Shown: in pieces, positions 1 through 64,000 of the stretch | Layout of the letters: the number at the start of each line of letters is the position of its first letter | Numbering within the stretch: position 1 is the first letter of the stretch | DNA from: Halobacteriales archaeon QS_1_69_70 | GTDB lineage: Archaea; Halobacteriota; Halobacteria; Halobacteriales; Haloarculaceae | Length of the DNA stretch: 64,000 nt | Assembly (NCBI GenBank): GCA_003021005.1 | Contig: PXRI01000017.1 | Span: 185,542-249,541, forward strand | Reading direction: 5' to 3' | The notes under the pieces: generated by a model | What the model saw: only the letters and a program-made list of their open reading frames with translations | What the model was told of the DNA's origin: nothing | Databases searched by the model: none | Made by a program: the position numbers and the translations under genes

Positions 1-762
1 GCGCTGTCGGTGAACCCGGACTTCATCGTCTGCGACGAGCCGACGAGCGCACTCGACGCCTCCATCCAGGCGCAGGTGCTGAACACGATGAACGAGCTAC
101 AGGACGAGTTCGGGCTCACCTACCTGTTCATCAGCCACGACTTGAGCGTCATCCGGTACATCGCCGACCGTGTCGCGGTGATGTACCTCGGGGAGATCGT
201 GGAACTCGCCGAGAAGGAGGAGCTGTTCGAGAACCCGAAGCACCCCTACACCGACGCGCTGCTGTCGGCGATCCCGGCCCCGGATCCCCGGGCGACCGAG
301 ACGCGGGCCCCGCTGGAGGGCGACGTGCCGTCGCCGATCGACCCGCCGAGCGGCTGCCGGTTCCGGACCCGGTGTCCGGAACTCATCGCGCCGCCGGAGT
401 ACGACTTCTCCGAGGCCGAGTGGGACGCCGTCCGGGCGTTCACCCGCGCCGTCGACCGCCGCGCGCCGGCCATCGACGCCGCGGAGGCCGACGAGGAGCG
501 CGACGCCGGGACCCTGCGCCGGGAGCTCCGGATGACATACTTCGAGGACGTCGACGTCGGCGGCGAGGCGGGCGAGGTCGTCGACGAGGCGATCGCTGCC
601 GTCGTCGACGGCGACCCCGAGACCGCCGACGCGTTGCTCCAGGAGGCCTTCGCCGAACGAAGCATCTGCGCCCGGGAGGTGCCGAACTACGTACTCGAGC
701 CGGAGCTGGGTGGCAGCGTCCACGTGGCGGACTGCCACCTCCACCGCGGGGACGCCGACTAG
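1..762 (+). CDS. Peptide/nickel-type ABC transporter ATP-binding subunit (3' part)
   Basis: The window opens inside this gene; the reading frame is open from base 1, so the Walker A region lies outside. What remains shows the Walker B and D-loop stretch [15 protein letters not shown], then the switch histidine in [16 protein letters not shown]. The [12 protein letters not shown] motif and the following CRFRTRCPE mark the C-terminal extension of DppD/DppF/OppF ATPases. These hydrolyse ATP on the cytoplasmic face to drive import of di- or oligopeptides or related solutes. The acidic tail after the cysteine motif is about 110 residues, longer than in bacterial OppF but common in haloarchaeal members. 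Permease and binding-protein genes would lie upstream. Substrate cannot be told from this fragment. Confidence 0.93.
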
Positions 763-782
763 CGCTTCACTGCACGGAGTTA

Positions 783-930
783 CCTCGAAAGCCCTCGGCG
801 CGCTGGCGGTCGCTGTCTCCGAAAATCGGAGATTTTCGGGATGACGAGAGACGCCGAGGCGTCTCTCGAACCAAGCAGGATATCCTCCCTTCGGTCGGAT
901 AGGGCGCCCTTTCAGTCCGCCAGGAGAGTG
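783..930. repeat. Dispersed intergenic repeat A, copy 1
   Basis: This stretch matches, in reverse orientation, sequence near 63196-63330. Shared blocks (read on the minus strand here) include CTCCTGGCGGACTGAAAG, CTATCCGACCGAAGGGAGG, and AGCGACCGC followed by AGCGCGCCGAGGGC. Copy 1 contains a hairpin with an 11-bp stem, CGAGAGACGCC at 845-855 against GGCGTCTCTCG at 858-868, and a palindrome at 820-838 (CGAAAATC / GATTTTCG). No coding sense is apparent. It could be a non-autonomous mobile repeat or a structured RNA. Confidence 0.7.
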
Positions 931-986
931 ACTGTCGGGCCGGGCGTGTGCGCATCGACCGCCGGGGGGGTGCTGGGTCCTCGGGC

Positions 987-1484
987 CTACTCGATGCGGA
1001 TCGTCGTCTCGCCGGCGGGCCGACGGCCGTCGACCGCCAGGAACGCGCTAACGACGACCTCGCCGGTCGCCGGCTCCCAGCGGGTGGGGTCGCCGACGCG
1101 CTTGATGCGGCCATCCCACCGGCGCCTGATGCGCTTGCGTTCCTGCGAGCGGAAGGATAGCTGGCCGCCGCCGACGTCCCGGAGCCGGCGCCGGGGTTCG
1201 TTGCTGGCCTCGAGGAGGCCGTCGACGGCCCACCCCCACAGCCGCGGCGTCGGCGTCTCGATGGTGACCGGGACCGGGAAGCGGTTGCGGAACTCGATGG
1301 TGATCTCGATCGGGTCGCCGGCGGCGTAGCGGTCGCGGTCGGTGACGACGGTGACGTCGACGGCGCGGCGCGCCAGCCGCTGGGGGACGAAGAAGCCGAT
1401 CAGGCGGCCGAGGTGGTCCGGGTTCTCGTCGGTGTCGAGCCCGAAGCGGTCCTCGACCTCGCGGGTGGCGTCGCCGGGGTCCAT
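987..1484 (-). CDS. Conserved-looking small protein after gatB, function unknown
   Basis: The gene encodes 165 residues starting at ATG 1484. An in-frame GTG at 1493 would give three more residues and overlap the gatB stop as GTGA, so translation is probably coupled to gatB. The centre, around YAAGDPIEITIEFRNR, has the alternating pattern of a beta-sandwich such as BsuPI- or arrestin-like folds, and the tail is rich in beta strands and arginine. There is no signal peptide, membrane segment or cysteine motif. I recognise no function; position suggests co-transcription with the tRNA amidotransferase. Confidence 0.75.
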   Translation of the reverse strand: MDPGDATREVEDRFGLDTDENPDHLGRLIGFFVPQRLARRAVDVTVVTDRDRYAAGDPIEITIEFRNRFPVPVTIETPTPRLWGWAVDGLLEASNEPRRRLRDVGGGQLSFRSQERKRIRRRWDGRIKRVGDPTRWEPATGEVVVSAFLAVDGRRPAGETTIRIE

Positions 1485-1489
1485 CGTTT

Positions 1490-2974
1490 TCACTCCTCGA
1501 GTTCGGCCCGGAGGAGGTCGTTCACGGTGCCGGGGTCGGCCGACCCGCCGGTCGCCTCCATTACCTGGCCGACGAGGAAGTTCAGCGCGCCGTCCTCGCC
1601 GGCGTGGTAGTCCTCGACGGCGCCGGGGTTGTCGGCGACCGCGGCCTCGACGGCGGCGGCGACCGCGTCGTCGTCCGTCTTGCCGAGGCCCTCCCGGTCG
1701 ACGATCTCCTCCGGCGGCAGCCCGTCGTCGAGCATCCGGCGGAGCACCGTCTCCTCGGCGTTCTTGACGGTGATGGCCGCCTCGTCCACCAGCTCGACGA
1801 GGCGGGCGAACTCGTCGAGACGGTCCCCGACGTCGGTGATCGCCATGTCGCGGTAGTTGAGTTCGCCGAGGAGGTTGTCGGCGACCCAGGTGGCGGCCAG
1901 CTCGGGGTCGAATTCGGCGGCGAGCCGCTCGTAGAAGTCCGCCACCTGCTTGGTCGAGGTGAGCTTCGAGGCGGCCTCCGGCCCGAGTCCGTACTCCTCG
2001 CGGAACCGCTCGCGGCGGGCGTCCGGTAGCTCGGGGATGTCGATCCGGCCCGTCCAGTCGGCGACCCGCAGCGGCGGGAGGTCGGCCTCCCGGAAGTACC
2101 GGTAGTCCTTCTCCGCCTCCTTCGAGCGCATCGAGACCGTGATTCCCCGCGTTTCGTCCCAGTGACGGGTCTCCTGTGCGACCGCCCGGCCGCGCTCGAT
2201 GGCGTTCCGCTGTCTGGTCTCCTCGTAGGCCAGTGCCGTCTCGGCGGCGGTGTGACTGGAGATGTTCTTGACCTCGGTGCGGTTGGCGTCGGCGAGGGCC
2301 GCCTCGACGTCGTCCCCGTCGAGAGCGTCGGCGTCGACCATCGAGAGGTTGGCGTCGACCCGGAGGGAGCCGTCCCGCGTGGCGTCGAACACGCCGAGGT
2401 ACTCGAGTACCTCCGTGAGCTTCGCGAGGAACGCCCGGGCCTCCGCGGCGCTCCGGAAGTCCGGCGCCGTCACGATTTCCATCAGGGGCGTGCCGGCGCG
2501 GTTGTAGTCGACCAGGGTGTAGTCGGCGGTGTCGATGGAGCCGCCGGCGTGGGTGAGGCTCCCGGGGTCCTCCTCGAGGTGGGCGCGCTCGATGCCGACG
2601 GTCCGGCGCTCGCCGCCGACGTCGAACGCGAGTTCGCCGCCGTCGCAGATCGGCGCGTCGTACTGGGTGATCTGGAAGTTCTTCGGGAGGTCGGGGTAGT
2701 AGTAGTTCTTCCGGTGGAACCGGGTCTCTTCGGGGATCGTCGAGCCCAGCGCCTTCCCGAGCTTGACGGCGGCCTCGACGGCCGCCTCGTTCAGCACCGG
2801 GAGCGCCCCGGGGAGGCCGAGACACACCGGACAGGTCCGGGAGTTGGGCGCCTCGTCGTCGGCCGCCGTCGTGGAACACCCACAGAAGATCTTCGTGTCC
2901 GTCTCGAGCTGGACGTGGACCTCGAGCCCGATGACGGCCGAGAGTTCGCGCGACGCGGCGGTCCCTGCGGTCAT
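1490..2974 (-). CDS. gatB: Asp/Glu-tRNA amidotransferase subunit B
   Basis: The 494-residue product matches full-length GatB. With GatA and GatC it converts Glu-tRNA(Gln) or Asp-tRNA(Asn) to the amide form in organisms lacking the direct synthetase. Visible hallmarks are the N-terminal IGLEVHVQLETDTKIFC with the zinc-type cysteines FCGCS and TCPVCLGLPG, the RKNYYYPDLPKNFQITQYD block, and LVDYNRAGTPLMEIVT. The C-terminal GatB/YqeY tail ends with VGQVMEATGGSADPGTVNDLL. Subunits A and C are not in the window, as is usual for haloarchaea where they are unlinked. A TATA-like GCTTTAGCC (minus strand GGCTAAAGC) lies 24-32 bases before the start. Confidence 0.97.
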   Translation of the reverse strand: MTAGTAASRELSAVIGLEVHVQLETDTKIFCGCSTTAADDEAPNSRTCPVCLGLPGALPVLNEAAVEAAVKLGKALGSTIPEETRFHRKNYYYPDLPKNFQITQYDAPICDGGELAFDVGGERRTVGIERAHLEEDPGSLTHAGGSIDTADYTLVDYNRAGTPLMEIVTAPDFRSAAEARAFLAKLTEVLEYLGVFDATRDGSLRVDANLSMVDADALDGDDVEAALADANRTEVKNISSHTAAETALAYEETRQRNAIERGRAVAQETRHWDETRGITVSMRSKEAEKDYRYFREADLPPLRVADWTGRIDIPELPDARRERFREEYGLGPEAASKLTSTKQVADFYERLAAEFDPELAATWVADNLLGELNYRDMAITDVGDRLDEFARLVELVDEAAITVKNAEETVLRRMLDDGLPPEEIVDREGLGKTDDDAVAAAVEAAVADNPGAVEDYHAGEDGALNFLVGQVMEATGGSADPGTVNDLLRAELEE

Positions 2975-2997
2975 TGGCGGACAGTCAACGCGGGCAC

Positions 2998-3006
2998 GCT
3001 TTAGCC
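2998..3006 (-). promoter_or_regulatory. TATA-like box for gatB
   Basis: Read on the minus strand this is GGCTAAAGC, centred about 28 bases before the gatB start at 2974. The spacing predicts a nearly leaderless transcript, the common haloarchaeal arrangement. Confidence 0.5.
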
Positions 3007-3263
3007 TGACGAACGGTGTGTGGGGCAGTCGGCCGGCGTGATTAGGTCGGCCGGCTGGATCAGGCCGTGCCGCCGGGTGCGGTCACCGGCGGTCCCGGGG
3101 TCTGTGCGGCCCGATCAGCCGGAACGAGGCCGCCGGACGTGCCGACAAGTGTATGACAGCGTCCGGAGATCGACGGGCCGGACGTCGGGTCGAACCGACG
3201 GACGACGCACGGGGGACGCCCCAGCCGGAACGTATCAGGAGGACTGTCATTGTCTGACGCAGA
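3007..3263. other. Divergent intergenic region, no gene seen
   Basis: This stretch separates the divergent gatB and coiled-coil/smc transcription units. Frames are short, arginine-rich and lack a start-proximal signal. I see no hairpin or repeat of note. Confidence 0.5.
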
Positions 3264-3269
3264 TTTATA
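3264..3269 (+). promoter_or_regulatory. TATA box for the smc operon
   Basis: TTTATA lies 25-30 bases before the ATG at 3294, in an otherwise G+C-rich stretch. It predicts a leaderless transcript for the coiled-coil protein and, by read-through, smc and scpA. Confidence 0.65.
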
Positions 3270-3293
3270 CGTACGGGGGCGCCAACCGAAGGT

Positions 3294-3608
3294 ATGGCCG
3301 GGAACCGAGTGGACGAACTCGAAGTCAAGGTGCAGGAACTCCAGGCGACGATCGACGGGCTGACCGACGAACTGGTCGAGACCAAAGAACGGCTCCACGC
3401 GCTGGAGGGTGCCGACGACGGCGGCTCCGACATCCTGGCGGGCCGGCCGACGCGTGGCGAGCCACCCCAGGAGGCGGCGGCCGAACCGCCCGCAGATGAG
3501 CCCGCGGCCTCGCCCGGGGAGGAACCGGCCGAAGCGGATAAACTCGACGAGGCCGACGGCGGGGACACGGTGGAGTCCGGATCCGGCGACGACATCATCG
3601 TCGCCTGA
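3294..3608 (+). CDS. Small coiled-coil acidic protein upstream of smc
   Basis: The 104-residue product starts with about 45 residues of heptad-like helix (VDELEVKVQELQATIDGLTD), then turns into a disordered stretch rich in Ala, Glu, Pro and Gly. Databases often label such haloarchaeal proteins as bZIP-like because of the helix; no basic DNA-binding region is visible here, so that name would be misleading. It ends 23 bases before smc and shares its promoter, so a role with the SMC complex is possible but inferred only from position. Start is the ATG just after a TATA box. Confidence 0.8.
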   Translation: MAGNRVDELEVKVQELQATIDGLTDELVETKERLHALEGADDGGSDILAGRPTRGEPPQEAAAEPPADEPAASPGEEPAEADKLDEADGGDTVESGSGDDIIVA

Positions 3609-3631
3609 TAGCCGGGCCGTCCGAGCGCGTC

Positions 3632-6600
3632 ATGCACATCAAAGAGCTCGTACTGGACGACTTCAAGAGCTTCGGGCGCGAGACCCACATCCCGTTCTAC
3701 GAGGACTTCACGACGATAAGCGGCCCGAACGGCTCCGGGAAGTCGAACATCATCGACTCCGTCCTCTTCGCGTTGGGCCTGGCGCGGACCTCCGGCATCC
3801 GGGCGGAGAAGCTGACGGACCTCATCCACAACCCCGGCCACGAGGACGACGACGCCGGGTTCGGCGGCGAGCGGGAGGCAAGCGTCGAGGTGGTGCTGGA
3901 CAACGGCGACGGCACGCTCTCCCGCGAGCAGGTGGTCTCGGCGGCCGGCTCGGAGAAGGTCGGCGAGGTCGCCGAGATCTCGATCCGGCGCCGCGTCAAG
4001 CAGACCGACGCCGACACCTACTACTCCTACTACTACCTGAACGACCGGTCGGTGAACCTCTCGGACATCCAGGACCTGCTCTCGCAGGCCGGCGTCACGC
4101 CGGAGGGGTACAACGTGGTAATGCAGGGGGACGTAACCGAGATCATCGCCATGACGGCGGCCTCGCGCCGGGAGATCATCGACGAGATCGCCGGCGTCGC
4201 CGAGTTCGACGCCAAGAAGGCCGACGCCCTGGCGGAACTGGAGACCGTCCAGGAGCGCGTCGACGAGGCGGAGCTCCGCATCGAGGAGAAGGAAACCCGC
4301 CTCGAGCAGCTCTCCGAGGAGCGGGAGACGGCGATGGAGTACAAGGACCTCCGCGAGGAGCGCGAGGTCTACGAAGGCTACCTGAAGGCCGCCGAACTCG
4401 AGGACAAGCGCGAGGAGCTCGCCGAGACCCGCGAGGCGATCGAGGAGACCGACGCGGAACTCGCCGAGCGCCGGCGCGAACTCGACGAGCGCCGCGGCCG
4501 CGTCACGCGGCTCGAGGAGGACCTGGCGGACCTGAACGCCGAGATCGAGCGGAAGGGCGAGGACGAACAGATCGAGAAAAAGCGGGAGATCGAATCGATC
4601 AAGGGCGATATCTCCCGGCTGGAGGACAAGATCGAGGCCCAGGAAGAACGGATCGAGGCGGCCGAAAGCGAGCGTCGGGAGGCGTTCGTCCAGGTCGACC
4701 GGAAGCAGGAGACGATCGAGGAGCTCGACGCCGAGATCCGGAACACGAAGGTCGAGAAGTCCTCGGTGAAGGCCGACGTCGAGGAGCTGCGGGAGGATCT
4801 CGCGGCGGTCGAAGCCGAGATAGAGGCCGTCGACACCGAGTACGAGGCCGTCCGCGAGGAGTTAGACGAAACGCGGGCGGCCCTCCAGGACCGGCGGGAC
4901 GCGCGGAACGAGCTCCAGCGCGAAACGGACCGGCTGCTGGACGAGTCCCGCCGGCGCTCCAAGGAGGAGCGCGGAAAACAGGAGGAGATCGAGGCGGCCG
5001 AAGCCCAGCTGCCGGAGCTGGACGACGACCTCGAGGACCTCCGCCGGGAGCTGGAGAAGGCGGAGGCCAACCGCGAGAACATCACCGACGCGGTCGAGGA
5101 CCTCCGGGAGGAGAAACGCGAACTGAAGGCCGACCTCGAGGCGGTCGAGGAGGACCTTTCGGCGGCCCAACAGGAGTACGCCGAGCTCGAGGCGAAGGCC
5201 GACGAGAACGGCGACGGCTCCTACGGCCGGGCGGTGACGACGGTGTTGAACGGGAACTTCGACGGCGTCCACGGGACCGTCGGGCAGCTCGGCGGGGTCG
5301 CCCCGGAGTACGCGACGGCCTGCGAGACGGCGGCCGGCGCGCGGCTCGCGAACGTGGTCGTCGACGACGACGGCGTCGGAAAGCGGTGCATCGAGCACCT
5401 CAAGTCGCGGAACGCCGGCCGGGCGACGTTCCTGCCACTGACCGAGATGGACCGCCGGGCGTTGCCGTCGGCGCCGGACCTGCCGGGCGTGGTGGACTTC
5501 GCGTACACCCTCGTCGACTTCGAGGAGACCTACGACGCGGTGTTCTCCTACGTCCTGGGCGACACGCTGGTCGTCGAGGACATGGACACCGCCCGCGAAT
5601 TGATGGGCGAGTTCCGGCTGGTGACCCTGGAGGGTGACCTCGTCGAGAAATCCGGCGCGATGACCGGCGGCTCGACGTCCGGCTCCCGCTACTCGTTCAC
5701 CAAGAGCGGGAAGGGCCAGCTGGAGCGGGTCGCCGAGCGGATCCAGGAGCTACAGGACGAGAAGGAGTCGATCCGGGCGGACGTCCGGGACGTCGAGGAG
5801 CGGCTCGACGACGCCCGGGATCGGCAGTCCGACGCCGCCGAACAGGTCCGGGAGATCGAGACCGACGTCGAGGCCGTCGAGGCGAAGCGGGAGACCGTCG
5901 AGGACCGCATCGCGGACCTCGAGGACGAACTCGAAGAGATCGAGGCCGAGCGGGAGGCGGTCGCCGATGAGATGGACGAGCTGGAGGCCGACATCGACGA
6001 GGAGACGGCCGAGATCGAGGCCCTGGAGGCCGAGATCGACGAGCTGGAGGCGGAGTTACGGGACTCGGACATCCCGGAGCTGACCGGGGAGGCGGAGTCG
6101 ATCCGCGAGGAGATCGCGGCGTTCGAAGAGCGGATGGGCGAGCTCGACGGCGACCTCAACGAGCTGGAACTCGAGCGGGGGTACGCCGAAGACGCCGTCG
6201 AGGAGCTCCACGACGACATCGAGGCCGCCCAGAACCGCAAGGCCGACGCCGAGGAGAGCATCGTCGAGCTCGAAGCGCAGATCGCCGACAAGGAGGCCGA
6301 CCTCGAGGCCGCGGAGGCTGCCGTCGCGGAGCTGGAAGACGAACTCGCCGACCTCAAGGCCGACCGGAAGGAACTCCGCGAGGAGCTGAAGGCGGCGACG
6401 GGCGCCCGCGACGAGCAGGCCGAGGCGGTCGCCTCGGTCGAGTCTGAGCTCGAGTCTCTGGGTGACGCCGAGACGCGGCTGGAGTGGGAGATCGACGAGC
6501 TGTCCTCGCAGGTTGAGGCCTACGACGCCGAGGAGATCCCGGACCACGACACCGTCGAGTCGGAGATCGAGCGGCTCACCGAGGCGATGGAGGCGCTGGA

Positions 6601-7216
6601 GCCGGTGAACATGCTCGCGATCGACGAGTACGACCGCGTCGAGGCGGACCTCGAGGAGCTCCAGGCAAAGCGGGCGACGCTCGTCGAGGAGGCCGACGGC
6701 ATCCGGGAGCGCATCGACGCCTACGAGGCCCGGAAGACGGAGACGTTCATGGAGGCCTACGAGGGCATCAACGAGGAGTTCGAGGTCATCTTCGCGCGGC
6801 TGTCCGGCGGCACGGGTGAACTCGTCCTCGAAGAGCCCGCCGAGCCGTTCGAGGGCGGGCTGACGATGAAGGCCCAGCCGGAGGACAAGCCGGTCCAGCG
6901 GCTCGACGCGATGTCCGGCGGCGAGAAGTCCCTGACCGCGCTGGCCTTCATCTTCGCCATCCAGCGGTACAACCCCGCGCCGTTCTACGCCCTCGACGAG
7001 ATCGACGCCTTCCTCGACGCCGCCAACGCCGAGATGGTCGGCGAGATGGTCGAGGAGCTGGCCGGCGACGCGCAGTTCATCGTCGTCTCGCACCGCTCGG
7101 CGCTGTTAGAGCGGTCCGAGCGCGCCATCGGCGTGATGATGCAGGAGGACAACCGCTCGGCGGTGACCGGCATCGAGCTGTCCGCGGCGGGAGGCGAGGT
7201 GGCTGCCGATGACTGA
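3632..7216 (+). CDS. smc: Chromosome partition protein SMC
   Basis: At 1194 residues this is a full SMC ATPase, which organises and separates chromosomes with ScpA. The N-terminal head has the P-loop GPNGSGKSNIIDS near residues 32-44. Two long coiled coils flank a hinge around residues 525-660 (DGVHGTVGQLGGVAPEYATA and the glycine-rich end EKSGAMTGGSTSGSR). The C-terminal head carries the ABC signature LDAMSGGEKSLTALAF and Walker B FYALDEIDAFLDAAN, followed by the switch HRSALLERSE. The coils are extremely Glu/Arg-rich, as expected for a halophile. The gene overlaps scpA by 8 bases, so the two are surely co-translated. Confidence 0.98.
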   Translation: MHIKELVLDDFKSFGRETHIPFYEDFTTISGPNGSGKSNIIDSVLFALGLARTSGIRAEKLTDLIHNPGHEDDDAGFGGEREASVEVVLDNGDGTLSREQVVSAAGSEKVGEVAEISIRRRVKQTDADTYYSYYYLNDRSVNLSDIQDLLSQAGVTPEGYNVVMQGDVTEIIAMTAASRREIIDEIAGVAEFDAKKADALAELETVQERVDEAELRIEEKETRLEQLSEERETAMEYKDLREEREVYEGYLKAAELEDKREELAETREAIEETDAELAERRRELDERRGRVTRLEEDLADLNAEIERKGEDEQIEKKREIESIKGDISRLEDKIEAQEERIEAAESERREAFVQVDRKQETIEELDAEIRNTKVEKSSVKADVEELREDLAAVEAEIEAVDTEYEAVREELDETRAALQDRRDARNELQRETDRLLDESRRRSKEERGKQEEIEAAEAQLPELDDDLEDLRRELEKAEANRENITDAVEDLREEKRELKADLEAVEEDLSAAQQEYAELEAKADENGDGSYGRAVTTVLNGNFDGVHGTVGQLGGVAPEYATACETAAGARLANVVVDDDGVGKRCIEHLKSRNAGRATFLPLTEMDRRALPSAPDLPGVVDFAYTLVDFEETYDAVFSYVLGDTLVVEDMDTARELMGEFRLVTLEGDLVEKSGAMTGGSTSGSRYSFTKSGKGQLERVAERIQELQDEKESIRADVRDVEERLDDARDRQSDAAEQVREIETDVEAVEAKRETVEDRIADLEDELEEIEAEREAVADEMDELEADIDEETAEIEALEAEIDELEAELRDSDIPELTGEAESIREEIAAFEERMGELDGDLNELELERGYAEDAVEELHDDIEAAQNRKADAEESIVELEAQIADKEADLEAAEAAVAELEDELADLKADRKELREELKAATGARDEQAEAVASVESELESLGDAETRLEWEIDELSSQVEAYDAEEIPDHDTVESEIERLTEAMEALEPVNMLAIDEYDRVEADLEELQAKRATLVEEADGIRERIDAYEARKTETFMEAYEGINEEFEVIFARLSGGTGELVLEEPAEPFEGGLTMKAQPEDKPVQRLDAMSGGEKSLTALAFIFAIQRYNPAPFYALDEIDAFLDAANAEMVGEMVEELAGDAQFIVVSHRSALLERSERAIGVMMQEDNRSAVTGIELSAAGGEVAADD

Positions 7217-8279
7217 GGACGACGAAGGGCCCCGGAGTGATAGTAGCGGCAATGGGTCCGACCTCGACGACTCGGCCGACGACATCCCGCTGAACATCGC
7301 CGGCCACGAGGCCGAGAAGGCGCGACGCGTGGATGGCGACGGTACCTCGCCCGCTGCGGACGACGCGTCCGGAACGGCCGACGAGGCGGCAGCGAACCGG
7401 ACTGGCGAGGGCGTGGGTGCCGACGACGGGTCCGAGGACGAGGGCGAGGCCGTGCTCTCGGAGTTCGATGTCGAGGGCTCGGCGGACGACGAGGTCGAGC
7501 CGGTCGAGCTGCTGGTCCAGCTGGCCGAGGAGGGCGAGATAGACCCCTGGGACATCGACGTGGTGCGGGTGACCGACAAGTTCCTGGACCGGCTGGACGG
7601 GGCGGACCTGCGGACGGGCGGCCGGGCGCTGTTCTACGCGTCGGTCCTGTTGCGGATGAAAAGCGACGTGCTGTGGGCCGACGAGGAGCCCGAGGCGACG
7701 CCCGACGAGGACCCCCGGGAGATGGTGGCGCCCGCGGCGGGCGAGGTGCCGCCTGCGCGGGATCCGTTCGCGGAGCTGGAACGGGAGATGGACCGCCGCA
7801 TCGAGCGGAAGCGCGCCCGGGGGACGCCGGAGACGCTGGACGAGCTGGTGCGGGACCTCCGGGAGCGCGAGCGGGACACCTGGTGGAAGGAGTCCCGGAC
7901 CTACGACACCTCCGAGTCGCCGTCGGGGTACAGCCGGGGCGCACAGACCCTGGACTACCGCGCCGGCGACGACGTCCGGATGGACGACGAACCGACGGCC
8001 CACGACGTCACGGGGACGGCCCACGACGAGCACATGGAGGAGATCATCACCGACGTCTACGTCGCCCTGCAGAACCACTACGACGCGGGGCGGGACGAGG
8101 TCCTGTTCGCGGAGGTGCGGGCGGCCGGCGGGTCCGTGGTCGACACGTTCCTCGGGCTCCTGTTCTTGGCCCACCGCGGCCGTGTCCACGTCGAGCAGGA
8201 CGAGTGCTTCGGGGACCTGTGGATCCAGGACCCGGCGGCGGTCGCGCCCGGGGAGACGCCGGCGCCGGCCGACGACTGA
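7209..8279 (+). CDS. scpA: Segregation and condensation protein A (kleisin)
   Basis: The 356-residue product is the kleisin partner that bridges SMC heads. After an acidic, disordered N-terminus of about 90 residues comes the ScpA core: EPVELLVQLAEEGEIDPWDI, then VTDKFLDRLDGADLRTGGRALFYASVLLRMKSD. The C-terminus forms the winged helix (HMEEIITDVYVALQNHYDAG to FLGLLFLAHRGRVHVEQDE) that would bind an SMC head. Its start lies inside the smc 3' end. No ScpB gene follows, which is usual in haloarchaea. Confidence 0.95.
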   Translation: MTEDDEGPRSDSSGNGSDLDDSADDIPLNIAGHEAEKARRVDGDGTSPAADDASGTADEAAANRTGEGVGADDGSEDEGEAVLSEFDVEGSADDEVEPVELLVQLAEEGEIDPWDIDVVRVTDKFLDRLDGADLRTGGRALFYASVLLRMKSDVLWADEEPEATPDEDPREMVAPAAGEVPPARDPFAELEREMDRRIERKRARGTPETLDELVRDLRERERDTWWKESRTYDTSESPSGYSRGAQTLDYRAGDDVRMDDEPTAHDVTGTAHDEHMEEIITDVYVALQNHYDAGRDEVLFAEVRAAGGSVVDTFLGLLFLAHRGRVHVEQDECFGDLWIQDPAAVAPGETPAPADD

Positions 8280-8412
8280 CCGGGGCCCAAACGCGGCTGT
8301 AGGAACTGCTCGTTCTGTCGGTAGCAGGGGGAACCGAACCCAAGTAGGGACGTGGGAATCGACCGGATCGACCCCTACTCCCCGCTCGACGGGCGCGGCG
8401 AACGCGGACGTC

Positions 8413-9720
8413 TCACCCGTTGATCGCGGCGTCCAGCGAGTCGATGGCGCCGCCGAGGGTCGCGATGTGCTCGCGCAGGTTGTCGGCGACTGCGCTGGCG
8501 GGGAGTTCGCCGCCCGTGATCTCCTCGAAGAACGCGCCGGCGCTTTCCGTGTAGCCGTCGAGTTCCGCGATCGCCTCGGCCTTTGCCTCCTCGTCGTTGC
8601 CGGCGGCGCCGAGCGCGTAGTCGACGAAGTAGCCGATGTGGTCGCGCCACAGGCTCAGGAACGCATCGCGTTTCTCCTCGCCGGCGATCCCCCCGATGGC
8701 GTCGGCGAGTTCGACGGAGTTGGTGTCCAGCGTACCAGCCGCGGCTTCGAACTCGGCGCTGTCGGGGCCGTGGGCGTAGGCGGTCTTGACCGCGATGCCG
8801 GCCAGGTACACGTGCTCCTGCAGCCCGGCGGTGAGCGTAGCGCGCACCGTCGCTGCCTGGGACTCGGTGTCGCCGCTCAGGTCGAGCGCCGCGGCGAACC
8901 CGCCGGCCAGCGTGGCGCCGCTGCCGACGACGTGGTCGGCGGCGACCTTTAGGTCGTCGAACGCGCTGCCGGAGCCGGCCGCAAAGGAGTCGATGGCGGT
9001 CGTCAGCGTGTCGATGTGGACGTCGAGGCTCTCGGTCACGGCATCGGCGGGGAGTTCACCGTTCGAGATCTCCTCGAAGAACGCGCCGGCGCTGTCGGTG
9101 TAGCCGTCGAGATCCTCGAGTGCGGCCTGGCGGCCCTCGTCGTCGTCCTCGGCGGCGGCGAGAGCGTAGTCGACGAAGTAGCCAATGTGGTCGCGCCAGA
9201 GACTCAGGAACGCCTCGCGGTTGTCGGAGCCGGCGGCCTCGCCGATGACGTCGGCCAGTTCCACGGAGTTTTCGTCCAGTGCCTGTGCGGCGAGGTCGAA
9301 CTCCCCGCTATCGGGACCGAAGCTGTAGGCGGCGTCGACCGCGAGGCCGGCGAGGTAAACGTGCTCCTGCAGCAGCCCGCTGAGCGTCGCGCGCAACCCT
9401 GCCGCTTCGCTGGACGCGTCGCCTTCGAGGTCGGCGCCGGCCACGATACCGCCGGCGAGCACTTCGGCCGACCCATTGACGTGGGCGGCGGCCGTCTTCG
9501 TGTCGGCGTACGGATCGCCGGTGCTTTTGGTCTCGACCGACGACTCCATCTCCTCTTCCTCCTCCGTCGGCGTCGGTTCCGGTGTCATTTCGTCCTCCTC
9601 CGTCGGGGTCGGTGTCCCGTCGTCGGACGACGAACAGCCTGCGAGCGCCGCGATCGCCGTCGCGCCGCTCGTTTTCAGGACCGTGCGTCGGTCGAACCGC
9701 TCGGATGGTCTTTCACCCAT
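8413..9720 (-). CDS. Tat-exported lipoprotein with two tandem helical domains
   Basis: The 435-residue protein begins with a twin-arginine signal (RFDRRTVLKTSGA) ending in a lipobox ALAGC (Cys29), followed by a Thr/Pro/Glu linker. Residues about 72-245 and 253-430 are two copies of one alpha-helical domain. Each has EHVYLAGxAV near its start, NSVELADxIG in the middle, FLSLWRDHIGYFVDYAL, and SAGAFFEEI near its end. The repeats are clearly homologous but not identical, so the duplication is not recent. It would sit on the outer face of the membrane. I know no function; the conserved His, Trp and Asp in LWRDHIG could bind a metal or cofactor. ATG 9720 is chosen because it places the twin arginines near the N-terminus. 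Confidence 0.85.
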   Translation of the reverse strand: MGERPSERFDRRTVLKTSGATAIAALAGCSSSDDGTPTPTEEDEMTPEPTPTEEEEEMESSVETKSTGDPYADTKTAAAHVNGSAEVLAGGIVAGADLEGDASSEAAGLRATLSGLLQEHVYLAGLAVDAAYSFGPDSGEFDLAAQALDENSVELADVIGEAAGSDNREAFLSLWRDHIGYFVDYALAAAEDDDEGRQAALEDLDGYTDSAGAFFEEISNGELPADAVTESLDVHIDTLTTAIDSFAAGSGSAFDDLKVAADHVVGSGATLAGGFAAALDLSGDTESQAATVRATLTAGLQEHVYLAGIAVKTAYAHGPDSAEFEAAAGTLDTNSVELADAIGGIAGEEKRDAFLSLWRDHIGYFVDYALGAAGNDEEAKAEAIAELDGYTESAGAFFEEITGGELPASAVADNLREHIATLGGAIDSLDAAING

Positions 9721-9874
9721 ACCTTCACGTACCCGGATTCGCCCCATGAACGTTCGCCGAACTCCGACCCGACTCCCTCCCAACTTCGTCCCGACCCTGC
9801 CGGAGCCGGGGTTTCCGGCCACGAGATCCGTTCACGATTCGCCCTCTCCTCGTAACTCCGGGACTCCCGGACTA

Positions 9875-10717
9875 TCAGAGGTAGTCGTCGACCAGCAGCG
9901 AAACCCGCTGCCGCGTCTCCCGGCCGATGGCCTCGGCCGGGGTGTTGATGGCGTCCGCCAGCGCGCGGTGACAGGGACACGCCTCGTCCGGGAGCGTCTC
10001 GATGAGTTCCGACAGCACCGTGGCCATCGACGCCTCGTTGGCCGCGGCGTGGCCCAGCACCGTCTCCAGGGACACCGTCTCCTCGTCGTGCCAGACGTCG
10101 TAGTCGGTGACGCCGGCCAGGGGGACGTAGCACATCTCGGCCTCGCGGGCGAGCTGGGCCTCCGGGACGGTGGTCATCCCGATGACGTCGAAGCCGCGGT
10201 CGCGGTAGAACTCGCTTTCGGCCCGCGTGGAGAACTGCGGGCCCTCGATGGTGACGTGGGTGCCGCCCTCGACGACGTCGGCGTCGGTGGCGCCGGCCGC
10301 GTCGGCGAGGTGGGCGGCGAGGCGGGCACAGAACGGCTCGGCCATGGAGACGTGGACGACGATGCCGTCCCCGAAGAACGATCGCGGGCGGTCGCGGGTC
10401 CGGTCGAACAGCTGCTCGGGGACGACGAGCGTCCGCGGCGGCAGCGACTCCCGGAGGCTGCCGACCGCGTTCGTGGCGACGATCTGGTCGACGCCGGCCT
10501 GTTTCAGGGCGTAGACGTTGGCCCGGTAGGGGACGGTGGTCGGGTCGTACTGGTGGTCGCGGCCGTGCCGCGGGAGGAACGCGACCTCGCGGCCGGCGAC
10601 CTCTCCGACCTCCAGTGGCGCGCTCGGCGACCCGAACGGGGTCTGGATGCGGTCCTCGTAGCTGTTCTCGAACCCGAGCGACTCGTAGATGCCGCTGCCG
10701 CCGATGACGCCGAGCAT
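9875..10717 (-). CDS. mtnP: S-methyl-5'-thioadenosine phosphorylase
   Basis: The 280-residue product is a PNP-family phosphorylase that splits methylthioadenosine into adenine and methylthioribose phosphate for methionine salvage. Family marks are the N-terminal GVIGGSGIYE, PRHGRDHQYDP, NAVGSLRE, the substrate motif TIEGPQFSTRAESEFYR, and GMTTVPEAQLAREAEMCY. The protein ends VSLLVDDYL. The ATG at 10717 gives the standard MLGVIGGSG start; the frame upstream is open but unlike the family. It is the last gene of ordinary base composition before the low-G+C island. Confidence 0.94.
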   Translation of the reverse strand: MLGVIGGSGIYESLGFENSYEDRIQTPFGSPSAPLEVGEVAGREVAFLPRHGRDHQYDPTTVPYRANVYALKQAGVDQIVATNAVGSLRESLPPRTLVVPEQLFDRTRDRPRSFFGDGIVVHVSMAEPFCARLAAHLADAAGATDADVVEGGTHVTIEGPQFSTRAESEFYRDRGFDVIGMTTVPEAQLAREAEMCYVPLAGVTDYDVWHDEETVSLETVLGHAAANEASMATVLSELIETLPDEACPCHRALADAINTPAEAIGRETRQRVSLLVDDYL

Positions 10718-11229
10718 GGCGGGCCTTCGACGCGGGGATACTTCGGTGTGTATGTGTATGTGCCGACGGCGGGCGGCGAGTCGACGACGTCGCCCGCAGG
10801 GGGGCGGGCCGGGCAGCGTCAGTTGGCGACCGCGTCCATCTCGACTGCGGGACCCCGATTCGGGCGGGATGGCCCTATCGGACCGCGAGCGGCGTCCAGG
10901 CGACCAGTTGGAGGACGGCGACGAGACCCATCCCGACGACGGCGGGGTACCGGTGGATGACCGTTGATGGCAAAGTCCGCAGGACCAAAATCTCGACCTG
11001 AAGCCATTCGCGTATCGGGAGTGTATCGATAAGCAAATCATCACAACGAACTGCCGACCAGACAAGGGGATTCTAGTTGTACCCGTTATACCGTTCGTCC
11101 GCGGCTCCGAGCAGGTGCTTTTTTGCACGCAGGACGTTATGTCCGTTACTTACGTACCGCCGTAGGTGGGGGCGAACGAATGGCCGTTCTTATGGATCGG
11201 GTCGGGGCGTGGGGCACTACCGTAAATAC
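10718..11229. other. Gene-poor boundary between backbone and island
   Basis: About 500 bases without a convincing gene. A short minus-strand frame (10875-10973, TTG start) encodes a hydrophobic peptide containing AVVGMGLVAVLQLVAWTPL, which could be a tiny membrane protein or the end of a lost gene. From about 10980 the sequence becomes visibly richer in A+T, so the island edge probably lies between there and the insertion sequence at 11230. Confidence 0.45.
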
Positions 11230-11236
11230 GCACTGT

Positions 11237-11915
11237 CTAGTTCAGCACCTCCTCGGCAGGAGTCGCGCCATTTAATGCTTGATTCGGTCGATGTCGGTTG
11301 TAATAGTGCCTGAACCGCCGGAGCCACCGTTTAGCGCTTGATTGACTGCCCCGCCAAAACGAGTGAAAGCGGTCGATCCGCATCGCTACCGTTTGGAACA
11401 ATTATCCATGTGGTTCCGGGTGATATAGTTGAGCTGACCGCTCAATTCGTGGCGAGCGAGGGCAGTCAGGTAGCCACCAGCATCGACGAGAAACTCTGTG
11501 TCGGCGACATCGTGTTTATCAGTGAGGCGCTGGAGAAACGCCGCCTCGGGATCAGTCCCGTGGCGGCTGTAGACATCAACTTCCAAGAGCAACTTCGAGT
11601 CCGTGTCGATCGTGGCGTATAACCACTTCTTTCGCCGTCTACCTCGATTTGTTTCTCGTCAACCGCGACCCGCGACGGCTCCGCCGTCGGTGGGTCGCTT
11701 TGCGTCTCGGCCAACTTTTCTTTCCAGTTCCAGACTGCCTGATGACAGCGATCGACACCCAGCCAGGCTAAGACGCCCTCGAGTTCACGGACCGACAACC
11801 CCATCGAATGAAGTCGAACCGCGAAACAGCGCACGTGTGTCGGCGTGCGCTCGTTCTCCCAAACGTCTTCATCGTCCACCTCCAAATTCTCTTTGAGCAG
11901 GTCTTTGAGTGTCAT
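11237..11915 (-). pseudogene. IS6-like transposase with two frameshifts
   Basis: Translation starts at ATG 11915 (MTLKDLLKENLEV) with a helix-turn-helix region (LSVRELEGVLAWLGVDRCHQ). The first catalytic Asp lies in VAVDEKQIEVDGE. The frame then breaks near 11625 and continues as LYATIDTDSKLLLEVDVYSR to the second Asp in FLVDAGGYL. A second break near 11392 leads to WFQTVAMRIDRFHSFWRGS and the end ATPAEEVLN. The third catalytic residue, normally Glu in RNHxExWF, reads Asp (RNHMDN). Frameshifts plus this change mean the copy cannot transpose by itself. Confidence 0.85.
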
Positions 11916-11957
11916 AGACACACTCACTACCACCTGCTCACTTCTCAAACCCCCTTC

Positions 11958-11970
11958 AACTAGACAGTGC
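11958..11970. repeat. Right terminal inverted repeat of the IS
   Basis: AACTAGACAGTGC is the exact reverse complement of the left end at 11230-11242, giving a 13-bp perfect terminal repeat. Confidence 0.85.
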
Positions 11971-12036
11971 CACAAATCCAAATATGTTATTACACATTCA
12001 TAAAGTTAAACACTCTTGAGTGTTGTAATCGGACCA

Positions 12037-13059
12037 ATGTACTCGATATACCCAAGGGCACGTGAACGAATATATCATTACGTAGGATTCGTTCTTGCGC
12101 TCCATATCGGAGCCCACGCTACACATACCTTCACTCACCTAACAATACCTGTTACTTTACCGACACCGCTGACAGTTTTCACCATCTTCGTGGTCTTCAT
12201 TGCCCCAGTAGGAGGGTTCCTCCTTCTATTAAGAGGAGACAGTCTTTTCGGAGGAATTATCTTCGTCGCATCAATGGCAATCTCACTAGCGTTGGGTGGA
12301 ACCTTCCACTTCGTGTTGCAGAACCCAGATCACGTATCGTCGGTGCCGAATGGAGTCCTGGGATTCACCTTCGAGATGACCGCTGTAGCAGTCGCGTTAA
12401 TCGACTTAGTTGGTAGCATTCTCGGCGGACTGGTGATTTGGGCCCAGACATCGAACCTTCCGGTCTCATTACGACAATCAGGTCGAATCTCCGGTTTACC
12501 AAGTTCCGGGTTTCGACCACTCACCCGATTCACGTATTGGTTCTCGAAGCGAATATTCGGAGAGGTCCCCGAACCTGTGACCATCATGGCACACAATAAC
12601 CAGATATTGTGGGGAACAAGTGCGTTCGAGATGGCACTTGATCGAGCAGGGCACGTCGACGAGCGATTAAAGGAACTTACAGTCCTGAAGGCAGCTAAGG
12701 TAATCGGGTGTGACTTTTGTGTCGACATCGGAACATCCGAAGCTCAGGACTTGGGGATTCCCCATGAACAGCTGGCAGAACTCCACCGGTTCGAAGAGAG
12801 CGATGCGTTCAACGAACTGGAACGGCTAGTCCTTCGGTACGCGGTCGCGGTCTCTACGACACCTACTGACGTGCCCGACGGAATGTATGACGAATTGAGC
12901 ACCAATTTCGATGAAGCCGAGATGGTGGAACTCACTGCCGCTATCGCGTTCGAGAACTACCGTGCGCGGTTTAATCACGCATTCGAGATTAAATCTCAAG
13001 GGTTCTCCGAAGGCGGCCTTTGTCCACGTATGGAGGAGCCACCCACCGTCCAAGAGTAG
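12037..13059 (+). CDS. Membrane protein fused to an AhpD/carboxymuconolactone decarboxylase-like domain
   Basis: From ATG 12037 the product has 340 residues; a TTG at 12016 could add seven. The first 150 or so residues form about four membrane segments (VFTIFVVFIAPVGGFLLLL, FEMTAVAVALIDLVGSILGG). Residues about 170-335 match the CMD/AhpD fold, with MAHNNQILWGTSAFEMALDR, the core helix LKELTVLKAAKVIGCDFC and its Cys225-x-x-Cys228 pair, then IPHEQLAELHRF. Classical AhpD adds a His three residues after the second Cys; here the stretch is CVDIGTS, so the proton relay is altered. Alkylhydroperoxidases and decarboxylases share this fold. Anchoring such a domain to the membrane is unusual and would suit a lipid-soluble substrate. 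A hand count of 12061-12120 gives 29 G+C of 60. Confidence 0.85.
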   Translation: MYSIYPRARERIYHYVGFVLALHIGAHATHTFTHLTIPVTLPTPLTVFTIFVVFIAPVGGFLLLLRGDSLFGGIIFVASMAISLALGGTFHFVLQNPDHVSSVPNGVLGFTFEMTAVAVALIDLVGSILGGLVIWAQTSNLPVSLRQSGRISGLPSSGFRPLTRFTYWFSKRIFGEVPEPVTIMAHNNQILWGTSAFEMALDRAGHVDERLKELTVLKAAKVIGCDFCVDIGTSEAQDLGIPHEQLAELHRFEESDAFNELERLVLRYAVAVSTTPTDVPDGMYDELSTNFDEAEMVELTAAIAFENYRARFNHAFEIKSQGFSEGGLCPRMEEPPTVQE

Positions 13060-13122
13060 CTCTAACCAGGTTAACTGGTGGCCCTTCGTGAAATTGATTT
13101 ATGCATAATCCCTGGTTTTCCC

Positions 13123-14520
13123 TCACGAGGACGGTTGCACGTTCTGGTTCAAACTAAAGAGGTTGTCTGGGTCCCACTCTTCTTTCAGCTCGACGAGGCG
13201 TTCGTAGTTCTCGCCGTACGCGGCCGATATCCGTTCCTCTTCGTCCCGGTCCAGATAATTCGAGTAAACTGCTCCGGTCGCGTACGGAGACATTTCTTCG
13301 TGGAAGTTCCGTGTCCACGCGATCATCTCGTCGTCAGCGTTAGGATCGCCCCAGCCGCTGAAAACACCGAACGTATATGCCGCATTCCGGTGCGGATATG
13401 CGGTTTCTGTCTCGTCAACTTCATTGATAGCACCCCCCATGGGTTCAATAACGATTTGCGTGTACCGACCAGGGAGTGATTCTGTCCGCGAAGCGATCGT
13501 ATCAATCGCTCCCTCCGGCAGCGATTGCAGGTAATGGGACTTCCAGTAGTACCGTTCTCCCCTCGGTTGACCACCATCGAAGAACTGCTGGAGATCCGCG
13601 TATCTCATTGGGTGCACGGCAGCGAATATCGGGTCTCCGAAATCAGCAAATGGCTCGAATTCTGGCCGACCCTTATCTACTGGCCCGGCGTAGCAGGCAA
13701 ACAGTCCCACGACGATCTGACCGTGTAACACCTCGGGGAAGCGTGGTACTTCGGGTACGTGTGCGACAGTCGCGTAGCAAGCGACTTCGTTCGGAGCGTC
13801 GGCCATGAATTCCTTGTAGAAATAAAGCGCATCTTCCGCATCCTCAATGGGGTGGACGACTTGAGCGGTCAACACCTCGGGGCCGACTCCGTGGAGTTCG
13901 AAATTGAAGCATGTGACGATGCCCAAATTCCCACCACCACCCCGAAGTCCCCAGAATAGCCCTGGATTTTCAGCTTCGCTTGCGTGAACGAACTCACCGT
14001 CGGCCGTAACGACGTCTACACCAATCAGGTTGTCCGTGGAAAGCCCAAACTTTCTTGCGAGGTATCCGATACCTCCTCCAAGGGTCAAACCTGCGACACC
14101 GGTAGTCGATATGAATCCGCCAGTCGTAGCCAGGCCGAACGCCTGTGCCTCGTGATCAAAGTCAGCCCACTTCGCACCGGGGCCAACGCGGGCGGTCTCG
14201 GAACTCGGATCGACTCGAACACTATTCATAAGGGATAGGTCGATCAGGATACCGCCATCGCACGTAGACTTGCCCGCGACGTTGTGCCCACCGCCCTTGA
14301 TGGCGAGGAGGCGGTCGTTCTCCCGCGCGTAGTCCACAGCGGCAATTACATCAGCGGTTCCTGTGCATCGGACGATCGCAGCCGGAAACTTGTCGATCAT
14401 CCCATTCCACACGCGCCTCGATTCGTCGTACCCTTCGTCTCCCGGCTCTAGGACACCCCCGTTAATGTGGTGTTCAAGTCTGCCGCTTACGGGTTCTTCC
14501 ACACGGTCATCTGCAGTCAT
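13123..14520 (-). CDS. FAD-dependent oxidoreductase of the berberine bridge enzyme type
   Basis: The product is 465 residues from ATG 14520; a GTG immediately upstream at 14523 is also possible. The PCMH-type FAD domain is clear: KGGGHNVAGKSTCDGGILIDL, then GFISTTGVAGLTLGGGIGYL and LRGGGGNLGIVTCFNFEL. The BBE motif closes the protein (AAYGENYERLVELKEEWDP, NLFSLNQN). The His of GGGH is the usual 8-alpha FAD attachment point. The second anchor of bicovalent members (Cys in RxCxG) is replaced by RVGPGA, so FAD is likely bound once. Such enzymes oxidise alcohols, sugars or C-H bonds next to amines. Substrate unknown; neighbours suggest a role in tailoring a small molecule. TTAATAAT lies about 50 bases upstream. 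Confidence 0.9.
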   Translation of the reverse strand: MTADDRVEEPVSGRLEHHINGGVLEPGDEGYDESRRVWNGMIDKFPAAIVRCTGTADVIAAVDYARENDRLLAIKGGGHNVAGKSTCDGGILIDLSLMNSVRVDPSSETARVGPGAKWADFDHEAQAFGLATTGGFISTTGVAGLTLGGGIGYLARKFGLSTDNLIGVDVVTADGEFVHASEAENPGLFWGLRGGGGNLGIVTCFNFELHGVGPEVLTAQVVHPIEDAEDALYFYKEFMADAPNEVACYATVAHVPEVPRFPEVLHGQIVVGLFACYAGPVDKGRPEFEPFADFGDPIFAAVHPMRYADLQQFFDGGQPRGERYYWKSHYLQSLPEGAIDTIASRTESLPGRYTQIVIEPMGGAINEVDETETAYPHRNAAYTFGVFSGWGDPNADDEMIAWTRNFHEEMSPYATGAVYSNYLDRDEEERISAAYGENYERLVELKEEWDPDNLFSLNQNVQPSS

Positions 14521-14523
14521 CAC

Positions 14524-14835
14524 CTTCTACCCCGAATACTGCGGGCAAAAAACTTCCCCGAGGAAGAATTAATAATAGCGACGAGTGCTCCAATTATAAC
14601 CGGTATTTTATTATGGTACGGTTTGCCCGGTTGTCACTAAGAATATTGTCCTTTCTGGATACGACTAAGGGATCGAAATTCGTCGTACAGCAGATGCTGC
14701 CAACGTAGTCGTGAGACAAACTGCAATCCCGTCGATACATTCCATCCCAAAACCTGTTTCTCGATAGGCGCAGGCGACCGCAGCTTATAACCCCTTAGTA
14801 AAACCGGGTTAGTTGCCTCATTTACAGTTGGAAAA
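14524..14835. other. AT-rich divergent intergenic region
   Basis: Region between divergent genes, noticeably A+T rich (AGAATTAATAATAGCG near 14563). It likely holds promoters for both sides. No reading frame longer than a few dozen codons looks real and no hairpin stands out. Confidence 0.5.
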
Positions 14836-14843
14836 GATATAAG
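14836..14843 (+). promoter_or_regulatory. TATA box for the Tat-like/UbiA gene pair
   Basis: GATATAAG lies 28-35 bases before the ATG at 14871, giving a transcript with almost no leader. Confidence 0.65.
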
Positions 14844-14870
14844 TTACAGGCCCGAGGGGATCGAGTTACC

Positions 14871-15440
14871 ATGCAGCGCAGAAAGATACTCGAGATGAGT
14901 GCAGGGGTACTCGGTGGTAAAGCTATCGGAGTCGATGATGTCGACCTCCCAGACGCTTCCCAGGGGGAAACCCCGGACATGTCAAGTGGCCGTGAGTTCT
15001 CCCTCACCGCCGAAGGATCGGGAGACCTGGACATGATCGTGCCTGGGGATAAGGAGACGAATAGAGCTGTCTTGGTGAACCTCTACGGGAAAGTCGAAGG
15101 CTGGTTCGAAGGTGGTCTTGAAGGGCGGTTGCTAGGAGGCCTCGGCGAGACACCTATCCCGTTCTCCACCGAGATGAAGCTTAGTCGACCGGAGAAAACA
15201 GCCATGGCCCATACAAGTGAATACTACTGCGTCCTGGAAGGTGTGATTACCGAATGCTGCGGCCAGAGTTTCCATGCTCACGGTAATTTCCAATCGGTTA
15301 TCTCAACTGGGGAATTCAACGGAACCCACATCAAAGGGGAAGTCCACACTGACACAGACATCGGTTGGCCGATGAAAGCAAGTATCAAGGGCGTGCAACT
15401 GCCCGGCGAATCCCCTGCAGCTACTCACGTAGAAACGTAG
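14871..15440 (+). CDS. Unknown protein with Tat-like N-terminus, paired with UbiA
   Basis: The 189-residue product starts MQRRKILEMSAGVLGGKAIG, resembling a short twin-arginine signal with a weak hydrophobic part, so export is uncertain. The rest is soluble and beta-rich, with a Gly-rich stretch (WFEGGLEGRLLGGLGETPIP) and the cysteines CVLEGVITECCGQSFHAHGN. The CC pair followed by two histidines could bind a metal. I recognise no family. It ends six bases before the prenyltransferase gene, so the two are very likely co-transcribed and may act on the same lipid-soluble compound; that link is inferred from position. Confidence 0.75.
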   Translation: MQRRKILEMSAGVLGGKAIGVDDVDLPDASQGETPDMSSGREFSLTAEGSGDLDMIVPGDKETNRAVLVNLYGKVEGWFEGGLEGRLLGGLGETPIPFSTEMKLSRPEKTAMAHTSEYYCVLEGVITECCGQSFHAHGNFQSVISTGEFNGTHIKGEVHTDTDIGWPMKASIKGVQLPGESPAATHVET

Positions 15441-15446
15441 GACCTT

Positions 15447-16382
15447 ATGCCCTCAAGAGTATTTTCTACTATAGGTAATAGTGGTAACATCATCCGAGGG
15501 CTGTGGCAGCTGTTTCGCATCAAACCGACGGTATCCTGGGGGTTCTCGTCGTTCGCTCTGGGTGTGGGGGTGGCCGTGGCCAGAGCGGGCACCGACGTGA
15601 ATCTGCTTGACGGGCTACTGATGTTCACCCTCGTGGGATTATCATTGGGCATCGCCAGTACCGGACTGAACGACGCCTACGACTGGATCACAGGGACCGA
15701 CAAGATGAGCATCGCCAAAGGGACCGGAGGTAGCCGCGTCATCCCTGAGGGGAAGATGTCGCTCAAGCAGGTCATCCTCACGGCGGTATTTTCCCTGGTC
15801 GCTATGTTAGCCATCGGGGCACACCTCGTCCTGCAGCAAGGGCGACCGATGCTCCTTGTCGTCGCTGTGGGCATACTCGCTCCCGTAGCGTATTCGGTCC
15901 CCCCGTTGAAGATGGGCTATCGGCCTTTTAACGAGCTCGTCGTCGGAGTTCCAGCTCTAATCTGTGTCGTAGTCGGGGCTGACGTGGCATTAACCGGGGA
16001 TTGGTCATGGCTCGCCGTCGGTCTCGGATTCGTCCACGCGATGTTCGGCATCTCTTGGTTCATCGTGTCACGGGTCCCGGATTACGAACCGGACAAGCAG
16101 GCCGGAAAGATTACGTCCGTCGTCTACTTGGGCCGTGACAACGCATCGCTGTTGTCTGGGATTTATGCGAGCATCGCCATCACGCCGGTACCATTCCTCG
16201 CGGTGGAGTTCACGCCGGCGATTGTCGTTTCGGTCGTCGCTTGGTTCGCCTTGGTCCTGGGGGTTTTCAAGCTGGAGCCCTACAATCCCGAACACGCATC
16301 GCGACTGCGGCTGCGGAATATGCACATCACCACGGCCCACGGCTTTGGTATGAGTATTCTACTCCCGTTGATGGGCGTGTGA
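15447..16382 (+). CDS. UbiA-family prenyltransferase
   Basis: The 311-residue integral membrane protein has about nine hydrophobic segments. The first Asp-rich motif is GLNDAYDWITGTDK (NDxxD...D) near residue 75 and the second is VPDYEPDKQAGKIT near 210. Both bind the magnesium-diphosphate of a prenyl donor. Family members attach prenyl chains to aromatic acceptors (menaquinone, ubiquinone, heme) or make lipids such as digeranylgeranylglyceryl phosphate. A separate UbiA homologue occurs at 32033-32929 in the backbone; this island copy sits among flavin oxidases and anthranilate genes, which favours an unusual aromatic acceptor. That acceptor is inferred. Confidence 0.9.
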   Translation: MPSRVFSTIGNSGNIIRGLWQLFRIKPTVSWGFSSFALGVGVAVARAGTDVNLLDGLLMFTLVGLSLGIASTGLNDAYDWITGTDKMSIAKGTGGSRVIPEGKMSLKQVILTAVFSLVAMLAIGAHLVLQQGRPMLLVVAVGILAPVAYSVPPLKMGYRPFNELVVGVPALICVVVGADVALTGDWSWLAVGLGFVHAMFGISWFIVSRVPDYEPDKQAGKITSVVYLGRDNASLLSGIYASIAITPVPFLAVEFTPAIVVSVVAWFALVLGVFKLEPYNPEHASRLRLRNMHITTAHGFGMSILLPLMGV

Positions 16383-16499
16383 CCCTACCTCCATCCGAAC
16401 CCATACCGCAACCGCCCGGTCACGTTCACTCCGGTCCGGTTCAATGAAATCCGGGCTCGAACGAGACTTGGTGGGGGGTGGTTTGCGTTGCTCCGAAGC

Positions 16500-18017
16500 T
16501 CAAAATGGAACCCACTTCCGGACCCGAGAGGTGCGGTCCGGATCCAACACGTCACCGATCACTTTCTCCGCGCATATCTTCCCGCTCAGCAAGCACGGGG
16601 CGACCCCGATTCCGGGGTTCGTGTTCGCGCCGACAAAGTACATCCCCGGAAGTTCCTTTGACCTATGCGGCGGACGAAACGGTCCACTTTGAGTGAGTGC
16701 CTGTGCGAGACCGTAGGCTGAACCGCGTGTACTATTGTACCGTTCGGCAAATTCGGAGATCGAGAAGTGTTCCTCTACGACAATCCTGTCCCGTACATCG
16801 CACCCGGCACGGGAATCCAGGGTCGAGAGCAAGGTGTCCCGGAACTCAGCTCGATTCGAGGAACTATCGACGACCTCGGTACTCACCGTACTCATCAGAT
16901 AAAGTGCGCTGTGCCCCTCGGGGGCGACCGAATCGTCGGTTATTGAAGGAGCGTTTACGTACACGATCGGATCGTCGGGCCAGATGGAATCCTGGCTCGG
17001 CCCGCACGAGCCTTTGGAATCGGGCGGTAACAGCCACGAATGGTGGCGCAAATCACCAAGATCGCCCTCCACGCCGAGATAGACGACGAACATCGATGGC
17101 GTGTACTCGCACTCCCGCCAGAAACTTCTGGAGAACCCTCGCTGGTCCTCCGAGAGAAGTTCCGACTCGGTGTATTCGTAGTCGGCGTTGCTGACGACGA
17201 TGTCCGTTGTGTGGTCACCGGCACTCGTTTGGACGGTGAACGAACCGGAATCGCTCCGTATAGCCCGGGCGGCCGTCCGGGTCTCGAACTTGACGCCGAG
17301 ATCTCTCGCCAATTCCACGACCCCCTCCACGACGCTAGCCATCCCGTCCTCGGGATAATAGATTCCTTCGTTGAAATCAAGGTGACTGAGGAAGGTATAG
17401 AAGCCCGGCAGCTTGGAGGGGGCACTTCCCACAAGAATAGTAGCATTGGTCAGAACCTGTTGCAGCTTCGGATGGGTAAAGTGGTCCTCGATGGTGTCTT
17501 TCAGGGTGCCTCGTAGCGGGGACAGGTGCCACAGTTGTCCGAGTAACCTCGGGTCGAGCCAATCTCTGATCCCCGCTCGGCTCGAGGAGATGACGTCCAT
17601 CATGATTTCGTAGTTCGTTGCTGCTTGGTCCAGGTAGCGATCGAGTTGTTCACCGGCACCGGGCTCGAGCCGCTCGAAGGTCTCCCTCTGGGAACTCCTG
17701 TCCGACGGGATATCGATTCGGTCACCGTCGTCAAAGAAGACCCGGTAGTTAGGATTGAGTCGTTCGATGCTGTAGAACTGGTCGGGAGACCTGTCAAAGT
17801 CGGCGAAGAAGTCTTCGAACACGTCAGGCGTCGTGTACGCCACGGGACCCATGTCGAATTTGAATCCCCGCTCCTTCAGTCTGTTTGCTCTTCCGCCGAG
17901 ATGGCAGTTCTTCTCAACGAGCGTAACGTCCGCACCTGCCTCCGCCAAATAGCAGGATGCCGATAGGCCGCCGAAACCACCCCCAATGACGACGACCGAC
18001 TTCTCAGAGACTGACAT
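16500..18017 (-). CDS. CrtI-type FAD oxidoreductase (phytoene desaturase family)
   Basis: From ATG 18017 the product has 505 residues. It opens with the dinucleotide-binding VVVIGGGFGGLSASCYLAEA and the acidic end VTLVEKN, then HLGGRANRLKERGFKFDMGP, a signature of the carotenoid desaturase/isomerase group. The C-terminal FAD contact is ELPGMYFVGANTNPGIGVA. CrtI relatives desaturate or isomerise polyene chains, but some oxidise other isoprenoids. It is convergent with the UbiA gene about 120 bases away, which suits an enzyme acting on the prenyl part of the same product. Alternatively it is an ordinary carotenoid enzyme that happens to lie here; no phytoene synthase gene is in the window. Confidence 0.88.
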   Translation of the reverse strand: MSVSEKSVVVIGGGFGGLSASCYLAEAGADVTLVEKNCHLGGRANRLKERGFKFDMGPVAYTTPDVFEDFFADFDRSPDQFYSIERLNPNYRVFFDDGDRIDIPSDRSSQRETFERLEPGAGEQLDRYLDQAATNYEIMMDVISSSRAGIRDWLDPRLLGQLWHLSPLRGTLKDTIEDHFTHPKLQQVLTNATILVGSAPSKLPGFYTFLSHLDFNEGIYYPEDGMASVVEGVVELARDLGVKFETRTAARAIRSDSGSFTVQTSAGDHTTDIVVSNADYEYTESELLSEDQRGFSRSFWRECEYTPSMFVVYLGVEGDLGDLRHHSWLLPPDSKGSCGPSQDSIWPDDPIVYVNAPSITDDSVAPEGHSALYLMSTVSTEVVDSSSNRAEFRDTLLSTLDSRAGCDVRDRIVVEEHFSISEFAERYNSTRGSAYGLAQALTQSGPFRPPHRSKELPGMYFVGANTNPGIGVAPCLLSGKICAEKVIGDVLDPDRTSRVRKWVPF

Positions 18018-18435
18018 GCCTACTCCCATTGGAAACCTCGTTGTAGTCAATCAATCGATTGCGGAAAATTATGGCGCGCTACCGTTACACGCGGCGGCGA
18101 CGGGCTGGCCCGGTACCTGAGTGGGAGAGGGAGGGCGGCCGATAATCGCCTATCACACCCACCTCCATCGGCCGAGGTACTACCGTCGTTGCAACGGACC
18201 ATAAGGTGACTTTTAGGACGGATCTATCTGCGCATTTCTCCAGTCCGTTCACAATGACCGTCCACTGGACGGGCGAGAGGACGGACCGCGTGCCACGGCG
18301 GTCAAACCGGGCCTTGTTGTCTCGGCCAGGAGTATAGAAATCGACGATATTCCGGCGTTAGCCGGCTATTTTTCCCACCGCCATTCTTAATACGTTCCAC
18401 TTTCGCTTTAGGAGATAAGACTGACCTGGTTCGAA
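18018..18435. other. Divergent intergenic region, no gene seen
   Basis: About 420 bases between the divergent CrtI-type and TrpD-like genes. On the plus side CTTAATACG (18386-18394) is a possible TATA box with a leader of roughly 15-20 bases; on the minus side ATAATTTTC near 18070 may serve the CrtI-type gene. No coding frame is convincing. Confidence 0.45.
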
Positions 18436-19415
18436 ATGATTGAGTATATCGATCGAGTTACGAGTGGCGAAGGCCTCTCTCGCACCACGGCCCGGGAAGC
18501 CGGCCGAGCGCTCTTCAACGACGCCACGGACACACAGCTCGGTGCTATGATAGCGGGGCTACGAGCGAAAGGAGAGACCGTGGATGAGGTCGTCGGGATC
18601 GCAGAAGGGCTGTCTGATTCGGCTCGCATGGTACGGCCTGACGTATTTCCGCTGGTCACGCTGGGAAACACGGGCTCCGGGGAACACGGTACTTTCGATG
18701 TCCTCACGAGCGCTGCATTGGTTGCCGTAGCGGCGGACGTCCAGATTACGAGACACCTCAGTGGGCCCGTTGGTTCTTACGCTGGTCGACGACCTAGACT
18801 CGGTGTACTGATCGATGAGGACCCCCGTGCAGTCAGCCGAGCCATCGAAGAAGTCGGCATCGGCCTCGCACCGATGTCCGCGTTTCATACCGGAATGGAA
18901 GCCTACGATCGACTCTGTGCGGAGGTCGGCCTGCGGACCATCTTCGACATCCTCGGTCCGCTGATCAACCCGACCCGGGCGGACGCACAGCTCGTGGGGG
19001 TCGCGGCTCCCGAGTTGGTCGAAGTCGTCGCTCATTCACTCAAGATGACGGGAGCCGATCGGGCGCTCGTCGTCCACGGTGATGGTCTGGACCAGGTCGC
19101 GGTCCACGGTCCGACGGTCGTCGCAGAGGTCAATGGAGGCGACGTCCATCAGTACTCGCTACGACCTTCGGACATCGGTCTCGAACACCACGATGCCCAC
19201 GACATCGCCACCACCGCTGATGGGTGGAACATGAACGCAGTCCGTTCGGTCGTCACCGGTCGCGAGGGCGAAGCCAAGCAGGAGGCAGTCCTCGCGAACG
19301 CGGGCGCAATCGTGTATCTCGCCGGGGCCGCCGACACCCTGTGTTCGGGTGTCGAACAAGCGCGTACGACAATCGAATCCGGAAGACTGACCGGATCCTT
19401 GAACTCTTCGCATGA
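18436..19415 (+). pseudogene. Anthranilate phosphoribosyltransferase-like gene, frameshifted at the end
   Basis: The fold is that of TrpD, which adds phosphoribosyl to anthranilate. Conserved blocks include IEEVGIGLAPMSAFH, LRTIFDILGPLINPTRADAQ, RALVVHGDGLDQ and a C-terminal AVLANAGAIVYLAGAAD. Key PRPP-site motifs have changed: GTGGDG reads GNTGSGEHGT, NIST reads DVLTS, and KHGNRSVSS reads RHLSGPVGS. Near 19380 the original frame appears to continue one base out, giving KTDRILELFA and a stop at 19415 that overlaps an ATGA. Read literally the frame instead runs to 19695, adding some 90 unrelated residues. It may be a degenerate gene or a protein with a new role; I call it broken with moderate confidence. 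Confidence 0.65.
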
Positions 19416-19843
19416 ACGACGAATCTCACAGCGACACCGTCGGGACCCGGCATCCGAGGAACCCGGGCACGTTTTCATCTCCCACGAACCGGGTGGCATG
19501 ATTGGCGACAACAGTTCCGCGCAAGGAAGAGATACCTCCGCTCAAGCGGTATCCGGCTCGGGTTTGCAAGGAAGGTTACGACCACCGTCCGTTCCCGTCG
19601 GCGACCGAGGGGAATGTACTCCCCAGATTGCGGACGGACCAGCGAGGACATCACGGACAGCCCAGGACGAGAAACCGTCGTGGCGGCCATCCTGACGATG
19701 GTATCTAGAAGTTGGGGACAGATTCAAGCCCGACGTGCTGGGTGGATGGCTACCGCCAAATTACGTCTCCAGGTCACTCAATTGGGACATAGTTGTGGAC
19801 TTGCAACAGACTGCACCCGTCGGTATCCGGTGAGGCGAAACGA
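19416..19843 (+). other. Remnant region between trpD-like and trpE
   Basis: In haloarchaeal trp operons a trpF gene often sits here. The ATG at 19411 overlapping the restored trpD stop suggests a gene once followed, but its frame ends after about 30 codons and the remaining frames are arginine-rich without TrpF or TrpC motifs. I see no intact gene. Confidence 0.4.
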
Positions 19844-21505
19844 ATGCCAGCAAGCCACCTGTCTGTAGACCGGCGAACTTTCGCGGAATGGGCGGACGAG
19901 GCCCCTGTCGTGGTATACGTGACGGCCGAACTCCCGTACGGGGATCCACTCGGTGGGTATGCGGCCGTGACAGGACGGCGCGAGGGCCGGGGGCAGACCG
20001 ACGACGACAGAGACGCCGACGGCCGGAGCTTGGCTTACTCTTTCCTCTTTGAGCGGGCAGACAAGGTGGCGTCCTCTGATCCGACCGGCGCGCTGACGAC
20101 TGGAACGACGGCCGAGTCGCCCGTACGCTACTCTGCCGTGGGGTACGAGCCCCCCATCGTCATCTCCGCCCGTCCTGGGGACGACCGGGTCTCGGTACTC
20201 GATGACAGGTATCGGGGACTAATCGACATCGGTGGCGGGGATGTAGTCGACAGACTCAGGTCGGCGTTCCCGGATGTGGCTTCGAGAGGGTTCCCCCGCC
20301 GGAGTGGTCGGCACTTCGCGGGAGGTCTCGTCGGCTTCCTGTCGTACGACGCCGTGTACGACCTCTTCCTTCACCAAGTCGGCGTCAACCGTCCTCGCTC
20401 CAAGTTTCCGGATGCGGAGTTCGTCTTGAGCACTAAGAACTTAGTGTACGACCACGTCGCTGAGCGGACGAAGCTGGTGTTCACCCCCGTCGTCAGCCAG
20501 GATGACGACCCGCAGGCGGTGTACGACGCTCTTCTCGCTGAGGCGCGACGGATCCGAGAAATCATCGACCGTCCGAATCGAATCGACGGCTCGGGATTCC
20601 GGCAGGTTGGTCAGAACGCCGACCGGGGCGAGGATTTTCGAGCCACTGTCAGACGAACGAAAGAGTACGTCAGGGAAGGCGACATCTATCAAGGCGTCAT
20701 CTCCAGAAGACGGCAGTTGTACGGCGATATCGACACGCTCCAGCTGTATGCAACGCTACGTGAGCTCAACCCCTCACCGTATATGTACCTCTGTGGGTTC
20801 GACGACACGACGCTCGTCGGTGCGAGTCCGGAGACGCTCGTCGAGGTCAGAGACCGGAAGATAGTTACAAACCCGATTGCCGGCACCTGCAAACGGGGTG
20901 ATGGCCCGGTCGACGATCGGCGTCAAGCAGGACGGATGCTGGTAGATGGGAAGGAGCGAGCTGAGCACGCGATGCTGGTCGACCTCGCGCGCAACGACGT
21001 CCGGCGGGTGAGCGAGGCCGGCTCCGTAGGCGTGGAGGAGTTCATGAATGTCATCAAGTACTCGAACGTCCAGCACATTGAGTCGACAGTGGTAGGGCGG
21101 CTGGCCGCAGGGGCGGACGCCTTCGACGCGACGCGAGCGACGTTCCCAGCCGGGACGCTCTCCGGCGCACCGAAGTTACGCGCCATGGAAATCATCGACG
21201 AGCTCGAGAAGACGCCACGGGGGCCTTACGGCGGTGGCATCGGTTACTACTCTTGGACGGGCGAGGCCGACCTCGCAATTATCATCCGGACCGCCACCGT
21301 CACCCATGACGTGGCCGTACCCAATGTGGTTACGGACGGCAGTGTTTCTGACGAAGTCGACCGTGTGACGATTCGGGCAGGCGCGGGAATCGTGGCCGAC
21401 TCGGACCTGTCAGCCGAGTTCGAGGAGACCCAGCAGAAGATGGACAGTGTCTGCACCGCCCTCGAACGGATCCGGAAGGACCGGGCCGGAGAGATCGTAG
21501 AGTGA
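19844..21505 (+). CDS. trpE: Anthranilate synthase component I
   Basis: From ATG 19844 the product has 553 residues. The chorismate-binding domain is complete: DIYQGVISRRR, NPSPYMYLCGF, NPIAGTCKRGDG, ERAEHAMLVDLARNDVRRV, FPAGTLSGAPKLRAMEIIDE, and YGGGIGYYSW. With TrpG it makes anthranilate from chorismate and glutamine. The N-terminal element that normally reads LLES and senses tryptophan is FLFER here, so feedback control may be weak. It overlaps trpG by four bases (GTGA). In context the anthranilate probably feeds the neighbouring CoA ligase rather than only tryptophan synthesis; that is inference. ADIC synthase (PhzE-like) is an alternative activity. Confidence 0.9.
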   Translation: MPASHLSVDRRTFAEWADEAPVVVYVTAELPYGDPLGGYAAVTGRREGRGQTDDDRDADGRSLAYSFLFERADKVASSDPTGALTTGTTAESPVRYSAVGYEPPIVISARPGDDRVSVLDDRYRGLIDIGGGDVVDRLRSAFPDVASRGFPRRSGRHFAGGLVGFLSYDAVYDLFLHQVGVNRPRSKFPDAEFVLSTKNLVYDHVAERTKLVFTPVVSQDDDPQAVYDALLAEARRIREIIDRPNRIDGSGFRQVGQNADRGEDFRATVRRTKEYVREGDIYQGVISRRRQLYGDIDTLQLYATLRELNPSPYMYLCGFDDTTLVGASPETLVEVRDRKIVTNPIAGTCKRGDGPVDDRRQAGRMLVDGKERAEHAMLVDLARNDVRRVSEAGSVGVEEFMNVIKYSNVQHIESTVVGRLAAGADAFDATRATFPAGTLSGAPKLRAMEIIDELEKTPRGPYGGGIGYYSWTGEADLAIIIRTATVTHDVAVPNVVTDGSVSDEVDRVTIRAGAGIVADSDLSAEFEETQQKMDSVCTALERIRKDRAGEIVE

Positions 21506-22101
21506 CCCCCGAACGACTGACGCGGGTGTTGTTCGTCGACAACTTCGATTCATTCACCTACAATCTGGTCGAGTACGTGAGCCGGCACCCCGGCACCGAG
21601 ACGTCCGTTATGAGGAACACGGTGAATCTAGAGTCGATTCGATTGTTCGACCCAGATGGAATCATCATCAGTCCGGGACCTGGACGGCCCGAGCACGAAC
21701 GAGATGTCGGAGTCACGACCGACATCCTTCGCACCGTCAGCCACGAGGTGCCGACGTTGGGCGTGTGCTTGGGCCTCGAGGCGGCCGTCCACGTGTACGG
21801 CGGCAAGATCGGCTATGCGCCAGAGCCCGTCCACGGCAAGGCGTTCACCATCCAGCACGACGATCGCGGTGTCTTCCGAGGACTCGACCAGGGCTTCCGC
21901 GCCGGGCGGTACCACTCGTTGATCGCCACCGATGTCCCGTCCTGCTTTACGGTCAGCGCGACCACCGAGGACTGTGGCGAGGTACTGGTGATGGGGGTTC
22001 GCCACGAAAGCCACCCGATCAAATGTGTCCAGTTCCACCCTGAGTCCGTCCTTACTGGAGTCGGTGAGGAGGTGATCGAGAACTTCCTCGCCGACCTCTG
22101 A
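21502..22101 (+). CDS. trpG: Anthranilate synthase glutamine amidotransferase subunit
   Basis: The 199-residue product starts at GTG 21502, inside the trpE stop. Class I amidotransferase marks are LFVDNFDSFTYNLVEYV, IIISPGPGRPE, the nucleophile Cys in LGVCLGLEAAV, and the catalytic His-Glu in VQFHPESVLTG. The usual CLGHQ following the nucleophile is CLGLE, losing the glutamine-contacting Gln; the triad itself is intact, so ammonia transfer should still work, perhaps with altered glutamine affinity. It supplies ammonia to the TrpE partner. Confidence 0.92.
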   Translation: MTPERLTRVLFVDNFDSFTYNLVEYVSRHPGTETSVMRNTVNLESIRLFDPDGIIISPGPGRPEHERDVGVTTDILRTVSHEVPTLGVCLGLEAAVHVYGGKIGYAPEPVHGKAFTIQHDDRGVFRGLDQGFRAGRYHSLIATDVPSCFTVSATTEDCGEVLVMGVRHESHPIKCVQFHPESVLTGVGEEVIENFLADL

Positions 22102-22294
22102 CTACCGACGCCGTTCCCCTCTCGCAGCAACGGCGAGCGACTGCAACTGCGGGCTGAGCTGGAGCGCTCGCTCAAGACAAAGGCGAACTGCGTCACGGCG
22201 GGAGATTATTGAGGGCACTAGTCGCGGACGCAGCACACTGTCCCGTCACGACGAGGCGTCTCCGATACGAATGGAGCCGTCCGGATGGGGTAAG

Positions 22295-23953
22295 TCAGGT
22301 GTCCTTCATCACCTGGCTCTCTTGGCGGCGCTCGCACTCTCTAAGTTCAGTCCGGCGGATCTTGCCGGTCTCAGTACGGGGGAGTTCGTTGACGAACTCG
22401 ACCGCGCGCGGGTACTTGAACGGAGCCAGGTTGTCTTTGACGTGGCCCTGGAGTTCCTCAATCAGCTCATCAGACCCTGTCCGGTCCCGTGAGAGGACGA
22501 CGAAGGCTTTGACGATCTGGTTCCGCTCCTCGTCGGGGCTCGCTACCACCGCGGCGTCAGAGACCTCCGGGTGCTTCTCGAGGGCCCCCTCAACTTCCGG
22601 ACCAGGGACGTTGTACCCAGCGGTTATGATGAGGTCATCCCGCCGGGACTTGTACTCGAACCGGCCGTCCTCCCGGTGGACGAAAATGTCACCCGGGTAG
22701 TTCCACCCGTTATGGACGGCCTCCGATTGCTCGTCTGGACGGTTCCAGTACCTGATTCCGGTGGGACCGCGGACGGCAAGTACCCCCGGTTCGCCTCGGG
22801 GGACCTCCTCGTGGGTGTCAGGGTCCACCACCTTACATTCGTAGCCTGGTACCTGCAGCCCCGTGGCGCTCGGGTCGAAATCGTCCGCGAGACGATGACT
22901 GATGAACACGTGGAGCATCTCGGTCGTCCCGAGACCATCGGTCGTTTCGACCCCTATTTCCTCTTTGAGTCGTTCATAGGTGTGTTCGGGAAGCGGCTCG
23001 CCCGCGCTGACGAGAAGCCGGAGCGAGGAGATGTCGTACTCGGCTGCGATGTCGTCGCTCTGTTTGAACATCTGATTGTAGGCCGTCGGAACTGTTCCCA
23101 TCACGGTGACCCCGTACTCCTCGATGGCTTCGAGTAGGTCGAGGGAATCGGCGTCTTCCAGCAAGGCGGTACTCGCGCCGAACCTGAGGGGGAAGGCAAC
23201 GAGGACGCCGTATCCGTAGGTGAACGCGATGGGCGGGTTACCGCTGAACACGTCCTCTGGCGTGGGTTCGAGGCAGTAACGCGCGTACCCGTCGCAGATA
23301 GCGAGCAACTCACGGTGGGTGTGGACGGTCCCCTTCGGACGACCGGTCGTACCGGAGGTATACGCCATCAGGGCCAGGTCATCGCGCGTGGTCTCATACA
23401 AGTCGAGGTCTGGACTCGCCTTTTCGAGGAGCATTCCGTACCTCTCGAAATCACCCGCCCGCTCCGTCTCACCTGCCACCACTACGTTCTCGAGGGTCCC
23501 GGCAGAACGGTTCGCCTCGACGACCTCTTGCAGGAGATCGCCGGCCACGACGGCCGTGTGAGCTTCCGCGTCCGACAGCATGAACTCGATCTCCTCCGCC
23601 CGGAGCAACTTCATCGACGGCAAGGGGATTGCCCCAATCTTCTGGATGGCGAGACAGGTGACGACGTACTCCGGCCGGTTCGGGAACCGAACGAAGACTC
23701 TGTCGCCGGGGGCGACATCCAGCGTCCGGAGGGCGTTCCCCAGTCGGTCGCTCCGCTCTTTCAGCTGGGCGAACGTGAGGGTACGGTCTCTTGAGTACAC
23801 CGCGACGTCGTCACCTCGCCCCCCCTCCACGTGGCGGTCAACCATCTCGACCGCCGCGTTTATTTCCCTCGGGTACTTCAGTTCGGGTAGCGCAAAGAAT
23901 CGATCGGGGGAATCTTTATCCGGTAGGAACTGCTGGAGTTCGGCCCTCTGCAT
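22295..23953 (-). CDS. Benzoate/2-aminobenzoate-type CoA ligase
   Basis: From ATG 23953 the product has 552 residues and is an AMP-forming acyl-CoA synthetase. The phosphate loop is LMAYTSGTTGRPKGTVHTH; the adenylate motif is ETTDGLGTTEMLHVFIS; the hinge is YKSRRDDLIITAGYNVPGPE; the catalytic Lys lies in ELPRTETGKIRR. The TEMLHVFIS stretch is typical of benzoate, 4-hydroxybenzoate and 2-aminobenzoate CoA ligases. Given anthranilate synthase 200 bases away and an anthraniloyl-CoA-type monooxygenase further on, anthranilate is the likely substrate, by inference. It begins four bases after a small secreted protein gene, so they form an operon. Confidence 0.9.
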   Translation of the reverse strand: MQRAELQQFLPDKDSPDRFFALPELKYPREINAAVEMVDRHVEGGRGDDVAVYSRDRTLTFAQLKERSDRLGNALRTLDVAPGDRVFVRFPNRPEYVVTCLAIQKIGAIPLPSMKLLRAEEIEFMLSDAEAHTAVVAGDLLQEVVEANRSAGTLENVVVAGETERAGDFERYGMLLEKASPDLDLYETTRDDLALMAYTSGTTGRPKGTVHTHRELLAICDGYARYCLEPTPEDVFSGNPPIAFTYGYGVLVAFPLRFGASTALLEDADSLDLLEAIEEYGVTVMGTVPTAYNQMFKQSDDIAAEYDISSLRLLVSAGEPLPEHTYERLKEEIGVETTDGLGTTEMLHVFISHRLADDFDPSATGLQVPGYECKVVDPDTHEEVPRGEPGVLAVRGPTGIRYWNRPDEQSEAVHNGWNYPGDIFVHREDGRFEYKSRRDDLIITAGYNVPGPEVEGALEKHPEVSDAAVVASPDEERNQIVKAFVVLSRDRTGSDELIEELQGHVKDNLAPFKYPRAVEFVNELPRTETGKIRRTELRECERRQESQVMKDT

Positions 23954-23957
23954 GGTA

Positions 23958-24464
23958 TCAGCCTTCGTACTCGCAGGGGTGACCGTTCTTGTCGTGCTTC
24001 GAGTCCTTGTTGACCGCAAACTCGGAGAGGCCCGGGTGCACGGACTGGTTGCCGCTCAACAGACCGTCGTATCCCTCGCTGAAGCAGAATTGAACCGAGG
24101 CGTGGCCCGAATCCGTGTGGGCCTCGAAGTAGTGATCTCCCCGCTGCCGATTATCTTCGCTGTCGCAAGGACTGGCGTGTCCGTCTGCGATGCCGTTGGC
24201 GAGCAGGACGAATCCGGTGGCAGCCTCGGCGTCGTTGAGGTAAGCGTCCGCGCCGTCGGTCCCGACCTTGACGCCGCCTTCACCCCCGAACTGACTAGTC
24301 TCTTGGTCGCCGTTCTCGTCGGTACAGCTCCCGGATGCTCCGACCTCCGGGTCAGCGAACGCCGTACCGGTCGCACTCATTAGCAATGCTGCCTTTAAAG
24401 CAACCGCCAGCAGTATCCTTCGTTCCCGCATCCAGTCTATTTCGGAAGGGTGGGGTAAATCCAT
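23958..24464 (-). CDS. Small secreted protein upstream of the CoA ligase
   Basis: The 168-residue product starts at ATG 24464, placed 21-28 bases after TATA-like CTAAAAAA (minus strand); a second ATG at 24431 would give 157 residues. The signal peptide core is ILLAVALKAALLMSATG with a likely cut after TAFA. The mature part is acidic with four cysteines (SCTDENGD, SPCDSED, VQFCFSEGYDG, HPCEYEG) that could form two disulfides. I recognise no family. Its four-base spacing to the ligase gene implies co-transcription. Confidence 0.75.
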   Translation of the reverse strand: MDLPHPSEIDWMRERRILLAVALKAALLMSATGTAFADPEVGASGSCTDENGDQETSQFGGEGGVKVGTDGADAYLNDAEAATGFVLLANGIADGHASPCDSEDNRQRGDHYFEAHTDSGHASVQFCFSEGYDGLLSGNQSVHPGLSEFAVNKDSKHDKNGHPCEYEG

Positions 24465-24484
24465 TCTGCCGTGTAATTCCCAGG

Positions 24485-24492
24485 TTTTTTAG
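24485..24492 (-). promoter_or_regulatory. TATA-like box for secreted protein-CoA ligase operon
   Basis: The minus strand reads CTAAAAAA, about 25 bases before the ATG at 24464, supporting that start and a leaderless transcript. Confidence 0.5.
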
Positions 24493-24675
24493 CCCGCGGA
24501 ACCGACGTACCTCTTGGCGTCCTTCGACCCGTTCACGCGCTACCCAGGCTCCACGGGTCCCTGTGGTCCGACTGGTAATTAATCGCGAGTGGGCGACTTG
24601 GCCGAGCGGTTTCAGAGTCGTTCGGATGCTCGTCACCGTTTATCAGCGCGTTACATGATTGTCACCGAACCCAAT

Positions 24676-24683
24676 CTTTATCA
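24676..24683 (+). promoter_or_regulatory. TATA-like box before the small membrane protein gene
   Basis: CTTTATCA lies about 40 bases before ATG 24719, which would leave a short leader of roughly a dozen bases. Confidence 0.45.
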
Positions 24684-24718
24684 TGTCCTTTCGTTACCTT
24701 CGTCACGAGTAACACCTC

Positions 24719-25079
24719 ATGAAGGAAAGAATTCGGTCTCTCGCGGACGACAAGCTCGTCAACAGTTACCTAATCCCCTGGGGGTCGTCTTACTGGTTCG
24801 CCGTCGTCATCCAACCGGACCTCGTGGGGAACTTTAGCCCCCTTAGTTTCCGCGGTGAGCCTGGCGGTACTCGGCGCTCTCATCCTCGGCAATCTGTTCG
24901 TCGACAGTAGCGTTCTCTGGGTGCTACTCGGCCTCTTCTCAACGTCGGGTATCATCTCGAGCTGGGTGGGTTACACCCAGTGGACAGTGCCCTACTCCAC
25001 TGGATTGGCGGCGGTGAGCATGGCCCTGGTGAACGCCCTCTCCGCCGTCGTGTTCTTCTTCAAAGCGCTTGACGAGTGA
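24719..25079 (+). pseudogene. Small membrane protein, apparently frameshifted
   Basis: The first part (ATG 24719) reads MKERIRSLADDKLVNSYLIP followed by a hydrophobic stretch YWFAVVIQPDLVGNF. Near 24850 the hydrophobic pattern jumps to another frame, SLAVLGALILGNLFVDSS, and runs to FFFKALDE at 25079. Joined, they give about 118 residues with three or four membrane segments. Alternatively the second part is a gene of its own from GTG 24855 (74 residues). No family recognised. Low-G+C island location. Confidence 0.6.
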
Positions 25080-25335
25080 GTTACTGTCAACCAGACCGAA
25101 AGCTAGCCAAGGGGTGACGGACACGATCCGCCGAGACTGTAGCATCCGACGCGGGTACCCCGGGGATGTCTGGCTCACGACGGGGGGAGCCGGCCGGTTG
25201 CGACGACGTTTCGAAGGGTCGTAACGTATGCAAATGCGTGGTGTGCTGACGGATATAGCCGGTTCTTTTTCAACAAAAATCAACGTCTTTATTCTATGAT
25301 TCTCTTCTTAAAGTGCGAAGATTATCGCGCAGTAA

Positions 25336-25343
25336 CTTTATAA
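25336..25343 (+). promoter_or_regulatory. TATA box for the MMP12-like gene
   Basis: CTTTATAA lies 26-33 bases before ATG 25369, the clearest TATA box in the island, in a locally A+T-rich stretch. Confidence 0.7.
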
Positions 25344-25368
25344 TCCCTTATTTCGATAGCGATTGCAA

Positions 25369-26580
25369 ATGTACGTCGGACTCGAGCACTCGACCACCGG
25401 TGTGAAGGTTGGCATCGTCAGCGACGACGATCACGTGACCGCGTTCCGCATTCTCTCGGATGCCATTGACGAGCAATCACCGTTCGAGGATGAGCTCGAG
25501 GCCCGGTTCAACGTTGACGACATCGAGTTGGCGGCGTTCGCCTATAGCTGGGGGAACGGGTTCTCCCAAATCAAACCCCTGAGCGAGGTCGAAAATCGGG
25601 GTTTGCGGGAACTAGAAGACCTCCCGGACCGTATCGGGTTCGCCTCCGACGAGAACGACGCTTACAAAGCAGCTAACGTGTTCGACGAACTCACGAAGAT
25701 GTCGGTTCCGAGCGTGGCGCTTCCCGGCATCAACGAGCCACATCCGGATCACATGCACCCATACTTCACGATCTACTCGCCGCTCCTAAGCCTGGACAAG
25801 ATCGCCGATGCCCGGTACGCCCAGCACGTATTCCGACAGAACGAGACCGACGGCAAACACTTCATCACCGTCAACATGAGTTCCTCGACCGTCTCGAGTC
25901 TGGTGCCCGGTGGGAAGGTCCGCGGCGGGTTCTCGTGGCTCGCCCTAATCCACGGGTGGTTCGAAGTCCCGAGGACCTTGGACTTAATGCGCGGCGAAAT
26001 CGAACCGGGTGGAGCAGCCCTCTCGGCGGGACTGCTTGCAAAAAGCGGGAAGTCACTCGACGCGCTCGAAGGAGCCCCGGACGAGGACCTCCTTCGTTTG
26101 GTGTACTGGGCAGTACTGCATGACGTCTACTCGATGGTTCCGTTCTCCGATATCAAAGCTGACACCCCGCTCGAAGGTATCGTGATCACCGGCCGGCTGA
26201 GCCCGTTCCGCGAGCCGTTCGACGTTCCCAAGCAATTCAGCGATGGGCTCTCTGACGTGGGGCCGGTCACAATCGCCGAACCGTTCAGTTGTGCGTACGG
26301 CGCAGCTCACATTGCCAAGGAAATCTGCAATGGCGCTTCACACGTCCTGGGGCTGCCAGTTAGTGACAAGGTCGAACCCGGGCGGCCAGGGAATGTCGAG
26401 CGTGCCTGGGCAATCCGACTCCATTCACCCCGGTGGAGGCGCCGGCCGGCGAGCAACCGCGGTCACCGGTCGGCATCGCCAGGTCCGTACCGACGAGCGT
26501 TCGGAACGGTGGAAGTCAGGGCCTGGTCCGGAAGGGGACTATCACGACAGCCCCGGACGGGTGGCTCTCTCCGTCGGTGA
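25369..26580 (+). CDS. ASKHA-fold protein related to methanogenesis marker 12
   Basis: From ATG 25369 the product has 403 residues. Its course follows methanogenesis marker protein 12: an ASKHA phosphate-1 loop GLEHSTTGVKVGIV (residues 4-17), FAYSWGNGF and VENRGLREL (58-82), VPSVALPGIN (113-122), then FITVNMSSSTVSSLVPGGKV and a Gly-rich stretch with EIEPGGAALSAGLL. A final YGAAHIAKEICNGASHVLG matches the family C-terminus. The last 65-70 residues are Arg/Pro-rich, unlike the family, and may be read-through after a lost stop. Family function is unproven; ASKHA relatives are kinases and hydratase-activating ATPases. Finding it in an aerobic haloarchaeon is unexpected. It ends six bases before the monooxygenase gene, so the two likely share an mRNA. 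Confidence 0.72.
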   Translation: MYVGLEHSTTGVKVGIVSDDDHVTAFRILSDAIDEQSPFEDELEARFNVDDIELAAFAYSWGNGFSQIKPLSEVENRGLRELEDLPDRIGFASDENDAYKAANVFDELTKMSVPSVALPGINEPHPDHMHPYFTIYSPLLSLDKIADARYAQHVFRQNETDGKHFITVNMSSSTVSSLVPGGKVRGGFSWLALIHGWFEVPRTLDLMRGEIEPGGAALSAGLLAKSGKSLDALEGAPDEDLLRLVYWAVLHDVYSMVPFSDIKADTPLEGIVITGRLSPFREPFDVPKQFSDGLSDVGPVTIAEPFSCAYGAAHIAKEICNGASHVLGLPVSDKVEPGRPGNVERAWAIRLHSPRWRRRPASNRGHRSASPGPYRRAFGTVEVRAWSGRGLSRQPRTGGSLRR

Positions 26581-26586
26581 CCCCGC

Positions 26587-28728
26587 ATGAACCTGACGGT
26601 GATCGGAGGCGGCCCTGGCGGACTGTACGCGAGCGAACTCATCAAGAAGGAGTTTCCGGACTGGGAAGTAAGCGTCTACGAACGGAATCGCCGGGGCAAC
26701 ACATACGGCTGGGGCGTCGTGTTCTCAGACGCGACGTTGGGCACGCTGAAGGAAGCGGACGCCCCCTCACACAAGGCGATCACGGACGCCTTCGCGTCCT
26801 GGAACGACATTGATACGTACGTCGAGGGGCAGTGGTACCGATGTAGTGGCCACGGGTTCGCCAGTATACTGCGGGCGGACCTGCTGAGGGTCCTCCAAGA
26901 CCGATGTCGAGACGTGGGCGTCGAACTCCACCACGAACACCGGGTGGACGAGCCGGAGGCGTACCGGGAAGCTGCGGACGTGCTCGTCGGAGCGGACGGG
27001 TTGCGCAGTACGGTCCGCGACCGCTACCATGGGCGATTTCAACCCACTATCCAGTCCGGCGAGACGAAGTTCATCTGGCTCGGGACTGAGAAAGTTTTCG
27101 ACGCGTTCACCTTCATCTTCCGAGAGAATGCGCACGGTCTGTGGCGGGTTCACGCCTACCCCGGAACGAAGAGCACATTCATCGTCGAGTGTACCGAGAG
27201 CACCTGGGAGAACGCCGACATGGACAAACGCGACGAGGCTGACGCACTCGCGTACTTCGAGGACCTCTTCACCGACCACCTCGACGGCCACGGACTCGAG
27301 TCGAAGCTCTACACGTGGCGGCGCTTTCCGGAGGTGTCCTGCGACTCCTGGTCAACCGAGGACATCGTCTTGCTTGGGGACGCCGCCCACACCGTCCACT
27401 TTACCGTCGGCTCGGGGACGAAGCTGGCCATGGAAGACGCGATCGCGCTGACTGGTGCGTTCCGTGAACACGGCGACGATCTAGGGGCCGTCTTCGACGC
27501 CTTCGAAACCGCCCGCCGTCCACAGGTAGCCACGTTGCAGGATATGGGGAGGCGAAGTCAACGGTTCTTCGAAAACGTGGAACGGTACATTGAGCAGGAG
27601 CCGAGACAGTTCATCTTCAACCTGTTGACCCGGAGCGGTCGCGTGTCGTACGACGAGCTCAGGGTCCGGGACCCGACGTTCGTCGACAGCTACGACCGCT
27701 GGTTCGACCGGTTCGAGGGGGCATCGGACGGTACGCCGACCGTGGCCACCCCGCCGCTATTCAAGCCGTTGCGACTTGGTGACATCACCCTTCCTAACCG
27801 CGTCGTCAGCACCTGTAGGCCGAGAGAGACGTCTTCGGACGGCGTACCCGGTCGTGCGACCCTCGAAACGTACGTGGATGACGCAACGAGCGGTGTCGGA
27901 ATGGTGCTCACGCAACCTGTCGCCGTGACGGAGAACGGTCGAATCTCGAGAGACAACCCGGGGCTCTACGCGGACGCACAGCGAGACGCGTGGCTCCCCG
28001 CGGTCGAACGCATTCACGCCGAGACGGAGACGGCCGCTGGCCTTCACCTCGCTCACGCGGGGCGGCGGAAAGAGGGGCGATTCCATACCGACCGACCACC
28101 GTCATCGTCCGCCGACCTGTTGGAACGACTCGCTCCGTCTGCGATACCGTACTCAGCCGAACACCCGGTTCCGACGGCGATGGACGCGAGTGATCTCCAA
28201 GCAATCCGCCGAGCCTTTGTTGCCGCCACCGAACGCGCGGACGCCGCTGGGTTCGATTACCTCCAGCTACACGCTGGAGACGGCTACTTGCTCGGGCAGT
28301 TCCTCTCGCCGCTCGCGAACGTTCGGACCGACGAGTACGGGGGTCGCACGGACGCACGGTTGCGCTATCCTCTCGAGGTCGTCGACGCGGTAAGGGACGT
28401 CTGGCCCGACCACAAACCGCTGGGCGTCACCATGCAGGCCAAGGACTGCCACGCGGACGGCATTGGACTCACCGAGGCCGAATCGTTCGCCCTCGCGTTG
28501 GACGAGTGCGGCTGTGACCTCCTGGCACCCGTGATCGGCGGAACGCTTCCGCCGGAACGACAGCAGGCGGTCGAGGTCCAGCTCGTCGACGCTTGTGACA
28601 GGATTCGGAACGAGACGGGTGTGCCCACGCTCTCGACCGCGCAGCCCACCAGTTTCGACGCCATCAACACCCAGGTCGGAGCGGGACGGACGGACCTCTG
28701 CACCTTCTCACCGCCGGGTCTGGAGTAG
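26587..28728 (+). CDS. Anthraniloyl-CoA/salicylyl-CoA monooxygenase-type two-domain flavoprotein
   Basis: The 713-residue product joins two flavin domains. Residues 1-370 are an FAD monooxygenase: VIGGGPGGLYASELIKKEFP, then ADVLVGADGLRSTVRDRY and VLLGDAAHTVHFTVGSGTKLA. Residues about 395-710 are an old-yellow-enzyme-type FMN domain: FKPLRLGDITLPNRVVS, HLAHAGRRKEGRF, GQFLSPLANVRTDEYGGR. The same order is known in 2-aminobenzoyl-CoA monooxygenase/reductase and salicylyl-CoA 5-hydroxylase. In the reductase part the usual HxxHGYLL reads LHAGDGYLL, so its activity may differ. The protein stops at DLCTFSPPGLE, roughly 40 residues earlier than I would expect, exactly where the island meets a truncated pilus gene. 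Substrate anthraniloyl-CoA is inferred from neighbours. Confidence 0.85.
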   Translation: MNLTVIGGGPGGLYASELIKKEFPDWEVSVYERNRRGNTYGWGVVFSDATLGTLKEADAPSHKAITDAFASWNDIDTYVEGQWYRCSGHGFASILRADLLRVLQDRCRDVGVELHHEHRVDEPEAYREAADVLVGADGLRSTVRDRYHGRFQPTIQSGETKFIWLGTEKVFDAFTFIFRENAHGLWRVHAYPGTKSTFIVECTESTWENADMDKRDEADALAYFEDLFTDHLDGHGLESKLYTWRRFPEVSCDSWSTEDIVLLGDAAHTVHFTVGSGTKLAMEDAIALTGAFREHGDDLGAVFDAFETARRPQVATLQDMGRRSQRFFENVERYIEQEPRQFIFNLLTRSGRVSYDELRVRDPTFVDSYDRWFDRFEGASDGTPTVATPPLFKPLRLGDITLPNRVVSTCRPRETSSDGVPGRATLETYVDDATSGVGMVLTQPVAVTENGRISRDNPGLYADAQRDAWLPAVERIHAETETAAGLHLAHAGRRKEGRFHTDRPPSSSADLLERLAPSAIPYSAEHPVPTAMDASDLQAIRRAFVAATERADAAGFDYLQLHAGDGYLLGQFLSPLANVRTDEYGGRTDARLRYPLEVVDAVRDVWPDHKPLGVTMQAKDCHADGIGLTEAESFALALDECGCDLLAPVIGGTLPPERQQAVEVQLVDACDRIRNETGVPTLSTAQPTSFDAINTQVGAGRTDLCTFSPPGLE

Positions 28729-28736
28729 CGGAGTCA

Positions 28737-29312
28737 GTGACGAGTCGTCGCGGGGCGGTGGCGTTCCACACGCTCTTGGAACACCCGGAAGGCGCCTGTT
28801 CCATCGGAAGTTTCTCCGGCTCGCTGTCGGCCAGCCGCGGGGCAGTCGAAAAGTGCGCCGGCAGTTCCCCCTATCCCCGACAAGACGACGTCACCGGCGC
28901 GCTCGACATCGGCGGTGACACCGAAGAGGTGTTCGAAACGCTCCACTCGGAGGTGGGCCGGCTTTACCACCAGCGGAAGGCGCTCCGGTCCGCGATGATG
29001 GTCTACGTCGCGGTCGGCTGGACGACCGCGCTGCTCATCATCGGCATCATGCTCGCGGTCAACGGGAACGTCCTCGACGGGTACTCCCAGCTGTCGGCCG
29101 TCTCGGAGACCGGGGGCGGCGTCGCCATCGACCCGAACGCCATCGACCTGGCGCGGGACCGCTGGCGGTTCTACGTCGTCACCCAGGCGACGATGCTCGC
29201 GTGCGGCTGGTTCGCGGGCGTCGCCTCCCGGGACCGCTACGAGGCGCTGCTCCACTCGGCCGCGCTCGTCGCGATCTGCCACCTGGTCTTCGCCGGAACG
29301 GGGATGATTTGA
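28737..29312 (+). pseudogene. Remnant of archaeal pilus platform protein (PilC/TadC type)
   Basis: Only the last 135 or so residues look like the family: VFETLHSEVGRLYHQRKALR, then two membrane helices (VAVGWTTALLIIGIMLAV and TQATMLACGWFAGVA) ending HLVFAGTGMI. T2SS-F/PilC proteins are usually several hundred residues and paired with a PilB ATPase; both the front part and the ATPase are absent. The first 50 codons (SRRGAVAFHTLLEHPEGA) look unrelated and are probably junction sequence. The stop is directly followed by the next pilin-like gene, so the old operon structure is preserved downstream of the break. Confidence 0.75.
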
Positions 29313-30032
29313 ATGCCCGGCGATCGGGCCCAGTCGCACGTCGTCGGCGTCGCACTGCTGCTGGGGGTCACCGTCGTCGCGTTCGGCACGCTCACCGCGA
29401 GCATCGGGACTGTCGTCGAGGGGAACGCCGCCCGCGCCGACACCCAGCGGGTGGCCGACGACCTGGCGGACGCGATGGAACCGGTCGCGGTGACCGGGGT
29501 CAACCGGGGCCGCGTGGCGTTCACGGAAGGCCGGCTCCACCCGGTCGAGCGCGACCTCCGGGTGCTCGACGAGTCGGGCGTGGTCCGCAGGGTCGGTGTG
29601 GGCGGCCTCGTGTTCCGGCACGGCGACCAGCGGGTCGCGAGCGTCGCGGGCGCGGTGACCGTGGGGCGTAACGGCTCCGCCACGCTGGCCGCCCGGCCCC
29701 CGATCACCGCGTCGCGCGGCGCTGGCGTCCTCGTGGTCGGCGCCGCCAGGCTCGGGGACCCCACCGGCATCGGGGGCACCGACGTCCGGACGACCATCCG
29801 GACCGACGTGTCGCACCGCCGGGCGTCGATGGGCAACGGGACGTACCGCGTCGCGGTCGAGACGCGGACGCCCGGCGCCTGGGAGCGCTACTTCCGCCGA
29901 CAGAACGCGACCACGATCAGGCGGTCGTTCGACGACGACGACGGCGGGGCGAGCGTCGTGGCCAGCTACCCCGGCGAGCGGGTCGGGTATCTCGTCTACC
30001 ACGATTTGCACGCGGAGGTGCGCGGTGGATAG
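29313..30032 (+). CDS. Type IV pilin-like protein (haloarchaeal pilus operon)
   Basis: The 239-residue product starts MPGDRAQSHVVGVALLLGVT: a short charged segment, then the RAQSxVVG class III signal that PibD cleaves, and a hydrophobic helix. The rest is a beta-rich extracellular domain. I recall this family as DUF7289 next to pilBC in haloarchaea; that number is from memory. It starts right after the PilC remnant and overlaps the next gene, so it was part of one operon. It is the only intact-looking member of the set apart from the gene at 30462. Confidence 0.8.
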   Translation: MPGDRAQSHVVGVALLLGVTVVAFGTLTASIGTVVEGNAARADTQRVADDLADAMEPVAVTGVNRGRVAFTEGRLHPVERDLRVLDESGVVRRVGVGGLVFRHGDQRVASVAGAVTVGRNGSATLAARPPITASRGAGVLVVGAARLGDPTGIGGTDVRTTIRTDVSHRRASMGNGTYRVAVETRTPGAWERYFRRQNATTIRRSFDDDDGGASVVASYPGERVGYLVYHDLHAEVRGG

Positions 30033-30465
30033 AGCCGTCTCGCCGGTGGTCGGCAAGGCGCTCGAGGCGGCGCTGGTCGTCCTGTTCATCGGGCTCGTGA
30101 CGACCTCGCTCTACGGGTCGGTGCTCCCCAGCTACCGGACGACGGCCGGCGACGGGGTGGGCGAGCGGACGCTCGCCTCGGCCGTATAGCGCGTCCAGCA
30201 GGCCGTTCCGCCGGCGACGCGGTCGGTGTCCGCCAGAGTCGAGGTCGAGCTGCCGGCGACGATCCGCGGCTCTGGTTACAGGGTCACCGTAGCGGATCGC
30301 TCGCTGGTGCTCGACCATCCGCACCCCGCGATCTCGTCCCGGGTCAGACTCGCGCTCCCGCCGTCGGTCGTCTCGGTGTCGGACTCGTGGGCCAGCGGCG
30401 AGCGGACGGTCGTCCGCGTCGAGACCGTCGCGGACGGACTGGCCGTCACCCTGGAGGGACCATGA
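30025..30465 (+). pseudogene. Pilin-like gene with an in-frame stop
   Basis: From GTG 30025 the frame reads VDRAVSPVVGKALEAALVV, a pilin-type start with a long helix. After 54 codons there is an in-frame TAG at 30187-30189. The same frame then continues without a shift as SARVEVELPATIRGSGYRVT to a stop at 30465 that overlaps the next ATG. One substitution would restore a 146-codon gene of the kind I remember as DUF7266. Restart at GTG 30226 is possible but would lack the signal. Confidence 0.75.
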
Positions 30466-31112
30466 GAGGCCAGGCGAACCTCCCGGCGCTGGCCGTCGCC
30501 CTCCTGGTGGTCACGACCACCGCGGGGCTGGCGCTCACGCTGGCCGACGACACCTTCGCGGACGCCCGCCGCGACGCCGACGAGCGACGTGTCGCGGTCG
30601 CGGTCGCCGAGCGGCTCGTCGCGCCGGAGTCGGTGGTGACCGCCCGGGCGAACGTCCTGAACGGGACGGCGGCGGACCGATTCGCGGACCTCGACCGGTT
30701 CCCCGTCGTCGGCGACCGTCCCTACCGAATCCGCCTGGGCGGCCGGACCCTGGCGAGCTGCGGCGATCCGACCGGCGGGACGACCGTCCGGCGGGTCGTC
30801 CTCGTCCATCGTCGGCAGACCGTCACCCGGCGGCCGCCGTTCGCAGACGGGCGGACGACGCTTCCGCGACGGACGCCGCGGTTGACGCTCGACGTGGCGG
30901 CCGACGAGACGGTCCGGACGGTCCGGTCGAACGGTCGGGTCGTCCTCCAAGACCCCGCTGGCCTCGACGGGGAGTACACGGTCGCCGTCCCCCGGTTCGA
31001 GACCACGACCTTCGCGGTCGAAGCTGACGGGGAGCTGGAGCCGGGCGACGTCGCTGTGACCGCCTACCCCGCGTGGACGACGAAGGCGCGGCTGGAGGTG
31101 ACCGTCGCGTGA
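30462..31112 (+). CDS. Pilin-operon membrane-anchored protein
   Basis: The 216-residue product begins MRGQANLPALAVALLVVTTT, a single N-terminal membrane helix of the pilin-like kind, followed by a beta-rich domain. It overlaps its neighbours at both ends (ATGA at 30462, GTGA at 31109), the mark of a tightly packed operon. It resembles the haloarchaeal family I recall as DUF7263. Probably a minor pilin or pilus accessory; no experimental function is known to me. Confidence 0.75.
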   Translation: MRGQANLPALAVALLVVTTTAGLALTLADDTFADARRDADERRVAVAVAERLVAPESVVTARANVLNGTAADRFADLDRFPVVGDRPYRIRLGGRTLASCGDPTGGTTVRRVVLVHRRQTVTRRPPFADGRTTLPRRTPRLTLDVAADETVRTVRSNGRVVLQDPAGLDGEYTVAVPRFETTTFAVEADGELEPGDVAVTAYPAWTTKARLEVTVA

Positions 31113-31509
31113 GGGGCCAGGTCTCGCTGTCGGTCGTCGAGGCGGCGGTCGGCGTCGTGCTCGTGCTCGCGGTGGCGACGGCGTTCGTGGTCCAGCCGGC
31201 CCAGCCCGACCGCGCGGCGCTCCAGCTCGAGGCGTGCGCGGCCGACGCTGTGACCGTGCTGTCGGGAGAGCCGCCGCGCCACCGGGGACAACCCGGCTCT
31301 CGGAGATCGCCCGGTCGCGGGCGGCGTTCGAGCGCGAGCGTGCCGCACTCGACCACCGTGTCGACCGCATCCTCCCCGACCAGCTCATGTACCGCGTCGA
31401 GACGATCCACGGCGCCGTCGGCTACCGCGTCCTCGCCGGCGTCCCCGTCGGCGCGACCACGGTCGCGACCGGTGCTGGGACGGTCACCATCCAGGGGTGG
31501 TACGCGTGA
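31109..31509 (+). pseudogene. Pilin-like gene with a frameshift
   Basis: It starts at GTG 31109 with RGQVSLSVVEAAVGVVLVLA, a pilin-type helix, and stays in frame to about LSGEPPRH. Between roughly 31270 and 31290 one base seems to be missing; the other frame continues TTRLSEIARSRAAFERERA to a stop at 31509. Together about 133 residues. The pattern matches the family I recall as DUF7262. The stop overlaps the next gene's GTG. Confidence 0.75.
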
Positions 31510-32015
31510 GGGACCGCGCGCAGCTGGTGCTGGCGGCGGCCGTCGTGGCCGTCGCCCTCGCGCCCGCGGTCCTGGCGTACCTGCAGCTGGGCTACGCCGC
31601 CGACGTCAACGCCAGCGACGGCTACGACGCGCCGTCAGGGTGCTCGAACGTGCGGTCCACGCGGCGAGTGCAGGCGTCCCGGCGAACAACTCCTGGGGGC
31701 AGCGTCGCGGCGCCGTCGGGGCCGTCAGGGGCGACCTCGGTCCGCGGATCGAGTCGCTGGAGCGGCGCGTGTGACCGCCGGGACCGCGGTCCGGGTCCGG
31801 TACACGGGACGGCGGCGCGCGAATGGGCCGCCGCGAACTGTCCGGGCGGCGACGGCCGGCAGTTCGGCCCCTGTCGGGCGGACCGGGGCGTCGTCGTGCA
31901 GCGGCGGGCCGGCGAGACGCACCCCGTCGCGGTGGCGTTCGACCTGCGGGTGACGTCGGAACGAGGGCGGACCGACCTGACGGTGGTGGTGCGAAGCGTC
32001 GGACGAAGAGCGTGA
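31506..32015 (+). pseudogene. Pilin-like gene with compensating frameshifts
   Basis: The start at GTG 31506 (RDRAQLVLAAAVVAVALAPA) and the end (GTAAREWAAANCPGG to SVGRRA) lie in one frame, which stays open throughout. The family-like middle is found in other frames: VRVLERAVHAASAGVPANN, then VTAGTAVRVRYTG. The order of frames fits three separate single-base losses near 31630, 31770 and 31805 that together restore the frame. The literal protein has a scrambled middle of about 60 residues. I recall the family as DUF7261. Confidence 0.7.
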
Positions 32016-32032
32016 CTATAGGACATCCGCAC

Positions 32033-32929
32033 CTAGGGGACCCGCCGCCGGGTGAACCGGACCGTGCCCCAGGCGAAAAGCGGCATGGCCGGGAGCGTGG
32101 CGAGCGTGACGAGCCACGGGACGACGTCCGGCGTGGCGCCGGTGACGCCCATCGTGAGCGCGAGCAGCGTGCCGAACCCGGCGAGGACGGCGGCGGCGTA
32201 GGCGACCCGGAGCCGCCGGGGCCGCCACCGGACGGCGAGGGTGTCCTTCCCGACGTCGGCGTCGGCGTAGCGGTCGGGCCACTGGGTCTCGAGCATGTTC
32301 GCAAGGACGAACCACCCGAAGGGAACGACTGTGAGCACAGCGGTGTGGTCGAGGCCGCCGACGGCGGCGGCGCCGTAGCAGGGCAATGCGACACCGCCGA
32401 GGGCCGCGTTGCCCAGTTCCCCGAGGCCGCGGCGGGCGAACGCCAGCGGGGGCAGCGAGTACTGGACGCCGCCGAGGGCACCGACCGCGAGAATCCAGGC
32501 GGCGGGCCGCGGGAGGGCGCCGGTGGCGACGCCGACGGCCGCCGCGGCGCCGCCGAGGGTCAACGCCACCGCCGCAGCGTGCAGAACGACCGACGCCGGG
32601 ACGTCGGTGGCCTGCAGCGCTCCGCTGCCGCCGGAGAAGGGCGTCCGGTCGCTCAACGCGTCGGTGTCGCGGTCGGCGTACTCGTTGGCGTAGTGGACAC
32701 CGGCCGCCGTCGGGACGAGCGCCGCGAGGCCGGCGAGGACGCGGCGCCCGGCCAGCGGGCTGCCGTGGGCCACCGCGACTGCGACGCCGAGTGCGTAGAC
32801 CGCGACCACCAGCGCGATCTGGGCGGGCCGGCTCGCCGTCCACAGCGTCCAGGTCCGGGGGGCTCGGTCCCGGACGACCGGCGCGTCGCCGGGCGGGTCG
32901 GTCACGCTACGCGAGCGACCACCGGCCAT
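32033..32929 (-). CDS. UbiA-family prenyltransferase (backbone copy)
   Basis: The 298-residue membrane protein has about eight hydrophobic segments. The first Asp-rich motif is HYANEYADRDTDALSDRTPF and the second is TQWPDRYADADVGKDTLAV. The loop LPPLAFARRGLGEL is typical of archaeal UbiA members. It may prenylate a quinone precursor or act in lipid or cofactor synthesis; the sequence does not decide. Its start lies 23 bases inside the phosphoribosyltransferase gene upstream, so they are co-transcribed. Base composition is normal for the chromosome, unlike the island UbiA gene. Confidence 0.9.
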   Translation of the reverse strand: MAGGRSRSVTDPPGDAPVVRDRAPRTWTLWTASRPAQIALVVAVYALGVAVAVAHGSPLAGRRVLAGLAALVPTAAGVHYANEYADRDTDALSDRTPFSGGSGALQATDVPASVVLHAAAVALTLGGAAAAVGVATGALPRPAAWILAVGALGGVQYSLPPLAFARRGLGELGNAALGGVALPCYGAAAVGGLDHTAVLTVVPFGWFVLANMLETQWPDRYADADVGKDTLAVRWRPRRLRVAYAAAVLAGFGTLLALTMGVTGATPDVVPWLVTLATLPAMPLFAWGTVRFTRRRVP

Positions 32930-33599
32930 CGTCGAGCCGCGTCGCGACGCCGCGACGCTCCATCTCCGCGAGGACCTCCCCGAGGCGGTTCGGCTGGGCG
33001 ATCTCCATCTCGATGCGGTCGATGTGATGGTACTCGGCGAGGTGGTGCCGGACGTCCTCGGCCGCGAACGCCTCCCCGTCGGCCTTCGTCATGACGCCCT
33101 CGACGAGGTCGACCATGTCCTCGAGGAAGTTCCACGGGTAGACGACCCAGGTCCACTCCTCGAGCCGCTCGCCGACGAACGCCGGCTCGAACTCGCTGGT
33201 CCCCAACAGCTGGAGCGTCGCCGTCCGGACCTCTGCGGGGTCGCGGTCGGTGACGTACTCGTGGGCGCGGCGGATGGAGCCGCCGGTGTCGGCGATGTCG
33301 TCTATCAAGAGGACGTCCTTGCCGTCGACGCTGCCCGCCGGCATCGGGTACCGGACCTGCGGTTCGTCGGCCTTCACGCCGGTGCCGACGTAGTGCTCCA
33401 TCTTGAGGCTCGCCAGGTCGTCCAGCCCGAGGAAGTCACAGAGACACCGGCCGGCGAACCAGCCGCCGCGGGCCAACGCGACCACGACGTCCGGCTCGAA
33501 CTCGGCGGCCCTGACCTGGTCTGCGACGTCGCGACATAGCCCGTAGATGTACTCCCAGTTCGTGACGGTGCAGTCGAACTCCTCCGGGAGGTCGCTCAT
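32907..33599 (-). CDS. Phosphoribosyltransferase
   Basis: The 230-residue product has the PRPP motif DVLLIDDIADTGGSIRRAHE and the phosphate/hood region VVALARGGWFAGRCLCDFLG. It belongs to the purine-type phosphoribosyltransferases seen in archaea (hypoxanthine/xanthine salvage) but substrate cannot be fixed by eye. A C-terminal 60-residue extension (VRHHLAEYHHIDRIEMEIAQ to DGRWSLA) looks like a winged helix, common in archaeal members. Start ATG 33599 lies 24-31 bases after minus-strand GATTAAGG. Confidence 0.9.
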   Translation of the reverse strand: MSDLPEEFDCTVTNWEYIYGLCRDVADQVRAAEFEPDVVVALARGGWFAGRCLCDFLGLDDLASLKMEHYVGTGVKADEPQVRYPMPAGSVDGKDVLLIDDIADTGGSIRRAHEYVTDRDPAEVRTATLQLLGTSEFEPAFVGERLEEWTWVVYPWNFLEDMVDLVEGVMTKADGEAFAAEDVRHHLAEYHHIDRIEMEIAQPNRLGEVLAEMERRGVATRLDDGRWSLA

Positions 33600-33622
33600 G
33601 GCGGGGCGAACGCGGCCGGCAC

Positions 33623-33630
33623 CCTTAATC
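33623..33630 (-). promoter_or_regulatory. TATA box for phosphoribosyltransferase-UbiA operon
   Basis: The minus strand reads GATTAAGG, 24-31 bases before the start at 33599. Confidence 0.55.
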
Positions 33631-33686
33631 TGTCCGTACGTGGACCGGACGTCGAGCGTTTCTTTGGACGGATTTGTCAGAGGACC

Positions 33687-33693
33687 TTTTAAG
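33687..33693 (+). promoter_or_regulatory. TATA box for the LVIVD-repeat gene
   Basis: TTTTAAG lies 22-28 bases before ATG 33715 and supports that start over the longer open frame upstream. Confidence 0.6.
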
Positions 33694-33714
33694 CTTCGTC
33701 CGGTCAGTCCGACC

Positions 33715-35886
33715 ATGGCGCAGGATCCACTACCGGACAGCACGCGACGGGCGGTTCTCAAGAGCATCGGGGCCACGCTCGGCGTCGGGGCGGTCGGCAG
33801 CGCCGCCGGCCACCCCGGCGGCTACGAGAAGGGGACGAGCGTCGACGGGCCCGGCGGGGAACCGTTCGGGCTCGACGACGGCGAGCCGTTCCGCAACGTG
33901 GCGGCGTACGGCTACCATAGCATCGGTAGTACCGGCCGGTCCAGCCTGAACGGCCAGGAAGGCCAACGGCACGTCGGTGACCGGAATGCGGAGGTCAGGT
34001 GTCACGGTGACATCGTCGTCACGTGTTTCCGCGCGTCGGACGACGAGGACGCCGGCCGACGGATGGCGGTGGTCGACATCAGCGAGTTCAACGACGCCGA
34101 GACGGAGGCGGAACTGGACGAGGCGGAGCTGTCGGTGACGGGGATCCTCCACAACGTCAACGCGGAGGCGAACCGGACGACCGACGTCAAGCTGAGCGAC
34201 GACGGCGAGTACGCGTTCCTCGCGACGCAGGCGCTGTATCCCGGGCCGATCCGCGACGGCTCGAACGGGTCGACCGAGTTCACGGACCCGCGGTCGACGC
34301 CGCAGGCGACCGGCGGGGTCGTCGCCGTCGATATCTCCGACCGCGGGAACCCGCGGACGATCGACAGCGTGACGGAGGCGTTCTCGACGGGCGTCCACAA
34401 CGTCTTCCACCACCGCATCGACGGCACGGAGTACGTCTTCGCCTGCAAGGACGCCGGCCTCATCTCGCCGGACAGCGGGCTGTACGTCCTCCGGTTCGAC
34501 CGCGAACCCGGCAAGTTGACGCTCGTCAACCGGTGGTCGGCCGACGGCAACGCCACCAGGGGCGGCGTCGGCACGCAGCACGGCCTCTCGTACGTCCACG
34601 ACGTCGAGATCCACGACGACCCGCGGACGGGGCGACCGACCGCCTACCTCGCCGACTGGGACCGCGGCATGCGCGTGCTGGACGTCTCCGACCCGACGAA
34701 CATCCAGCACGTCGGCCAGTTCGACATGAACCAGTCTCACTTCGCCGCGCCGTTCCCCGAACTCGTTGAGGACGCCGACGGGAACATGCGTCGGGTCGCC
34801 GTCGCCAGCCACGAGGAGCCGGACGAGCGGTTCGACCAGCGCATCGACACGGTCAACAACGAGCTGTACAACACGCCCCACACGAACAAGACCAACCCCA
34901 ACTCTACCGGGACGGTATTTTTGGTCGACTGCGAGGGGATCTACCCGGAGGACTCCCGGTGCGGCTGCGGCCACGAGGGCGGGCCGAAACAGCTGGGCGA
35001 ACTCGACAACTGGACCTGGAAGAACGCCGACACGGGCAAGGGGTTCGACGATGACACCACCCGGCAGGAACGACTGGACGCGATCGAGCAGACCGGCTTC
35101 AGCTTCCAGCTCAGCCCGCATAACTCTCAGCCGGCGGTCCACGAGGTCGATGGCGAGCAACGGTACATCATCCACCAGGGCCACTACCACGGCGGCGTCC
35201 GCTATCTGGAGGTCGAGCCGGGCAGCGCCGACGGCCTGACCGGCTTCGCCCGGCGGGACTACCGCCCCAGGACGAACCCGAACGCGGCAGGTCGCGACGG
35301 CAGCGAGACTATCGGGTGGATCAACCACGACACCGACTGGAACGTCACCGACGTCGGTCACGCCCGTCCGGTCAATCGCGAGACCGGCAACCTGTCGCCG
35401 GACTTCTGGGGCTCCGTCGAGCACAACGGCGTCACGTACCACGGCGACCGCAGCGCCGGCGTGTACGTCACAAAGCACACCGACCTCCCGATGACGTCGC
35501 CGCTGCCGCCGCTGGAGGCCGACCGCGCCGACGACGGGTCGGCCTTTCTCGCCGGCCAGACCAACCGCGTCGAGATCACCGTCGAGACCTTCGACCGGCC
35601 GAACGGCGACGCGGCCGCGGTCCACGTCCGCGACCGGATGCCCGGCGGCTACGAGGTCGTCGGCGGCGACGACGTCGAGACCTACCGGGAGGGCAACCGC
35701 ACCGCCGTCGAGTTCACCGCGACCGTCGACCCCGGCGACTTCGCGACCCTCATCTACTTCGTGGAGGTGCCGGCCGAGCCCGGGTCCGGCACGTTCGGCC
35801 CCGTCGAGGTCAGCGCCGACGGCGACGAGTGGCGGGCCGAGGCCGGCACGACCGACTCGAACCTCGAGTCCGGCTTCAACGTCTGA
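33715..35886 (+). CDS. Tat-exported LVIVD-repeat protein
   Basis: The 723-residue product begins with a twin-arginine signal, STRRAVLKSIGATLGVGAVG, cut near GSAAG. The body is built of beta-propeller-like LVIVD blades, for example MAVVDISEFND, GGVVAVDISDRGNP, LYVLRFDRE and MRVLDVSDPTNIQHVG. His-rich loops (GTQHGLSYVHDVEIHDD, IHQGHYHGGVRYLEVE) may bind metal. A short cysteine cluster SRCGCGHEGG sits mid-protein. The last 110 residues form a separate beta-sandwich (TNRVEITVETFDRPNGD). It would act outside the cell as a binding or surface protein; ligand unknown. Confidence 0.88.
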   Translation: MAQDPLPDSTRRAVLKSIGATLGVGAVGSAAGHPGGYEKGTSVDGPGGEPFGLDDGEPFRNVAAYGYHSIGSTGRSSLNGQEGQRHVGDRNAEVRCHGDIVVTCFRASDDEDAGRRMAVVDISEFNDAETEAELDEAELSVTGILHNVNAEANRTTDVKLSDDGEYAFLATQALYPGPIRDGSNGSTEFTDPRSTPQATGGVVAVDISDRGNPRTIDSVTEAFSTGVHNVFHHRIDGTEYVFACKDAGLISPDSGLYVLRFDREPGKLTLVNRWSADGNATRGGVGTQHGLSYVHDVEIHDDPRTGRPTAYLADWDRGMRVLDVSDPTNIQHVGQFDMNQSHFAAPFPELVEDADGNMRRVAVASHEEPDERFDQRIDTVNNELYNTPHTNKTNPNSTGTVFLVDCEGIYPEDSRCGCGHEGGPKQLGELDNWTWKNADTGKGFDDDTTRQERLDAIEQTGFSFQLSPHNSQPAVHEVDGEQRYIIHQGHYHGGVRYLEVEPGSADGLTGFARRDYRPRTNPNAAGRDGSETIGWINHDTDWNVTDVGHARPVNRETGNLSPDFWGSVEHNGVTYHGDRSAGVYVTKHTDLPMTSPLPPLEADRADDGSAFLAGQTNRVEITVETFDRPNGDAAAVHVRDRMPGGYEVVGGDDVETYREGNRTAVEFTATVDPGDFATLIYFVEVPAEPGSGTFGPVEVSADGDEWRAEAGTTDSNLESGFNV

Positions 35887-35973
35887 GCCGGCCGCGCAGT
35901 CGGGGGTGGGGTCCTCCTGCCGTTACGCCGCGGGACGCCCGGACTTATGTCCCGCGGCGCGCTTGTCGGCGAT

Positions 35974-36876
35974 ATGGACACCCGACGCGCCCTGCTCGTC
36001 GACGCGTTCACCAGCGAGCCACTCGCCGGCAACGCCGCCGGCGTCGTGCCCGACGCCGGTGACCTGACCGAGGGACAGATGCAGGCCATCGCCCGCGAAC
36101 TGCACGCCGCCGACACCGCCTTCCTCGCCGACAGCGACGCCGCCGACCGCCGGATCCGATACTTCACGCCCGTCCAGGAGGTCGACCTCTGCGGCCACGC
36201 CACCGTCGCCAGCCACGCCTGGCTCGCCGAGGCCGGCGAGATCGACGACGGCACCCACACCCTGGAGACGAACGTCGGGGTGCTCGAGATCGACGTCCGC
36301 GACGGGACGGTGTGGATGACCCAGGACGTCGCCACCGTCGAGGAGGTCGACGCCGACGCAGAACGGGTCGCCGACGCGCTCGGGGCGGACGCGGCGACGC
36401 TACGGGACGTCGGGGCCGACCTGCCGGTGGCCACCGCCTCGACCGGACTCGGCTTTCTCGTCGTCCCGGTGAACTTCCTGGAGGCCATCTCGGGGCTCTC
36501 GCCCGACATGGCGGCGGTCGAGGCGCTGACCGACGAGTTCGACGTCACCGGCGTCTACGCGTTCAGCTTCGACGCCGTGGACGCCGAGTCGACGCTGCAC
36601 GGCCGGATGTTCGCGCCCGGCGCCGGCGTCGACGAGGACCCCGTCACCGGCACCGCCTCGGGCGCCGTCGGCGCCTACCTCCGGCACGTCGAGGCCTTCG
36701 ACGGCGACCTCCCCGAGGAGATGACCTTCGAGCAGGGCCACTTCCTCGACCGGCCGGGTCGCGTGCGGGTTCGCGCCCGCGCGGACCCGGTCGAGGTCGG
36801 CGGCCGCGCCGTCACGGCGCTTGACGGCTCCATCGTGGTGCCGGAGGCGGAGACCGACGACATCATCGAGGCCTGA
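35974..36876 (+). CDS. PhzF-family isomerase-like protein
   Basis: The 300-residue product has the PhzF double fold: ALLVDAFTSEPLAGNAAGVV, RYFTPVQEVDLCGHATVAS, and the second-half GRMFAPGAGVDEDPVTGTAS. PhzF itself isomerises a phenazine precursor; most relatives have unknown reactions. The catalytic Glu, normally in (N/S)xSETAF, reads AADTAFL, so it is Asp here. CTTATG at 35944-35949 is placed to act as TATA box for ATG 35974 rather than for the upstream ATG 35947. Base composition is ordinary and no phenazine genes adjoin it. Confidence 0.9.
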   Translation: MDTRRALLVDAFTSEPLAGNAAGVVPDAGDLTEGQMQAIARELHAADTAFLADSDAADRRIRYFTPVQEVDLCGHATVASHAWLAEAGEIDDGTHTLETNVGVLEIDVRDGTVWMTQDVATVEEVDADAERVADALGADAATLRDVGADLPVATASTGLGFLVVPVNFLEAISGLSPDMAAVEALTDEFDVTGVYAFSFDAVDAESTLHGRMFAPGAGVDEDPVTGTASGAVGAYLRHVEAFDGDLPEEMTFEQGHFLDRPGRVRVRARADPVEVGGRAVTALDGSIVVPEAETDDIIEA

Positions 36877-36984
36877 CCCCGGCGGTGGGGCGTCCGCGCC
36901 GCGCTGTCGTCGGGGACGTCGGCGCGCGGCGGGCGGGAACGACACACATTTGACCCAGGCTGGCGACGTCCCGCACAAATTGCC

Positions 36985-39273
36985 ATGGCTGGAGCTGACA
37001 CCGTGCGCTGGCTGGAGGACGTCCGGTCCGAGGACATCGGGTCGGTCGGCGGCAAGGGGGCCTCGCTCGGCGAGATGACCGCCGCAGGCCTCCCCGTGCC
37101 GCCCGGGTTCGTGGTCACCGCCGAGACCTACCGGACGTTCATCGAGGACACCGGCATCGCCGAGGACCTCTTCGCTGCCGTCGACGTCGACAGCGAGGAT
37201 TCGGCGGCGCTTTCCGACGCCGAGGCGACCGCCGAGGACCTGATCCTCGACACCGAGATGCCGCCGTCGGTCCGCGAGGAGATCCTCGCCGCCTACGACG
37301 ACCTCGAGGACGGCGAGGCGTTCGTCGCCGTCCGGTCGTCGGCCACGGCGGAGGACCTGCCGGAGGCCTCGTTTGCTGGTCAGCAGGAGACATTCCTGAA
37401 CGCCACCCGCGAGGACCTCGTCGACCGGGTCAAGCGGTGCTGGGCGTCGCTTTTCACCCAGCGGGCGATCTACTACCGGAACGAGCAGGGGTTCGACCAC
37501 GACCTCGTCGACATCGCCGTCGTCGTCCAACGGATGGTCGACGCCGACAAGTCCGGCGTGCTGTTCACCTCAGACCCTTCGACGGGGGAGCCGCGGGTCA
37601 CTATCGAGGCCGCCTGGGGCCTCGGAGAGGCCGTCGTCGCCGGGTCCGTCTCGCCGGACAACTACGTCGTCGATCGCGAGACCGGCGAGATGCTGGAGGC
37701 CACGGTCGCCGACAAGAAGGTGATGATGGAACGGGACGACGCGACCGGCGAGACCGTCGAGCGGGAGGTGCCCGAGGACCGCCGGACCGCACAGGTCCTC
37801 GAGGGCTCCGAGATCGGCGAGCTCCTCGAGCTCGGCGAGCGGGCGGAGGCCCACTACGACGAGCCGCAGGACGTCGAGTGGGCTATCGTGGACGGCGAGG
37901 AGCGGAGCGCCGCTGACGGTGGCGACGTCTACATGCTGCAGAGCCGGCCGATCACCACCATTTCCGAGGGAACCGCGAATGAGGCCGCCGCGGACGGCAA
38001 CGGCGACGTCCTCCTCGAAGGCCTGGGGGCCTCGCCCGGCATCGCCGCCGGCCCGGTCCGGGTCGTCCGGGAGCTCGACCAGCTCGACAAGGTCGGCGAG
38101 GGCGACGTCATCGTCACGGAGATGACCACCCCTGACATGGTGCCGGCGATGAAGCGGGCAAGCGGCATCGTCACCGACGAGGGCGGGATGACGAGCCACG
38201 CCGCCATCGTCTCTCGCGAACTCGGCGTGCCGGCCGTCGTCGGGACCGAGGACGGGAGCGACCGCCTCGGCGACGACCAGGTCGTCACGATCGACGGCGA
38301 CAAGGGCGCCGTCACCGAGGGCGCGGCGGACCCGGAGGCGGAGACGGAGCCGCTGGAGGACGTCCGTCCACAGAACCCGGTCAAGCCGATGACCGCGACC
38401 GAGGTGAAGGTCAACGTCTCCATACCGGGGGCCGCCGAGCGTGCGGCCGCGACCGGCGCCGACGGCGTTGGCCTGCTCCGGCTGGAGCACATGATCCTCT
38501 CGACGAACAAGACGCCGGCGCGGTACATCGAGGACCACGGGCCGGACGCGTACGTCGACGAGATCGTGCAGGGCGTCCGCGGCGTCGCCGACGAGTTCTA
38601 CCCCCGGCCCGTCCGCGTTCGGACGCTCGACGCCCCGACCGACGAGTTCCGACAGCTGGAGGGCGGCGACGAGGAGCCCCACGAGCACAACCCGATGCTC
38701 GGCTACCGCGGCATCCGCCGCAGCCTCGACCGGCCGTCGGTGTTCGCCCACGAACTCGAGGCGTTCCGGCAGCTGTACGAGTTGGGCTACGACAACGTCG
38801 AGGTCATGTTCCCCCTCGTGAACGACGCCGAGGACGTCGTCCGCGCCCGGAACCTGATGGCCGACGCCGGCATCGACATGGATAGGCGGAGTTGGGGCGT
38901 GATGATCGAGACGCCCGCCTCCGCGCTCGGGGTCGAGGCGATGGCCGAGGCCGGCATCGACTTCGCCTCGTTCGGGACGAACGACCTCACCCAGTACACC
39001 CTCGCCGTCGACCGGAACAACGGCAACGTCGCCGACCGGTTCGACGAACTCCACCCGGCGGTGCTCGACCTCGTCGGGACGACCATCGAGACGTGCCGCG
39101 AGCACGGGGTCGCCACGAGCATCTGCGGGCAGGCCGGCTCGAAGCCGGAGATGGTCCGGTTTCTGGTCAACGAGGGCGTCTCCTCCATCTCCGCGAACAT
39201 CGACGCCGTCCGCGACGTCCAACACGAGGTCAAACGCGTCGAGCAGCAGCTGCTCCTGGATTCGGTCCGCTGA
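36985..39273 (+). CDS. ppsA: Phosphoenolpyruvate synthase
   Basis: The 762-residue enzyme converts pyruvate and ATP to PEP, AMP and phosphate for gluconeogenesis. The N-terminal ATP-grasp part shows VGGKGASLGEMTAAGLPVPP and AVRSSATAEDLPEASFAGQQ. The phosphohistidine swivel domain has GIVTDEGGMTSHAAIVSREL with His404-type position. The C-terminal barrel shows MLGYRGIRRSLDRPSVF, SFGTNDLTQYTLAVDRN and SICGQAGSKPEMV with the catalytic Cys. Length and motifs are those of archaeal PpsA. It stands alone between a PhzF gene and a lipoprotein; fbp and fba elsewhere in the window serve the same route. Confidence 0.97.
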   Translation: MAGADTVRWLEDVRSEDIGSVGGKGASLGEMTAAGLPVPPGFVVTAETYRTFIEDTGIAEDLFAAVDVDSEDSAALSDAEATAEDLILDTEMPPSVREEILAAYDDLEDGEAFVAVRSSATAEDLPEASFAGQQETFLNATREDLVDRVKRCWASLFTQRAIYYRNEQGFDHDLVDIAVVVQRMVDADKSGVLFTSDPSTGEPRVTIEAAWGLGEAVVAGSVSPDNYVVDRETGEMLEATVADKKVMMERDDATGETVEREVPEDRRTAQVLEGSEIGELLELGERAEAHYDEPQDVEWAIVDGEERSAADGGDVYMLQSRPITTISEGTANEAAADGNGDVLLEGLGASPGIAAGPVRVVRELDQLDKVGEGDVIVTEMTTPDMVPAMKRASGIVTDEGGMTSHAAIVSRELGVPAVVGTEDGSDRLGDDQVVTIDGDKGAVTEGAADPEAETEPLEDVRPQNPVKPMTATEVKVNVSIPGAAERAAATGADGVGLLRLEHMILSTNKTPARYIEDHGPDAYVDEIVQGVRGVADEFYPRPVRVRTLDAPTDEFRQLEGGDEEPHEHNPMLGYRGIRRSLDRPSVFAHELEAFRQLYELGYDNVEVMFPLVNDAEDVVRARNLMADAGIDMDRRSWGVMIETPASALGVEAMAEAGIDFASFGTNDLTQYTLAVDRNNGNVADRFDELHPAVLDLVGTTIETCREHGVATSICGQAGSKPEMVRFLVNEGVSSISANIDAVRDVQHEVKRVEQQLLLDSVR

Positions 39274-39373
39274 TCGACCGGCGGGGCGGGGCGAACCCGG
39301 ACGCACGTGCCGCCGGGCCGGCCGGCCGGTCGGTACCGCGCCCCTTTTCACCAGCCGCCCCGACGTGCGTCGC

Positions 39374-40153
39374 ATGCGAGACGGCCTAGGGGCGGTGTTT
39401 CTGTGCGTGCTCGTGGCCGGCGCGGGCTGTTCGGCCGTCCCCGGGATCGGCGGGGACGGCCTCGGCGGTGACGAGGCGCCGACCGCGAACGAGGTCCCGG
39501 GCGTCGGGAACGGGACCCTCGAGAACGAGACGGCACTGCTGGACGCCCACGTCGAGGCGATCACCGAGACGGGGTTCAGCCAGACCATCTCGGTGAACTT
39601 CACCGACGCCGGGGAGGGCGAGACCTACCCCGTCTCGCAGCGCCAGCGGACCGGCGTCGCCGCCGGCGCCACGGCCTACGAGTACCAGACCATCAGAGAC
39701 GCGCAGGTCTCCTCGCGCATCGTCGCGTGGGGCAACGAGACCGTCGAGTACCGCCGCGGCGAGGCCGGGGGCGGCGACCCCCAGTACCGTCGGTCCGACC
39801 CCCGACCGCCCGGGGAACTCGCCGGCCGCGAGGTGCTAGAGGGACGGCTCTCGGCCGACTTCGAGGTCGTCGACGTACAGGAGCGGCCTGACGCGCCGGA
39901 CGTCGTGACCCTCGAGGTCAACAGGCTGCCCGAGGACAACGACGTCTTCGACGGCCAGGAGCACGTCTCGAACGTCCGCCGGTTCGAGGCCCAGCTCGTC
40001 GTCGACCTCGAGGGCCGCGTCCACAGCTACGCCGCGGTCGCGGTCTACGACGTCGAGGGCGAGTCCGCGGACTACGACTACCAGTTCCAGATGACCGGCT
40101 TCGAGGACCCGGGCGTCGAGCGACCCGACTGGGTCGACGAGGCCGGGGGCTGA
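39374..40153 (+). CDS. Haloarchaeal lipoprotein, function unknown
   Basis: The 259-residue product starts MRDGLGAVFLCVLVAGAGCS, a signal peptide with lipobox AGAGC, so it is a lipid-anchored extracellular protein. After a Gly/Asn linker the mature domain is beta-rich (GFSQTISVNFTDAGEGETYP, ETVEYRRGEAGGG, VVDLEGRVHSYAAVAVYDVE), resembling the DUF7537-type lipoproteins as I remember them. No catalytic motif is visible. A GTG at 39365 is an alternative start but ATG 39374 fits the signal better. Confidence 0.85.
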   Translation: MRDGLGAVFLCVLVAGAGCSAVPGIGGDGLGGDEAPTANEVPGVGNGTLENETALLDAHVEAITETGFSQTISVNFTDAGEGETYPVSQRQRTGVAAGATAYEYQTIRDAQVSSRIVAWGNETVEYRRGEAGGGDPQYRRSDPRPPGELAGREVLEGRLSADFEVVDVQERPDAPDVVTLEVNRLPEDNDVFDGQEHVSNVRRFEAQLVVDLEGRVHSYAAVAVYDVEGESADYDYQFQMTGFEDPGVERPDWVDEAGG

Positions 40154-40399
40154 CCGCTCCGGTCGGCCCGGCGGCGTGGCTTCGTCGGTGGCCTCCTCCG
40201 TGACCGCGCCGCCCGCACCCGGCGGTGACCGCTCGCTCGTTCGGCGGCGTTTCCGCTGGTCGCGGGTCGCTGGGGTCGTAATTCCCGGGGCTCGCGGGTC
40301 GCTTCGCTCCCCGCTCGCTCGTTCGGCGACCCTCCCTCCGGTCGGGTCGCCCGCGACCCGTTCTTTTCAAGTGGCTCAACCGTCTACGACCGACAACCG
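40154..40399. other. GC-rich repetitive spacer before dnaJ
   Basis: A gene-free stretch with recurring CGCTCGCTCGTTCGGC and CCCTCCGGTCGGGTCGC elements, a kind of low-complexity spacer frequent in haloarchaea. CTTTTCAA at 40363-40370 may be the dnaJ TATA box. Confidence 0.5.
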
Positions 40400-41551
40400 A
40401 TGAGCGAGGACTTCTACTCGGTGCTGGGCGTCGACCGCGACGCCGGCGAGGAGAAGATAAAGCGCGCCTTCCGGAAGAAGGCCTCCGAGTATCACCCGGA
40501 CGTCTCCGAAGACCCGGACGCCGAGGCGAAGTTCAAACGGATCCAGGAGGCGAAGGAGGTGCTCCTGGACGACGAGAAGCGACGGATGTACGACCAGATG
40601 GGTCACGAGCGGTTCCGGGAGGCCGACAAGCACGGGGCGACCGACGCGGGCGGCGCCGGCGGCATGGGCGGCATGGGCGGCGGGCCGTTCGGCGGGGGCG
40701 CCGGCGGCGTGAACGACATCTTCGAGCAGTTCTTCGGGGGCGGCGGGGGCCGCGGCGGGCGCTCCGGCCGCCAGCAGGGCGCCGACCTCAAGACCCGGCT
40801 GACCGTCGACCTCGAGGCGGCCTATCGGGGTGTCACCAAGCAGCTGTCGGTTACCCGGCCGGAACGGTGTCCCGACTGCGGCGGGGAGGGATACCCGCCG
40901 GACGCCGACGCCCGCACCTGTTCTGCCTGTAACGGTCGCGGCCAGCAGCGCACCGTCCGGCAGACCCCGCTCGGCCGGGTCCAGCAGACCCAGACCTGCC
41001 GCCAGTGCGAGGGCGAGGGGACGGTGTACAGCGAGACCTGCGCGACGTGCCGGGGCGAGGGACAGGTCCGGGACGACGCGACGCTCCAGGTCGAGGTGCC
41101 CGCCGGCATCCGCAGCGGCCAGACGCTCCGGATGGACGGCGAGGGTGCCCCCGGCGACGGCGGCGGCCCGAACGGCGACCTGCTGGTCGAGATCGAGGTC
41201 GAGGGCCACCCCCAGTTCGAGCGTGACGACGACGACCTCCGGTACCGGATGCCGATCTCGTTCCCGCAGGCGACCTTCGGCGACACCGTCGAGGTCCCGA
41301 CGCTCGATGGCCCCGTCGAGATGGACGTCCCCGCCGGCACCCAGAGCGGCGAGACGTTTCGGCTCCGGAACAAGGGGATGCCGCGGCTGAAGCGCCGCGG
41401 GAACGGCGACCTGTACGTGATGGTCCAGGTCGTCACGCCCGACAGCATGAACGACGAGCAGCGGGAGGCCCTGGAGGCCTTCGCCGAGGCCGGCGGCGAG
41501 GAGATCGACGTCGACCAGGGCTTCTTCGAGAAGCTGAAGAACTCCTTCTGA
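40400..41551 (+). CDS. dnaJ: Chaperone protein DnaJ
   Basis: The 383-residue protein is a type I DnaJ co-chaperone for DnaK. The J domain (residues 1-70) has FYSVLGVDRDAGEEKIKRAF and the HPD triad in EYHPDVSED. A Gly-rich linker (GGMGGMGGGPFGGGAGG) follows. Four zinc-finger repeats read CPDCGGEG, CSACNGRG, CRQCEGEG and CATCRGEG. The C-terminal substrate-binding sheets end in VDQGFFEKLKNSF. dnaK and grpE, usually close, are not visible upstream in the window, so dnaJ stands alone here. Confidence 0.97.
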   Translation: MSEDFYSVLGVDRDAGEEKIKRAFRKKASEYHPDVSEDPDAEAKFKRIQEAKEVLLDDEKRRMYDQMGHERFREADKHGATDAGGAGGMGGMGGGPFGGGAGGVNDIFEQFFGGGGGRGGRSGRQQGADLKTRLTVDLEAAYRGVTKQLSVTRPERCPDCGGEGYPPDADARTCSACNGRGQQRTVRQTPLGRVQQTQTCRQCEGEGTVYSETCATCRGEGQVRDDATLQVEVPAGIRSGQTLRMDGEGAPGDGGGPNGDLLVEIEVEGHPQFERDDDDLRYRMPISFPQATFGDTVEVPTLDGPVEMDVPAGTQSGETFRLRNKGMPRLKRRGNGDLYVMVQVVTPDSMNDEQREALEAFAEAGGEEIDVDQGFFEKLKNSF

Positions 41552-41629
41552 CGAGCGGGTTGGCCCAGGTGGCCACGATACCCGTGAGGGCTCCGTGGGT
41601 GACCGCGGCGGCGGGGAGGCCGGTCGATG

Positions 41630-41920
41630 CTACCGGATGGTGTAGGTCGGTTCCGTGACGTCCTCGCTCTTGCAGGCCGGACACCGTGAGGGCCGGTTCG
41701 TCAGGTCCTCGAACCGCTCGAACCCGCAGTCTCGGCACTCCGGCGGCGCCGCCAAGAGCTGCTCGTCGGTCCCCTCGAGGGACCGCGAGACGTGCTCGAC
41801 ATGGGACAGCGCCGTCGACGTGGTGACGTCGAACTCCGCGGCCAGCCGGCCGGCGGGCGCGGCGTCCTCGCGGAGGAAGTCGGCGATGCGCTGCCGGGTG
41901 GTCCGCTCCGTGCCCTCCAT
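41630..41920 (-). CDS. Transcriptional regulator with HTH and zinc ribbon
   Basis: The 96-residue product has an N-terminal winged-helix segment (TRQRIADFLREDAAPAGRLA, TSTALSHVEHVSRSLEG) and a C-terminal zinc ribbon with CRDCGFERFE and CPACKSEDV. This HTH-plus-ribbon arrangement is a known archaeal family (COG3357). Targets are unknown. The gene ends close to dnaJ on the opposite strand and lies just downstream of the nucleotidyltransferase gene, with 30 bases between. Confidence 0.88.
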   Translation of the reverse strand: MEGTERTTRQRIADFLREDAAPAGRLAAEFDVTTSTALSHVEHVSRSLEGTDEQLLAAPPECRDCGFERFEDLTNRPSRCPACKSEDVTEPTYTIR

Positions 41921-41950
41921 AGCTCCGCTGGCACCGCGAGGGACAAAACG

Positions 41951-42922
41951 CTACTGGGGGGTCCCGTTGGTGAGCTGGGTGTGGGCGCCGATGAGCGCGC
42001 CGGCCAGGTCGATGTTCTCGAGGTGTGTCTCCTCGTCGATGATCGTCCCCTGGGCCTCGCAGTCCCTGACCGTCGCGTTCCCGAAGACCACCGACCGGTC
42101 GAGCCGCGAGTCGACGATCTCGGCGCCCGCCATGACGTGGACGTTCTCCCCGATGGTCGAGCGCTCGACGGTGGCCGACTCCGCGATGACGCTCTCGCCG
42201 CCAAGCGCCCAGGCGATCGCCTCGAGGTAGGACTCCGGCGTCCCGACGTCGAACCACGGCTCCTCGAAGACGTAGGCGTGGACGGGCTCGCGGGACTGCA
42301 GCCACTGGAGGAACCAGCCCGGCTCGTCCGGGTTGTTGTCGCCGGCCAGGTACTCATCGAACCGGAGCGACTCCGCCGGGAAGGCGTAGCAGGCGATCGA
42401 GACCAGCGTGCTCTTCGGCTCGGCCGGCTTCTCCTGAAAGTCGACGACGCGGTCGCCGTCCAGCTCGACCAGCCCGTACGACTTGGCCTTCTCCCGGTCG
42501 CCAACGTCGTGGGCCGCGAGCGTCGCCGCACCGGTCCGCTCGAAGTAGTCGACGAACGCCGGGAGGTCGAACCCGATCAGGTTGTCCCCGGCGACCACCA
42601 GCAGGTCGTCGTCGATGCCCTCCCGCTCGACCAGCTGCCCCAGGGCGCCGACGACGCCGAACTTCTCGGACTCCTCGGTGGTGTCCTCGACCGACAGCCG
42701 CGGCTTCTCGAACCCGCTGTCCGCCAGGTGGGATTCGAACTCCGCGGCGAACCGCTCATTGGTCGAGACGTACACCTCCTCGATCCGATCATCCGCCTCC
42801 AGTTCCCGGAAGACCCGGTCGATGACGGTGGTCTCGCCGACCGGCAACAGCATCTTCGGCCGATGCTTGGTGATCGGCCAGAGTCGCGTCGCGTACCCGC
42901 CCGCCAGCACGACAGCCTTCAT
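41951..42922 (-). CDS. NDP-sugar nucleotidyltransferase
   Basis: The 323-residue enzyme activates a sugar phosphate with a nucleoside triphosphate. The N-terminal signature KAVVLAGGYATRLWPITKHR with PKMLLPVGETTVID is diagnostic. DDLLVVAGDNLIGFDL holds the metal-binding Asp, and the C-terminus forms left-handed beta-helix rungs (VIAESATVERSTIGENVHVM, GAEIVDSRLDRSVVFGN). It is of the RmlA/GlmU-like group; which sugar is unknown. Likely serves S-layer or lipid glycosylation. Confidence 0.92.
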   Translation of the reverse strand: MKAVVLAGGYATRLWPITKHRPKMLLPVGETTVIDRVFRELEADDRIEEVYVSTNERFAAEFESHLADSGFEKPRLSVEDTTEESEKFGVVGALGQLVEREGIDDDLLVVAGDNLIGFDLPAFVDYFERTGAATLAAHDVGDREKAKSYGLVELDGDRVVDFQEKPAEPKSTLVSIACYAFPAESLRFDEYLAGDNNPDEPGWFLQWLQSREPVHAYVFEEPWFDVGTPESYLEAIAWALGGESVIAESATVERSTIGENVHVMAGAEIVDSRLDRSVVFGNATVRDCEAQGTIIDEETHLENIDLAGALIGAHTQLTNGTPQ

Positions 42923-43082
42923 CGAACTGACAGACAGAAGCCCGGGACAAGTGTCTTGCGCTCTCGGCCGTCCGAGGGTCTACATACCGGGACGGGACCA
43001 CGTGGCCCGTGGCCTGACCGACGCGGCGGTCCGTCGAGGCAGGAGTGCGGAACGCGGACCGGTGACACCAAGCGGGCGCGCC

Positions 43083-43832
43083 TTACGAGCGTCCCACGTT
43101 CCGCCCGTTCGCCCCCTCGCCCAGCCACGCGTCCGTGATCTCGATCGCCCCGCGGGTCCCGTCGTAGCGGGTCTCGTACTCCAGCCGGAGTGGTCGGTCC
43201 ATGTGTGGCCCGTCCGTGACGAGCGTCTCGAACTCGCCGCCCTCCCCGAGGACGTGGACGCCGTACTCCTCGGAGAGCCCGGCCAGCTCCCCCAGCGCCT
43301 CGGCGTCGAGCGTGCGGCCGAGCCAGGACGCCTCGAGCCCGCGGGCGGCGACGCGGACGACCGTTATCTCGAAGCCGGCGTCCAGCATCGCCGTCGCGAG
43401 CGACCGGGGGTCCCGCTGCCAGAGCGGCGCGAAGAGCGCCGCGTCCAGCCGGTCGCACATCCCCTCGATCCGCGTGGCCTGGTAGCTGGACTCGACCGCG
43501 CCCGCCGTGACGCCGCCGATGCCGCCGAGGTCGTCGGCGAGCTCGACCAGGGCGTCCTCGAGCGGCGCCAGTTCGCGGTCGCCGCGGGCGCCCACGTCCT
43601 CCCCGGCGTCGGCGGCCGCGCCGAAGTCGGCCGGTCGGACGTCCACGAGCGGGATCCCGATGCTCTCGGCGGCCAGAGAGGCCACCTCCGTCGCCGGCAC
43701 GTGGTACATGTAGGAGTCGCCGGTCGGGTGGACCGTTACTAGTCGCTCGACGGGGCGGTCGCTTTCGAGCGCGCGGTACAGCGCCCACGAGGAGTCCTTC
43801 CCGCCGGAGAAAAGCGCCACCCACGGGTCCAT
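43083..43832 (-). CDS. dph6: Diphthine--ammonia ligase-like ATP pyrophosphatase
   Basis: The 249-residue product opens with the PP-loop LFSGGKDSSWALYRALES and ends with the family motif GEGGEFETLVTDGPHM. Dph6 carries out the last amidation in diphthamide formation on elongation factor 2, using ATP and ammonium. VTAGAVESSYQATRIEGMC fits archaeal members. It is next to the DUF373 gene on the same strand with about 40 bases between. Confidence 0.9.
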   Translation of the reverse strand: MDPWVALFSGGKDSSWALYRALESDRPVERLVTVHPTGDSYMYHVPATEVASLAAESIGIPLVDVRPADFGAAADAGEDVGARGDRELAPLEDALVELADDLGGIGGVTAGAVESSYQATRIEGMCDRLDAALFAPLWQRDPRSLATAMLDAGFEITVVRVAARGLEASWLGRTLDAEALGELAGLSEEYGVHVLGEGGEFETLVTDGPHMDRPLRLEYETRYDGTRGAIEITDAWLGEGANGRNVGRS

Positions 43833-43874
43833 GGTCGCGGTAGCGAGCCGGCGCCCATAGGGGCGTCGGTTCGG

Positions 43875-45002
43875 CTACTCCGGCAGTTCCTCGTAGCCGG
43901 GATCGGAGTCGTTCATCCGGGAGGCGAAGGCGACGCCGACGAAGCTCACCAGGATGCCGCCGGCGACGTAGATCGCCAGCCGGAGCCAGATCGAGAGCGT
44001 AAAGCCTTCGACCGAAACCGGCCCGAGGGTGAGCCGTGGCACGGTGAGCGCGCCGAGCACGCCGGCCCGCTCGAGGAAGTACCCAGAGAAGCCGCGAACG
44101 ACGAGCCCGAGGGCGACCACGCCGAACGGGAGGTTCAACAGCGCGCCGGAGACGTCGCCCTCCCCCAGGAGCGCGTCGATGAGCCGCCCGGTCGCGGCCG
44201 CCAGGGCCGCCGCGGCGACCCAGGGGATGCTGGCGTAGATGAACCGGAGCCCGACGAGGAGTTCGCTCCGGACGGTCATGGCGTTGGCGCTGATGCCGCC
44301 GGCGAAGACGCCGACGAGCGCCAGGCCGGCGCCCACGACGTAGGTGACCAGCGACACCTGGCCGGAGTACAGCGCCTCCCGGACGCGGCCCGGCAGCGTC
44401 GAGACGAAGTCGTCGATGCCGAGCCCCTTGTACAGGAGGAAGATGCCGATGACGGCCGCGATGGCCGACAGCGCGACGGTTATGCTGTCGGCGAGCAGCA
44501 ACAGCACCGGGAACGCCAGGAGCGCGGCGCCGACGGGGACGAGGATCGTGCCGCGGAGTTCCTCGTCCCCGAGGAACTGCTTGAGGAGGTAGTAGGTCGA
44601 CTCGATGTCGTGGGACTGGCGGACGACGACCCGGTCGACGGCGTCGACCGTCACCCGGCTCTCGATGATCGGGACCAGCCGCTCGTCGCTGGCGGAGTCG
44701 GTCACGACGACGGCGGCCTCGGGCCGGTGGTCCTCGACGAGCGCCTCGGTCTGTCTGGCGACCGCGCGGTCGCTGTTGACGCCGTCGCCGCCGCCGGAGA
44801 CGACGGCGACGACCGACTCTTCGCCCTCGTCGCGGAGGTCGCGGGCGACCCGGAGCGTCTCCAGCAGACAGTTGACCTGGCTGTCTTCCGGGTCGTCGAC
44901 GCCGACGTCCGTGACGAGCGCGCGGACGGCCTCCCAGCCGACGACCGGCACGTCGGGGCTGAGCGTGCCGTCCCGGTCGACACAGACCACCAGCGTGCTC
45001 AC
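43875..45002 (-). CDS. DUF373 family membrane protein
   Basis: The 375-residue protein has a soluble N-terminal domain with TLVVCVDRDGT, AVVSGGGDGVNSDRAVARQ and DRVVVRQSHDIESTYYLLKQ, matching the archaeal DUF373 family. The C-terminal 220 residues carry about seven membrane helices (AALLAFPVLLLLADSITVAL, SLVTYVVGAGLALVGVFAGG). Function is not known. It is nearly universal in Euryarchaeota, and often close to sppA as here (45 bases apart). Confidence 0.92.
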   Translation of the reverse strand: MSTLVVCVDRDGTLSPDVPVVGWEAVRALVTDVGVDDPEDSQVNCLLETLRVARDLRDEGEESVVAVVSGGGDGVNSDRAVARQTEALVEDHRPEAAVVVTDSASDERLVPIIESRVTVDAVDRVVVRQSHDIESTYYLLKQFLGDEELRGTILVPVGAALLAFPVLLLLADSITVALSAIAAVIGIFLLYKGLGIDDFVSTLPGRVREALYSGQVSLVTYVVGAGLALVGVFAGGISANAMTVRSELLVGLRFIYASIPWVAAAALAAATGRLIDALLGEGDVSGALLNLPFGVVALGLVVRGFSGYFLERAGVLGALTVPRLTLGPVSVEGFTLSIWLRLAIYVAGGILVSFVGVAFASRMNDSDPGYEELPE

Positions 45003-45047
45003 GGGTACCAGTTCGCGTGCGGCGGTAAAAGCTTTCAGGCGGACCCC

Positions 45048-46043
45048 TCAGACCCGGACGCGGAACGCCGCGTCGTCGTCCGTGAACCGGCTTGCGACCC
45101 CGGCGCCGAGGGCGAACGCGACGCGTTCGGCGCCACCGCGGAGCCGGTCGGCAAGCCCCGTCGTCGGCTCCAGTTCGGTGGTCTCGACCTCGGCGTCCAG
45201 GCGCTCTTCGAGCCGTGCCTCGACGTCCGCCCTGGTGCCGAGGTCGTCGACGAGCCCGAACTCGTGGGCGCTCTCGCCGCGGTAGACCTTCGCGTCGGTC
45301 TCCCGGAGGTCGGCTTCCGCCACGTCGTGGCCCGCCGCCGCGGTCTCGAGGAACTGATCGTAGTAGTCGTCGACGATGCCCTGGAGGTACTCCCGTTCGT
45401 CCGCGTCGAGGTCGGTGAGCGGCGAGCCGGCCTCCTTGTACTCGCCGGCGGAAAGCTCCTCGTACTCCAGGCCCAGGTCGTCGAGGAGCGCCGAGGCGGT
45501 GACCCGGGAGCCGCGGACGCCGACGGAGCCGACGATCGAGCCCTCCCGGGCCCACAGCTCGTCGCAGCCGCTGGCGATCCAGTAGCCGCCGCTGGCGCAG
45601 ACGTCGGTCGCGTAGGCGACGGTCGGGCCGTCGAACCGCTCGGCCGCCAGCCGGAGGTCCTCGCTCGGTACGACGGCGCCGCCGGGCGTGTTCAGCTTGA
45701 GCAACAGCGCCTCGGCGGCGTCGTCATCGTCGGCCTCCTCGATGAGGTCGACGAGGTCGTCGGCGCCCGCGGCTCCGGGGGCGCCCGGCGGGAGCCCGCC
45801 CGTGTCCCGGGTGATCGGGCCCTCGACGGCGACCTCCGCGACGTTGTAGGCGGGCAGGAGGGTGTCGGCGACGTTCCCGCCGATGCGGAGCGCGGCGACG
45901 ACGGTGGCGACGACGAGGAGGGTGCCGAGGAGTTCGGCGGTCGAGCCGGGTCGTTCGACGAACAGCAGCCACGCCAGGACCGCGGCGACGGCGGCGACCG
46001 CCAGCACGATCAGGATGCGGAGCGCGTCGGTGGAATCGGCCAT
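45048..46043 (-). CDS. sppA: Signal peptide peptidase SppA-like serine protease
   Basis: The 331-residue membrane protein has two N-terminal helices (ILIVLAVAAVAAVLAWLLFV, LLGTLLVVATVVAALRI) and an S49 peptidase domain. The catalytic Ser is in DVCASGGYWIASG and the general-base Lys in LSAGEYKEAGSPLTDL. LLLKLNTPGGAVVPSEDL is the usual substrate-site strand. It degrades cleaved signal peptides or membrane fragments. Start ATG 46043 is chosen for the signal-anchor context (MADSTDALRILIVL). Confidence 0.93.
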   Translation of the reverse strand: MADSTDALRILIVLAVAAVAAVLAWLLFVERPGSTAELLGTLLVVATVVAALRIGGNVADTLLPAYNVAEVAVEGPITRDTGGLPPGAPGAAGADDLVDLIEEADDDDAAEALLLKLNTPGGAVVPSEDLRLAAERFDGPTVAYATDVCASGGYWIASGCDELWAREGSIVGSVGVRGSRVTASALLDDLGLEYEELSAGEYKEAGSPLTDLDADEREYLQGIVDDYYDQFLETAAAGHDVAEADLRETDAKVYRGESAHEFGLVDDLGTRADVEARLEERLDAEVETTELEPTTGLADRLRGGAERVAFALGAGVASRFTDDDAAFRVRV

Positions 46044-46199
46044 ACCGGCCGGACCGACGGCCGGCTCGGTGTTAAGTGTGGGCACCTCGGCCGGCGCGCC
46101 GACGGCGGGCCTCAGGGCGGCCGCACGAACGGACCCGCCGGTCGGGTCCCTGGGCCGGGGTTCCGAAAGCCGTATGCCCGGCTCGACCGAGGTGGCGGC

Positions 46200-46664
46200 A
46201 TGGTCCGTGGGCTGGACGCGCTGTCGACGGTCGCCGACTACCAGTTCGGCGCCGGGGCCGGGGCGGCGCTGTTCGACGGGGCCGTCGAGGTCCGCCGCAC
46301 GGGGTCCGGCCGGCCCCAGCAGGTGCTCGTCGACGGGGAGCGCGTGGTCTCCTACGGGACCGACGGCCGGTTCACGCTCGGGGCGGCCGGCGGCCGGCGG
46401 CTCCAGCGGGCGCTGGACCCGCCGGCGTACCGGGTAGTGGTCGGCGACGACAGCGAGCCGTTCGTCCGGGACGGCCGGAACGTGTTCGCGAAGTTCGTCC
46501 GGACGGTCGACCCCGCCGTCCGGCCCGGCGACGAGGTGCTCGTCGAACACCACGATGGCGCCCTCCTGGCTGTCGGGCGGGCGGAGCTGTCCGCGGCCGC
46601 CATGGGGGACTTCGGGACGGGCGTGGCGGTGTCGGTCCGGGAGGGCGTTCCGGACGAGCGGTAA
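46200..46664 (+). CDS. PUA-domain RNA-binding protein
   Basis: The 154-residue product starts [20 protein letters not shown] and ends in a PUA domain ([56 protein letters not shown]). Archaeal proteins of this design are predicted RNA-modification or ribosome-linked factors. It starts an apparent operon with the NAC and methyltransferase genes, spaced 38 bases from nac. Confidence 0.9.
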
Positions 46665-46702
46665 CGTCAGGCTTTTTGGCGGCTCACCCCCTCTGTCGGG
46701 GT

Positions 46703-47101
46703 ATGTTCGGAGGAGGCGGCGGAATGAACCCGCGCAAGATGGAACAGATGATGGACCAGATGGGGATCGACCTCACCGAGATCGACGCCGAGGAGGTCAT
46801 CATCCGCACCGAGGAGGTGGAGTTCGTCTTCGACGACGCCGACGTCCAGCGGATGGACGCCCAGGGCCAGCAGACCTACCAGGTGGTCGGCGAACCGGAC
46901 GAGCGACCCCGCGGCGAGTCCGGTGGCGGGGCGGACCAAGCCGACGCCGAGGACGAGTCGGGTGGGGGCGAGCCGGACGTCGCCGATCAGGACGTCGAGA
47001 TCGTCGCCCAGCGGGCCGGCGTCTCCGAGTCGGCGGCTCGCGAGGCGCTGGCCGAGACCGGCGACCTGGCGGCGGCGGTCCGGCGCCTCGAGGACGAGTG
47101 A
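46703..47101 (+). CDS. nac: Nascent polypeptide-associated complex protein
   Basis: The 132-residue protein is the archaeal NAC homologue that binds ribosomes and emerging chains. After [20 protein letters not shown] comes the NAC core ([29 protein letters not shown]), an acidic linker, and a C-terminal UBA helix bundle ([19 protein letters not shown]). Its stop overlaps the start of the methyltransferase gene (GTGA). Confidence 0.96.
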
Positions 47102-47844
47102 CCGACCGCCGGCTCCTCGTCGTCCGGGACACCCGGGCGTTCCTCCTCGCGCCGGGCGAGACCCAGGAGACCGACCTGGGCGTCCTCGAGTTGCCCGACG
47201 AGGTCGAGCCGGGCGCCACCGTCGAGACCCACCTCGGCGAGGCCTTCGAGGTGCGGCGGCTCCGCGGGACCGACCTGTTCGACCACCTCGAGCGGACCGG
47301 TGCGCCGATGATGCCGCGGGACGTCGGCCTCGTCGTCGGCCACACCGGGCTGTCGGCCGGCGACCGCGTGCTCGACGCCGGCACCGGCACGGGCGTGCTC
47401 GCCGCGTCCCTGGGGCGGCTCGGTGCCGAGGTCACGACGTACGAACGGGATCCCGAGTTCGCCGATGTCGCACGGGACAACATGGCGCTCGCCGGCGTCA
47501 CCGACCGGGTCGAGGTCCGAACCGGCGACCTCCTCGAGGACCTAGCAAACATCGACGGGCCGTTCGACGTGGTGACGCTGGACACCGCCGACGCGGCCGC
47601 CATCGTCGAGCACGCGCCGGACGTCCTCGCAGCCGGCGGCTACGTCGCGACCTACACGCCGTTCGTCGAGGCTGCCCGGGACTGCATCGCTGCCGCCCGG
47701 GAGGCCGACCTCTCTGACGTGGAGTGTCTGGAGACGATCCAGCGCGAAATGGAGTTCGACGACCGCGGGTCCCGCCCGTCGACGGCCGGCGTCGGCCACA
47801 CCGGCTTTCTGACGTTCGCTCGGTTCAGGCCGCGGCTCCAATGA
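47098..47844 (+). CDS. tRNA (adenine-58) methyltransferase-like protein
   Basis: The 248-residue product starts at GTG 47098. A short beta-rich N-terminus ([20 protein letters not shown]) precedes the SAM-binding fold: [20 protein letters not shown] and [17 protein letters not shown]. It matches archaeal TrmI, which methylates A57/A58 of tRNA, though the usual family motif set is only partly checked by eye. Coupling to NAC and a PUA protein supports a translation-linked role. It overlaps the opposite-strand gene tail by 20 bases. Confidence 0.88.
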
Positions 47845-48394
47845 GGTCGAACAGGTCGTCCTCGTAGGCGTCCGGGTCGATATCGGGCCACGCCGCCCGG
47901 GCGTCGGTCGGGTAGGCGCCGCCCGCGACCCTGAATCCGCCGTCGTGCCAGACCACGAGCGCCCCCGATACGTCGACCGCGCCGCCGGCGACCGGGAGCC
48001 GCGCACGGAGGGCCGAACGCCGGGCGCGATGATCGTCGAGCCGTACGGTCTCGGTGTCGCCGTACTCGACGTGCCGGAAGCCCCGGTCGGCCAGTTCCCC
48101 GGCGAAGACCGATTTCGACTCGCGAACTACGTACGGTCGCGCGGCCGAGGCCAGGCCGGCGGCGGGCGAGGGCCTGATGTCCAGCTGGGTCGCGAAGAAG
48201 AACCGCCAGATGCGGTCCCGTCCGCCGGTTGCCACGATCCGGTCCCGTAGACCGGCGTCCTCGTAGACCGCGGTGTGGCCGGTGACCGAGACGCCGAGCC
48301 CGCGGAACACCGTCTCCGCCTCCGTCTCGACGAGGGTCCACCCGTTGCCGGCGAGGCGCCCGTCGGGCAGCGTCGGCGGGTCTGCTTCGGGCAT
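47825..48394 (-). CDS. Haloarchaeal conserved hypothetical protein
   Basis: The 189-residue product from ATG 48394 has no signal peptide. It contains YEDAGLRDRIVATGGRDRIW, FFFATQLDIRPSPAAGLASA and a C-terminal [15 protein letters not shown]. The pattern suggests an alpha/beta protein; I recognise no function. It is convergent with the methyltransferase gene with overlapping ends. Confidence 0.75.
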   Translation of the reverse strand: MPEADPPTLPDGRLAGNGWTLVETEAETVFRGLGVSVTGHTAVYEDAGLRDRIVATGGRDRIWRFFFATQLDIRPSPAAGLASAARPYVVRESKSVFAGELADRGFRHVEYGDTETVRLDDHRARRSALRARLPVAGGAVDVSGALVVWHDGGFRVAGGAYPTDARAAWPDIDPDAYEDDLFDLIGAAA

Positions 48395-48466
48395 GCCCGG
48401 TGGTCGGCGTGAAAGGCGGTAAAGCCACGGACGGCGGAAGCGCACGCGAGAGCCCGGAAAGATCGA

Positions 48467-48793
48467 TCAGTGGTCGTCCTCGCGCCATCGGTGGCCGCAC
48501 TCGGTGCAGGTGAAAAACCGGGTCTCGGACTCGTCGGCGGCCCGGATCTGTTTCATCTCGTAGCGCGCCCGGTCGTGGCCGCACTCGGGACACCGGGCCT
48601 CCGTGGTCGGCCCGATCTCCTCGTCGTCGACGTCGGACATGTCGACGGGGCCGCTGTCGGTGTCCTGGCCCTGCGTGGTTGTCATGGCCGCCTCCGCCTC
48701 GGCGTCGCGCGGTTTCTCGAACTCGCAGGAGCCACAGACCCACAGCCCGTCGTCGCCGTGCATCATCGAGCCGCACTCGTCGCAGAACTCCAT
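48467..48793 (-). CDS. tfs: Transcription factor S (RNA polymerase cleavage factor)
   Basis: The 108-residue product is archaeal TFS, the TFIIS-like factor that helps stalled RNA polymerase cleave its transcript. An N-terminal zinc ribbon (FCDECGSMM, WVCGSCEFEK) and a C-terminal ribbon (RCPECGHDRA, FFTCTECGHRWRED) flank an acidic linker. The catalytic acidic pair is visible in IRAADESETRFF. Minus-strand GCTTATGT at 48821-48828 lies 28-35 bases before the ATG. Confidence 0.96.
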   Translation of the reverse strand: MEFCDECGSMMHGDDGLWVCGSCEFEKPRDAEAEAAMTTTQGQDTDSGPVDMSDVDDEEIGPTTEARCPECGHDRARYEMKQIRAADESETRFFTCTECGHRWREDDH

Positions 48794-48820
48794 GATGGTC
48801 TCCCATCGGCCCCGGTCCGT

Positions 48821-48828
48821 ACATAAGC
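48821..48828 (-). promoter_or_regulatory. TATA box for tfs
   Basis: The minus strand reads GCTTATGT, 28-35 bases before the tfs start at 48793. Confidence 0.55.
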
Positions 48829-48847
48829 GACAGGGTTCGACCCGGGT

Positions 48848-49150
48848 CACTGTTCAGTTACCGCGTGGAATACTACCTCGGCGGACGCAAGCACCCGGCG
48901 GCTCGGGTCGGGCGGCTCACGGCTCGCGTCGCTCACCGTTCGCTCATCCGGCGGCGCTCGCTCCGCTCGCGCCGCCCGGCTCGCGTGTCGTCGGTCGCTC
49001 CGCTCCCTGCTCGCGACTCCCTGCGGTCACCGCTCGCCTATCCGAGGCGCTCGCTCCGCTCGCGCCTCCCGCTCGCTCATTCGGCGGCCTCCCTCCGGTC
49101 GGCCGCCCGGCTCACGGCTCGCGTCGCTCACCGTTCGCTCATCCGGCGGC
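48848..49150. repeat. Dispersed repeat B copy 1 with internal GC-rich direct repeats
   Basis: The first 110 bases match a second copy at 59364-59475: TGTTCAGTTACCGCGTGGA, GGCGGACGCAAGCACCCGGC, CTCGGGTCGGGCGGCTCACGG-type order in both. Beyond it, a 43-bp block starting CGGCTCACGGCTCGCGTCGC occurs twice exactly (48913-48955 and 49108-49150). The intervening sequence repeats CGCTCGCTCCGCTCGCG-like units. No gene is seen across 48794-49334. Confidence 0.7.
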
Positions 49151-49334
49151 CATCCCCGAGCGGGGTGCCGGCGGCGCCGGCAACCGACGGACGGTGTGGC
49201 GACGCCGCTACGCAGCCGGCCTCTTGCGAAGTCCCGCCTGATCTGGTTCTCCGTGGGGCCAACAGCGGCCTAAGCCCGGTGGGTCGAGCTGCCTGACGAA
49301 CGACGTCATACTCTGCACAGTGCCCGGCGATGGG

Positions 49335-50306
49335 TCAGAACAACGCCTTGTCGGCGTCTAGGACCGCCGCCGGCCCGCCCACCGTCCAGACCCGCGTCTC
49401 GATGCCGAGGTCGGCGATGGCTGCCTCGACGCGGTCGACGTGGTCGGCGGTCGTGTTGACGTATACCGAGGCGCCGGTGTCCGTCGAGAAGTACGCCGGG
49501 ACGCCCTCCTCGCGCAGCTCGCGGACGGTCTCGAACACCTCGAGGGTTTCGGGTTGCCAGTAGACCCAGCCGGCCGGGCCTGTCATGGTGGTCGCCGCGA
49601 GCGACAGCGAGTCGTGTTCGGCGGTCTCGAAGGCTGTCTCGAAGTCGCCGGTCCGGAGGGCGTGCCGCATCGTCGCGATCTGATCGTGGACGTGGGCGAG
49701 CCGCGCGTCGAACATGTGGCTGTCGGCGGCCTCACGGTGGGCGGCCTCGGTGTGCTTGAACGCGGGGACCTCCGCGGCGACGACCCGCAACCCGTCCTCC
49801 AGCGGCGTCTCGAGCCGCTCGGCGCGGCAGTCCGCGTCGCCGAGCCCGGCGTGCAACTGCGAGAACGCGCCGGTGACCGCGCGGGCGGCCGAGGCGGACC
49901 CCCGGCGAGCGACCGTCGACATCGCCGGCCGGGAGAGCTCCAGATCGGCGGCGGCACACAGCGCGACCGCGGCCGCAGCGAAGCCCGACGAGGAGGAGCC
50001 GAACCCGATGTTCGTCGGGAAGTCGTTCACCGATTCGAGCCGGACGCGGTCATCGACACCCGCCAGCTCCCGGACGTGGTCGACGACCGCGCGGAGCCGC
50101 TCGGCGGCGCGGCCACCGACGACCTCCCCGTCGACGACGTACCGGTCGGCCTCCCGGTCGGGTTCGAAGGCGGCGGTGGTCCGCGAGTGGCTCGGCGCGG
50201 TACAGACGGAGATGGAGTCGTGATACGGGAGGCGCAACTCCTCGTCGTGCATCCCGTGATACTTGACCAGCCCCTGGATGGGATGCGCCTTCGTGGTCGC
50301 CTTCAT
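49335..50306 (-). CDS. mvaD: Mevalonate-pathway decarboxylase (phosphomevalonate/diphosphomevalonate type)
   Basis: The 323-residue GHMP-fold protein shows KAHPIQGLVKYHGMHDEELR, the phosphate loop DFPTNIGFGSSSSGFAAAAV, and the C-terminal YFSTDTGASVYVNTTADHV. In haloarchaea the enzyme of this clade decarboxylates phosphomevalonate to isopentenyl phosphate, feeding lipid and carotenoid synthesis; I infer the same here without checking specificity residues. No other mevalonate genes adjoin it. Confidence 0.92.
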   Translation of the reverse strand: MKATTKAHPIQGLVKYHGMHDEELRLPYHDSISVCTAPSHSRTTAAFEPDREADRYVVDGEVVGGRAAERLRAVVDHVRELAGVDDRVRLESVNDFPTNIGFGSSSSGFAAAAVALCAAADLELSRPAMSTVARRGSASAARAVTGAFSQLHAGLGDADCRAERLETPLEDGLRVVAAEVPAFKHTEAAHREAADSHMFDARLAHVHDQIATMRHALRTGDFETAFETAEHDSLSLAATTMTGPAGWVYWQPETLEVFETVRELREEGVPAYFSTDTGASVYVNTTADHVDRVEAAIADLGIETRVWTVGGPAAVLDADKALF

Positions 50307-50363
50307 GGACGGCCCTGCGGCGGATGGCGTCTTGGCAGTTTCGACCCGGCGGCGCCGGCCGGG

Positions 50364-50732
50364 TCACGCCGTCACGCACTCGTCGACCCGCCGCTCGTAC
50401 ACCAGGTAATAGGAAACGGCGAGGACGCCGACCAGGGCGCCAACCCGCAGCATCAGTCGGACTATGAACGTCGAGAGGAGCGGATAGGCCTGAAAGAGTG
50501 CGTACGGACCAAGCCCGAGAACGTACACGACGCCGAGGAACAGCCACAGTCGACGGACGTCGACGTCCCGTCGGGTGACGAGCAGGTACGCGGCGACGGG
50601 CGCCCCGAAGACGGCGAGGAGCATCAAAGACCCGGAGACTGGCCCGGTAGAGACGAGGCCAAGCGTCCCCGATACGCTGGCGACGAGCGCCGCGAGGGCG
50701 AACCAGCACAGAACGTACTGTTTCAGACTCAT
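50364..50732 (-). CDS. Small four-helix membrane protein
   Basis: The 122-residue product from ATG 50732 has four membrane segments: YVLCWFALAALVASVSG, GSLMLLAVFGAPVAAYLLV, LWLFLGVVYVLGLGPYALF, and LMLRVGALVGVLAVSYYLV. No motif suggests a function. Confidence 0.8.
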   Translation of the reverse strand: MSLKQYVLCWFALAALVASVSGTLGLVSTGPVSGSLMLLAVFGAPVAAYLLVTRRDVDVRRLWLFLGVVYVLGLGPYALFQAYPLLSTFIVRLMLRVGALVGVLAVSYYLVYERRVDECVTA

Positions 50733-50794
50733 CTCGTTCCTCACACTCGGCCCGCGGCGGGTCGAAACCCCCGTCCCGGCGACCCCGCCTCCAT

Positions 50795-52054
50795 CTACGG
50801 CCAGGTACCCCCTTCCTCGTAGGCTTCCAGCACCCGCTGGATGGCGACGACGTAAGCGGCGGTCCGGAGGTTCGGGACGTCGTTGGCCTCGTAGGCATCG
50901 ACCAGGCCCTCGAAAGCCTCGACGATGTGGCGCTCGAGTTCCTCGTTGACGCGCTCCTCCGGCCAGTAGAACCGCTGGCGGTTCTGGACCCACTCGAAGT
51001 ACGACACGGTGACGCCGCCGGCGTTCGCGAGGATGTCGGGGAAGACGTAGACGTCGCTTTCGGCCAGGACGTCGTCGGCGTCGGGCGTCAGCGGGCCGTT
51101 GGCGGCCTCGACGATGACGTCGGCACTCACCTCGCGGGCCAGGTCGGCGTCGATGGCGTTCTCCAGGGCCGCCGGCACCAGCAAGTCGACGTCGAGCGCC
51201 AGCAGCTCGTCGTTCGTCAGCTCCTCGGCCGCCTCCGCGTAGCCGGTGACGGCCCCGGTCCGGTTCTTGTACTCCTTGACGGCGTGGGCGTCAAGCCCGC
51301 TTTGGTCGTAGACGGCGCCGGAGGAGTCCGAGACGGCGACGACGTTCGCCCCGAGTTCGGACTCCAGGAGCTTCGCGGCGACGCTGCCGGCGTTCCCGTA
51401 CCCCTGGACGGCAACGGTGGCGCCGGCGCCGTCCCGACCGAGGTAGTCGAACGCCTCCCGGGCGGTCAGCATCGTCGAACGGCCGGTCGCCTCGACCCGG
51501 CCGCGGGAGCCCCCGGAGTCGATGGCCTTCCCGGTGATGACGCCCGGCTCCGTCGTGTTCTCCAGCGTCTCGTAGGTGTCCTTGATCCAGTTCATCTCCC
51601 GCCGGCCGGTGTTGACGTCCGGCGCCGGGATGTCCGTGTCGGCACCGATGAAGGGCCGGAGCTCCGTCGCGAACGACCGCGTGATCCGCTCGAGTTCCGG
51701 GTCGGAGTACTGGATCGGGTCGATGGCGATGCCGCCCTTCCCGCCGCCGTACGGGATGTCGACGACGGCACACTTGTACACCATCCATCCCGACAGCGCC
51801 TTGACCTCCGCGCGGGTCACGCCCGGGTGGTACCGGATGCCGCCCTTGTAGGGGCCCCGGTCGCCGTTGAACTGCGACCGGTAGGCGCGGAACACCTCGA
51901 GGGAGCCGTCGTCCAGTTCGACGGTGAGGTTCGTCTCCAGGACGCGCTCGGGGTTCTTGAGCCGCACGAGGGCGTCGGCGGCGACGTCGAGGAACGCCGC
52001 GGCGTCGTCGATCTGCTCCTGCAGGCTCTCAAACGGGTTGACCTCCTCCGACAT
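50795..52054 (-). CDS. gdhA: Glutamate dehydrogenase
   Basis: The 419-residue enzyme interconverts glutamate and 2-oxoglutarate with ammonia. Substrate motifs are [20 protein letters not shown] and [20 protein letters not shown] with the catalytic Lys; the dinucleotide fold is [24 protein letters not shown]-like GCTTAAGC at 52078-52085 lies 24-31 bases before ATG 52054, preferring it to an in-frame ATG further upstream. The following CitE-like and MaoC genes recall parts of the methylaspartate cycle, where glutamate is the entry point. Confidence 0.96.
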
Positions 52055-52077
52055 GGCGGGGACGTCGGCCAGTCGCC

Positions 52078-52085
52078 GCTTAAGC
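52078..52085 (-). promoter_or_regulatory. TATA box for gdhA
   Basis: GCTTAAGC is palindromic and placed 24-31 bases before the gdhA start at 52054. Confidence 0.55.
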
Positions 52086-52163
52086 ATGACGGCTCCTCCG
52101 ACCGGGCGGGTCGGATGCGCCGGACACCGGCCCGTTCGCGGTCGCGGGGTCACTCGCGGCCGG

Positions 52164-52925
52164 TCACTCCCGACCGGCCCGGTACCGTTCCATCACCCGT
52201 TCGGCCCGGGCGACGAGCGGCGCGTCGATCATCTCGTCGTCGACGCGGAACACCCCGCGCCCGTCGGCCGCCTCGCGGCCCTCGAGTACCCGCTCGGCCC
52301 ACTCCACCGTCTCGGGGTCGGGCGTGAACGCCTCGTTGATGACATCGACCTGGGCGGGGTGGATGGCCATCTTGCCGTCGTAGCCGAGCTGGACGGCGAC
52401 GCCGGTCTCCTCGGCGAGCCGGTCGGTGGCCTCGATGTCGGTGAAGACGGTGTCGATGGCGTCGACGTCGGCCGCCGCGGCCGCCAGGACGACGTGCTCG
52501 GCGTCGACCGCCGGCGTGGCCGCGATCTCCTCGGCGCACAGTACGCCGCTGGCGGACTCACACAGCGCGATGACGGGGAGACCGGCGCCGCGTTCGGCGA
52601 GCAGGTCAGCGAGGGTGCGGACGTCGGTGGTCGACTCCGCCTTCGGCACCATCACGGCGTCGAGTCGCGGGGCCCCCTCGAGGACGGCATCGAGGTCGGC
52701 CGTCGCGGTCGAGACGTCGGCGTTGACCCGCACGCAGACCTCACACGATGGGTCGAAGGACGCGTCGGTGAGCACCGTCGTGACGTCGCGCCTGGCGTCG
52801 GCCTTCCGCTCCGGCGCCACCGCGTCCTCCAGGTCGAAGACGACGGTGTCGGCCCCCGAATCGGGCGCCTTCCGCAGCAGGTCCGGCTGGTCGCCGGGCG
52901 AGAACAGCACGCTCCTGCGGGCCAT
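52164..52925 (-). CDS. CitE/HpcH-family CoA ester lyase
   Basis: The 253-residue TIM-barrel protein has [59 protein letters not shown] and [20 protein letters not shown]. These are the magnesium and CoA-binding features of citrate lyase beta, malyl-CoA and beta-methylmalyl-CoA lyases. In haloarchaea one such enzyme splits beta-methylmalyl-CoA in the methylaspartate cycle; specificity here is not provable by eye. TATA-like CCTTAAGC precedes the start by about 25 bases. Confidence 0.9.
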
Positions 52926-52948
52926 GGCTGGATCAAGCGGGGGCCGCC

Positions 52949-52956
52949 CCTTAAGC
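52949..52956 (-). promoter_or_regulatory. TATA box for the CitE-like gene
   Basis: The minus strand reads GCTTAAGG about 24-31 bases before ATG 52925. Confidence 0.5.
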
Positions 52957-53115
52957 GCCGATGGTCCATCCCGGGCCGACGGCGGTGCCGGGTCCCGGTG
53001 GTTGCCGGCGGACTCGCCGAGGCCGGCCCCTCTGATTCCGACGGTGAACGACTCCCGAACGACGGGCACTCTTCGTGACGGTATGTTTATTGGAGGAGGA
53101 TGTGTATTCTATGTC

Positions 53116-53538
53116 ATGCGTTTGACCCTCCGTGGCGGTCGGGGGATCCTCGCCGCGATGGTCCTCCTCGTCGTCCTCGTCGAGTTCTCGAGCCTCCCGC
53201 TACCGTATCCGGCTAACCCCACCGTCGGATCGGTGCCGGTCGACCCGGAACTCCTCGTCCCGGCACTCCTGGGGCTGGTCGCGGTCGTCGGGGCGCTCCG
53301 CGACGGGATCGGTGTGGGGTCGATCGCAACGGGCCTCCTCGGCGTGGTGACGCTGTGGGTCGCCACGACGAGTCTGTACGAGACCGCCGCAAGCCAGGGC
53401 GGCGGTATCGCCTGGGGGGCGTTCTTCACGCTCATCTGTGGCGGCGTCCTGGCCGTCACCGTGCTCGTCCGGCAGGCGATGCGCCGGACCGGTGAACCGG
53501 GTGTCCTCGACCGTCTACGGACCCAGCTCGGCGAATGA
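53116..53538 (+). CDS. Small membrane protein, function unknown
   Basis: The 140-residue product from ATG 53116 has four hydrophobic segments (GILAAMVLLVVLVEFSSL, LLVPALLGLVAVVGAL, VGSIATGLLGVVTLWVATTS, AFFTLICGGVLAVTVLV). GTTTATTG at 53085-53092 sits 24-31 bases ahead, which supports this start over the upstream in-frame ATG at 53083. No family recognised. Confidence 0.78.
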   Translation: MRLTLRGGRGILAAMVLLVVLVEFSSLPLPYPANPTVGSVPVDPELLVPALLGLVAVVGALRDGIGVGSIATGLLGVVTLWVATTSLYETAASQGGGIAWGAFFTLICGGVLAVTVLVRQAMRRTGEPGVLDRLRTQLGE

Positions 53539-53783
53539 AGCGCCCCAAGGTGGGACATCGTTTCCGGCGGTGAGCCACCGCTAGAGGGCGCGGGCGTGCT
53601 GTCCAGCCGCCCAGCGCCGGCACCCGGGTCGGAGCCGACCGAGGCTGTGGCTATCCCGGCTGGTCTCGCCGGGATCCCCGGGGGACGGTGATTACAGCCC
53701 AGCGCCCATCCGGCAATTAGGCGCCGACGGGCCCCGCCGTGGACCTCGCCGGAGGTCCGTGAACGGGGCCCGGCCGGTGGTCG
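53539..53783. other. Intergenic spacer, nothing recognised
   Basis: GC-rich sequence between two convergent genes. CGGCGAGGTCC-type inverted elements occur near 53725-53760 but no clear terminator with a T-run is visible. Confidence 0.35.
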
Positions 53784-54716
53784 CTATCGCCGGGCGAGCA
53801 GGGCCGCGGCCAGGAAGGCCACGGCGGCGACGACGAGGCCCGGCCCCGCCCCGTCGTCGTCGGTGCCTTCCGCGGCGTCGCCGGCACCCGTCTCGTTCCC
53901 GGGGCTGTCCTCGCCGACGTCGGTGGACTGCGTTCCGTTCGTGGTGGCCTGCGTCGCCGTCCCAGCGTCCTGCCCGTCGTCGTCCGTATCCGGCGCGTCC
54001 GTGGGGTCGCCGTCACGGTCGGTCCCGGTTTGGGCTCCGGACGGCTCGGCATCGTCCTCAGTGGGCGTCGCGGTATCCTCCTCGCTATCAGTCGGGGTCG
54101 CCGTCTCGCCGTCGTCAGTGTCGGTCGGTGTCTCGTCGGTCGGGGTCGTCGTCTCGCCGTCGTCGGTCGCGGTCGCCGTCTCGCCGTCGTCGGTCGGGGT
54201 GGTCGAAGAGCCGTCCTCGGCGATGGAGAGTGTGCCAGTGGACCGCGTACCGTCGGACTGGGGGTTGACCACGAACACGATCTCGTACTCCCCGGCGGAG
54301 GGGTTGGTCGCGTCGGAGTACGAGATGACGACGTGGTCGCCCTCGTGGAGGACGTAGCTCCCGCCGAGGCGGACGTTCAGCGTCTCGCCGTTGTTGGAGG
54401 CGCTGACGCCGTTGACGTCGTCGGTCACGTCCGTGGCCCCGCCGTCGGCCCGGTCGATGTACATCGTTTCGACGTCGCTCTCGTCGACGTTCGAGACGTC
54501 TCCGTTCCGGTCGGTGGCCTGGTAGTCGACGTCCAGCCCCGAAAGCGAACTGTCGTCGAGGTCGGGGCCGACGGCCGCCCGCACCGTGTGCGTCGAGTCG
54601 GCGTCGGCTTCCGCCGGGTCGGCGGTGATCGAACCGGCCGTGGCGGCGATGGGGGCTGCGAGGACGGCAACCGCTGCAGCCGTCATCACGATCACTACCG
54701 TCGGGTTCCGTCTCAT
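53784..54716 (-). CDS. Surface protein with signal peptide and PGF-like C-terminal anchor
   Basis: The 310-residue product begins MRRNPTVVIVMTAAAVAVLA with a cut near ATAG. Residues 30-175 form a beta-rich domain (GSITADPAEADADSTHTVRA, YVLHEGDHVVISYSDATNPS). A long linker repeats TDDGET and PTDET units. The end GPGLVVAAVAFLAAALLARR resembles PGF-CTERM, the signal for archaeosortase processing and lipid anchoring, though the motif reads PGL. The design is that of S-layer-associated haloarchaeal proteins. Confidence 0.85.
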   Translation of the reverse strand: MRRNPTVVIVMTAAAVAVLAAPIAATAGSITADPAEADADSTHTVRAAVGPDLDDSSLSGLDVDYQATDRNGDVSNVDESDVETMYIDRADGGATDVTDDVNGVSASNNGETLNVRLGGSYVLHEGDHVVISYSDATNPSAGEYEIVFVVNPQSDGTRSTGTLSIAEDGSSTTPTDDGETATATDDGETTTPTDETPTDTDDGETATPTDSEEDTATPTEDDAEPSGAQTGTDRDGDPTDAPDTDDDGQDAGTATQATTNGTQSTDVGEDSPGNETGAGDAAEGTDDDGAGPGLVVAAVAFLAAALLARR

Positions 54717-54872
54717 GGCGCGTGGGTGGGTCCGGTGCCGGCGGACGCCCGCCGACGGGGCGCGGAATTATTCTACGTTTTGTGGTCCTGTCGTCAAATG
54801 CGTTCCGGCCGTGCGTCGGCCAGCTGTTCGCCGTCCGGTACCGTTTTGCTCCCGACGGCCGAGGCGGCTGCT

Positions 54873-55337
54873 ATGCCCGGACGTTATTACGAGGAGTTCG
54901 AGGTCGGCGAGACCCTCGAACACGACAAGCGGCGGACGGTCAGCGAGGCCGACAACCAGCAGTTCTGCGACATGACCATGAACCAGCAGCCGCTACACCT
55001 CGACGCGGACTTCGCCGCCGACTCGCAGTTCGGCGAGCGCCTCGTCAACGGCCTCTACACGATGAGTCTCGCCGTCGGTCTCACCATCCCGGACACGACG
55101 GACGGCACCATCGTGGCGAACCTCTCGTACGACGACGTCGAACACCCGAACCCGGTGTTCCACGGCGACACCATCTACGCGCAAACGACGGTCACCGACA
55201 AGCGGGAGACCTCCGACGGCGAGCGCGGCGTCGTGACGATGCGCGTCGAGGCCTTCAAGATGGAACCGGACGGCGAGGACGACACGCTGGTCTGTGAACT
55301 CGAACGGACGGCACTCTCGCTGAAGAAATCGGAGTGA
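54873..55337 (+). CDS. MaoC-family acyl-CoA hydratase
   Basis: The 154-residue single hot-dog protein has RYYEEFEVGETLEHDKRRTV, DNQQFCDMTMNQQPLHLDAD with the hydratase Asp/His pair, and ERLVNGLYTMSLAVGLTIP. Family members hydrate enoyl-CoA or mesaconyl-CoA type substrates. Closeness to gdhA and a CitE-like lyase suggests mesaconyl-CoA hydratase in the methylaspartate cycle, by inference. Confidence 0.9.
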   Translation: MPGRYYEEFEVGETLEHDKRRTVSEADNQQFCDMTMNQQPLHLDADFAADSQFGERLVNGLYTMSLAVGLTIPDTTDGTIVANLSYDDVEHPNPVFHGDTIYAQTTVTDKRETSDGERGVVTMRVEAFKMEPDGEDDTLVCELERTALSLKKSE

Positions 55338-55451
55338 CCAACTGGGTCCGGGTCACTCGGGGACCAGCGGCGCGACCGGCACATCGTCTCCCGCTGTCGC
55401 CGTGGCCGTCCGGGCGGCCGCGGTGTTATCACGGCCGGAAAACCTCCGGCA

Positions 55452-55459
55452 GAGATAAG
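55452..55459 (+). promoter_or_regulatory. TATA box for the hybrid histidine kinase
   Basis: GAGATAAG lies 25-32 bases before ATG 55484. Confidence 0.55.
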
Positions 55460-55483
55460 TCGGTTGCACGGGAGCGATAGACA

Positions 55484-57625
55484 ATGCCCACCCGGACTAC
55501 CGAGGACGACCGCTCGACCGACGACCCGGACTCGTCACCGGAGCGCCGGTCGGTCCGGGTCCTCCTCGTCGAGGACGCGGTCGACGTCGCGGAGGTGACC
55601 GCCGAGTACCTCGAGCGGGCGGCGGAGGAACTCTCCGTCGCCGTCGCGGGCGACGCCCTGACGGGGCTGGACCGCCTCGAAGAGGAGCGGTTCGACTGCG
55701 TGGTCTCCGACCACGAGATGCCGGGCATGGACGGCCTCGAGTTCCTCGGCGTCGTCCGCGAACGCCGCCCGGAACTCCCCTTTGTCCTCCTCACCGGCAA
55801 GGGAAGCGAGGACCTGGCCAGCAAGGCCATCTCCGCCGGCGTCACCGACTACGTCCAGAAACGGTCGGGCGCCGACCACTACGAACTCCTGGCCCAAAGG
55901 CTCCGGTCGGCCGTCGCCAAGCGACGCGCCGAACGGGAGGTCTCGGCGCTCGACCGGATCAACCGGACGATACGGCAGACGACCCAGCAGGTCCTCGAGG
56001 CGGACTCGAGGGCCGAAATCGAGCGAACCGTCTGTGAGACGCTGGCCGACGACGACCCCTACCAGTTCGCCTGGATCGGGACCGTCGAGGACGACCGGGT
56101 CGAACCATCTACGTGGGCCGGCGACGACGCCGACGACTTCGCGGACGGGACGATACCGACGGGCGGGGGCAGCACGGAGCGTGGACCCACAGCCCGGGCC
56201 GCTCGCACCGGCGAACCCCAGGCGGTCCAGAATCTCGGCGACGCGACGGACGTCGAGGCCAGGCGAGAGTCGGCCGACGACCGCGGCTACGCCGCCAGCG
56301 CGTCCGTCCCGCTGGAGTTCGAGGGTACCGGGTACGGCCTCCTCACCGTGTACACCGACCGCCCGAACGCCTTCGACGACCGGGAGCTGGACGTGCTCAC
56401 GGAACTCGGCGAGACCGTCGCCCACGGTATCCACCGGGCCGCGCTGACCGAACGGCTCGAACGGCAGTACGAGACGCTGTTCGAGGAGTCGCCGATGATG
56501 GCCGTGACCACCCGGATGACGCCGGACGGCCCGGTGGTCGAAAATTGCAACCGGCGGTTCCTCCAGCGACTCGGTTTCGATCGCTCGACGGTCGTCGGCC
56601 AGCCACTCGAGCGGTTCTACACCGCGGACTCCGCACAGAAACTCTTAGACGAAGGCGGATACGAACGCGCACTCGACGACGAGTTCACCCGCGAGCAGCG
56701 GACGCTTCTGACCGCCGACGGCGAGTCCGTCGAGACCCTGCTCCGTGCGGTGCCGCGCGAGGCCGAGACCGGCGACTCCGCCGGGACCTTCGCACTGTAC
56801 GTCGACATCTCCGAACGCAAGCGACTCGAACGGGAGAACGAGCGTCTCGACAAGTTCGTAAGCGTCGTCAGCCACGACCTCCGCAATCCCCTGATGGTTA
56901 TCGAGGGCCACGCCGAACTGGTCAGAAAGCAGCACGGAAACGAGGACGCCGAGGCCATCCTGGAGGCCACCGACCGGATGGAGGAACTCCTCGAGGACCT
57001 CCTGACGCTCGCCCGCCAGGGCGAGGCCGTCCGCGAAACCGACAGCCTCCTTCTGGGGAAACTCGCCCGCAACTGCTGGGGGAACGTCGACACCGGCGGG
57101 GCGAGCCTCGAGGTCACCGACGAACTGTTCGTCGAGGCCGAGGCGTCCCGCCTCCAGCAGTTGCTCGAGAACCTCATCGCGAACGCCGTGGAACACGGTT
57201 CCACGAGCCCTGCCTCTCGGCAGGACGCCGTCGAGCATGGCTCGACGAGCCCTGACTCGCAAGCTCGTCAGGACGCCGTGGAACACGGTTCCACGAGCCC
57301 TGGTTCGCAGGCTCACCGGGACGCCGTCGACCACGGTGCCGACTCGTCGGACGACGCGGCCGCCGGGGACGGACTCACGATACGCGTCGGCGCCCTCGAG
57401 GAAGGCTTCTACGTTGCCGACGACGGCGCCGGCATTCCCTCCGACGAACGTGACCGGATCTTCGAGACCGGCTACTCGACGGACGACGAGAGCACCGGGT
57501 TCGGCCTGTCGATCGTGGCCGAGATCGCCGAGGCCCACGCGTGGGCGGTCGAAGCGACCGAGAGCGACGACGGGGGCGCTCGATTCGAGTTCCACGGCGT
57601 CGAGACGACGCGGGTCGACGGCTGA
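55484..57625 (+). CDS. Receiver-GAF-PAS histidine kinase with repeat-expanded ATPase domain
   Basis: The 713-residue cytoplasmic sensor kinase has an N-terminal receiver domain (RVLLVEDAVDVAEVTAEYLE; phospho-acceptor Asp76 in CVVSDHEMPGMDG; Lys in LLTGKGSED). A GAF domain follows around residues 165-305 (YQFAWIGTVEDDRVEPSTWA) and a PAS around 320-440. The dimerisation helix carries His464 in VSVVSHDLRNPLMV. The ATPase domain shows the N-box ENLIANAVEHG, then G-boxes VADDGAGIPSDERDRIFETG and STGFGLSIVAEIAEAH. Directly after the N-box, a unit AVEHGSTSP is repeated three times before the domain resumes. No separate regulator gene adjoins it. Signal and target unknown. Confidence 0.93.
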   Translation: MPTRTTEDDRSTDDPDSSPERRSVRVLLVEDAVDVAEVTAEYLERAAEELSVAVAGDALTGLDRLEEERFDCVVSDHEMPGMDGLEFLGVVRERRPELPFVLLTGKGSEDLASKAISAGVTDYVQKRSGADHYELLAQRLRSAVAKRRAEREVSALDRINRTIRQTTQQVLEADSRAEIERTVCETLADDDPYQFAWIGTVEDDRVEPSTWAGDDADDFADGTIPTGGGSTERGPTARAARTGEPQAVQNLGDATDVEARRESADDRGYAASASVPLEFEGTGYGLLTVYTDRPNAFDDRELDVLTELGETVAHGIHRAALTERLERQYETLFEESPMMAVTTRMTPDGPVVENCNRRFLQRLGFDRSTVVGQPLERFYTADSAQKLLDEGGYERALDDEFTREQRTLLTADGESVETLLRAVPREAETGDSAGTFALYVDISERKRLERENERLDKFVSVVSHDLRNPLMVIEGHAELVRKQHGNEDAEAILEATDRMEELLEDLLTLARQGEAVRETDSLLLGKLARNCWGNVDTGGASLEVTDELFVEAEASRLQQLLENLIANAVEHGSTSPASRQDAVEHGSTSPDSQARQDAVEHGSTSPGSQAHRDAVDHGADSSDDAAAGDGLTIRVGALEEGFYVADDGAGIPSDERDRIFETGYSTDDESTGFGLSIVAEIAEAHAWAVEATESDDGGARFEFHGVETTRVDG
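57184..57340 (+). repeat. In-frame coding repeat in the kinase N-box
   Basis: Units starting GACGCCGTGGAACACGG or GACGCCGTCGAGCATGG recur at about 45-55 bp. Each contains a small hairpin, for example CCTGCC-tctc-GGCAGG in the first. They encode AVEHGSTSP followed by short variable linkers and keep the frame. Confidence 0.8.
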
Positions 57626-57689
57626 CCGGCCCCGGCCGGCTACCAGTACAGCGAGAGCGTCCGTGACCGTTGCTTCGACGGGAACGACC

Positions 57690-59313
57690 TCAGAGGACCG
57701 TCCCGTGTTTCTTCCGGGGCCGGTCCTTCTCGACGTCCTCGTAGAACGCGAAGCGGTCGACCAGTTGCTCCCGAAGCGTCGACGGCGGGACGACCTCGTC
57801 GATGACGACCTCGCTGGCCATCCGGCGGACGTCGATGTCCTCGCGGTACTCCTCGCGGAGCTGTCTTTCTCTTTCGGCCCGTTCGTCCTCGTCGTCTATC
57901 TCGGCGAGCTTGCGGGCGTAGACGGCGTTGACCGCCGCCTCGGGACCCATGATCCCGATCTCGCCGGAGGGCAGCGCGATGGTGGACTCGGGGTCGTAGG
58001 CGGGTCCGGACATCGCGTAGATGCCGGCGCCGTAGGCCTTCCGGACGACCACGCACTGCTTGGGCACGGTCGCCTCGCTGGTCGCGTAGATCATCTTCTT
58101 GCCCTTCTCGAGGATGGCGTCCTGCTCGACCTGCGAGCCGGCCATGAATCCAGGGGTGTCACAGAGGTACAGGAGCGGAACGTTGTAGGCGTCGCACGTC
58201 CAGGCGAACTGGGCGGCCTTCTCGGCGGCGTCCGGGAAGATCGCGCCGGCGCGGTGGGCGGGCTGGTTGGCGACGACGCCGACCGGCCGGCCGTCCAGGT
58301 GGGCGAACCCGGTCAGGATCTCGGGCCCGTAGGCCGGCTGGAGTTCGAAGAAGGAGTGCCGGTCGACGACCCGCTCTATGACGTCCTGCATGTCGTAGCC
58401 CTCGTTCGGGTCCTGCGGGACGACGGCGTCGATGCCCTCGGGGGACCGCGTCGGCGGCGTCGGGGCCGTCCGCGGCGGCGTCTCGTCGCTGTTGTCCGGC
58501 AGGTACCGGACGAGTTGGGCGACGAGTTCCCGGGCGTGTTCCTCGTCGCGGGCGACGAGGTCGGCGCTGCCCGATTCGGTGGTGTGGACCTCGGGCCCGC
58601 CGAGGGTATCCAGATCGATCTCCTCGCCGGTGACCATCTCGACCATCCGCGGGGAGGCGATGGCCATCGCGGACATCCCCTCGACCATGATGGTGAAGTC
58701 GGCGAACACCGGCGTGTAGGCAGCGCCGGCGATACACGGACCGTACAGCACGCAGATCTGGGGTACGCGACCGGAGAGCCGCGAGTGGTTGTAGTAGTAC
58801 TTCCCGATGCCCTCCCGGTTGGCGAAGAAGCCGGTCTGCTGGTCGATGCGGCCGCCCGAGGAGTCCATCGCCCCGCTTTACCGTGTAGTCGTTGGCCATG
58901 ACGTGGACGTCCCGGCCCTCGAACTCCGCGGCGCCAGTCAGGAGGCCGTCGGCGGCGAGTTCGTCGTCGGCGTCGAACTCCGCGAACCGCCCGTCCTCGA
59001 AGGTGAGCCCGTCCGCGCCGAACCACAGCTCCAGGCGGTCCCGGACGAACAGCTTGCCCTCCTCCGGGAGCTGCTCTTTGTACTTCTCGGGGCCGCCGGT
59101 CTCGATCGCCTCGATCTGGGCGAGCAGGTCCCGTTCGCGGTCGGTCGGTCCGAGGTCGTCCTCGACGGGCGACAGGTCGGCCTCGCCCGTCGCGGCGGGC
59201 TCGTCGTCGTCGCCGACGTACACCTCCACGTCGGTTTCGGCGTGGGTGGCCATCGCCCGCGCAATGGCCGCCGCCTCCTCGACGTTCGCGTCGCCTCCGA
59301 TGCGGACCTTCAT
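57690..59313 (-). pseudogene. Acyl-CoA carboxylase carboxyltransferase subunit with internal deletion
   Basis: The N-terminal part from ATG 59313 (KVRIGGDANVEEAAAIARAM) runs to HVMANDYTVKRG near 58880. The C-terminal part resumes in another frame at MDSSGGRIDQQTGFFANREG and continues through GPCIAGAAYTPVFADFTIMV and GPEILTGFAHLDGRPVGVVA to the end RKKHGTVL at 57690. Homologues have about 30 more residues between YTVK and MDSSGG, so some 80-90 bases are missing and the frame is lost. The intact enzyme carboxylates acetyl- or propionyl-CoA with a biotin subunit. The remaining sequence is well kept, so the deletion is recent or an assembly error. Confidence 0.85.
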
Positions 59314-59363
59314 ACGACCCACCTCCGGCGGTGCGACTAAACCGTTTTCCATCCGGCGGATGG

Positions 59364-59475
59364 CAGTGTTCAGTTTACGCGTGGAGTAATTCTCCGGTGG
59401 ACGCAAGCCCCCGGCTTCTCGGGTCGGGCGGCTCACGGTTCACTGTGTTCACCGTTCGCCCGTCCGGCGGCGCTC
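59364..59475. repeat. Dispersed repeat B, copy 2
   Basis: Matches the start of copy 1 at 48848: TGTTCAGTTTACGCGTGGAG, GGTGGACGCAAGCCCCCGGC and TCGGGTCGGGCGGCTCACGG. As with copy 1, it starts next to the start codon side of a minus-strand gene and is followed by CGCTCGCG-rich sequence. Confidence 0.7.
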
Positions 59476-59757
59476 CCGTTGGTCGCGCCGCCCCCTCGCC
59501 GCGCGCTTCGCTCACGTCGTTCGCTCCAGTGCTTGTTCCGCTGGACTCGCATCGCTCGTCCAGCGACGTCTGCTCGCGGCCATCGGCCGCTCGCACGGCC
59601 CGCGGCGCTTCGCGCCGCGCTGTTCGCCTCGCGTCGCTCGGCTCACCGTCGCAAACAGCATCCTAATTTGAAAAATGCCCGGCGGATATCCACCAGCGAC
59701 CCGCCGATCCGTACCGGCGCGCCCGGTGCCGATCGGCGACTCCCACCGGTGCCGGTG
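59476..59757. other. GC-rich low-complexity spacer
   Basis: Continuation of repeat B with CGCGCTTCGCTCACGTCG and CTTCGCGCCGCGCTG-type units. AATTTGAAAAATG near 59666 is the only A+T-rich patch. No gene seen. Confidence 0.45.
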
Positions 59758-60603
59758 TCACCCCAGCGCTGATTCGAGCCGCTCGATGTAGGTCTCGTCG
59801 CCCACGAAAAGCGGGGTGCGTTCGTGGAGCCGGTCGGGCTCGATGTCGAGCAGCGAGCGTTCGCCGTCCGAGGAGGCGCCGCCGGCGGTCTCGACGACGT
59901 GGGCGATCGGGTGGCCCTCGAACAGCAGCCGGAGCTTGCCCTCGGGCCGGTCGCGCAGGCCGGGATACCCGAAGATGCCGCCGTAGGTCAGAACTTGGGT
60001 GACGTCGCCGATCATCGCGCCGCCGTACCGGAGCTTCAGCTCCGCCTCGACCTCGGTGACGTAGTCGGCGAACGCCTCGGTCCACCGGGGGACCCGGCCG
60101 CCGAACCCGTAGACCATCGGCTCCTCGGGCAGCCGGAGGTCGTCGTCGACCAGGTCGCGGTCGTCGTCGAGCACCCACTCGCGGACGGTCCCGCCGCGGG
60201 CGGTCACCATCGTGGTGATCGGGCCGAAGAGCACGAAGCCTGACGCAATCAGTGCGGATCCGGGCGCCGGCAGCGGCTCGTCGTAGACGCCGAACAGGGT
60301 TCCCATCGCGTTGTTCGACTTGAGGTTCGAGGAGCCATCGAGCGGGTCACAGGCAACGTGGAGCGCCCCGCCGCCGTCGGCGGTGACGACCGCGTCCCGT
60401 TCCTCGCTGGCGTAGCTACCGACTGCGTCGAGGGCGAGCAGCCTTTCTTCGAGTAGGTCGTCGGCGTACACGTCGGCCGCCAGTTTTCGCTCGCCGGAGG
60501 GGTTTTCCTCGCTTCCGTATACCCGGCGGCCTGCGAGCCCGCCGCGGATCTCCGGCGCCGTCTCGGCGACGACGTCGACGACCGACCCGACGGGGTCGCT
60601 CAT
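59758..60603 (-). CDS. fbp: Fructose-1,6-bisphosphatase, class I
   Basis: The 281-residue enzyme hydrolyses fructose bisphosphate in gluconeogenesis. The metal site is ALHVACDPLDGSSNLKSNNA with YASEERDAVV upstream; the substrate region is YGGAMIGDVTQVLTYGGIFG. It starts with an ATGA overlap on the aldolase stop, so both are translated from one mRNA and act in consecutive steps. Confidence 0.95.
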   Translation of the reverse strand: MSDPVGSVVDVVAETAPEIRGGLAGRRVYGSEENPSGERKLAADVYADDLLEERLLALDAVGSYASEERDAVVTADGGGALHVACDPLDGSSNLKSNNAMGTLFGVYDEPLPAPGSALIASGFVLFGPITTMVTARGGTVREWVLDDDRDLVDDDLRLPEEPMVYGFGGRVPRWTEAFADYVTEVEAELKLRYGGAMIGDVTQVLTYGGIFGYPGLRDRPEGKLRLLFEGHPIAHVVETAGGASSDGERSLLDIEPDRLHERTPLFVGDETYIERLESALG

Positions 60604-61397
60604 CGTCCGGCGGCGGCCAGCGCCTCGTCGACGGTCGCCTCCTCGAAGATCACCTGCTCGAGGGCGTCGAGGATCCGCGTCGGGTCCTCGCGCTGCCAGA
60701 CGTTCCGGCCGACGGCCAGGCCCTTCCCGCCGGCGTCGATGGTCTCCTCGACGGACGCGAGGAACTCCCGGTCGGTGGTCTTCGAGCCACCGGACATGAC
60801 GACCTTCGTCGGGCCGGCCATCCGGACGGCATCCTCCATAGCCTCCCGCGAGCCCGGGTATTTGACCTTCGCGACGTCCGCGCCGAGTTCGAGCGCCAGC
60901 CGGGCCGCATACGAGATGGTCGACGGTTTGGTGTCGTTCTTCAGCCCCTGGCCGCGAGGGTACGACCACATCACGACCGGCAGGTCCCGCTCCCGGGCAG
61001 CCTCCTGGGCGTCGCGGAACTCCTCGACCATCTCGATCTCGTGGTTCGATCCGCCGTAGACGGTGAAGCCGACGGCGGCGGCGCCGAGCCGGTCGGCGTA
61101 CTCGACCGAGCAGTTGACGGCCGAATCCGGCTCGCCCATCCAGAGGTTCGACGTGCCGTTCAGCTTCAACAGCAGGTCGACGTCATCCTCGAAGCTCGGG
61201 TAGAAGGCCTCGGCGACGCCCTTCTGGACCGCGACCGAGGTGACGGCGGGGTGGGTCGCTGCCTCGAAGGTCCGGGCCGGGTCCGTACTCTCCGGCACGT
61301 CGCGGAAGTCCACCGGGCCGTGCTCTAAGCCGTGGTCGTACGCGAGGATGAGCACCTTCCCGTCCCGGCACAAGGGCGTGTCGTCGATGGAAATCAT
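60600..61397 (-). CDS. fba: Fructose-bisphosphate aldolase, archaeal class I
   Basis: The 265-residue DhnA-type aldolase forms a Schiff base with substrate. It shows LILAYDHGLEHGPVDF, VVMWSYPRGQGLKNDT, the Schiff-base Lys in ADVAKVKYPGSREAM and the phosphate site VVMSGGSKTTDREF plus GLAVGRNVWQRED. It precedes and overlaps fbp by four bases. Together with ppsA at 37-39 kb they supply gluconeogenesis. Confidence 0.96.
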   Translation of the reverse strand: MISIDDTPLCRDGKVLILAYDHGLEHGPVDFRDVPESTDPARTFEAATHPAVTSVAVQKGVAEAFYPSFEDDVDLLLKLNGTSNLWMGEPDSAVNCSVEYADRLGAAAVGFTVYGGSNHEIEMVEEFRDAQEAARERDLPVVMWSYPRGQGLKNDTKPSTISYAARLALELGADVAKVKYPGSREAMEDAVRMAGPTKVVMSGGSKTTDREFLASVEETIDAGGKGLAVGRNVWQREDPTRILDALEQVIFEEATVDEALAAAGR

Positions 61398-61520
61398 GCG
61401 GCCGAACGTCCGACGAGGTGGACAAAGAAGATTCTGGTCGCCGGGGCTCGCGGGCGGCGATACCGGCCAGGGCGCGGCGCGACGGACACGCTTTAGCCCG
61501 CCCCGGACGGAGGCGGAGAC

Positions 61521-62284
61521 ATGCCTGCCGTGGACGACATCGAGACCGTCGGCGTCGTCGGCGCCGGCACGATGGGCAGCGGGATCGCACAAGTCGCGGC
61601 GACGGCGCCCTCGACCGCGAGGCGGCCGACGCGGCGCTCGACCGCATCGCGGGCACGACCGACCTCGACGAGCTCGCTCCGGCGGACCTCGTCGTCGAGG
61701 CCGTCGTCGAGGACATGAGCATAAAGCAGGACGTGTTCGCCGACCTCGACGTGGTGACCGACGACGGCGCCGTCCTCGCCACCAACACCTCGACGCTGTC
61801 GATCACCACCATCGCCGCCGCCACGGACCGCCCGGAGCAGGTCGTCGGCGTCCACTTCATGAACCCCGTGCCGGTGATGGACGGCGTCGAGGTGGTCGTC
61901 GGCGAGAAGACCGCCCTTGGCGTCGTCGAGGTCGCCCACGCCTTCGCCGAGTCGCTGGAGAAGGAGACCTGGGAGGCCAACGACAAACCCGGCTTCGTAT
62001 CCAACCGCATCCTGATGCCGTGGATCAACGAGGGCGTCCGCGCGCTCGACGAGGGCGTCGCGACGAAGGACGACATCGACCGCGGGATGAAACTCGGCAC
62101 CAACGTCCCGATGGGCCCGCTCGAACTCGCCGACCACATCGGGCTGGACGTCTGCCTGGACGCGACAGAGACGCTGCACGAGCAACTGGGCGAGCGGTTC
62201 AGGCCCGCCTACCTCCTCACGCGGAAGGTCGAGGCCGGCGACCTCGGGAAGAAGACCGGGGCGGGGTTCTACGAGTACTACTGA
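61521..62284 (+). pseudogene. 3-Hydroxyacyl-CoA dehydrogenase with internal deletion
   Basis: The gene starts at ATG 61521 with the NAD motif IETVGVVGAGTMGSGIAQVA. Right after, the frame changes and resumes as DREAADAALDRIAGTTDLDE, ADLVVEAVVEDMSIKQDVFA, ATNTSTLSITTIAAATDRPE, then HFMNPVPVMDGVEVVVGE and ends GLGKK-type GDLGKKTGAGFYEYY. Family members have about 40 residues (rest of the Rossmann beta-alpha-beta) between these parts, so 110-120 bases are gone around 61600. The enzyme would oxidise 3-hydroxyacyl-CoA in fatty acid breakdown; this copy should not bind NAD. Confidence 0.82.
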
Positions 62285-62313
62285 TCCACACCGAGGTCCT
62301 GCGTCGTCTCTCG

Positions 62314-62562
62314 CTAATTCCCGCCGACCTCGGGCGCCTCGTCGCGGTGCTTGTCCGGGTTCGCAATCTCCTCGGCGTCGTTCTCGCGCTGTCTCGACCG
62401 TGCTTTTTCTTCCTCGATGCGCTGCTCCTCGGCCGCCTTTCCGGCATCCTGGTGTTCCTCGACGACATCCGCCTTCTCCGCCTCGGGCACCTGGTCGGCC
62501 TCTTCAGGCAGGTCCTCGTCCGCATCGGCACCGTCGGATCCATCGTCAGTGGAGTCGCTCAT
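62314..62562 (-). CDS. Small acidic charged protein, unknown
   Basis: The 82-residue product from ATG 62562 (MSDSTDDGSDGADADEDLPE) is almost entirely charged helix (EEQRIEEEKARSRQRENDAE). An upstream ATG at 62718 would extend it into the tandem repeat and is less likely. No known family. Confidence 0.6.
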   Translation of the reverse strand: MSDSTDDGSDGADADEDLPEEADQVPEAEKADVVEEHQDAGKAAEEQRIEEEKARSRQRENDAEEIANPDKHRDEAPEVGGN

Positions 62563-62670
62563 GTACCGCGACCTGTTGGGTTGTTGTCGTGGTATAGGTG
62601 GCGGAGGCGAAGCGCGCGACTGCGCAAACCGAGATGGCGACCGGGTGAATACCTGCGATTCACTATCCGA

Positions 62671-62970
62671 ATCACCCATCTCGAAGGCCTCGACCGGCCT
62701 GCCGACCTCTACCCCCACACATCACCGTCAGCGAAGCCGTCGACCGGGCCGCCGACTTCCACATTGACAGATCACCGCCAGTAAAGTCGTCGATCGGCCT
62801 GCCGACCTCTACTCCCATACATCACCGCCAGTGAAGCCGTCGACCGGCCTGCCGACCTCTACTCCCATACATCACCGCCAGTGAAGCCGTCGACCGGCCC
62901 GCCAACCCCTTCAACCAAACATCACCGCCAGCGAAGCCCTCGGCCGGCTACGGTCGCGCGACTCGCTGCG
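62671..62970. repeat. 50-bp tandem repeat, about six units
   Basis: Units start at 62671, 62721, 62771, 62821, 62871 and 62921. The conserved part begins ATCACCGCCAGTGAAGCCGT and goes on CGACCGGCCTGCCGACCTCT; units 3 and 4 are almost identical, while the outer units fade. The last 20 bases of a unit vary most. It is not a CRISPR: there are no unrelated spacers of constant size and no cas genes. Confidence 0.85.
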
Positions 62971-63195
62971 CTCCTCGGTCGCTTCGCTCCCTGCGGTGCT
63001 TGCTTCGTCGTGCTTCCCGTAGCCGGTCTCGCCCTTCGAGTCCACCAGGCCAGCACCGCCCCGCACCACAGACCTCCCCAGCCGACTCCCTCACCCTCGC
63101 TTGCGCTCGGGTTCGGTCGTCCCTCGTGCACAGATAGCCGACCGCCGCTCGCGGAGCGCTCGCGGCGGTCGACGCGCGCACGCCACGCCCAACGT
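62971..63195. other. GC-rich spacer, no gene
   Basis: Low-complexity CGCGACTCGCTGCGCTCC-type sequence and arginine-rich frames without convincing starts. Confidence 0.4.
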
Positions 63196-63395
63196 TCAGT
63201 CTCCTGGTGGACTGAAAGGGCGAGGCGCGGTCGCGCCGGAGGGGAGTCGCTGAGCAGGCCCTATCCGACCGAAGGGAGGATATCCTGCTCAGCGACCGCG
63301 AGCGCGCCGAGGGCTTTCGAGGGTGTCGCGGTTGTTTCGTGCGGTTAGATGATTCGTCCTGGCGACCGCGAGCGCGTCGAGGGCTTTTGAGGTGG
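63196..63395. repeat. Dispersed repeat A, copy 2 with partial duplication
   Basis: Reverse-oriented relative of 783-930. It has a perfect 13-bp stem, GTCGCTGAGCAGG (63246-63258) against CCTGCTCAGCGAC (63284-63296), enclosing CCCTATCCGACCGAAGGGAG. The end part, GCGACCGCGAGCGCGCCGAG plus GGCTTTCGAGG, is repeated once more at 63362-63392 with few changes. Confidence 0.75.
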
Positions 63396-63569
63396 TTGCG
63401 GTTCTGGTGGTCGAGTCGGTCGAGCGAGCGAGCCGAGAGCGTTCGGGTGTCCTACGTCAGTTCGAGCGCACTTGGCGCGGACTTTCACCATCTGGGGTTC
63501 GATACAATAAAAGCCGCACCCAGGCCCGGAATCACCAGTTCACCCACGCCACGCCTGCGATTGGGGAAG
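63396..63569. other. Upstream region of the acyl-CoA dehydrogenase
   Basis: No gene. ACAATAAAAG near 63502 is an isolated A+T-rich element. The more likely promoter is the TATA-like box beginning at 63570. Confidence 0.4.
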
Positions 63570-63576
63570 CGTAAAG
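63570..63576 (+). promoter_or_regulatory. TATA-like box for acyl-CoA dehydrogenase
   Basis: CGTAAAG lies 24-30 bases before ATG 63600. Confidence 0.5.
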
Positions 63577-63599
63577 TGCGAACGCGAGAAGCCGGAGGT

Positions 63600-64000
63600 A
63601 TGGACTTCAGCCTGGACCCCGAGGCCCGCCAGATCAGGGACGTGGTGGCCGAGTTCGTCGACGAGGAGGTCGTCCCGGTCGCCGGCGACATCGACCACGA
63701 CGACGAGTTCCCCTGGGACCTGGTCGACCAACTGGCGGAGCTCGACCTCATGGGCATGCCGTTCCCCGAGGAGTACGGCGGCGCCGGCCTCGACTACCAC
63801 GCCTACCCCGCCGCCCTCGAGGAGATTTCCCGGGGCTCCGGCGGCCTCGGGACCATCGTCGCCGCTCACATCTCGCTGGCCGGCAACATGATCTACGCCT
63901 TCGGCACCGCCGCGCAGAAACGGGAGTACCTCACCCCGCTCGCGCAAGGCGAGGACGTCGGCGCGTTCGCGCTCTCCGAACCCGGCGCCGGCAGCGACGT
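63600..64000 (+). CDS. Acyl-CoA dehydrogenase (5' part)
   Basis: The gene starts at ATG 63600 and runs off the window after 133 codons. It opens DFSLDPEARQIRDVVAEFVD, followed by LDLMGMPFPEEYGGAGLDYH and the FAD/substrate motif GAFALSEPGAGSDV at the window end. Members oxidise acyl-CoA to enoyl-CoA, passing electrons to ETF. Beta-oxidation relevance fits the nearby damaged hydroxyacyl-CoA dehydrogenase. Confidence 0.95.
   Translation, partial: MDFSLDPEARQIRDVVAEFVDEEVVPVAGDIDHDDEFPWDLVDQLAELDLMGMPFPEEYGGAGLDYHAYPAALEEISRGSGGLGTIVAAHISLAGNMIYAFGTAAQKREYLTPLAQGEDVGAFALSEPGAGSD

Follow-up and report, generated by a model that had tools for sequence, protein, structure and literature searches.

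A second, diverged trpD-trpE-trpG operon in a haloarchaeal draft genome, with a TrpD homologue altered at substrate and metal residues and a CoA ligase and monooxygenase nearby

The window, that is, the whole stretch of DNA analysed here, comprises 64,000 nucleotides of Halobacteriales archaeon QS_1_69_70. The draft genome of this host has a size of 2.45 Mb in 44 contigs and is 82% complete, for which reason absences from it are weak evidence; every statement about the locus rests on this single assembly. GC content is 51-66% across positions 11000-29000, against about 70% around it; the borders fall at about 11 kb and 28.5 kb, and the stretch looks like an acquired island. It contains trp genes on the forward strand in the order trpD*-trpE*-trpG* (the asterisk marks the window copies) and lacks trpF. 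trpD* (18436..19390) encodes a TrpD homologue without the usual PRPP, anthranilate and metal residues. trpE* (19793..21505, counted from a TTG codon, though translation may begin at a more internal site) encodes anthranilate synthase component I (TIGR01820, E 1.5e-157, 525 bits against a cut-off of 512), and trpG* (21502..22101) component II (NF041322, E 1.3e-97, 325 bits against a cut-off of 320). The interval that holds trpF in canonical haloarchaeal operons corresponds to 19416..19792 (+). A TrpF profile run with hmmsearch against 19301-19900 found no remnant of trpF (the best hit, on the minus strand, spans 13 residues at E 0.17), nor did the same profile match anywhere in the window (best E 0.063). 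As the same genome carries a canonical trpD-trpF-trpE-trpG operon on contig C28, the window operon is a second copy. A haloarchaeal origin of the genome is inferred from the named relatives in a plasmid collection and in a contig scan with TrpE* (see below) and from the match of TrpG* to a haloarchaea-specific model. Elsewhere in the low-GC stretch, a gene for a UbiA-type prenyltransferase (15447-16382, +) adjoins one for a CrtI/CrtD-type carotenoid desaturase (16500-18050, -); we take the pair to be possibly bacterioruberin-type genes.

The open reading frame of trpD* (18436-19695, +) matches the anthranilate phosphoribosyltransferase model (TrpD, a class IV PRT; TIGR01245) over residues 6-322 (E 2.5e-69; 234 bits, with the cut-off at 199) and contains the Pfam domains Glycos_transf_3 and Glycos_trans_3N. 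The two-domain fold, the length and the place before trpE-trpG are those of TrpD, and identity to the haloarchaeal TrpDs listed is 43-48%. The reference alignment consisted of 29 canonical haloarchaeal TrpDs, all of them non-self loci fetched from the search of the order genomes described below; second copies of operons already counted (L032, L034, L035, L036) and the canonical copy of the host itself (L002) were left out. TrpD* keeps 88 of the 139 columns that are invariant among the 29 sequences. Its mean identity to them is 46%, while pairs of canonical TrpDs average 77%. A sequence-only reading of this locus had described the remainder of the protein as intact; given these identities the description was overstated.

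The same reading had noted that the PRPP motif equivalents are replaced, and the alignment to the canonical TrpDs bears this out. GTGGD reads NTGSG (residues 78-82, 18667..18681), NVST reads DVLT (residues 88-91, 18697..18708) and KHGN reads RHLS (residues 106-109, 18751..18762). That reading left two further losses unmentioned, and likewise the lack of trpF, the changes at the feedback site of TrpE* and the neighbouring genes for a CoA ligase and a monooxygenase. The first is that of the anthranilate-binding arginine (Arg164 of SsTrpD), here cysteine (R161C, 18916..18918). The second is that of the second metal ligand in the DE motif, here DQ (E220Q, 19090..19095). The roles of both residues follow PMC5537072, from which 13 TrpD positions tied to PRPP, anthranilate or metal were taken, the numbering of the paper having been transferred to the alignment by hand. 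Nine of the 13 are changed in TrpD*, against 42 of the 126 other invariant positions (Fisher p=0.013), and the resident canonical TrpD keeps all 13. Within the changed motifs T79, G80, H107 and D219 are retained; the replaced residues include D82 and E220, which belong to the metal sites, and most of the phosphate loop. On these grounds, transfer of phosphoribose to anthranilate by TrpD* is not to be expected.

TrpD* matches were obtained in 287 of 293 genomes of the order (own genome included), the closest non-self sequences among the matches listed being 44-48% identical, and all 29 aligned non-self loci from this search are canonical TrpDs. According to the sequence-only reading, a lack of homologues with the changed motifs would imply a simple pseudogene, and no such homologue was found among the 293 genomes. 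Likewise, in three family sets (146 genomes with the own genome included, 125 genomes and 28 genomes) only the window itself reaches E 1e-86; these sets overlap with the 293 genomes, and while the 146-genome set holds the positive, empty answers from sets without a positive are weak. Six peptide patterns taken from TrpD* and run over the genome contigs returned 63 stretches and no relative. Together these searches cover part of the haloarchaeal genomes. The plasmid collection gave 97 records for TrpD*, all below 60% identity, and the seven closest of the 20 listed are annotated trpD. For TrpE*, the scan of genome contigs returned eight relatives at 53-57% identity, and a search of 392 genomes gave TrpEs of 56-62% identity among the matches listed.

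Haloarchaea also contain a second TrpD-like family (L109-L112, L116, L117, L120), which resembles TrpD* in being homologous to TrpD and in having a changed KHGN region, with 25-29% identity. It differs in carrying HSGDRVPTQK, or a close variant, at the KHGN region and in having no GTGGD. It forms a family of its own, and membership of TrpD* in it was rejected because the motifs differ. Other TrpD paralogues (L104-L107) keep GTGGD and KHG. Partial or broken loci (L108, L113, L119, L121, L122) and loci without a tblastn return (L114, L115, L118) were left out of the paralogue alignment.

In the concatenated tree, 10 relatives of the genus and the resident operon form a clade with support of 100/100 that excludes the window copy, which sits on a long branch outside it and is otherwise unplaced. 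A recent duplication of the resident operon is rejected on this basis. The genus clade was not recovered in the tree of TrpG alone, and an earlier FastTree analysis gave a weak tie to the genus, placing TrpG beside the resident copy (support 0.42) and TrpD with members of the genus (0.73). Relative to the canonical set, the distance ratio is 3.4 for TrpD*, against 1.8 for TrpE* and 1.8 for TrpG*; the faster divergence of TrpD* is a result on the side of decay.

The structure of TrpD* was predicted with AlphaFold from an alignment of 8 sequences. The best model has the TrpD fold with a pLDDT of 73.8 and a pTM of 0.79; the other four models reached 53-57. A canonical TrpD modelled at equal alignment depth scored 79.1 and contains a helix at 118-124 that is missing from the TrpD* model. 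Confidence is low in TrpD* at residues 81-85, 109-127 and 147-153; since the control is also low at 79-85 and 109-117, the drops specific to TrpD* are limited to 118-127 and 147-153. The best 50 of 370 matches in a PDB fold search with the model are all TrpDs, as are all 25 PDB sequence matches. It had been suggested that TrpD* could act on a different substrate or serve as a sink-free decoy; nothing in these matches points to another substrate, and no supporting evidence was obtained for a decoy. A TrpD* active as transferase or phosphorylase towards another substrate would agree with the predicted fold and with the retention of His107 and Asp219, but the loss of the metal-site and phosphate-loop residues, the local drops in confidence with the missing helix, and the lack of any relative found to share a new motif make this very unlikely.

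The 3' end of trpD* is probably out of frame. Frame 0 stays open to 19695, and the +2 frame of 19391..19415 reads TDRILELFA followed by a stop, which resembles the canonical ends; GC by codon position is flat after 19391 (0.62/0.58/0.63). A profile alignment that allows for frameshifts, however, preferred the unshifted reading at all penalties from -12 to -5. The claim of the sequence-only reading that the C-terminal codons are out of frame is no more than plausible. In view of the same alignment we do not attribute the changed motifs to compensating frameshifts, although small paired indels may be present. Visual inspection suggests a likeness of the +1 frame near 18790 to canonical TrpD. In an 8-codon scan an off-frame stretch at 18878 scores 10.0, against a maximum of 8.2 in a reverse-strand null; a second, at 18588, scores 8.2.

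A real possibility, although we hold it for rather less than probable, is that trpD* is a pseudogene, left in a foreign or duplicated trp operon that lost trpF and in which trpE and trpG may follow trpD into decay. That the searches above found no homologue with the same motifs speaks for it, as do the probable frameshift at the 3' end with the flat codon GC beyond, the one off-frame stretch above the null maximum and a gap of three residues at a site whose off-frame translation looks like canonical TrpD. GC3 of trpD* is also low: across the first three blocks of 150 bases it runs at 0.56-0.64 and stays below GC1. TrpE* has likewise lost 31 of 229 invariant residues. Differences between trpD* and canonical trpD at the three codon positions are 0.39/0.32/0.60, compared with 0.15/0.12/0.44 within the canonical set; the rise at all three positions is in line with decay, is ambiguous, and does not by itself show constraint.

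Against a pseudogene stand the open frame and the pattern of replacements. No stop interrupts the frame of TrpD*, and a frameshift is visible, if at all, only once, at the very end. Four canonical trpD genes were evolved neutrally in simulations to an equal loss of invariant residues, with indels assumed to be 7% of substitutions; the averages per run were 2.3-3.3 for stops and about 10-11 for frameshifts. Between 7 and 27 of 200 runs per setting (8 settings) were without a stop, and in none of 200 was the number of frameshifts one or zero. TrpD* is changed at 32 of the 64 invariant positions in residues 63-170, compared with 19 of 75 in the rest of TrpD* (p=0.0045), the boundaries of this core having been picked after viewing the alignment, which makes the p-values optimistic. 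Replacements inside the core are neutral-like (mean BLOSUM -0.78 against -0.75 expected; 231 of 400 simulations); those outside are conservative (0.37 against -0.61 under neutrality), a value reached in 1 of 400 simulations. Residues 171-260 retain 26 of 31 invariant positions. For the gene taken as a whole, replacements as conservative as those of TrpD* arose in 14 of 300 neutral simulations. A neutral pattern along the entire gene, as expected of a simple pseudogene, was not observed, as judged from post hoc windows. Within the same limit set by the post hoc boundaries, the earlier view that the pattern exceeds plain random decay holds, the motif positions being hit harder and the non-core replacements conservative. 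We read TrpD* as a protein apparently retained for its fold, with its chemistry abandoned.

TrpE* keeps 198 of 229 invariant columns and TrpG* 84 of 90, from which the two are probably active as a synthase. Two changes lie in the tryptophan-feedback site of TrpE*. The motif LLES, present in all 75 other distinct TrpE sequences, reads LFER (20045..20056), and the aromatic residue after the serine of R-Y/F-S-F/Y, which is Phe or Tyr in 75 of 75 others, is alanine (RYSAV, 20135..20137). Replacement of Ser by Arg in the LLES motif makes the Brevibacterium enzyme resistant to feedback; an archaeal synthase lacking LLES, described by Tang et al. in 2001, is reportedly still inhibited by tryptophan. 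TrpE* keeps the equivalent of Ser67 of the Mycobacterium tuberculosis enzyme (the Ser of R-Y-S) and the stretch NPSPYM, which takes part in tryptophan binding. The Ser of LLES presumably corresponds to Ser40 of Serratia marcescens TrpE. According to PMC10464499, Ser40 binds tryptophan. For M. tuberculosis TrpE, PMC6437058 reports that F68I abolishes inhibition by tryptophan and that replacement of Ser67 by Ala raises the IC50 more than 100-fold. The Ala of RYSAV was paired by eye (R-x-S-F) with Phe68 of that enzyme, the spacing from LLES being longer in haloarchaea. The substitutions in TrpE* may relieve feedback; the archaeal synthase of Tang et al. and the retained Ser67 equivalent and NPSPYM count against it.

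Downstream of trpG* lie two aryl-CoA genes. On the opposite strand, 22295..24019 (-) encodes an aryl-CoA ligase of the benzoate / 2-aminobenzoate type (TIGR02262, E 1.5e-107, 360 bits, below the cut-off of 375), with benzoate-CoA ligase 2v7b as its best PDB match (281 bits) and anthranilate-CoA ligase 4wv3 as the second (271 bits). The second gene (26587..28728, +) encodes a fusion of an FAD monooxygenase and an OYE domain (FAD_binding_3 and Oxidored_FMN) of the salicylyl-CoA 5-hydroxylase / 2-aminobenzoyl-CoA monooxygenase type (NF006101, E 4.8e-225, 749 bits, below the cut-off of 1078). Since NF006101 is named for salicylyl-CoA 5-hydroxylase, the acyl group of the fusion enzyme is not fixed by the match; 2-aminobenzoyl-CoA monooxygenase/reductase belongs to the same family. 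The two genes are separated by 2.6 kb with two open reading frames (23958-24464 and 25363-26580). The latter, directly upstream of the monooxygenase, matches methanogenesis marker 12 (TIGR03281, E 1.6e-36, below cut-off), here in a haloarchaeon; its last approximately 70 codons extend past the end of that match, possibly in the wrong frame.

Of 292 other genomes searched, 14 contain a relative of the monooxygenase at E 1e-60 or below. In 12 of the 14 neighbourhoods (about 20 kb each, one of 15.6 kb) a match to the CoA ligase is present, 7 at 58-62% and 5 at 28-32% identity. Neighbouring genes were annotated for two of the 14 loci, L054 and L056. In L056 the ligase/monooxygenase pair is accompanied by indoleamine 2,3-dioxygenase (IDO), an alpha/beta hydrolase and an acyl-CoA dehydrogenase, which agrees with anthranilate breakdown; L054 encodes proteins of the enoyl-CoA hydratase type and of the acyl-CoA dehydrogenase type, neither of which reaches its curated cut-off. 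None of the 14 loci (L052-L065, about 20 kb each, E limit 1e-10) has trpD, trpE or trpG beside the pair, no second genome with trpD*-trpE*-trpG* next to a ligase and monooxygenase was found, and no paper on this arrangement was found in the open-licence literature. Kynureninase was not found in the own genome (82% complete), the same search being positive in 5 of 14 control genomes, two of them above cut-off. Anthranilate is therefore more likely to come from chorismate in this host, within the limit that the incompleteness of the genome sets. A search of the own genome for IDO was uninformative, since no control genome gave a match.

The neighbourhood of trp genes and ligase/monooxygenase pair could also be accidental, with unrelated segments brought together in one low-GC island; the pair may be no more than a catabolic cluster that happens to adjoin the operon. 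The opposite strand of the ligase, the distance to the monooxygenase with its two intervening frames, the lower GC of the entire 11-28 kb stretch relative to its flanks and the absence of trp genes from the 14 other loci would fit this; the anthranilate-CoA ligase as second-best PDB relative and the L056 cluster with its IDO, which is in keeping with an anthranilate role of the pair, stand against it, and we regard mere coincidence as less likely than not.

The explanation we favour, tentatively and at somewhat less than even chances, is that the window carries a second, strongly diverged anthranilate-synthase operon that has been diverted from tryptophan and contains a catalytically dead TrpD. 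TrpE* and TrpG*, whose sequences are well kept, would convert chorismate to anthranilate, and the substitutions at the tryptophan site would ease feedback. With trpF missing and the ligand residues of TrpD* lost, no phosphoribosyl-anthranilate should be made by this operon. The ligase and the monooxygenase/reductase, as homology and the cluster in another haloarchaeon suggest, may take anthranilate to 2-aminobenzoyl-CoA and onward. TrpD* itself would be dead, its fold having been under selection for much of its history, most simply as a non-catalytic partner of TrpE* and TrpG* or as a leftover that began to decay only recently. A more specific form of this idea, in which TrpD* is a pseudoenzyme that has become a subunit, structural or allosteric, of an anthranilate synthase insensitive to tryptophan and steers anthranilate from tryptophan to 2-aminobenzoyl-CoA, appears improbable at present.

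If the diverted-operon explanation is correct, an operon of primary metabolism has been detached stepwise from its end product, with the feedback site altered, the second enzyme disabled, the third gene lost and the intermediate passed to CoA chemistry. It would offer a testable case, in archaea, of an enzyme that is retained for its fold after losing its activity, and would suggest that haloarchaea have a so far unrecognised pathway starting from anthranilate. If it is wrong, the locus is a decaying extra trp operon of an ordinary kind.

Parts of such an arrangement are known from other systems. Feedback-released anthranilate synthases, such as an isoenzyme of Ruta graveolens that is said to serve alkaloid formation rather than tryptophan, share with TrpE* and TrpG* an altered tryptophan site and a proposed dedicated supply of anthranilate; the window operon differs in being archaeal and in containing a dead TrpD, and its feedback release is a prediction. 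The 2-aminobenzoyl-CoA pathway of aerobic anthranilate breakdown consists of a CoA ligase and a monooxygenase/reductase, and both enzyme types occur in the window within 5 kb, where the pair adjoins genes that form anthranilate instead of genes that degrade tryptophan. In eudicots, a TSB-like pseudoenzyme, i.e. a non-catalytic paralogue of the tryptophan synthase beta subunit, redirects the pathway by binding its partner, as shown experimentally (PMC12727527). That protein derives from a different enzyme, and the likeness of TrpD*, known from its sequence, is an analogy only.

Two observations concern trp genes outside the window. The resident TrpD (L032:3994-4956, -, contig C28) is missing about 26 residues of the N-terminal helical domain in frame, between FE and FARGM; the sequence nearest to it in the tree (G310) is 338 amino acids long. 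The gap may be either an assembly fault or a genuine deletion in the dimer-forming domain, and the region in question is present in TrpD*. In a relative from the genus (L137; G051, C1:978000-990500), a nearly identical second trpE and trpG lie about 13 kb from the first trp operon.

Follow-up and report, generated by a model that had tools for sequence, protein, structure and literature searches.

What does a relative of methanogenesis marker protein 12 (MM12) do in a haloarchaeon, and does its position directly in front of an aromatic-CoA monooxygenase gene tell anything about its function? This question is raised by an open reading frame (ORF) at positions 25369-26580 (plus strand) of the window, by which we mean the whole analyzed stretch of 64,000 nucleotides. 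An earlier note on this DNA had derived the marker 12 likeness from a series of short motifs, and the ORF as well as every motif quoted there could be located in the sequence. The likeness was borne out by the NCBIfam profile TIGR03281 (methan_mark_12), which matches the ORF end to end (residues 2-332 on model positions 1-325/326, E 1.6e-36), and no other NCBIfam family matched. With 126.2 bits, the window copy falls under the curated cut-off of 180.85 bits. Among the other haloarchaeal members, the Halosimplex protein reaches 148.8 bits and that of Haloarcula pellucida 188.8 bits, and as the latter passes the cut-off, the haloarchaeal branch legitimately belongs to the MM12 family despite the score of the window copy. 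Membership in DUF1464, which had been considered as well, was not upheld, since a Pfam scan of the window protein gave no match at E <= 1. The locus has the following features:

11001-28700, no strand: low-GC island that includes the MM12-like gene (GC 0.50-0.66, versus about 0.70 in both flanks)
18436-22101, plus strand: trpD-like gene, trpE and trpG (anthranilate synthase), assigned by Pfam, TIGR01820 above cut-off, and composition
22295-24019, minus strand: AMP-forming ligase of the benzoate-CoA ligase family (TIGR02262, E 1.5e-107, 360.5 bits versus a cut-off of 375)
25337-25344, plus strand: putative TATA-like element TTTATAAT, about 25 nt 5' of the ATG, read from the sequence
25369-26364, plus strand: MM12-like ASKHA protein, conserved body of about 332 amino acids, assigned by TIGR03281, haloarchaeal clade, codon periodicity and AlphaFold2 fold
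26365-26580, plus strand: read-through tail of the MM12-like ORF, non-homologous to other members and without codon periodicity
26587-28728, plus strand: FAD monooxygenase/old-yellow-enzyme (OYE) fusion of the salicylyl-CoA 5-hydroxylase or 2-aminobenzoyl-CoA monooxygenase type (NF006101, PF01494, PF00724)

A rare haloarchaeal branch of the MM12 family

In an even but partial sample of 392 genomes of the class, an MM12-like gene was found in eight, the genome of the window counted, and none of 19 genus mates of the window's host gave a match. In the phylum, TIGR03281 scores above its cut-off in 169 of 295 genomes, which is consistent with methanogens. A scan of genome contigs with the window copy as single query protein gave no match because this copy is too divergent; a search with the family alignment found nine loci, which belong to H. 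pellucida, Har. amylolytica, Halocatena marina, Natrinema mahii, Natrialba aegyptia, the metagenome-assembled genome QS_1_68_20 (with the two copies QS1_a and QS1_b), H-GB1-1 and Halosimplex aquaticum. One more carrier, Halorussus caseinilyticus, came to light when plasmids were searched.

A maximum-likelihood tree splits 12 haloarchaeal sequences (window included) from 24 methanogen sequences by a 97/99 branch, so that the separate haloarchaeal branch for which the earlier note had suggested a phylogeny does exist, and this clade is a rare sister of the methanogen MM12 proteins. Both groups align over their full length and have the Gx[DE]H[SG]T loop and the RG, PG and SS[SN] motifs in common, but they form separate clades, and the haloarchaeal proteins contain HST and SSS where those of methanogens contain HGT and SSN. 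The gene surroundings differ as well, with several methanogen copies being positioned directly before pyruvate:ferredoxin oxidoreductase genes (loci L073, L077, L078, L080). The McrA domain was absent in all 11 haloarchaeal carriers searched, including the genome of the window, and present in two methanogen controls. We found nothing relevant on haloarchaeal MM12, on TIGR03281 or on terpenoid-type clusters of the kind described below in the open-access literature.

Fold and predicted activity

The window protein (pLDDT 79.6, pTM 0.85) and the H. pellucida protein (pLDDT 79.4, pTM 0.86) were modeled with AlphaFold2, and both models agree with the ASKHA-type fold that had been assumed from the sequence. 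In fold searches against the PDB, butyrate, acetate and propionate kinases occupied ranks 1-30 with the window model (best E 3.3e-11, TM-scores relative to the query 0.47-0.58) and ranks 1-24 with the H. pellucida model (best E 7.2e-11), and pantothenate and ROK-family kinases followed at lower ranks in both cases. While acetokinases thus give the best fold matches of both MM12-like models, sequence identity amounts to only 10-15%, and none of the MM12-like members tested has a Pfam match. With such identities and with TM-scores of 0.5-0.6, the fold class is fixed, but the reaction is not. A profile of the haloarchaeal proteins produced only chance matches with the sequences of solved structures, no kinase being better than E 0.35 and no acetokinase being returned. 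At the position where a glycine-rich phosphate-2 loop would be expected in acetokinases, the MM12 family has SSS or SSN.

In ASKHA activators of the BadF/HgdC type, cysteines bridge a [4Fe-4S] cluster. No column of the haloarchaeal clade contains an invariant cysteine, which disfavors an iron-sulphur-bridged reductase activator, and no reductase activators were found among the top 50 fold matches listed for the window and H. pellucida models. The BadF/HgdC type, with which the MM12-like protein has only the ASKHA superfamily in common, was rejected for the lack of the invariant cysteine and of any Pfam match at E <= 1. The proteins of the haloarchaeal branch are most likely phosphotransferases with an acetate/butyrate-kinase-like fold, and not reductase activators.

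An NDT-like partner gene and terpenoid-type clusters

The neighborhoods of the loci were inspected to about 10 kb on each side. In all six loci examined for this feature, the stop codon of the MM12-like gene overlaps the start of a nucleoside-deoxyribosyltransferase-like (NDT-like) gene by 4 or 8 bp, and the record annotation of the Halorussus plasmid gives a seventh overlap, of 8 bp, so that the arrangement is present in 7 of the 12 distinct haloarchaeal MM12 loci outside the window. As the other five (QS1_a, H-GB1-1 and three Halosimplex-group genomes) have no such partner nearby, the pairing is not universal. Three loci of the H-GB1-1 and Halosimplex set, in which no NDT partner is in view, have a common regulator adjoining the MM12-like gene (L049, L059, L060), and the one regulator that was scanned has a FilR1 middle domain.

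The NDT-like subfamily (E below 1e-80) occurs in five of the 392 genomes, each time adjacent to the MM12-like gene; if both were distributed independently, the chance of all five falling within the eight MM12 genomes would be about 7e-10, with relatedness ignored. The partner matches the nucleoside 2-deoxyribosyltransferase superfamily (PF05014) at E 2e-5 to 2e-4, under the Pfam cut-off, and its PDB profile matches include 2-deoxyribosyltransferase and the N-hydrolase DNPH1. It is longer than the proteins of this superfamily, has an invariant SCGTxxE motif, and represents a distinct subfamily that in our sample is found solely beside MM12-like genes. In methanogens, the search for this subfamily returned generic superfamily matches only.

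Most haloarchaeal MM12 copies are found in what look like mobile terpenoid-type clusters, seemingly for making and exporting a terpenoid. A run of ten genes, coding for an amidohydrolase, the MM12-like and NDT-like proteins, three ABC-transporter components, a squalene-cyclase-like protein, an MMPL transporter, a polyprenyl synthetase and a UbiA protein, is common to the Halorussus caseinilyticus plasmid NZ_CP119811 and Halocatena marina, with 71-84% identity. The QS1_b locus combines UbiA, MM12-like and NDT-like genes with two cyclases and ABC genes, the H. pellucida locus contains a glycosyltransferase and a cyclase carrying DWDDTA, the Natrialba aegyptia locus a P450, two methyltransferases and a glycosyltransferase, and the QS1_a locus a P450. 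The squalene-cyclase-like gene, taken to encode a class II cyclase, is itself rare: of 332 genomes, four gave a strong match, and two of these four are MM12 carriers. On the Halorussus plasmid, a gene of the GMP-reductase/IMPDH family (L132:8940-10067) precedes the amidohydrolase-MM12-NDT run. It was not seen at other loci within the distance inspected, and may be taken as a hint to purine nucleotide chemistry.

In Har. amylolytica and N. mahii, clusters of 7.4 and 9.6 kb separate nuoCD from nuoH, whereas in eight other loci these genes follow each other directly or almost directly. These clusters hold P450s, a methyltransferase, an MTH865-like gene, UbiA, MM12 and NDT, in one case together with an amidohydrolase. 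The same nuoCD/nuoH site of the complex I operon is thus occupied in two genera (L053:4668-12035 and L055:9538-19134), and transcription of complex I may drive the inserted cluster or be interrupted by it. The presence of UbiA and a methyltransferase within a nuo operon led us to consider a modification of the respiratory quinone by the cluster, but for the clusters of the plasmid and of Halocatena, where no nuo genes are in view, this idea is unnecessary.

The window copy and its island

The copy of the window is the least typical of the MM12 proteins compared. It keeps 15 of 19 columns that are invariant across 35 other MM12 proteins, with the substitutions D6E, R30S, G101A and R204L, some of which hinge on the local alignment. 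Every other MM12 sequence departs at none or one of the 19 columns. The terminal branch of the window copy has a length of 1.34 in the maximum-likelihood tree, versus 0.06-0.52 for the others. Neither the NDT-like partner nor the squalene-cyclase-like gene was found in its own genome, a draft of 2.45 Mb that is 82% complete.

Towards the 3' end, MM12 conservation stops at about 26361-26380, and the last approximately 200 bases of the ORF have a GC content at the three codon positions of 0.69/0.72/0.65, versus 0.63/0.41/0.75 in the body. Tandem stops (TAG TGA) at 26361-26366 lie in a different frame from that of the ORF. This suggests a frame slip, either genuine or due to an assembly error. 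Of the earlier claim that the ORF ends six bases before the monooxygenase gene, the distance is correct, with the ATG of the monooxygenase 6 bases past the stop codon, but this gap is a by-product of the read-through tail; measured from the end of the conserved body, the spacing is about 220 bases. Upstream, leaderless archaeal transcripts are expected to have a TATA-like element about 25 nt before the ATG, and the spacing of TTTATAAT is as expected of a putative leaderless transcript of the MM12-like gene.

The monooxygenase matches NF006101 (PRK08255) with E 4.8e-225, at a score below the cut-off of that model. Further genes of the island encode a CMD-domain protein, a BBE-type FAD enzyme, a UbiA prenyltransferase and a CrtI-type desaturase. 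The berberine-bridge-type FAD enzyme (13123-14523) is related to BagK/FevA1 and BagG/FevA2 of bagremycin and ferroverdin, below cut-off. The UbiA protein is only remotely similar to that of the clusters (25%, E 3e-5), and the island is therefore not counted as a terpenoid-type cluster of the kind found in other carriers. In the trpD-like ORF (18436-19695), TrpD homology extends to about residue 317, and over the roughly 100 codons that follow there is little periodicity; this tail resembles the MM12 read-through and points to decay of the island or to errors in its sequence. No trpF is evident ahead of trpE. At the left edge of the island, an ORF at 11466-11981 (minus strand), which had no match in a Pfam scan, resembles a short ORF close to the Natrialba aegyptia MM12 locus and reads like a transposase remnant.

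The missing partner and cluster, the low-GC island, the read-through tail and the changed invariant residues make the window copy best read as a stray, divergent, functionally altered or decaying MM12 relative, which most likely had the cluster setting of its branch and lost it. The body may nevertheless be functional, as its frame is intact and its codon periodicity is kept, and since the draft genome is only 82% complete, the tail may stem from an error in sequencing or assembly, and the missing part may contain the partner.

Proposed function and alternatives

We lean towards the view that the haloarchaeal branch consists of ATP-dependent small-molecule phosphotransferases that serve terpenoid clusters together with the NDT-like partner, the window copy being a stray. 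In the commonest setting, the MM12-like protein is translationally coupled to the NDT-like protein, which may be an N-glycosidase or N-ribosyltransferase that releases an N-linked base or sugar or exchanges it for another. The MM12-like enzyme would then phosphorylate the product of the NDT-like enzyme, and the pair could in this way provide the cyclized terpenoid with a polar building block, probably derived from a nucleotide, or activate such a block. That both proteins form a new two-enzyme module, in which a group derived from a nucleotide is made or activated for a cyclic terpenoid that the cell exports, is a more tentative proposal, which we regard as possible but doubtful.

What alternatives exist for such phosphotransferases? 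The tailoring genes in the surroundings and the existence of carbamoyltransferase-type members within ASKHA would agree with an ATP-using transferase that decorates a terpenoid or nucleoside, for example by carbamoyl or acyl transfer, and is no kinase. As the fold searches returned acetokinases and sugar and pantothenate kinases but no carbamoyltransferase among the top 50 matches listed, we consider this unlikely. Somewhat less probable still is that the haloarchaeal MM12 proteins are vertically kept remnants of an ancestral methanogenesis with the same small-molecule or cofactor role as in methanogens. Many methanogens belong to the phylum of the haloarchaea, both groups have the N-terminal loop signature, and methanogenesis-related genes of other kinds are known to survive as remnants in non-methanogens (PMC9635834), but the patchy occurrence (8 of 392 genomes, none of the 19 genus mates), the plasmid location in one species, the position within the nuo operon in two, and the long branch that separates the clades all argue against vertical retention.

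Two further alternatives concern the window copy and its neighbors. It could be an ATP-dependent activator or electron-transfer partner of the neighboring aryl-CoA monooxygenase, as the earlier note had proposed, and the adjacent gene on the same strand, the ASKHA fold and the nearby CoA-ligase speak for it. However, this proposal is already largely refuted. The nearest fold is that of acetokinases, the haloarchaeal clade lacks the invariant cysteine, and the adjacency of the ORFs is produced by the read-through tail. Flavin enzymes of the O2-dependent class to which the neighbor belongs are not known to need an ATP-driven activator. Moreover, the suggested linkage to aromatic-CoA genes does not recur across genomes, since a homologue spanning both halves of the monooxygenase was found in none of 30 other genomes. 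These included 11 further carriers of MM12, of which two have one contig in common and may be the same strain. What the carriers have next to MM12 is instead terpenoid-type genes and the NDT-like partner. We therefore regard an activator role as highly improbable, and the closeness of both genes is best read as incidental. The copy could also be a functional, specialized member of an anthranilate-derived pathway encoded by the island (anthranilate synthase, aryl-CoA ligase, monooxygenase, UbiA), with which the gene content of the island and the intact 332-codon body with its codon periodicity would be compatible. As this combination occurs in no second genome among those searched, invariant residues are altered in the window copy, and other carriers have a different gene context, this is improbable as well, though less so than the activator role.

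Implications for the MM12 family

The window copy alone is of modest interest; it is the branch to which it belongs that may matter. MM12 is widespread in methanogens, and in the open-access literature we found no published function for it. If the proposed two-enzyme module is real, it would, by homology, give the first functional handle on MM12, which would then be a kinase of small molecules and not a factor specific to methanogenesis. The clusters seem to represent a terpenoid system of haloarchaea that has so far gone undescribed. The sister branch, whose hosts are culturable haloarchaea that make no methane, separates MM12 from methane formation, and the compact mobile clusters with their recognizable terpenoid enzymes and dedicated partner would provide tractable organisms and a substrate class with which MM12 can be tested.
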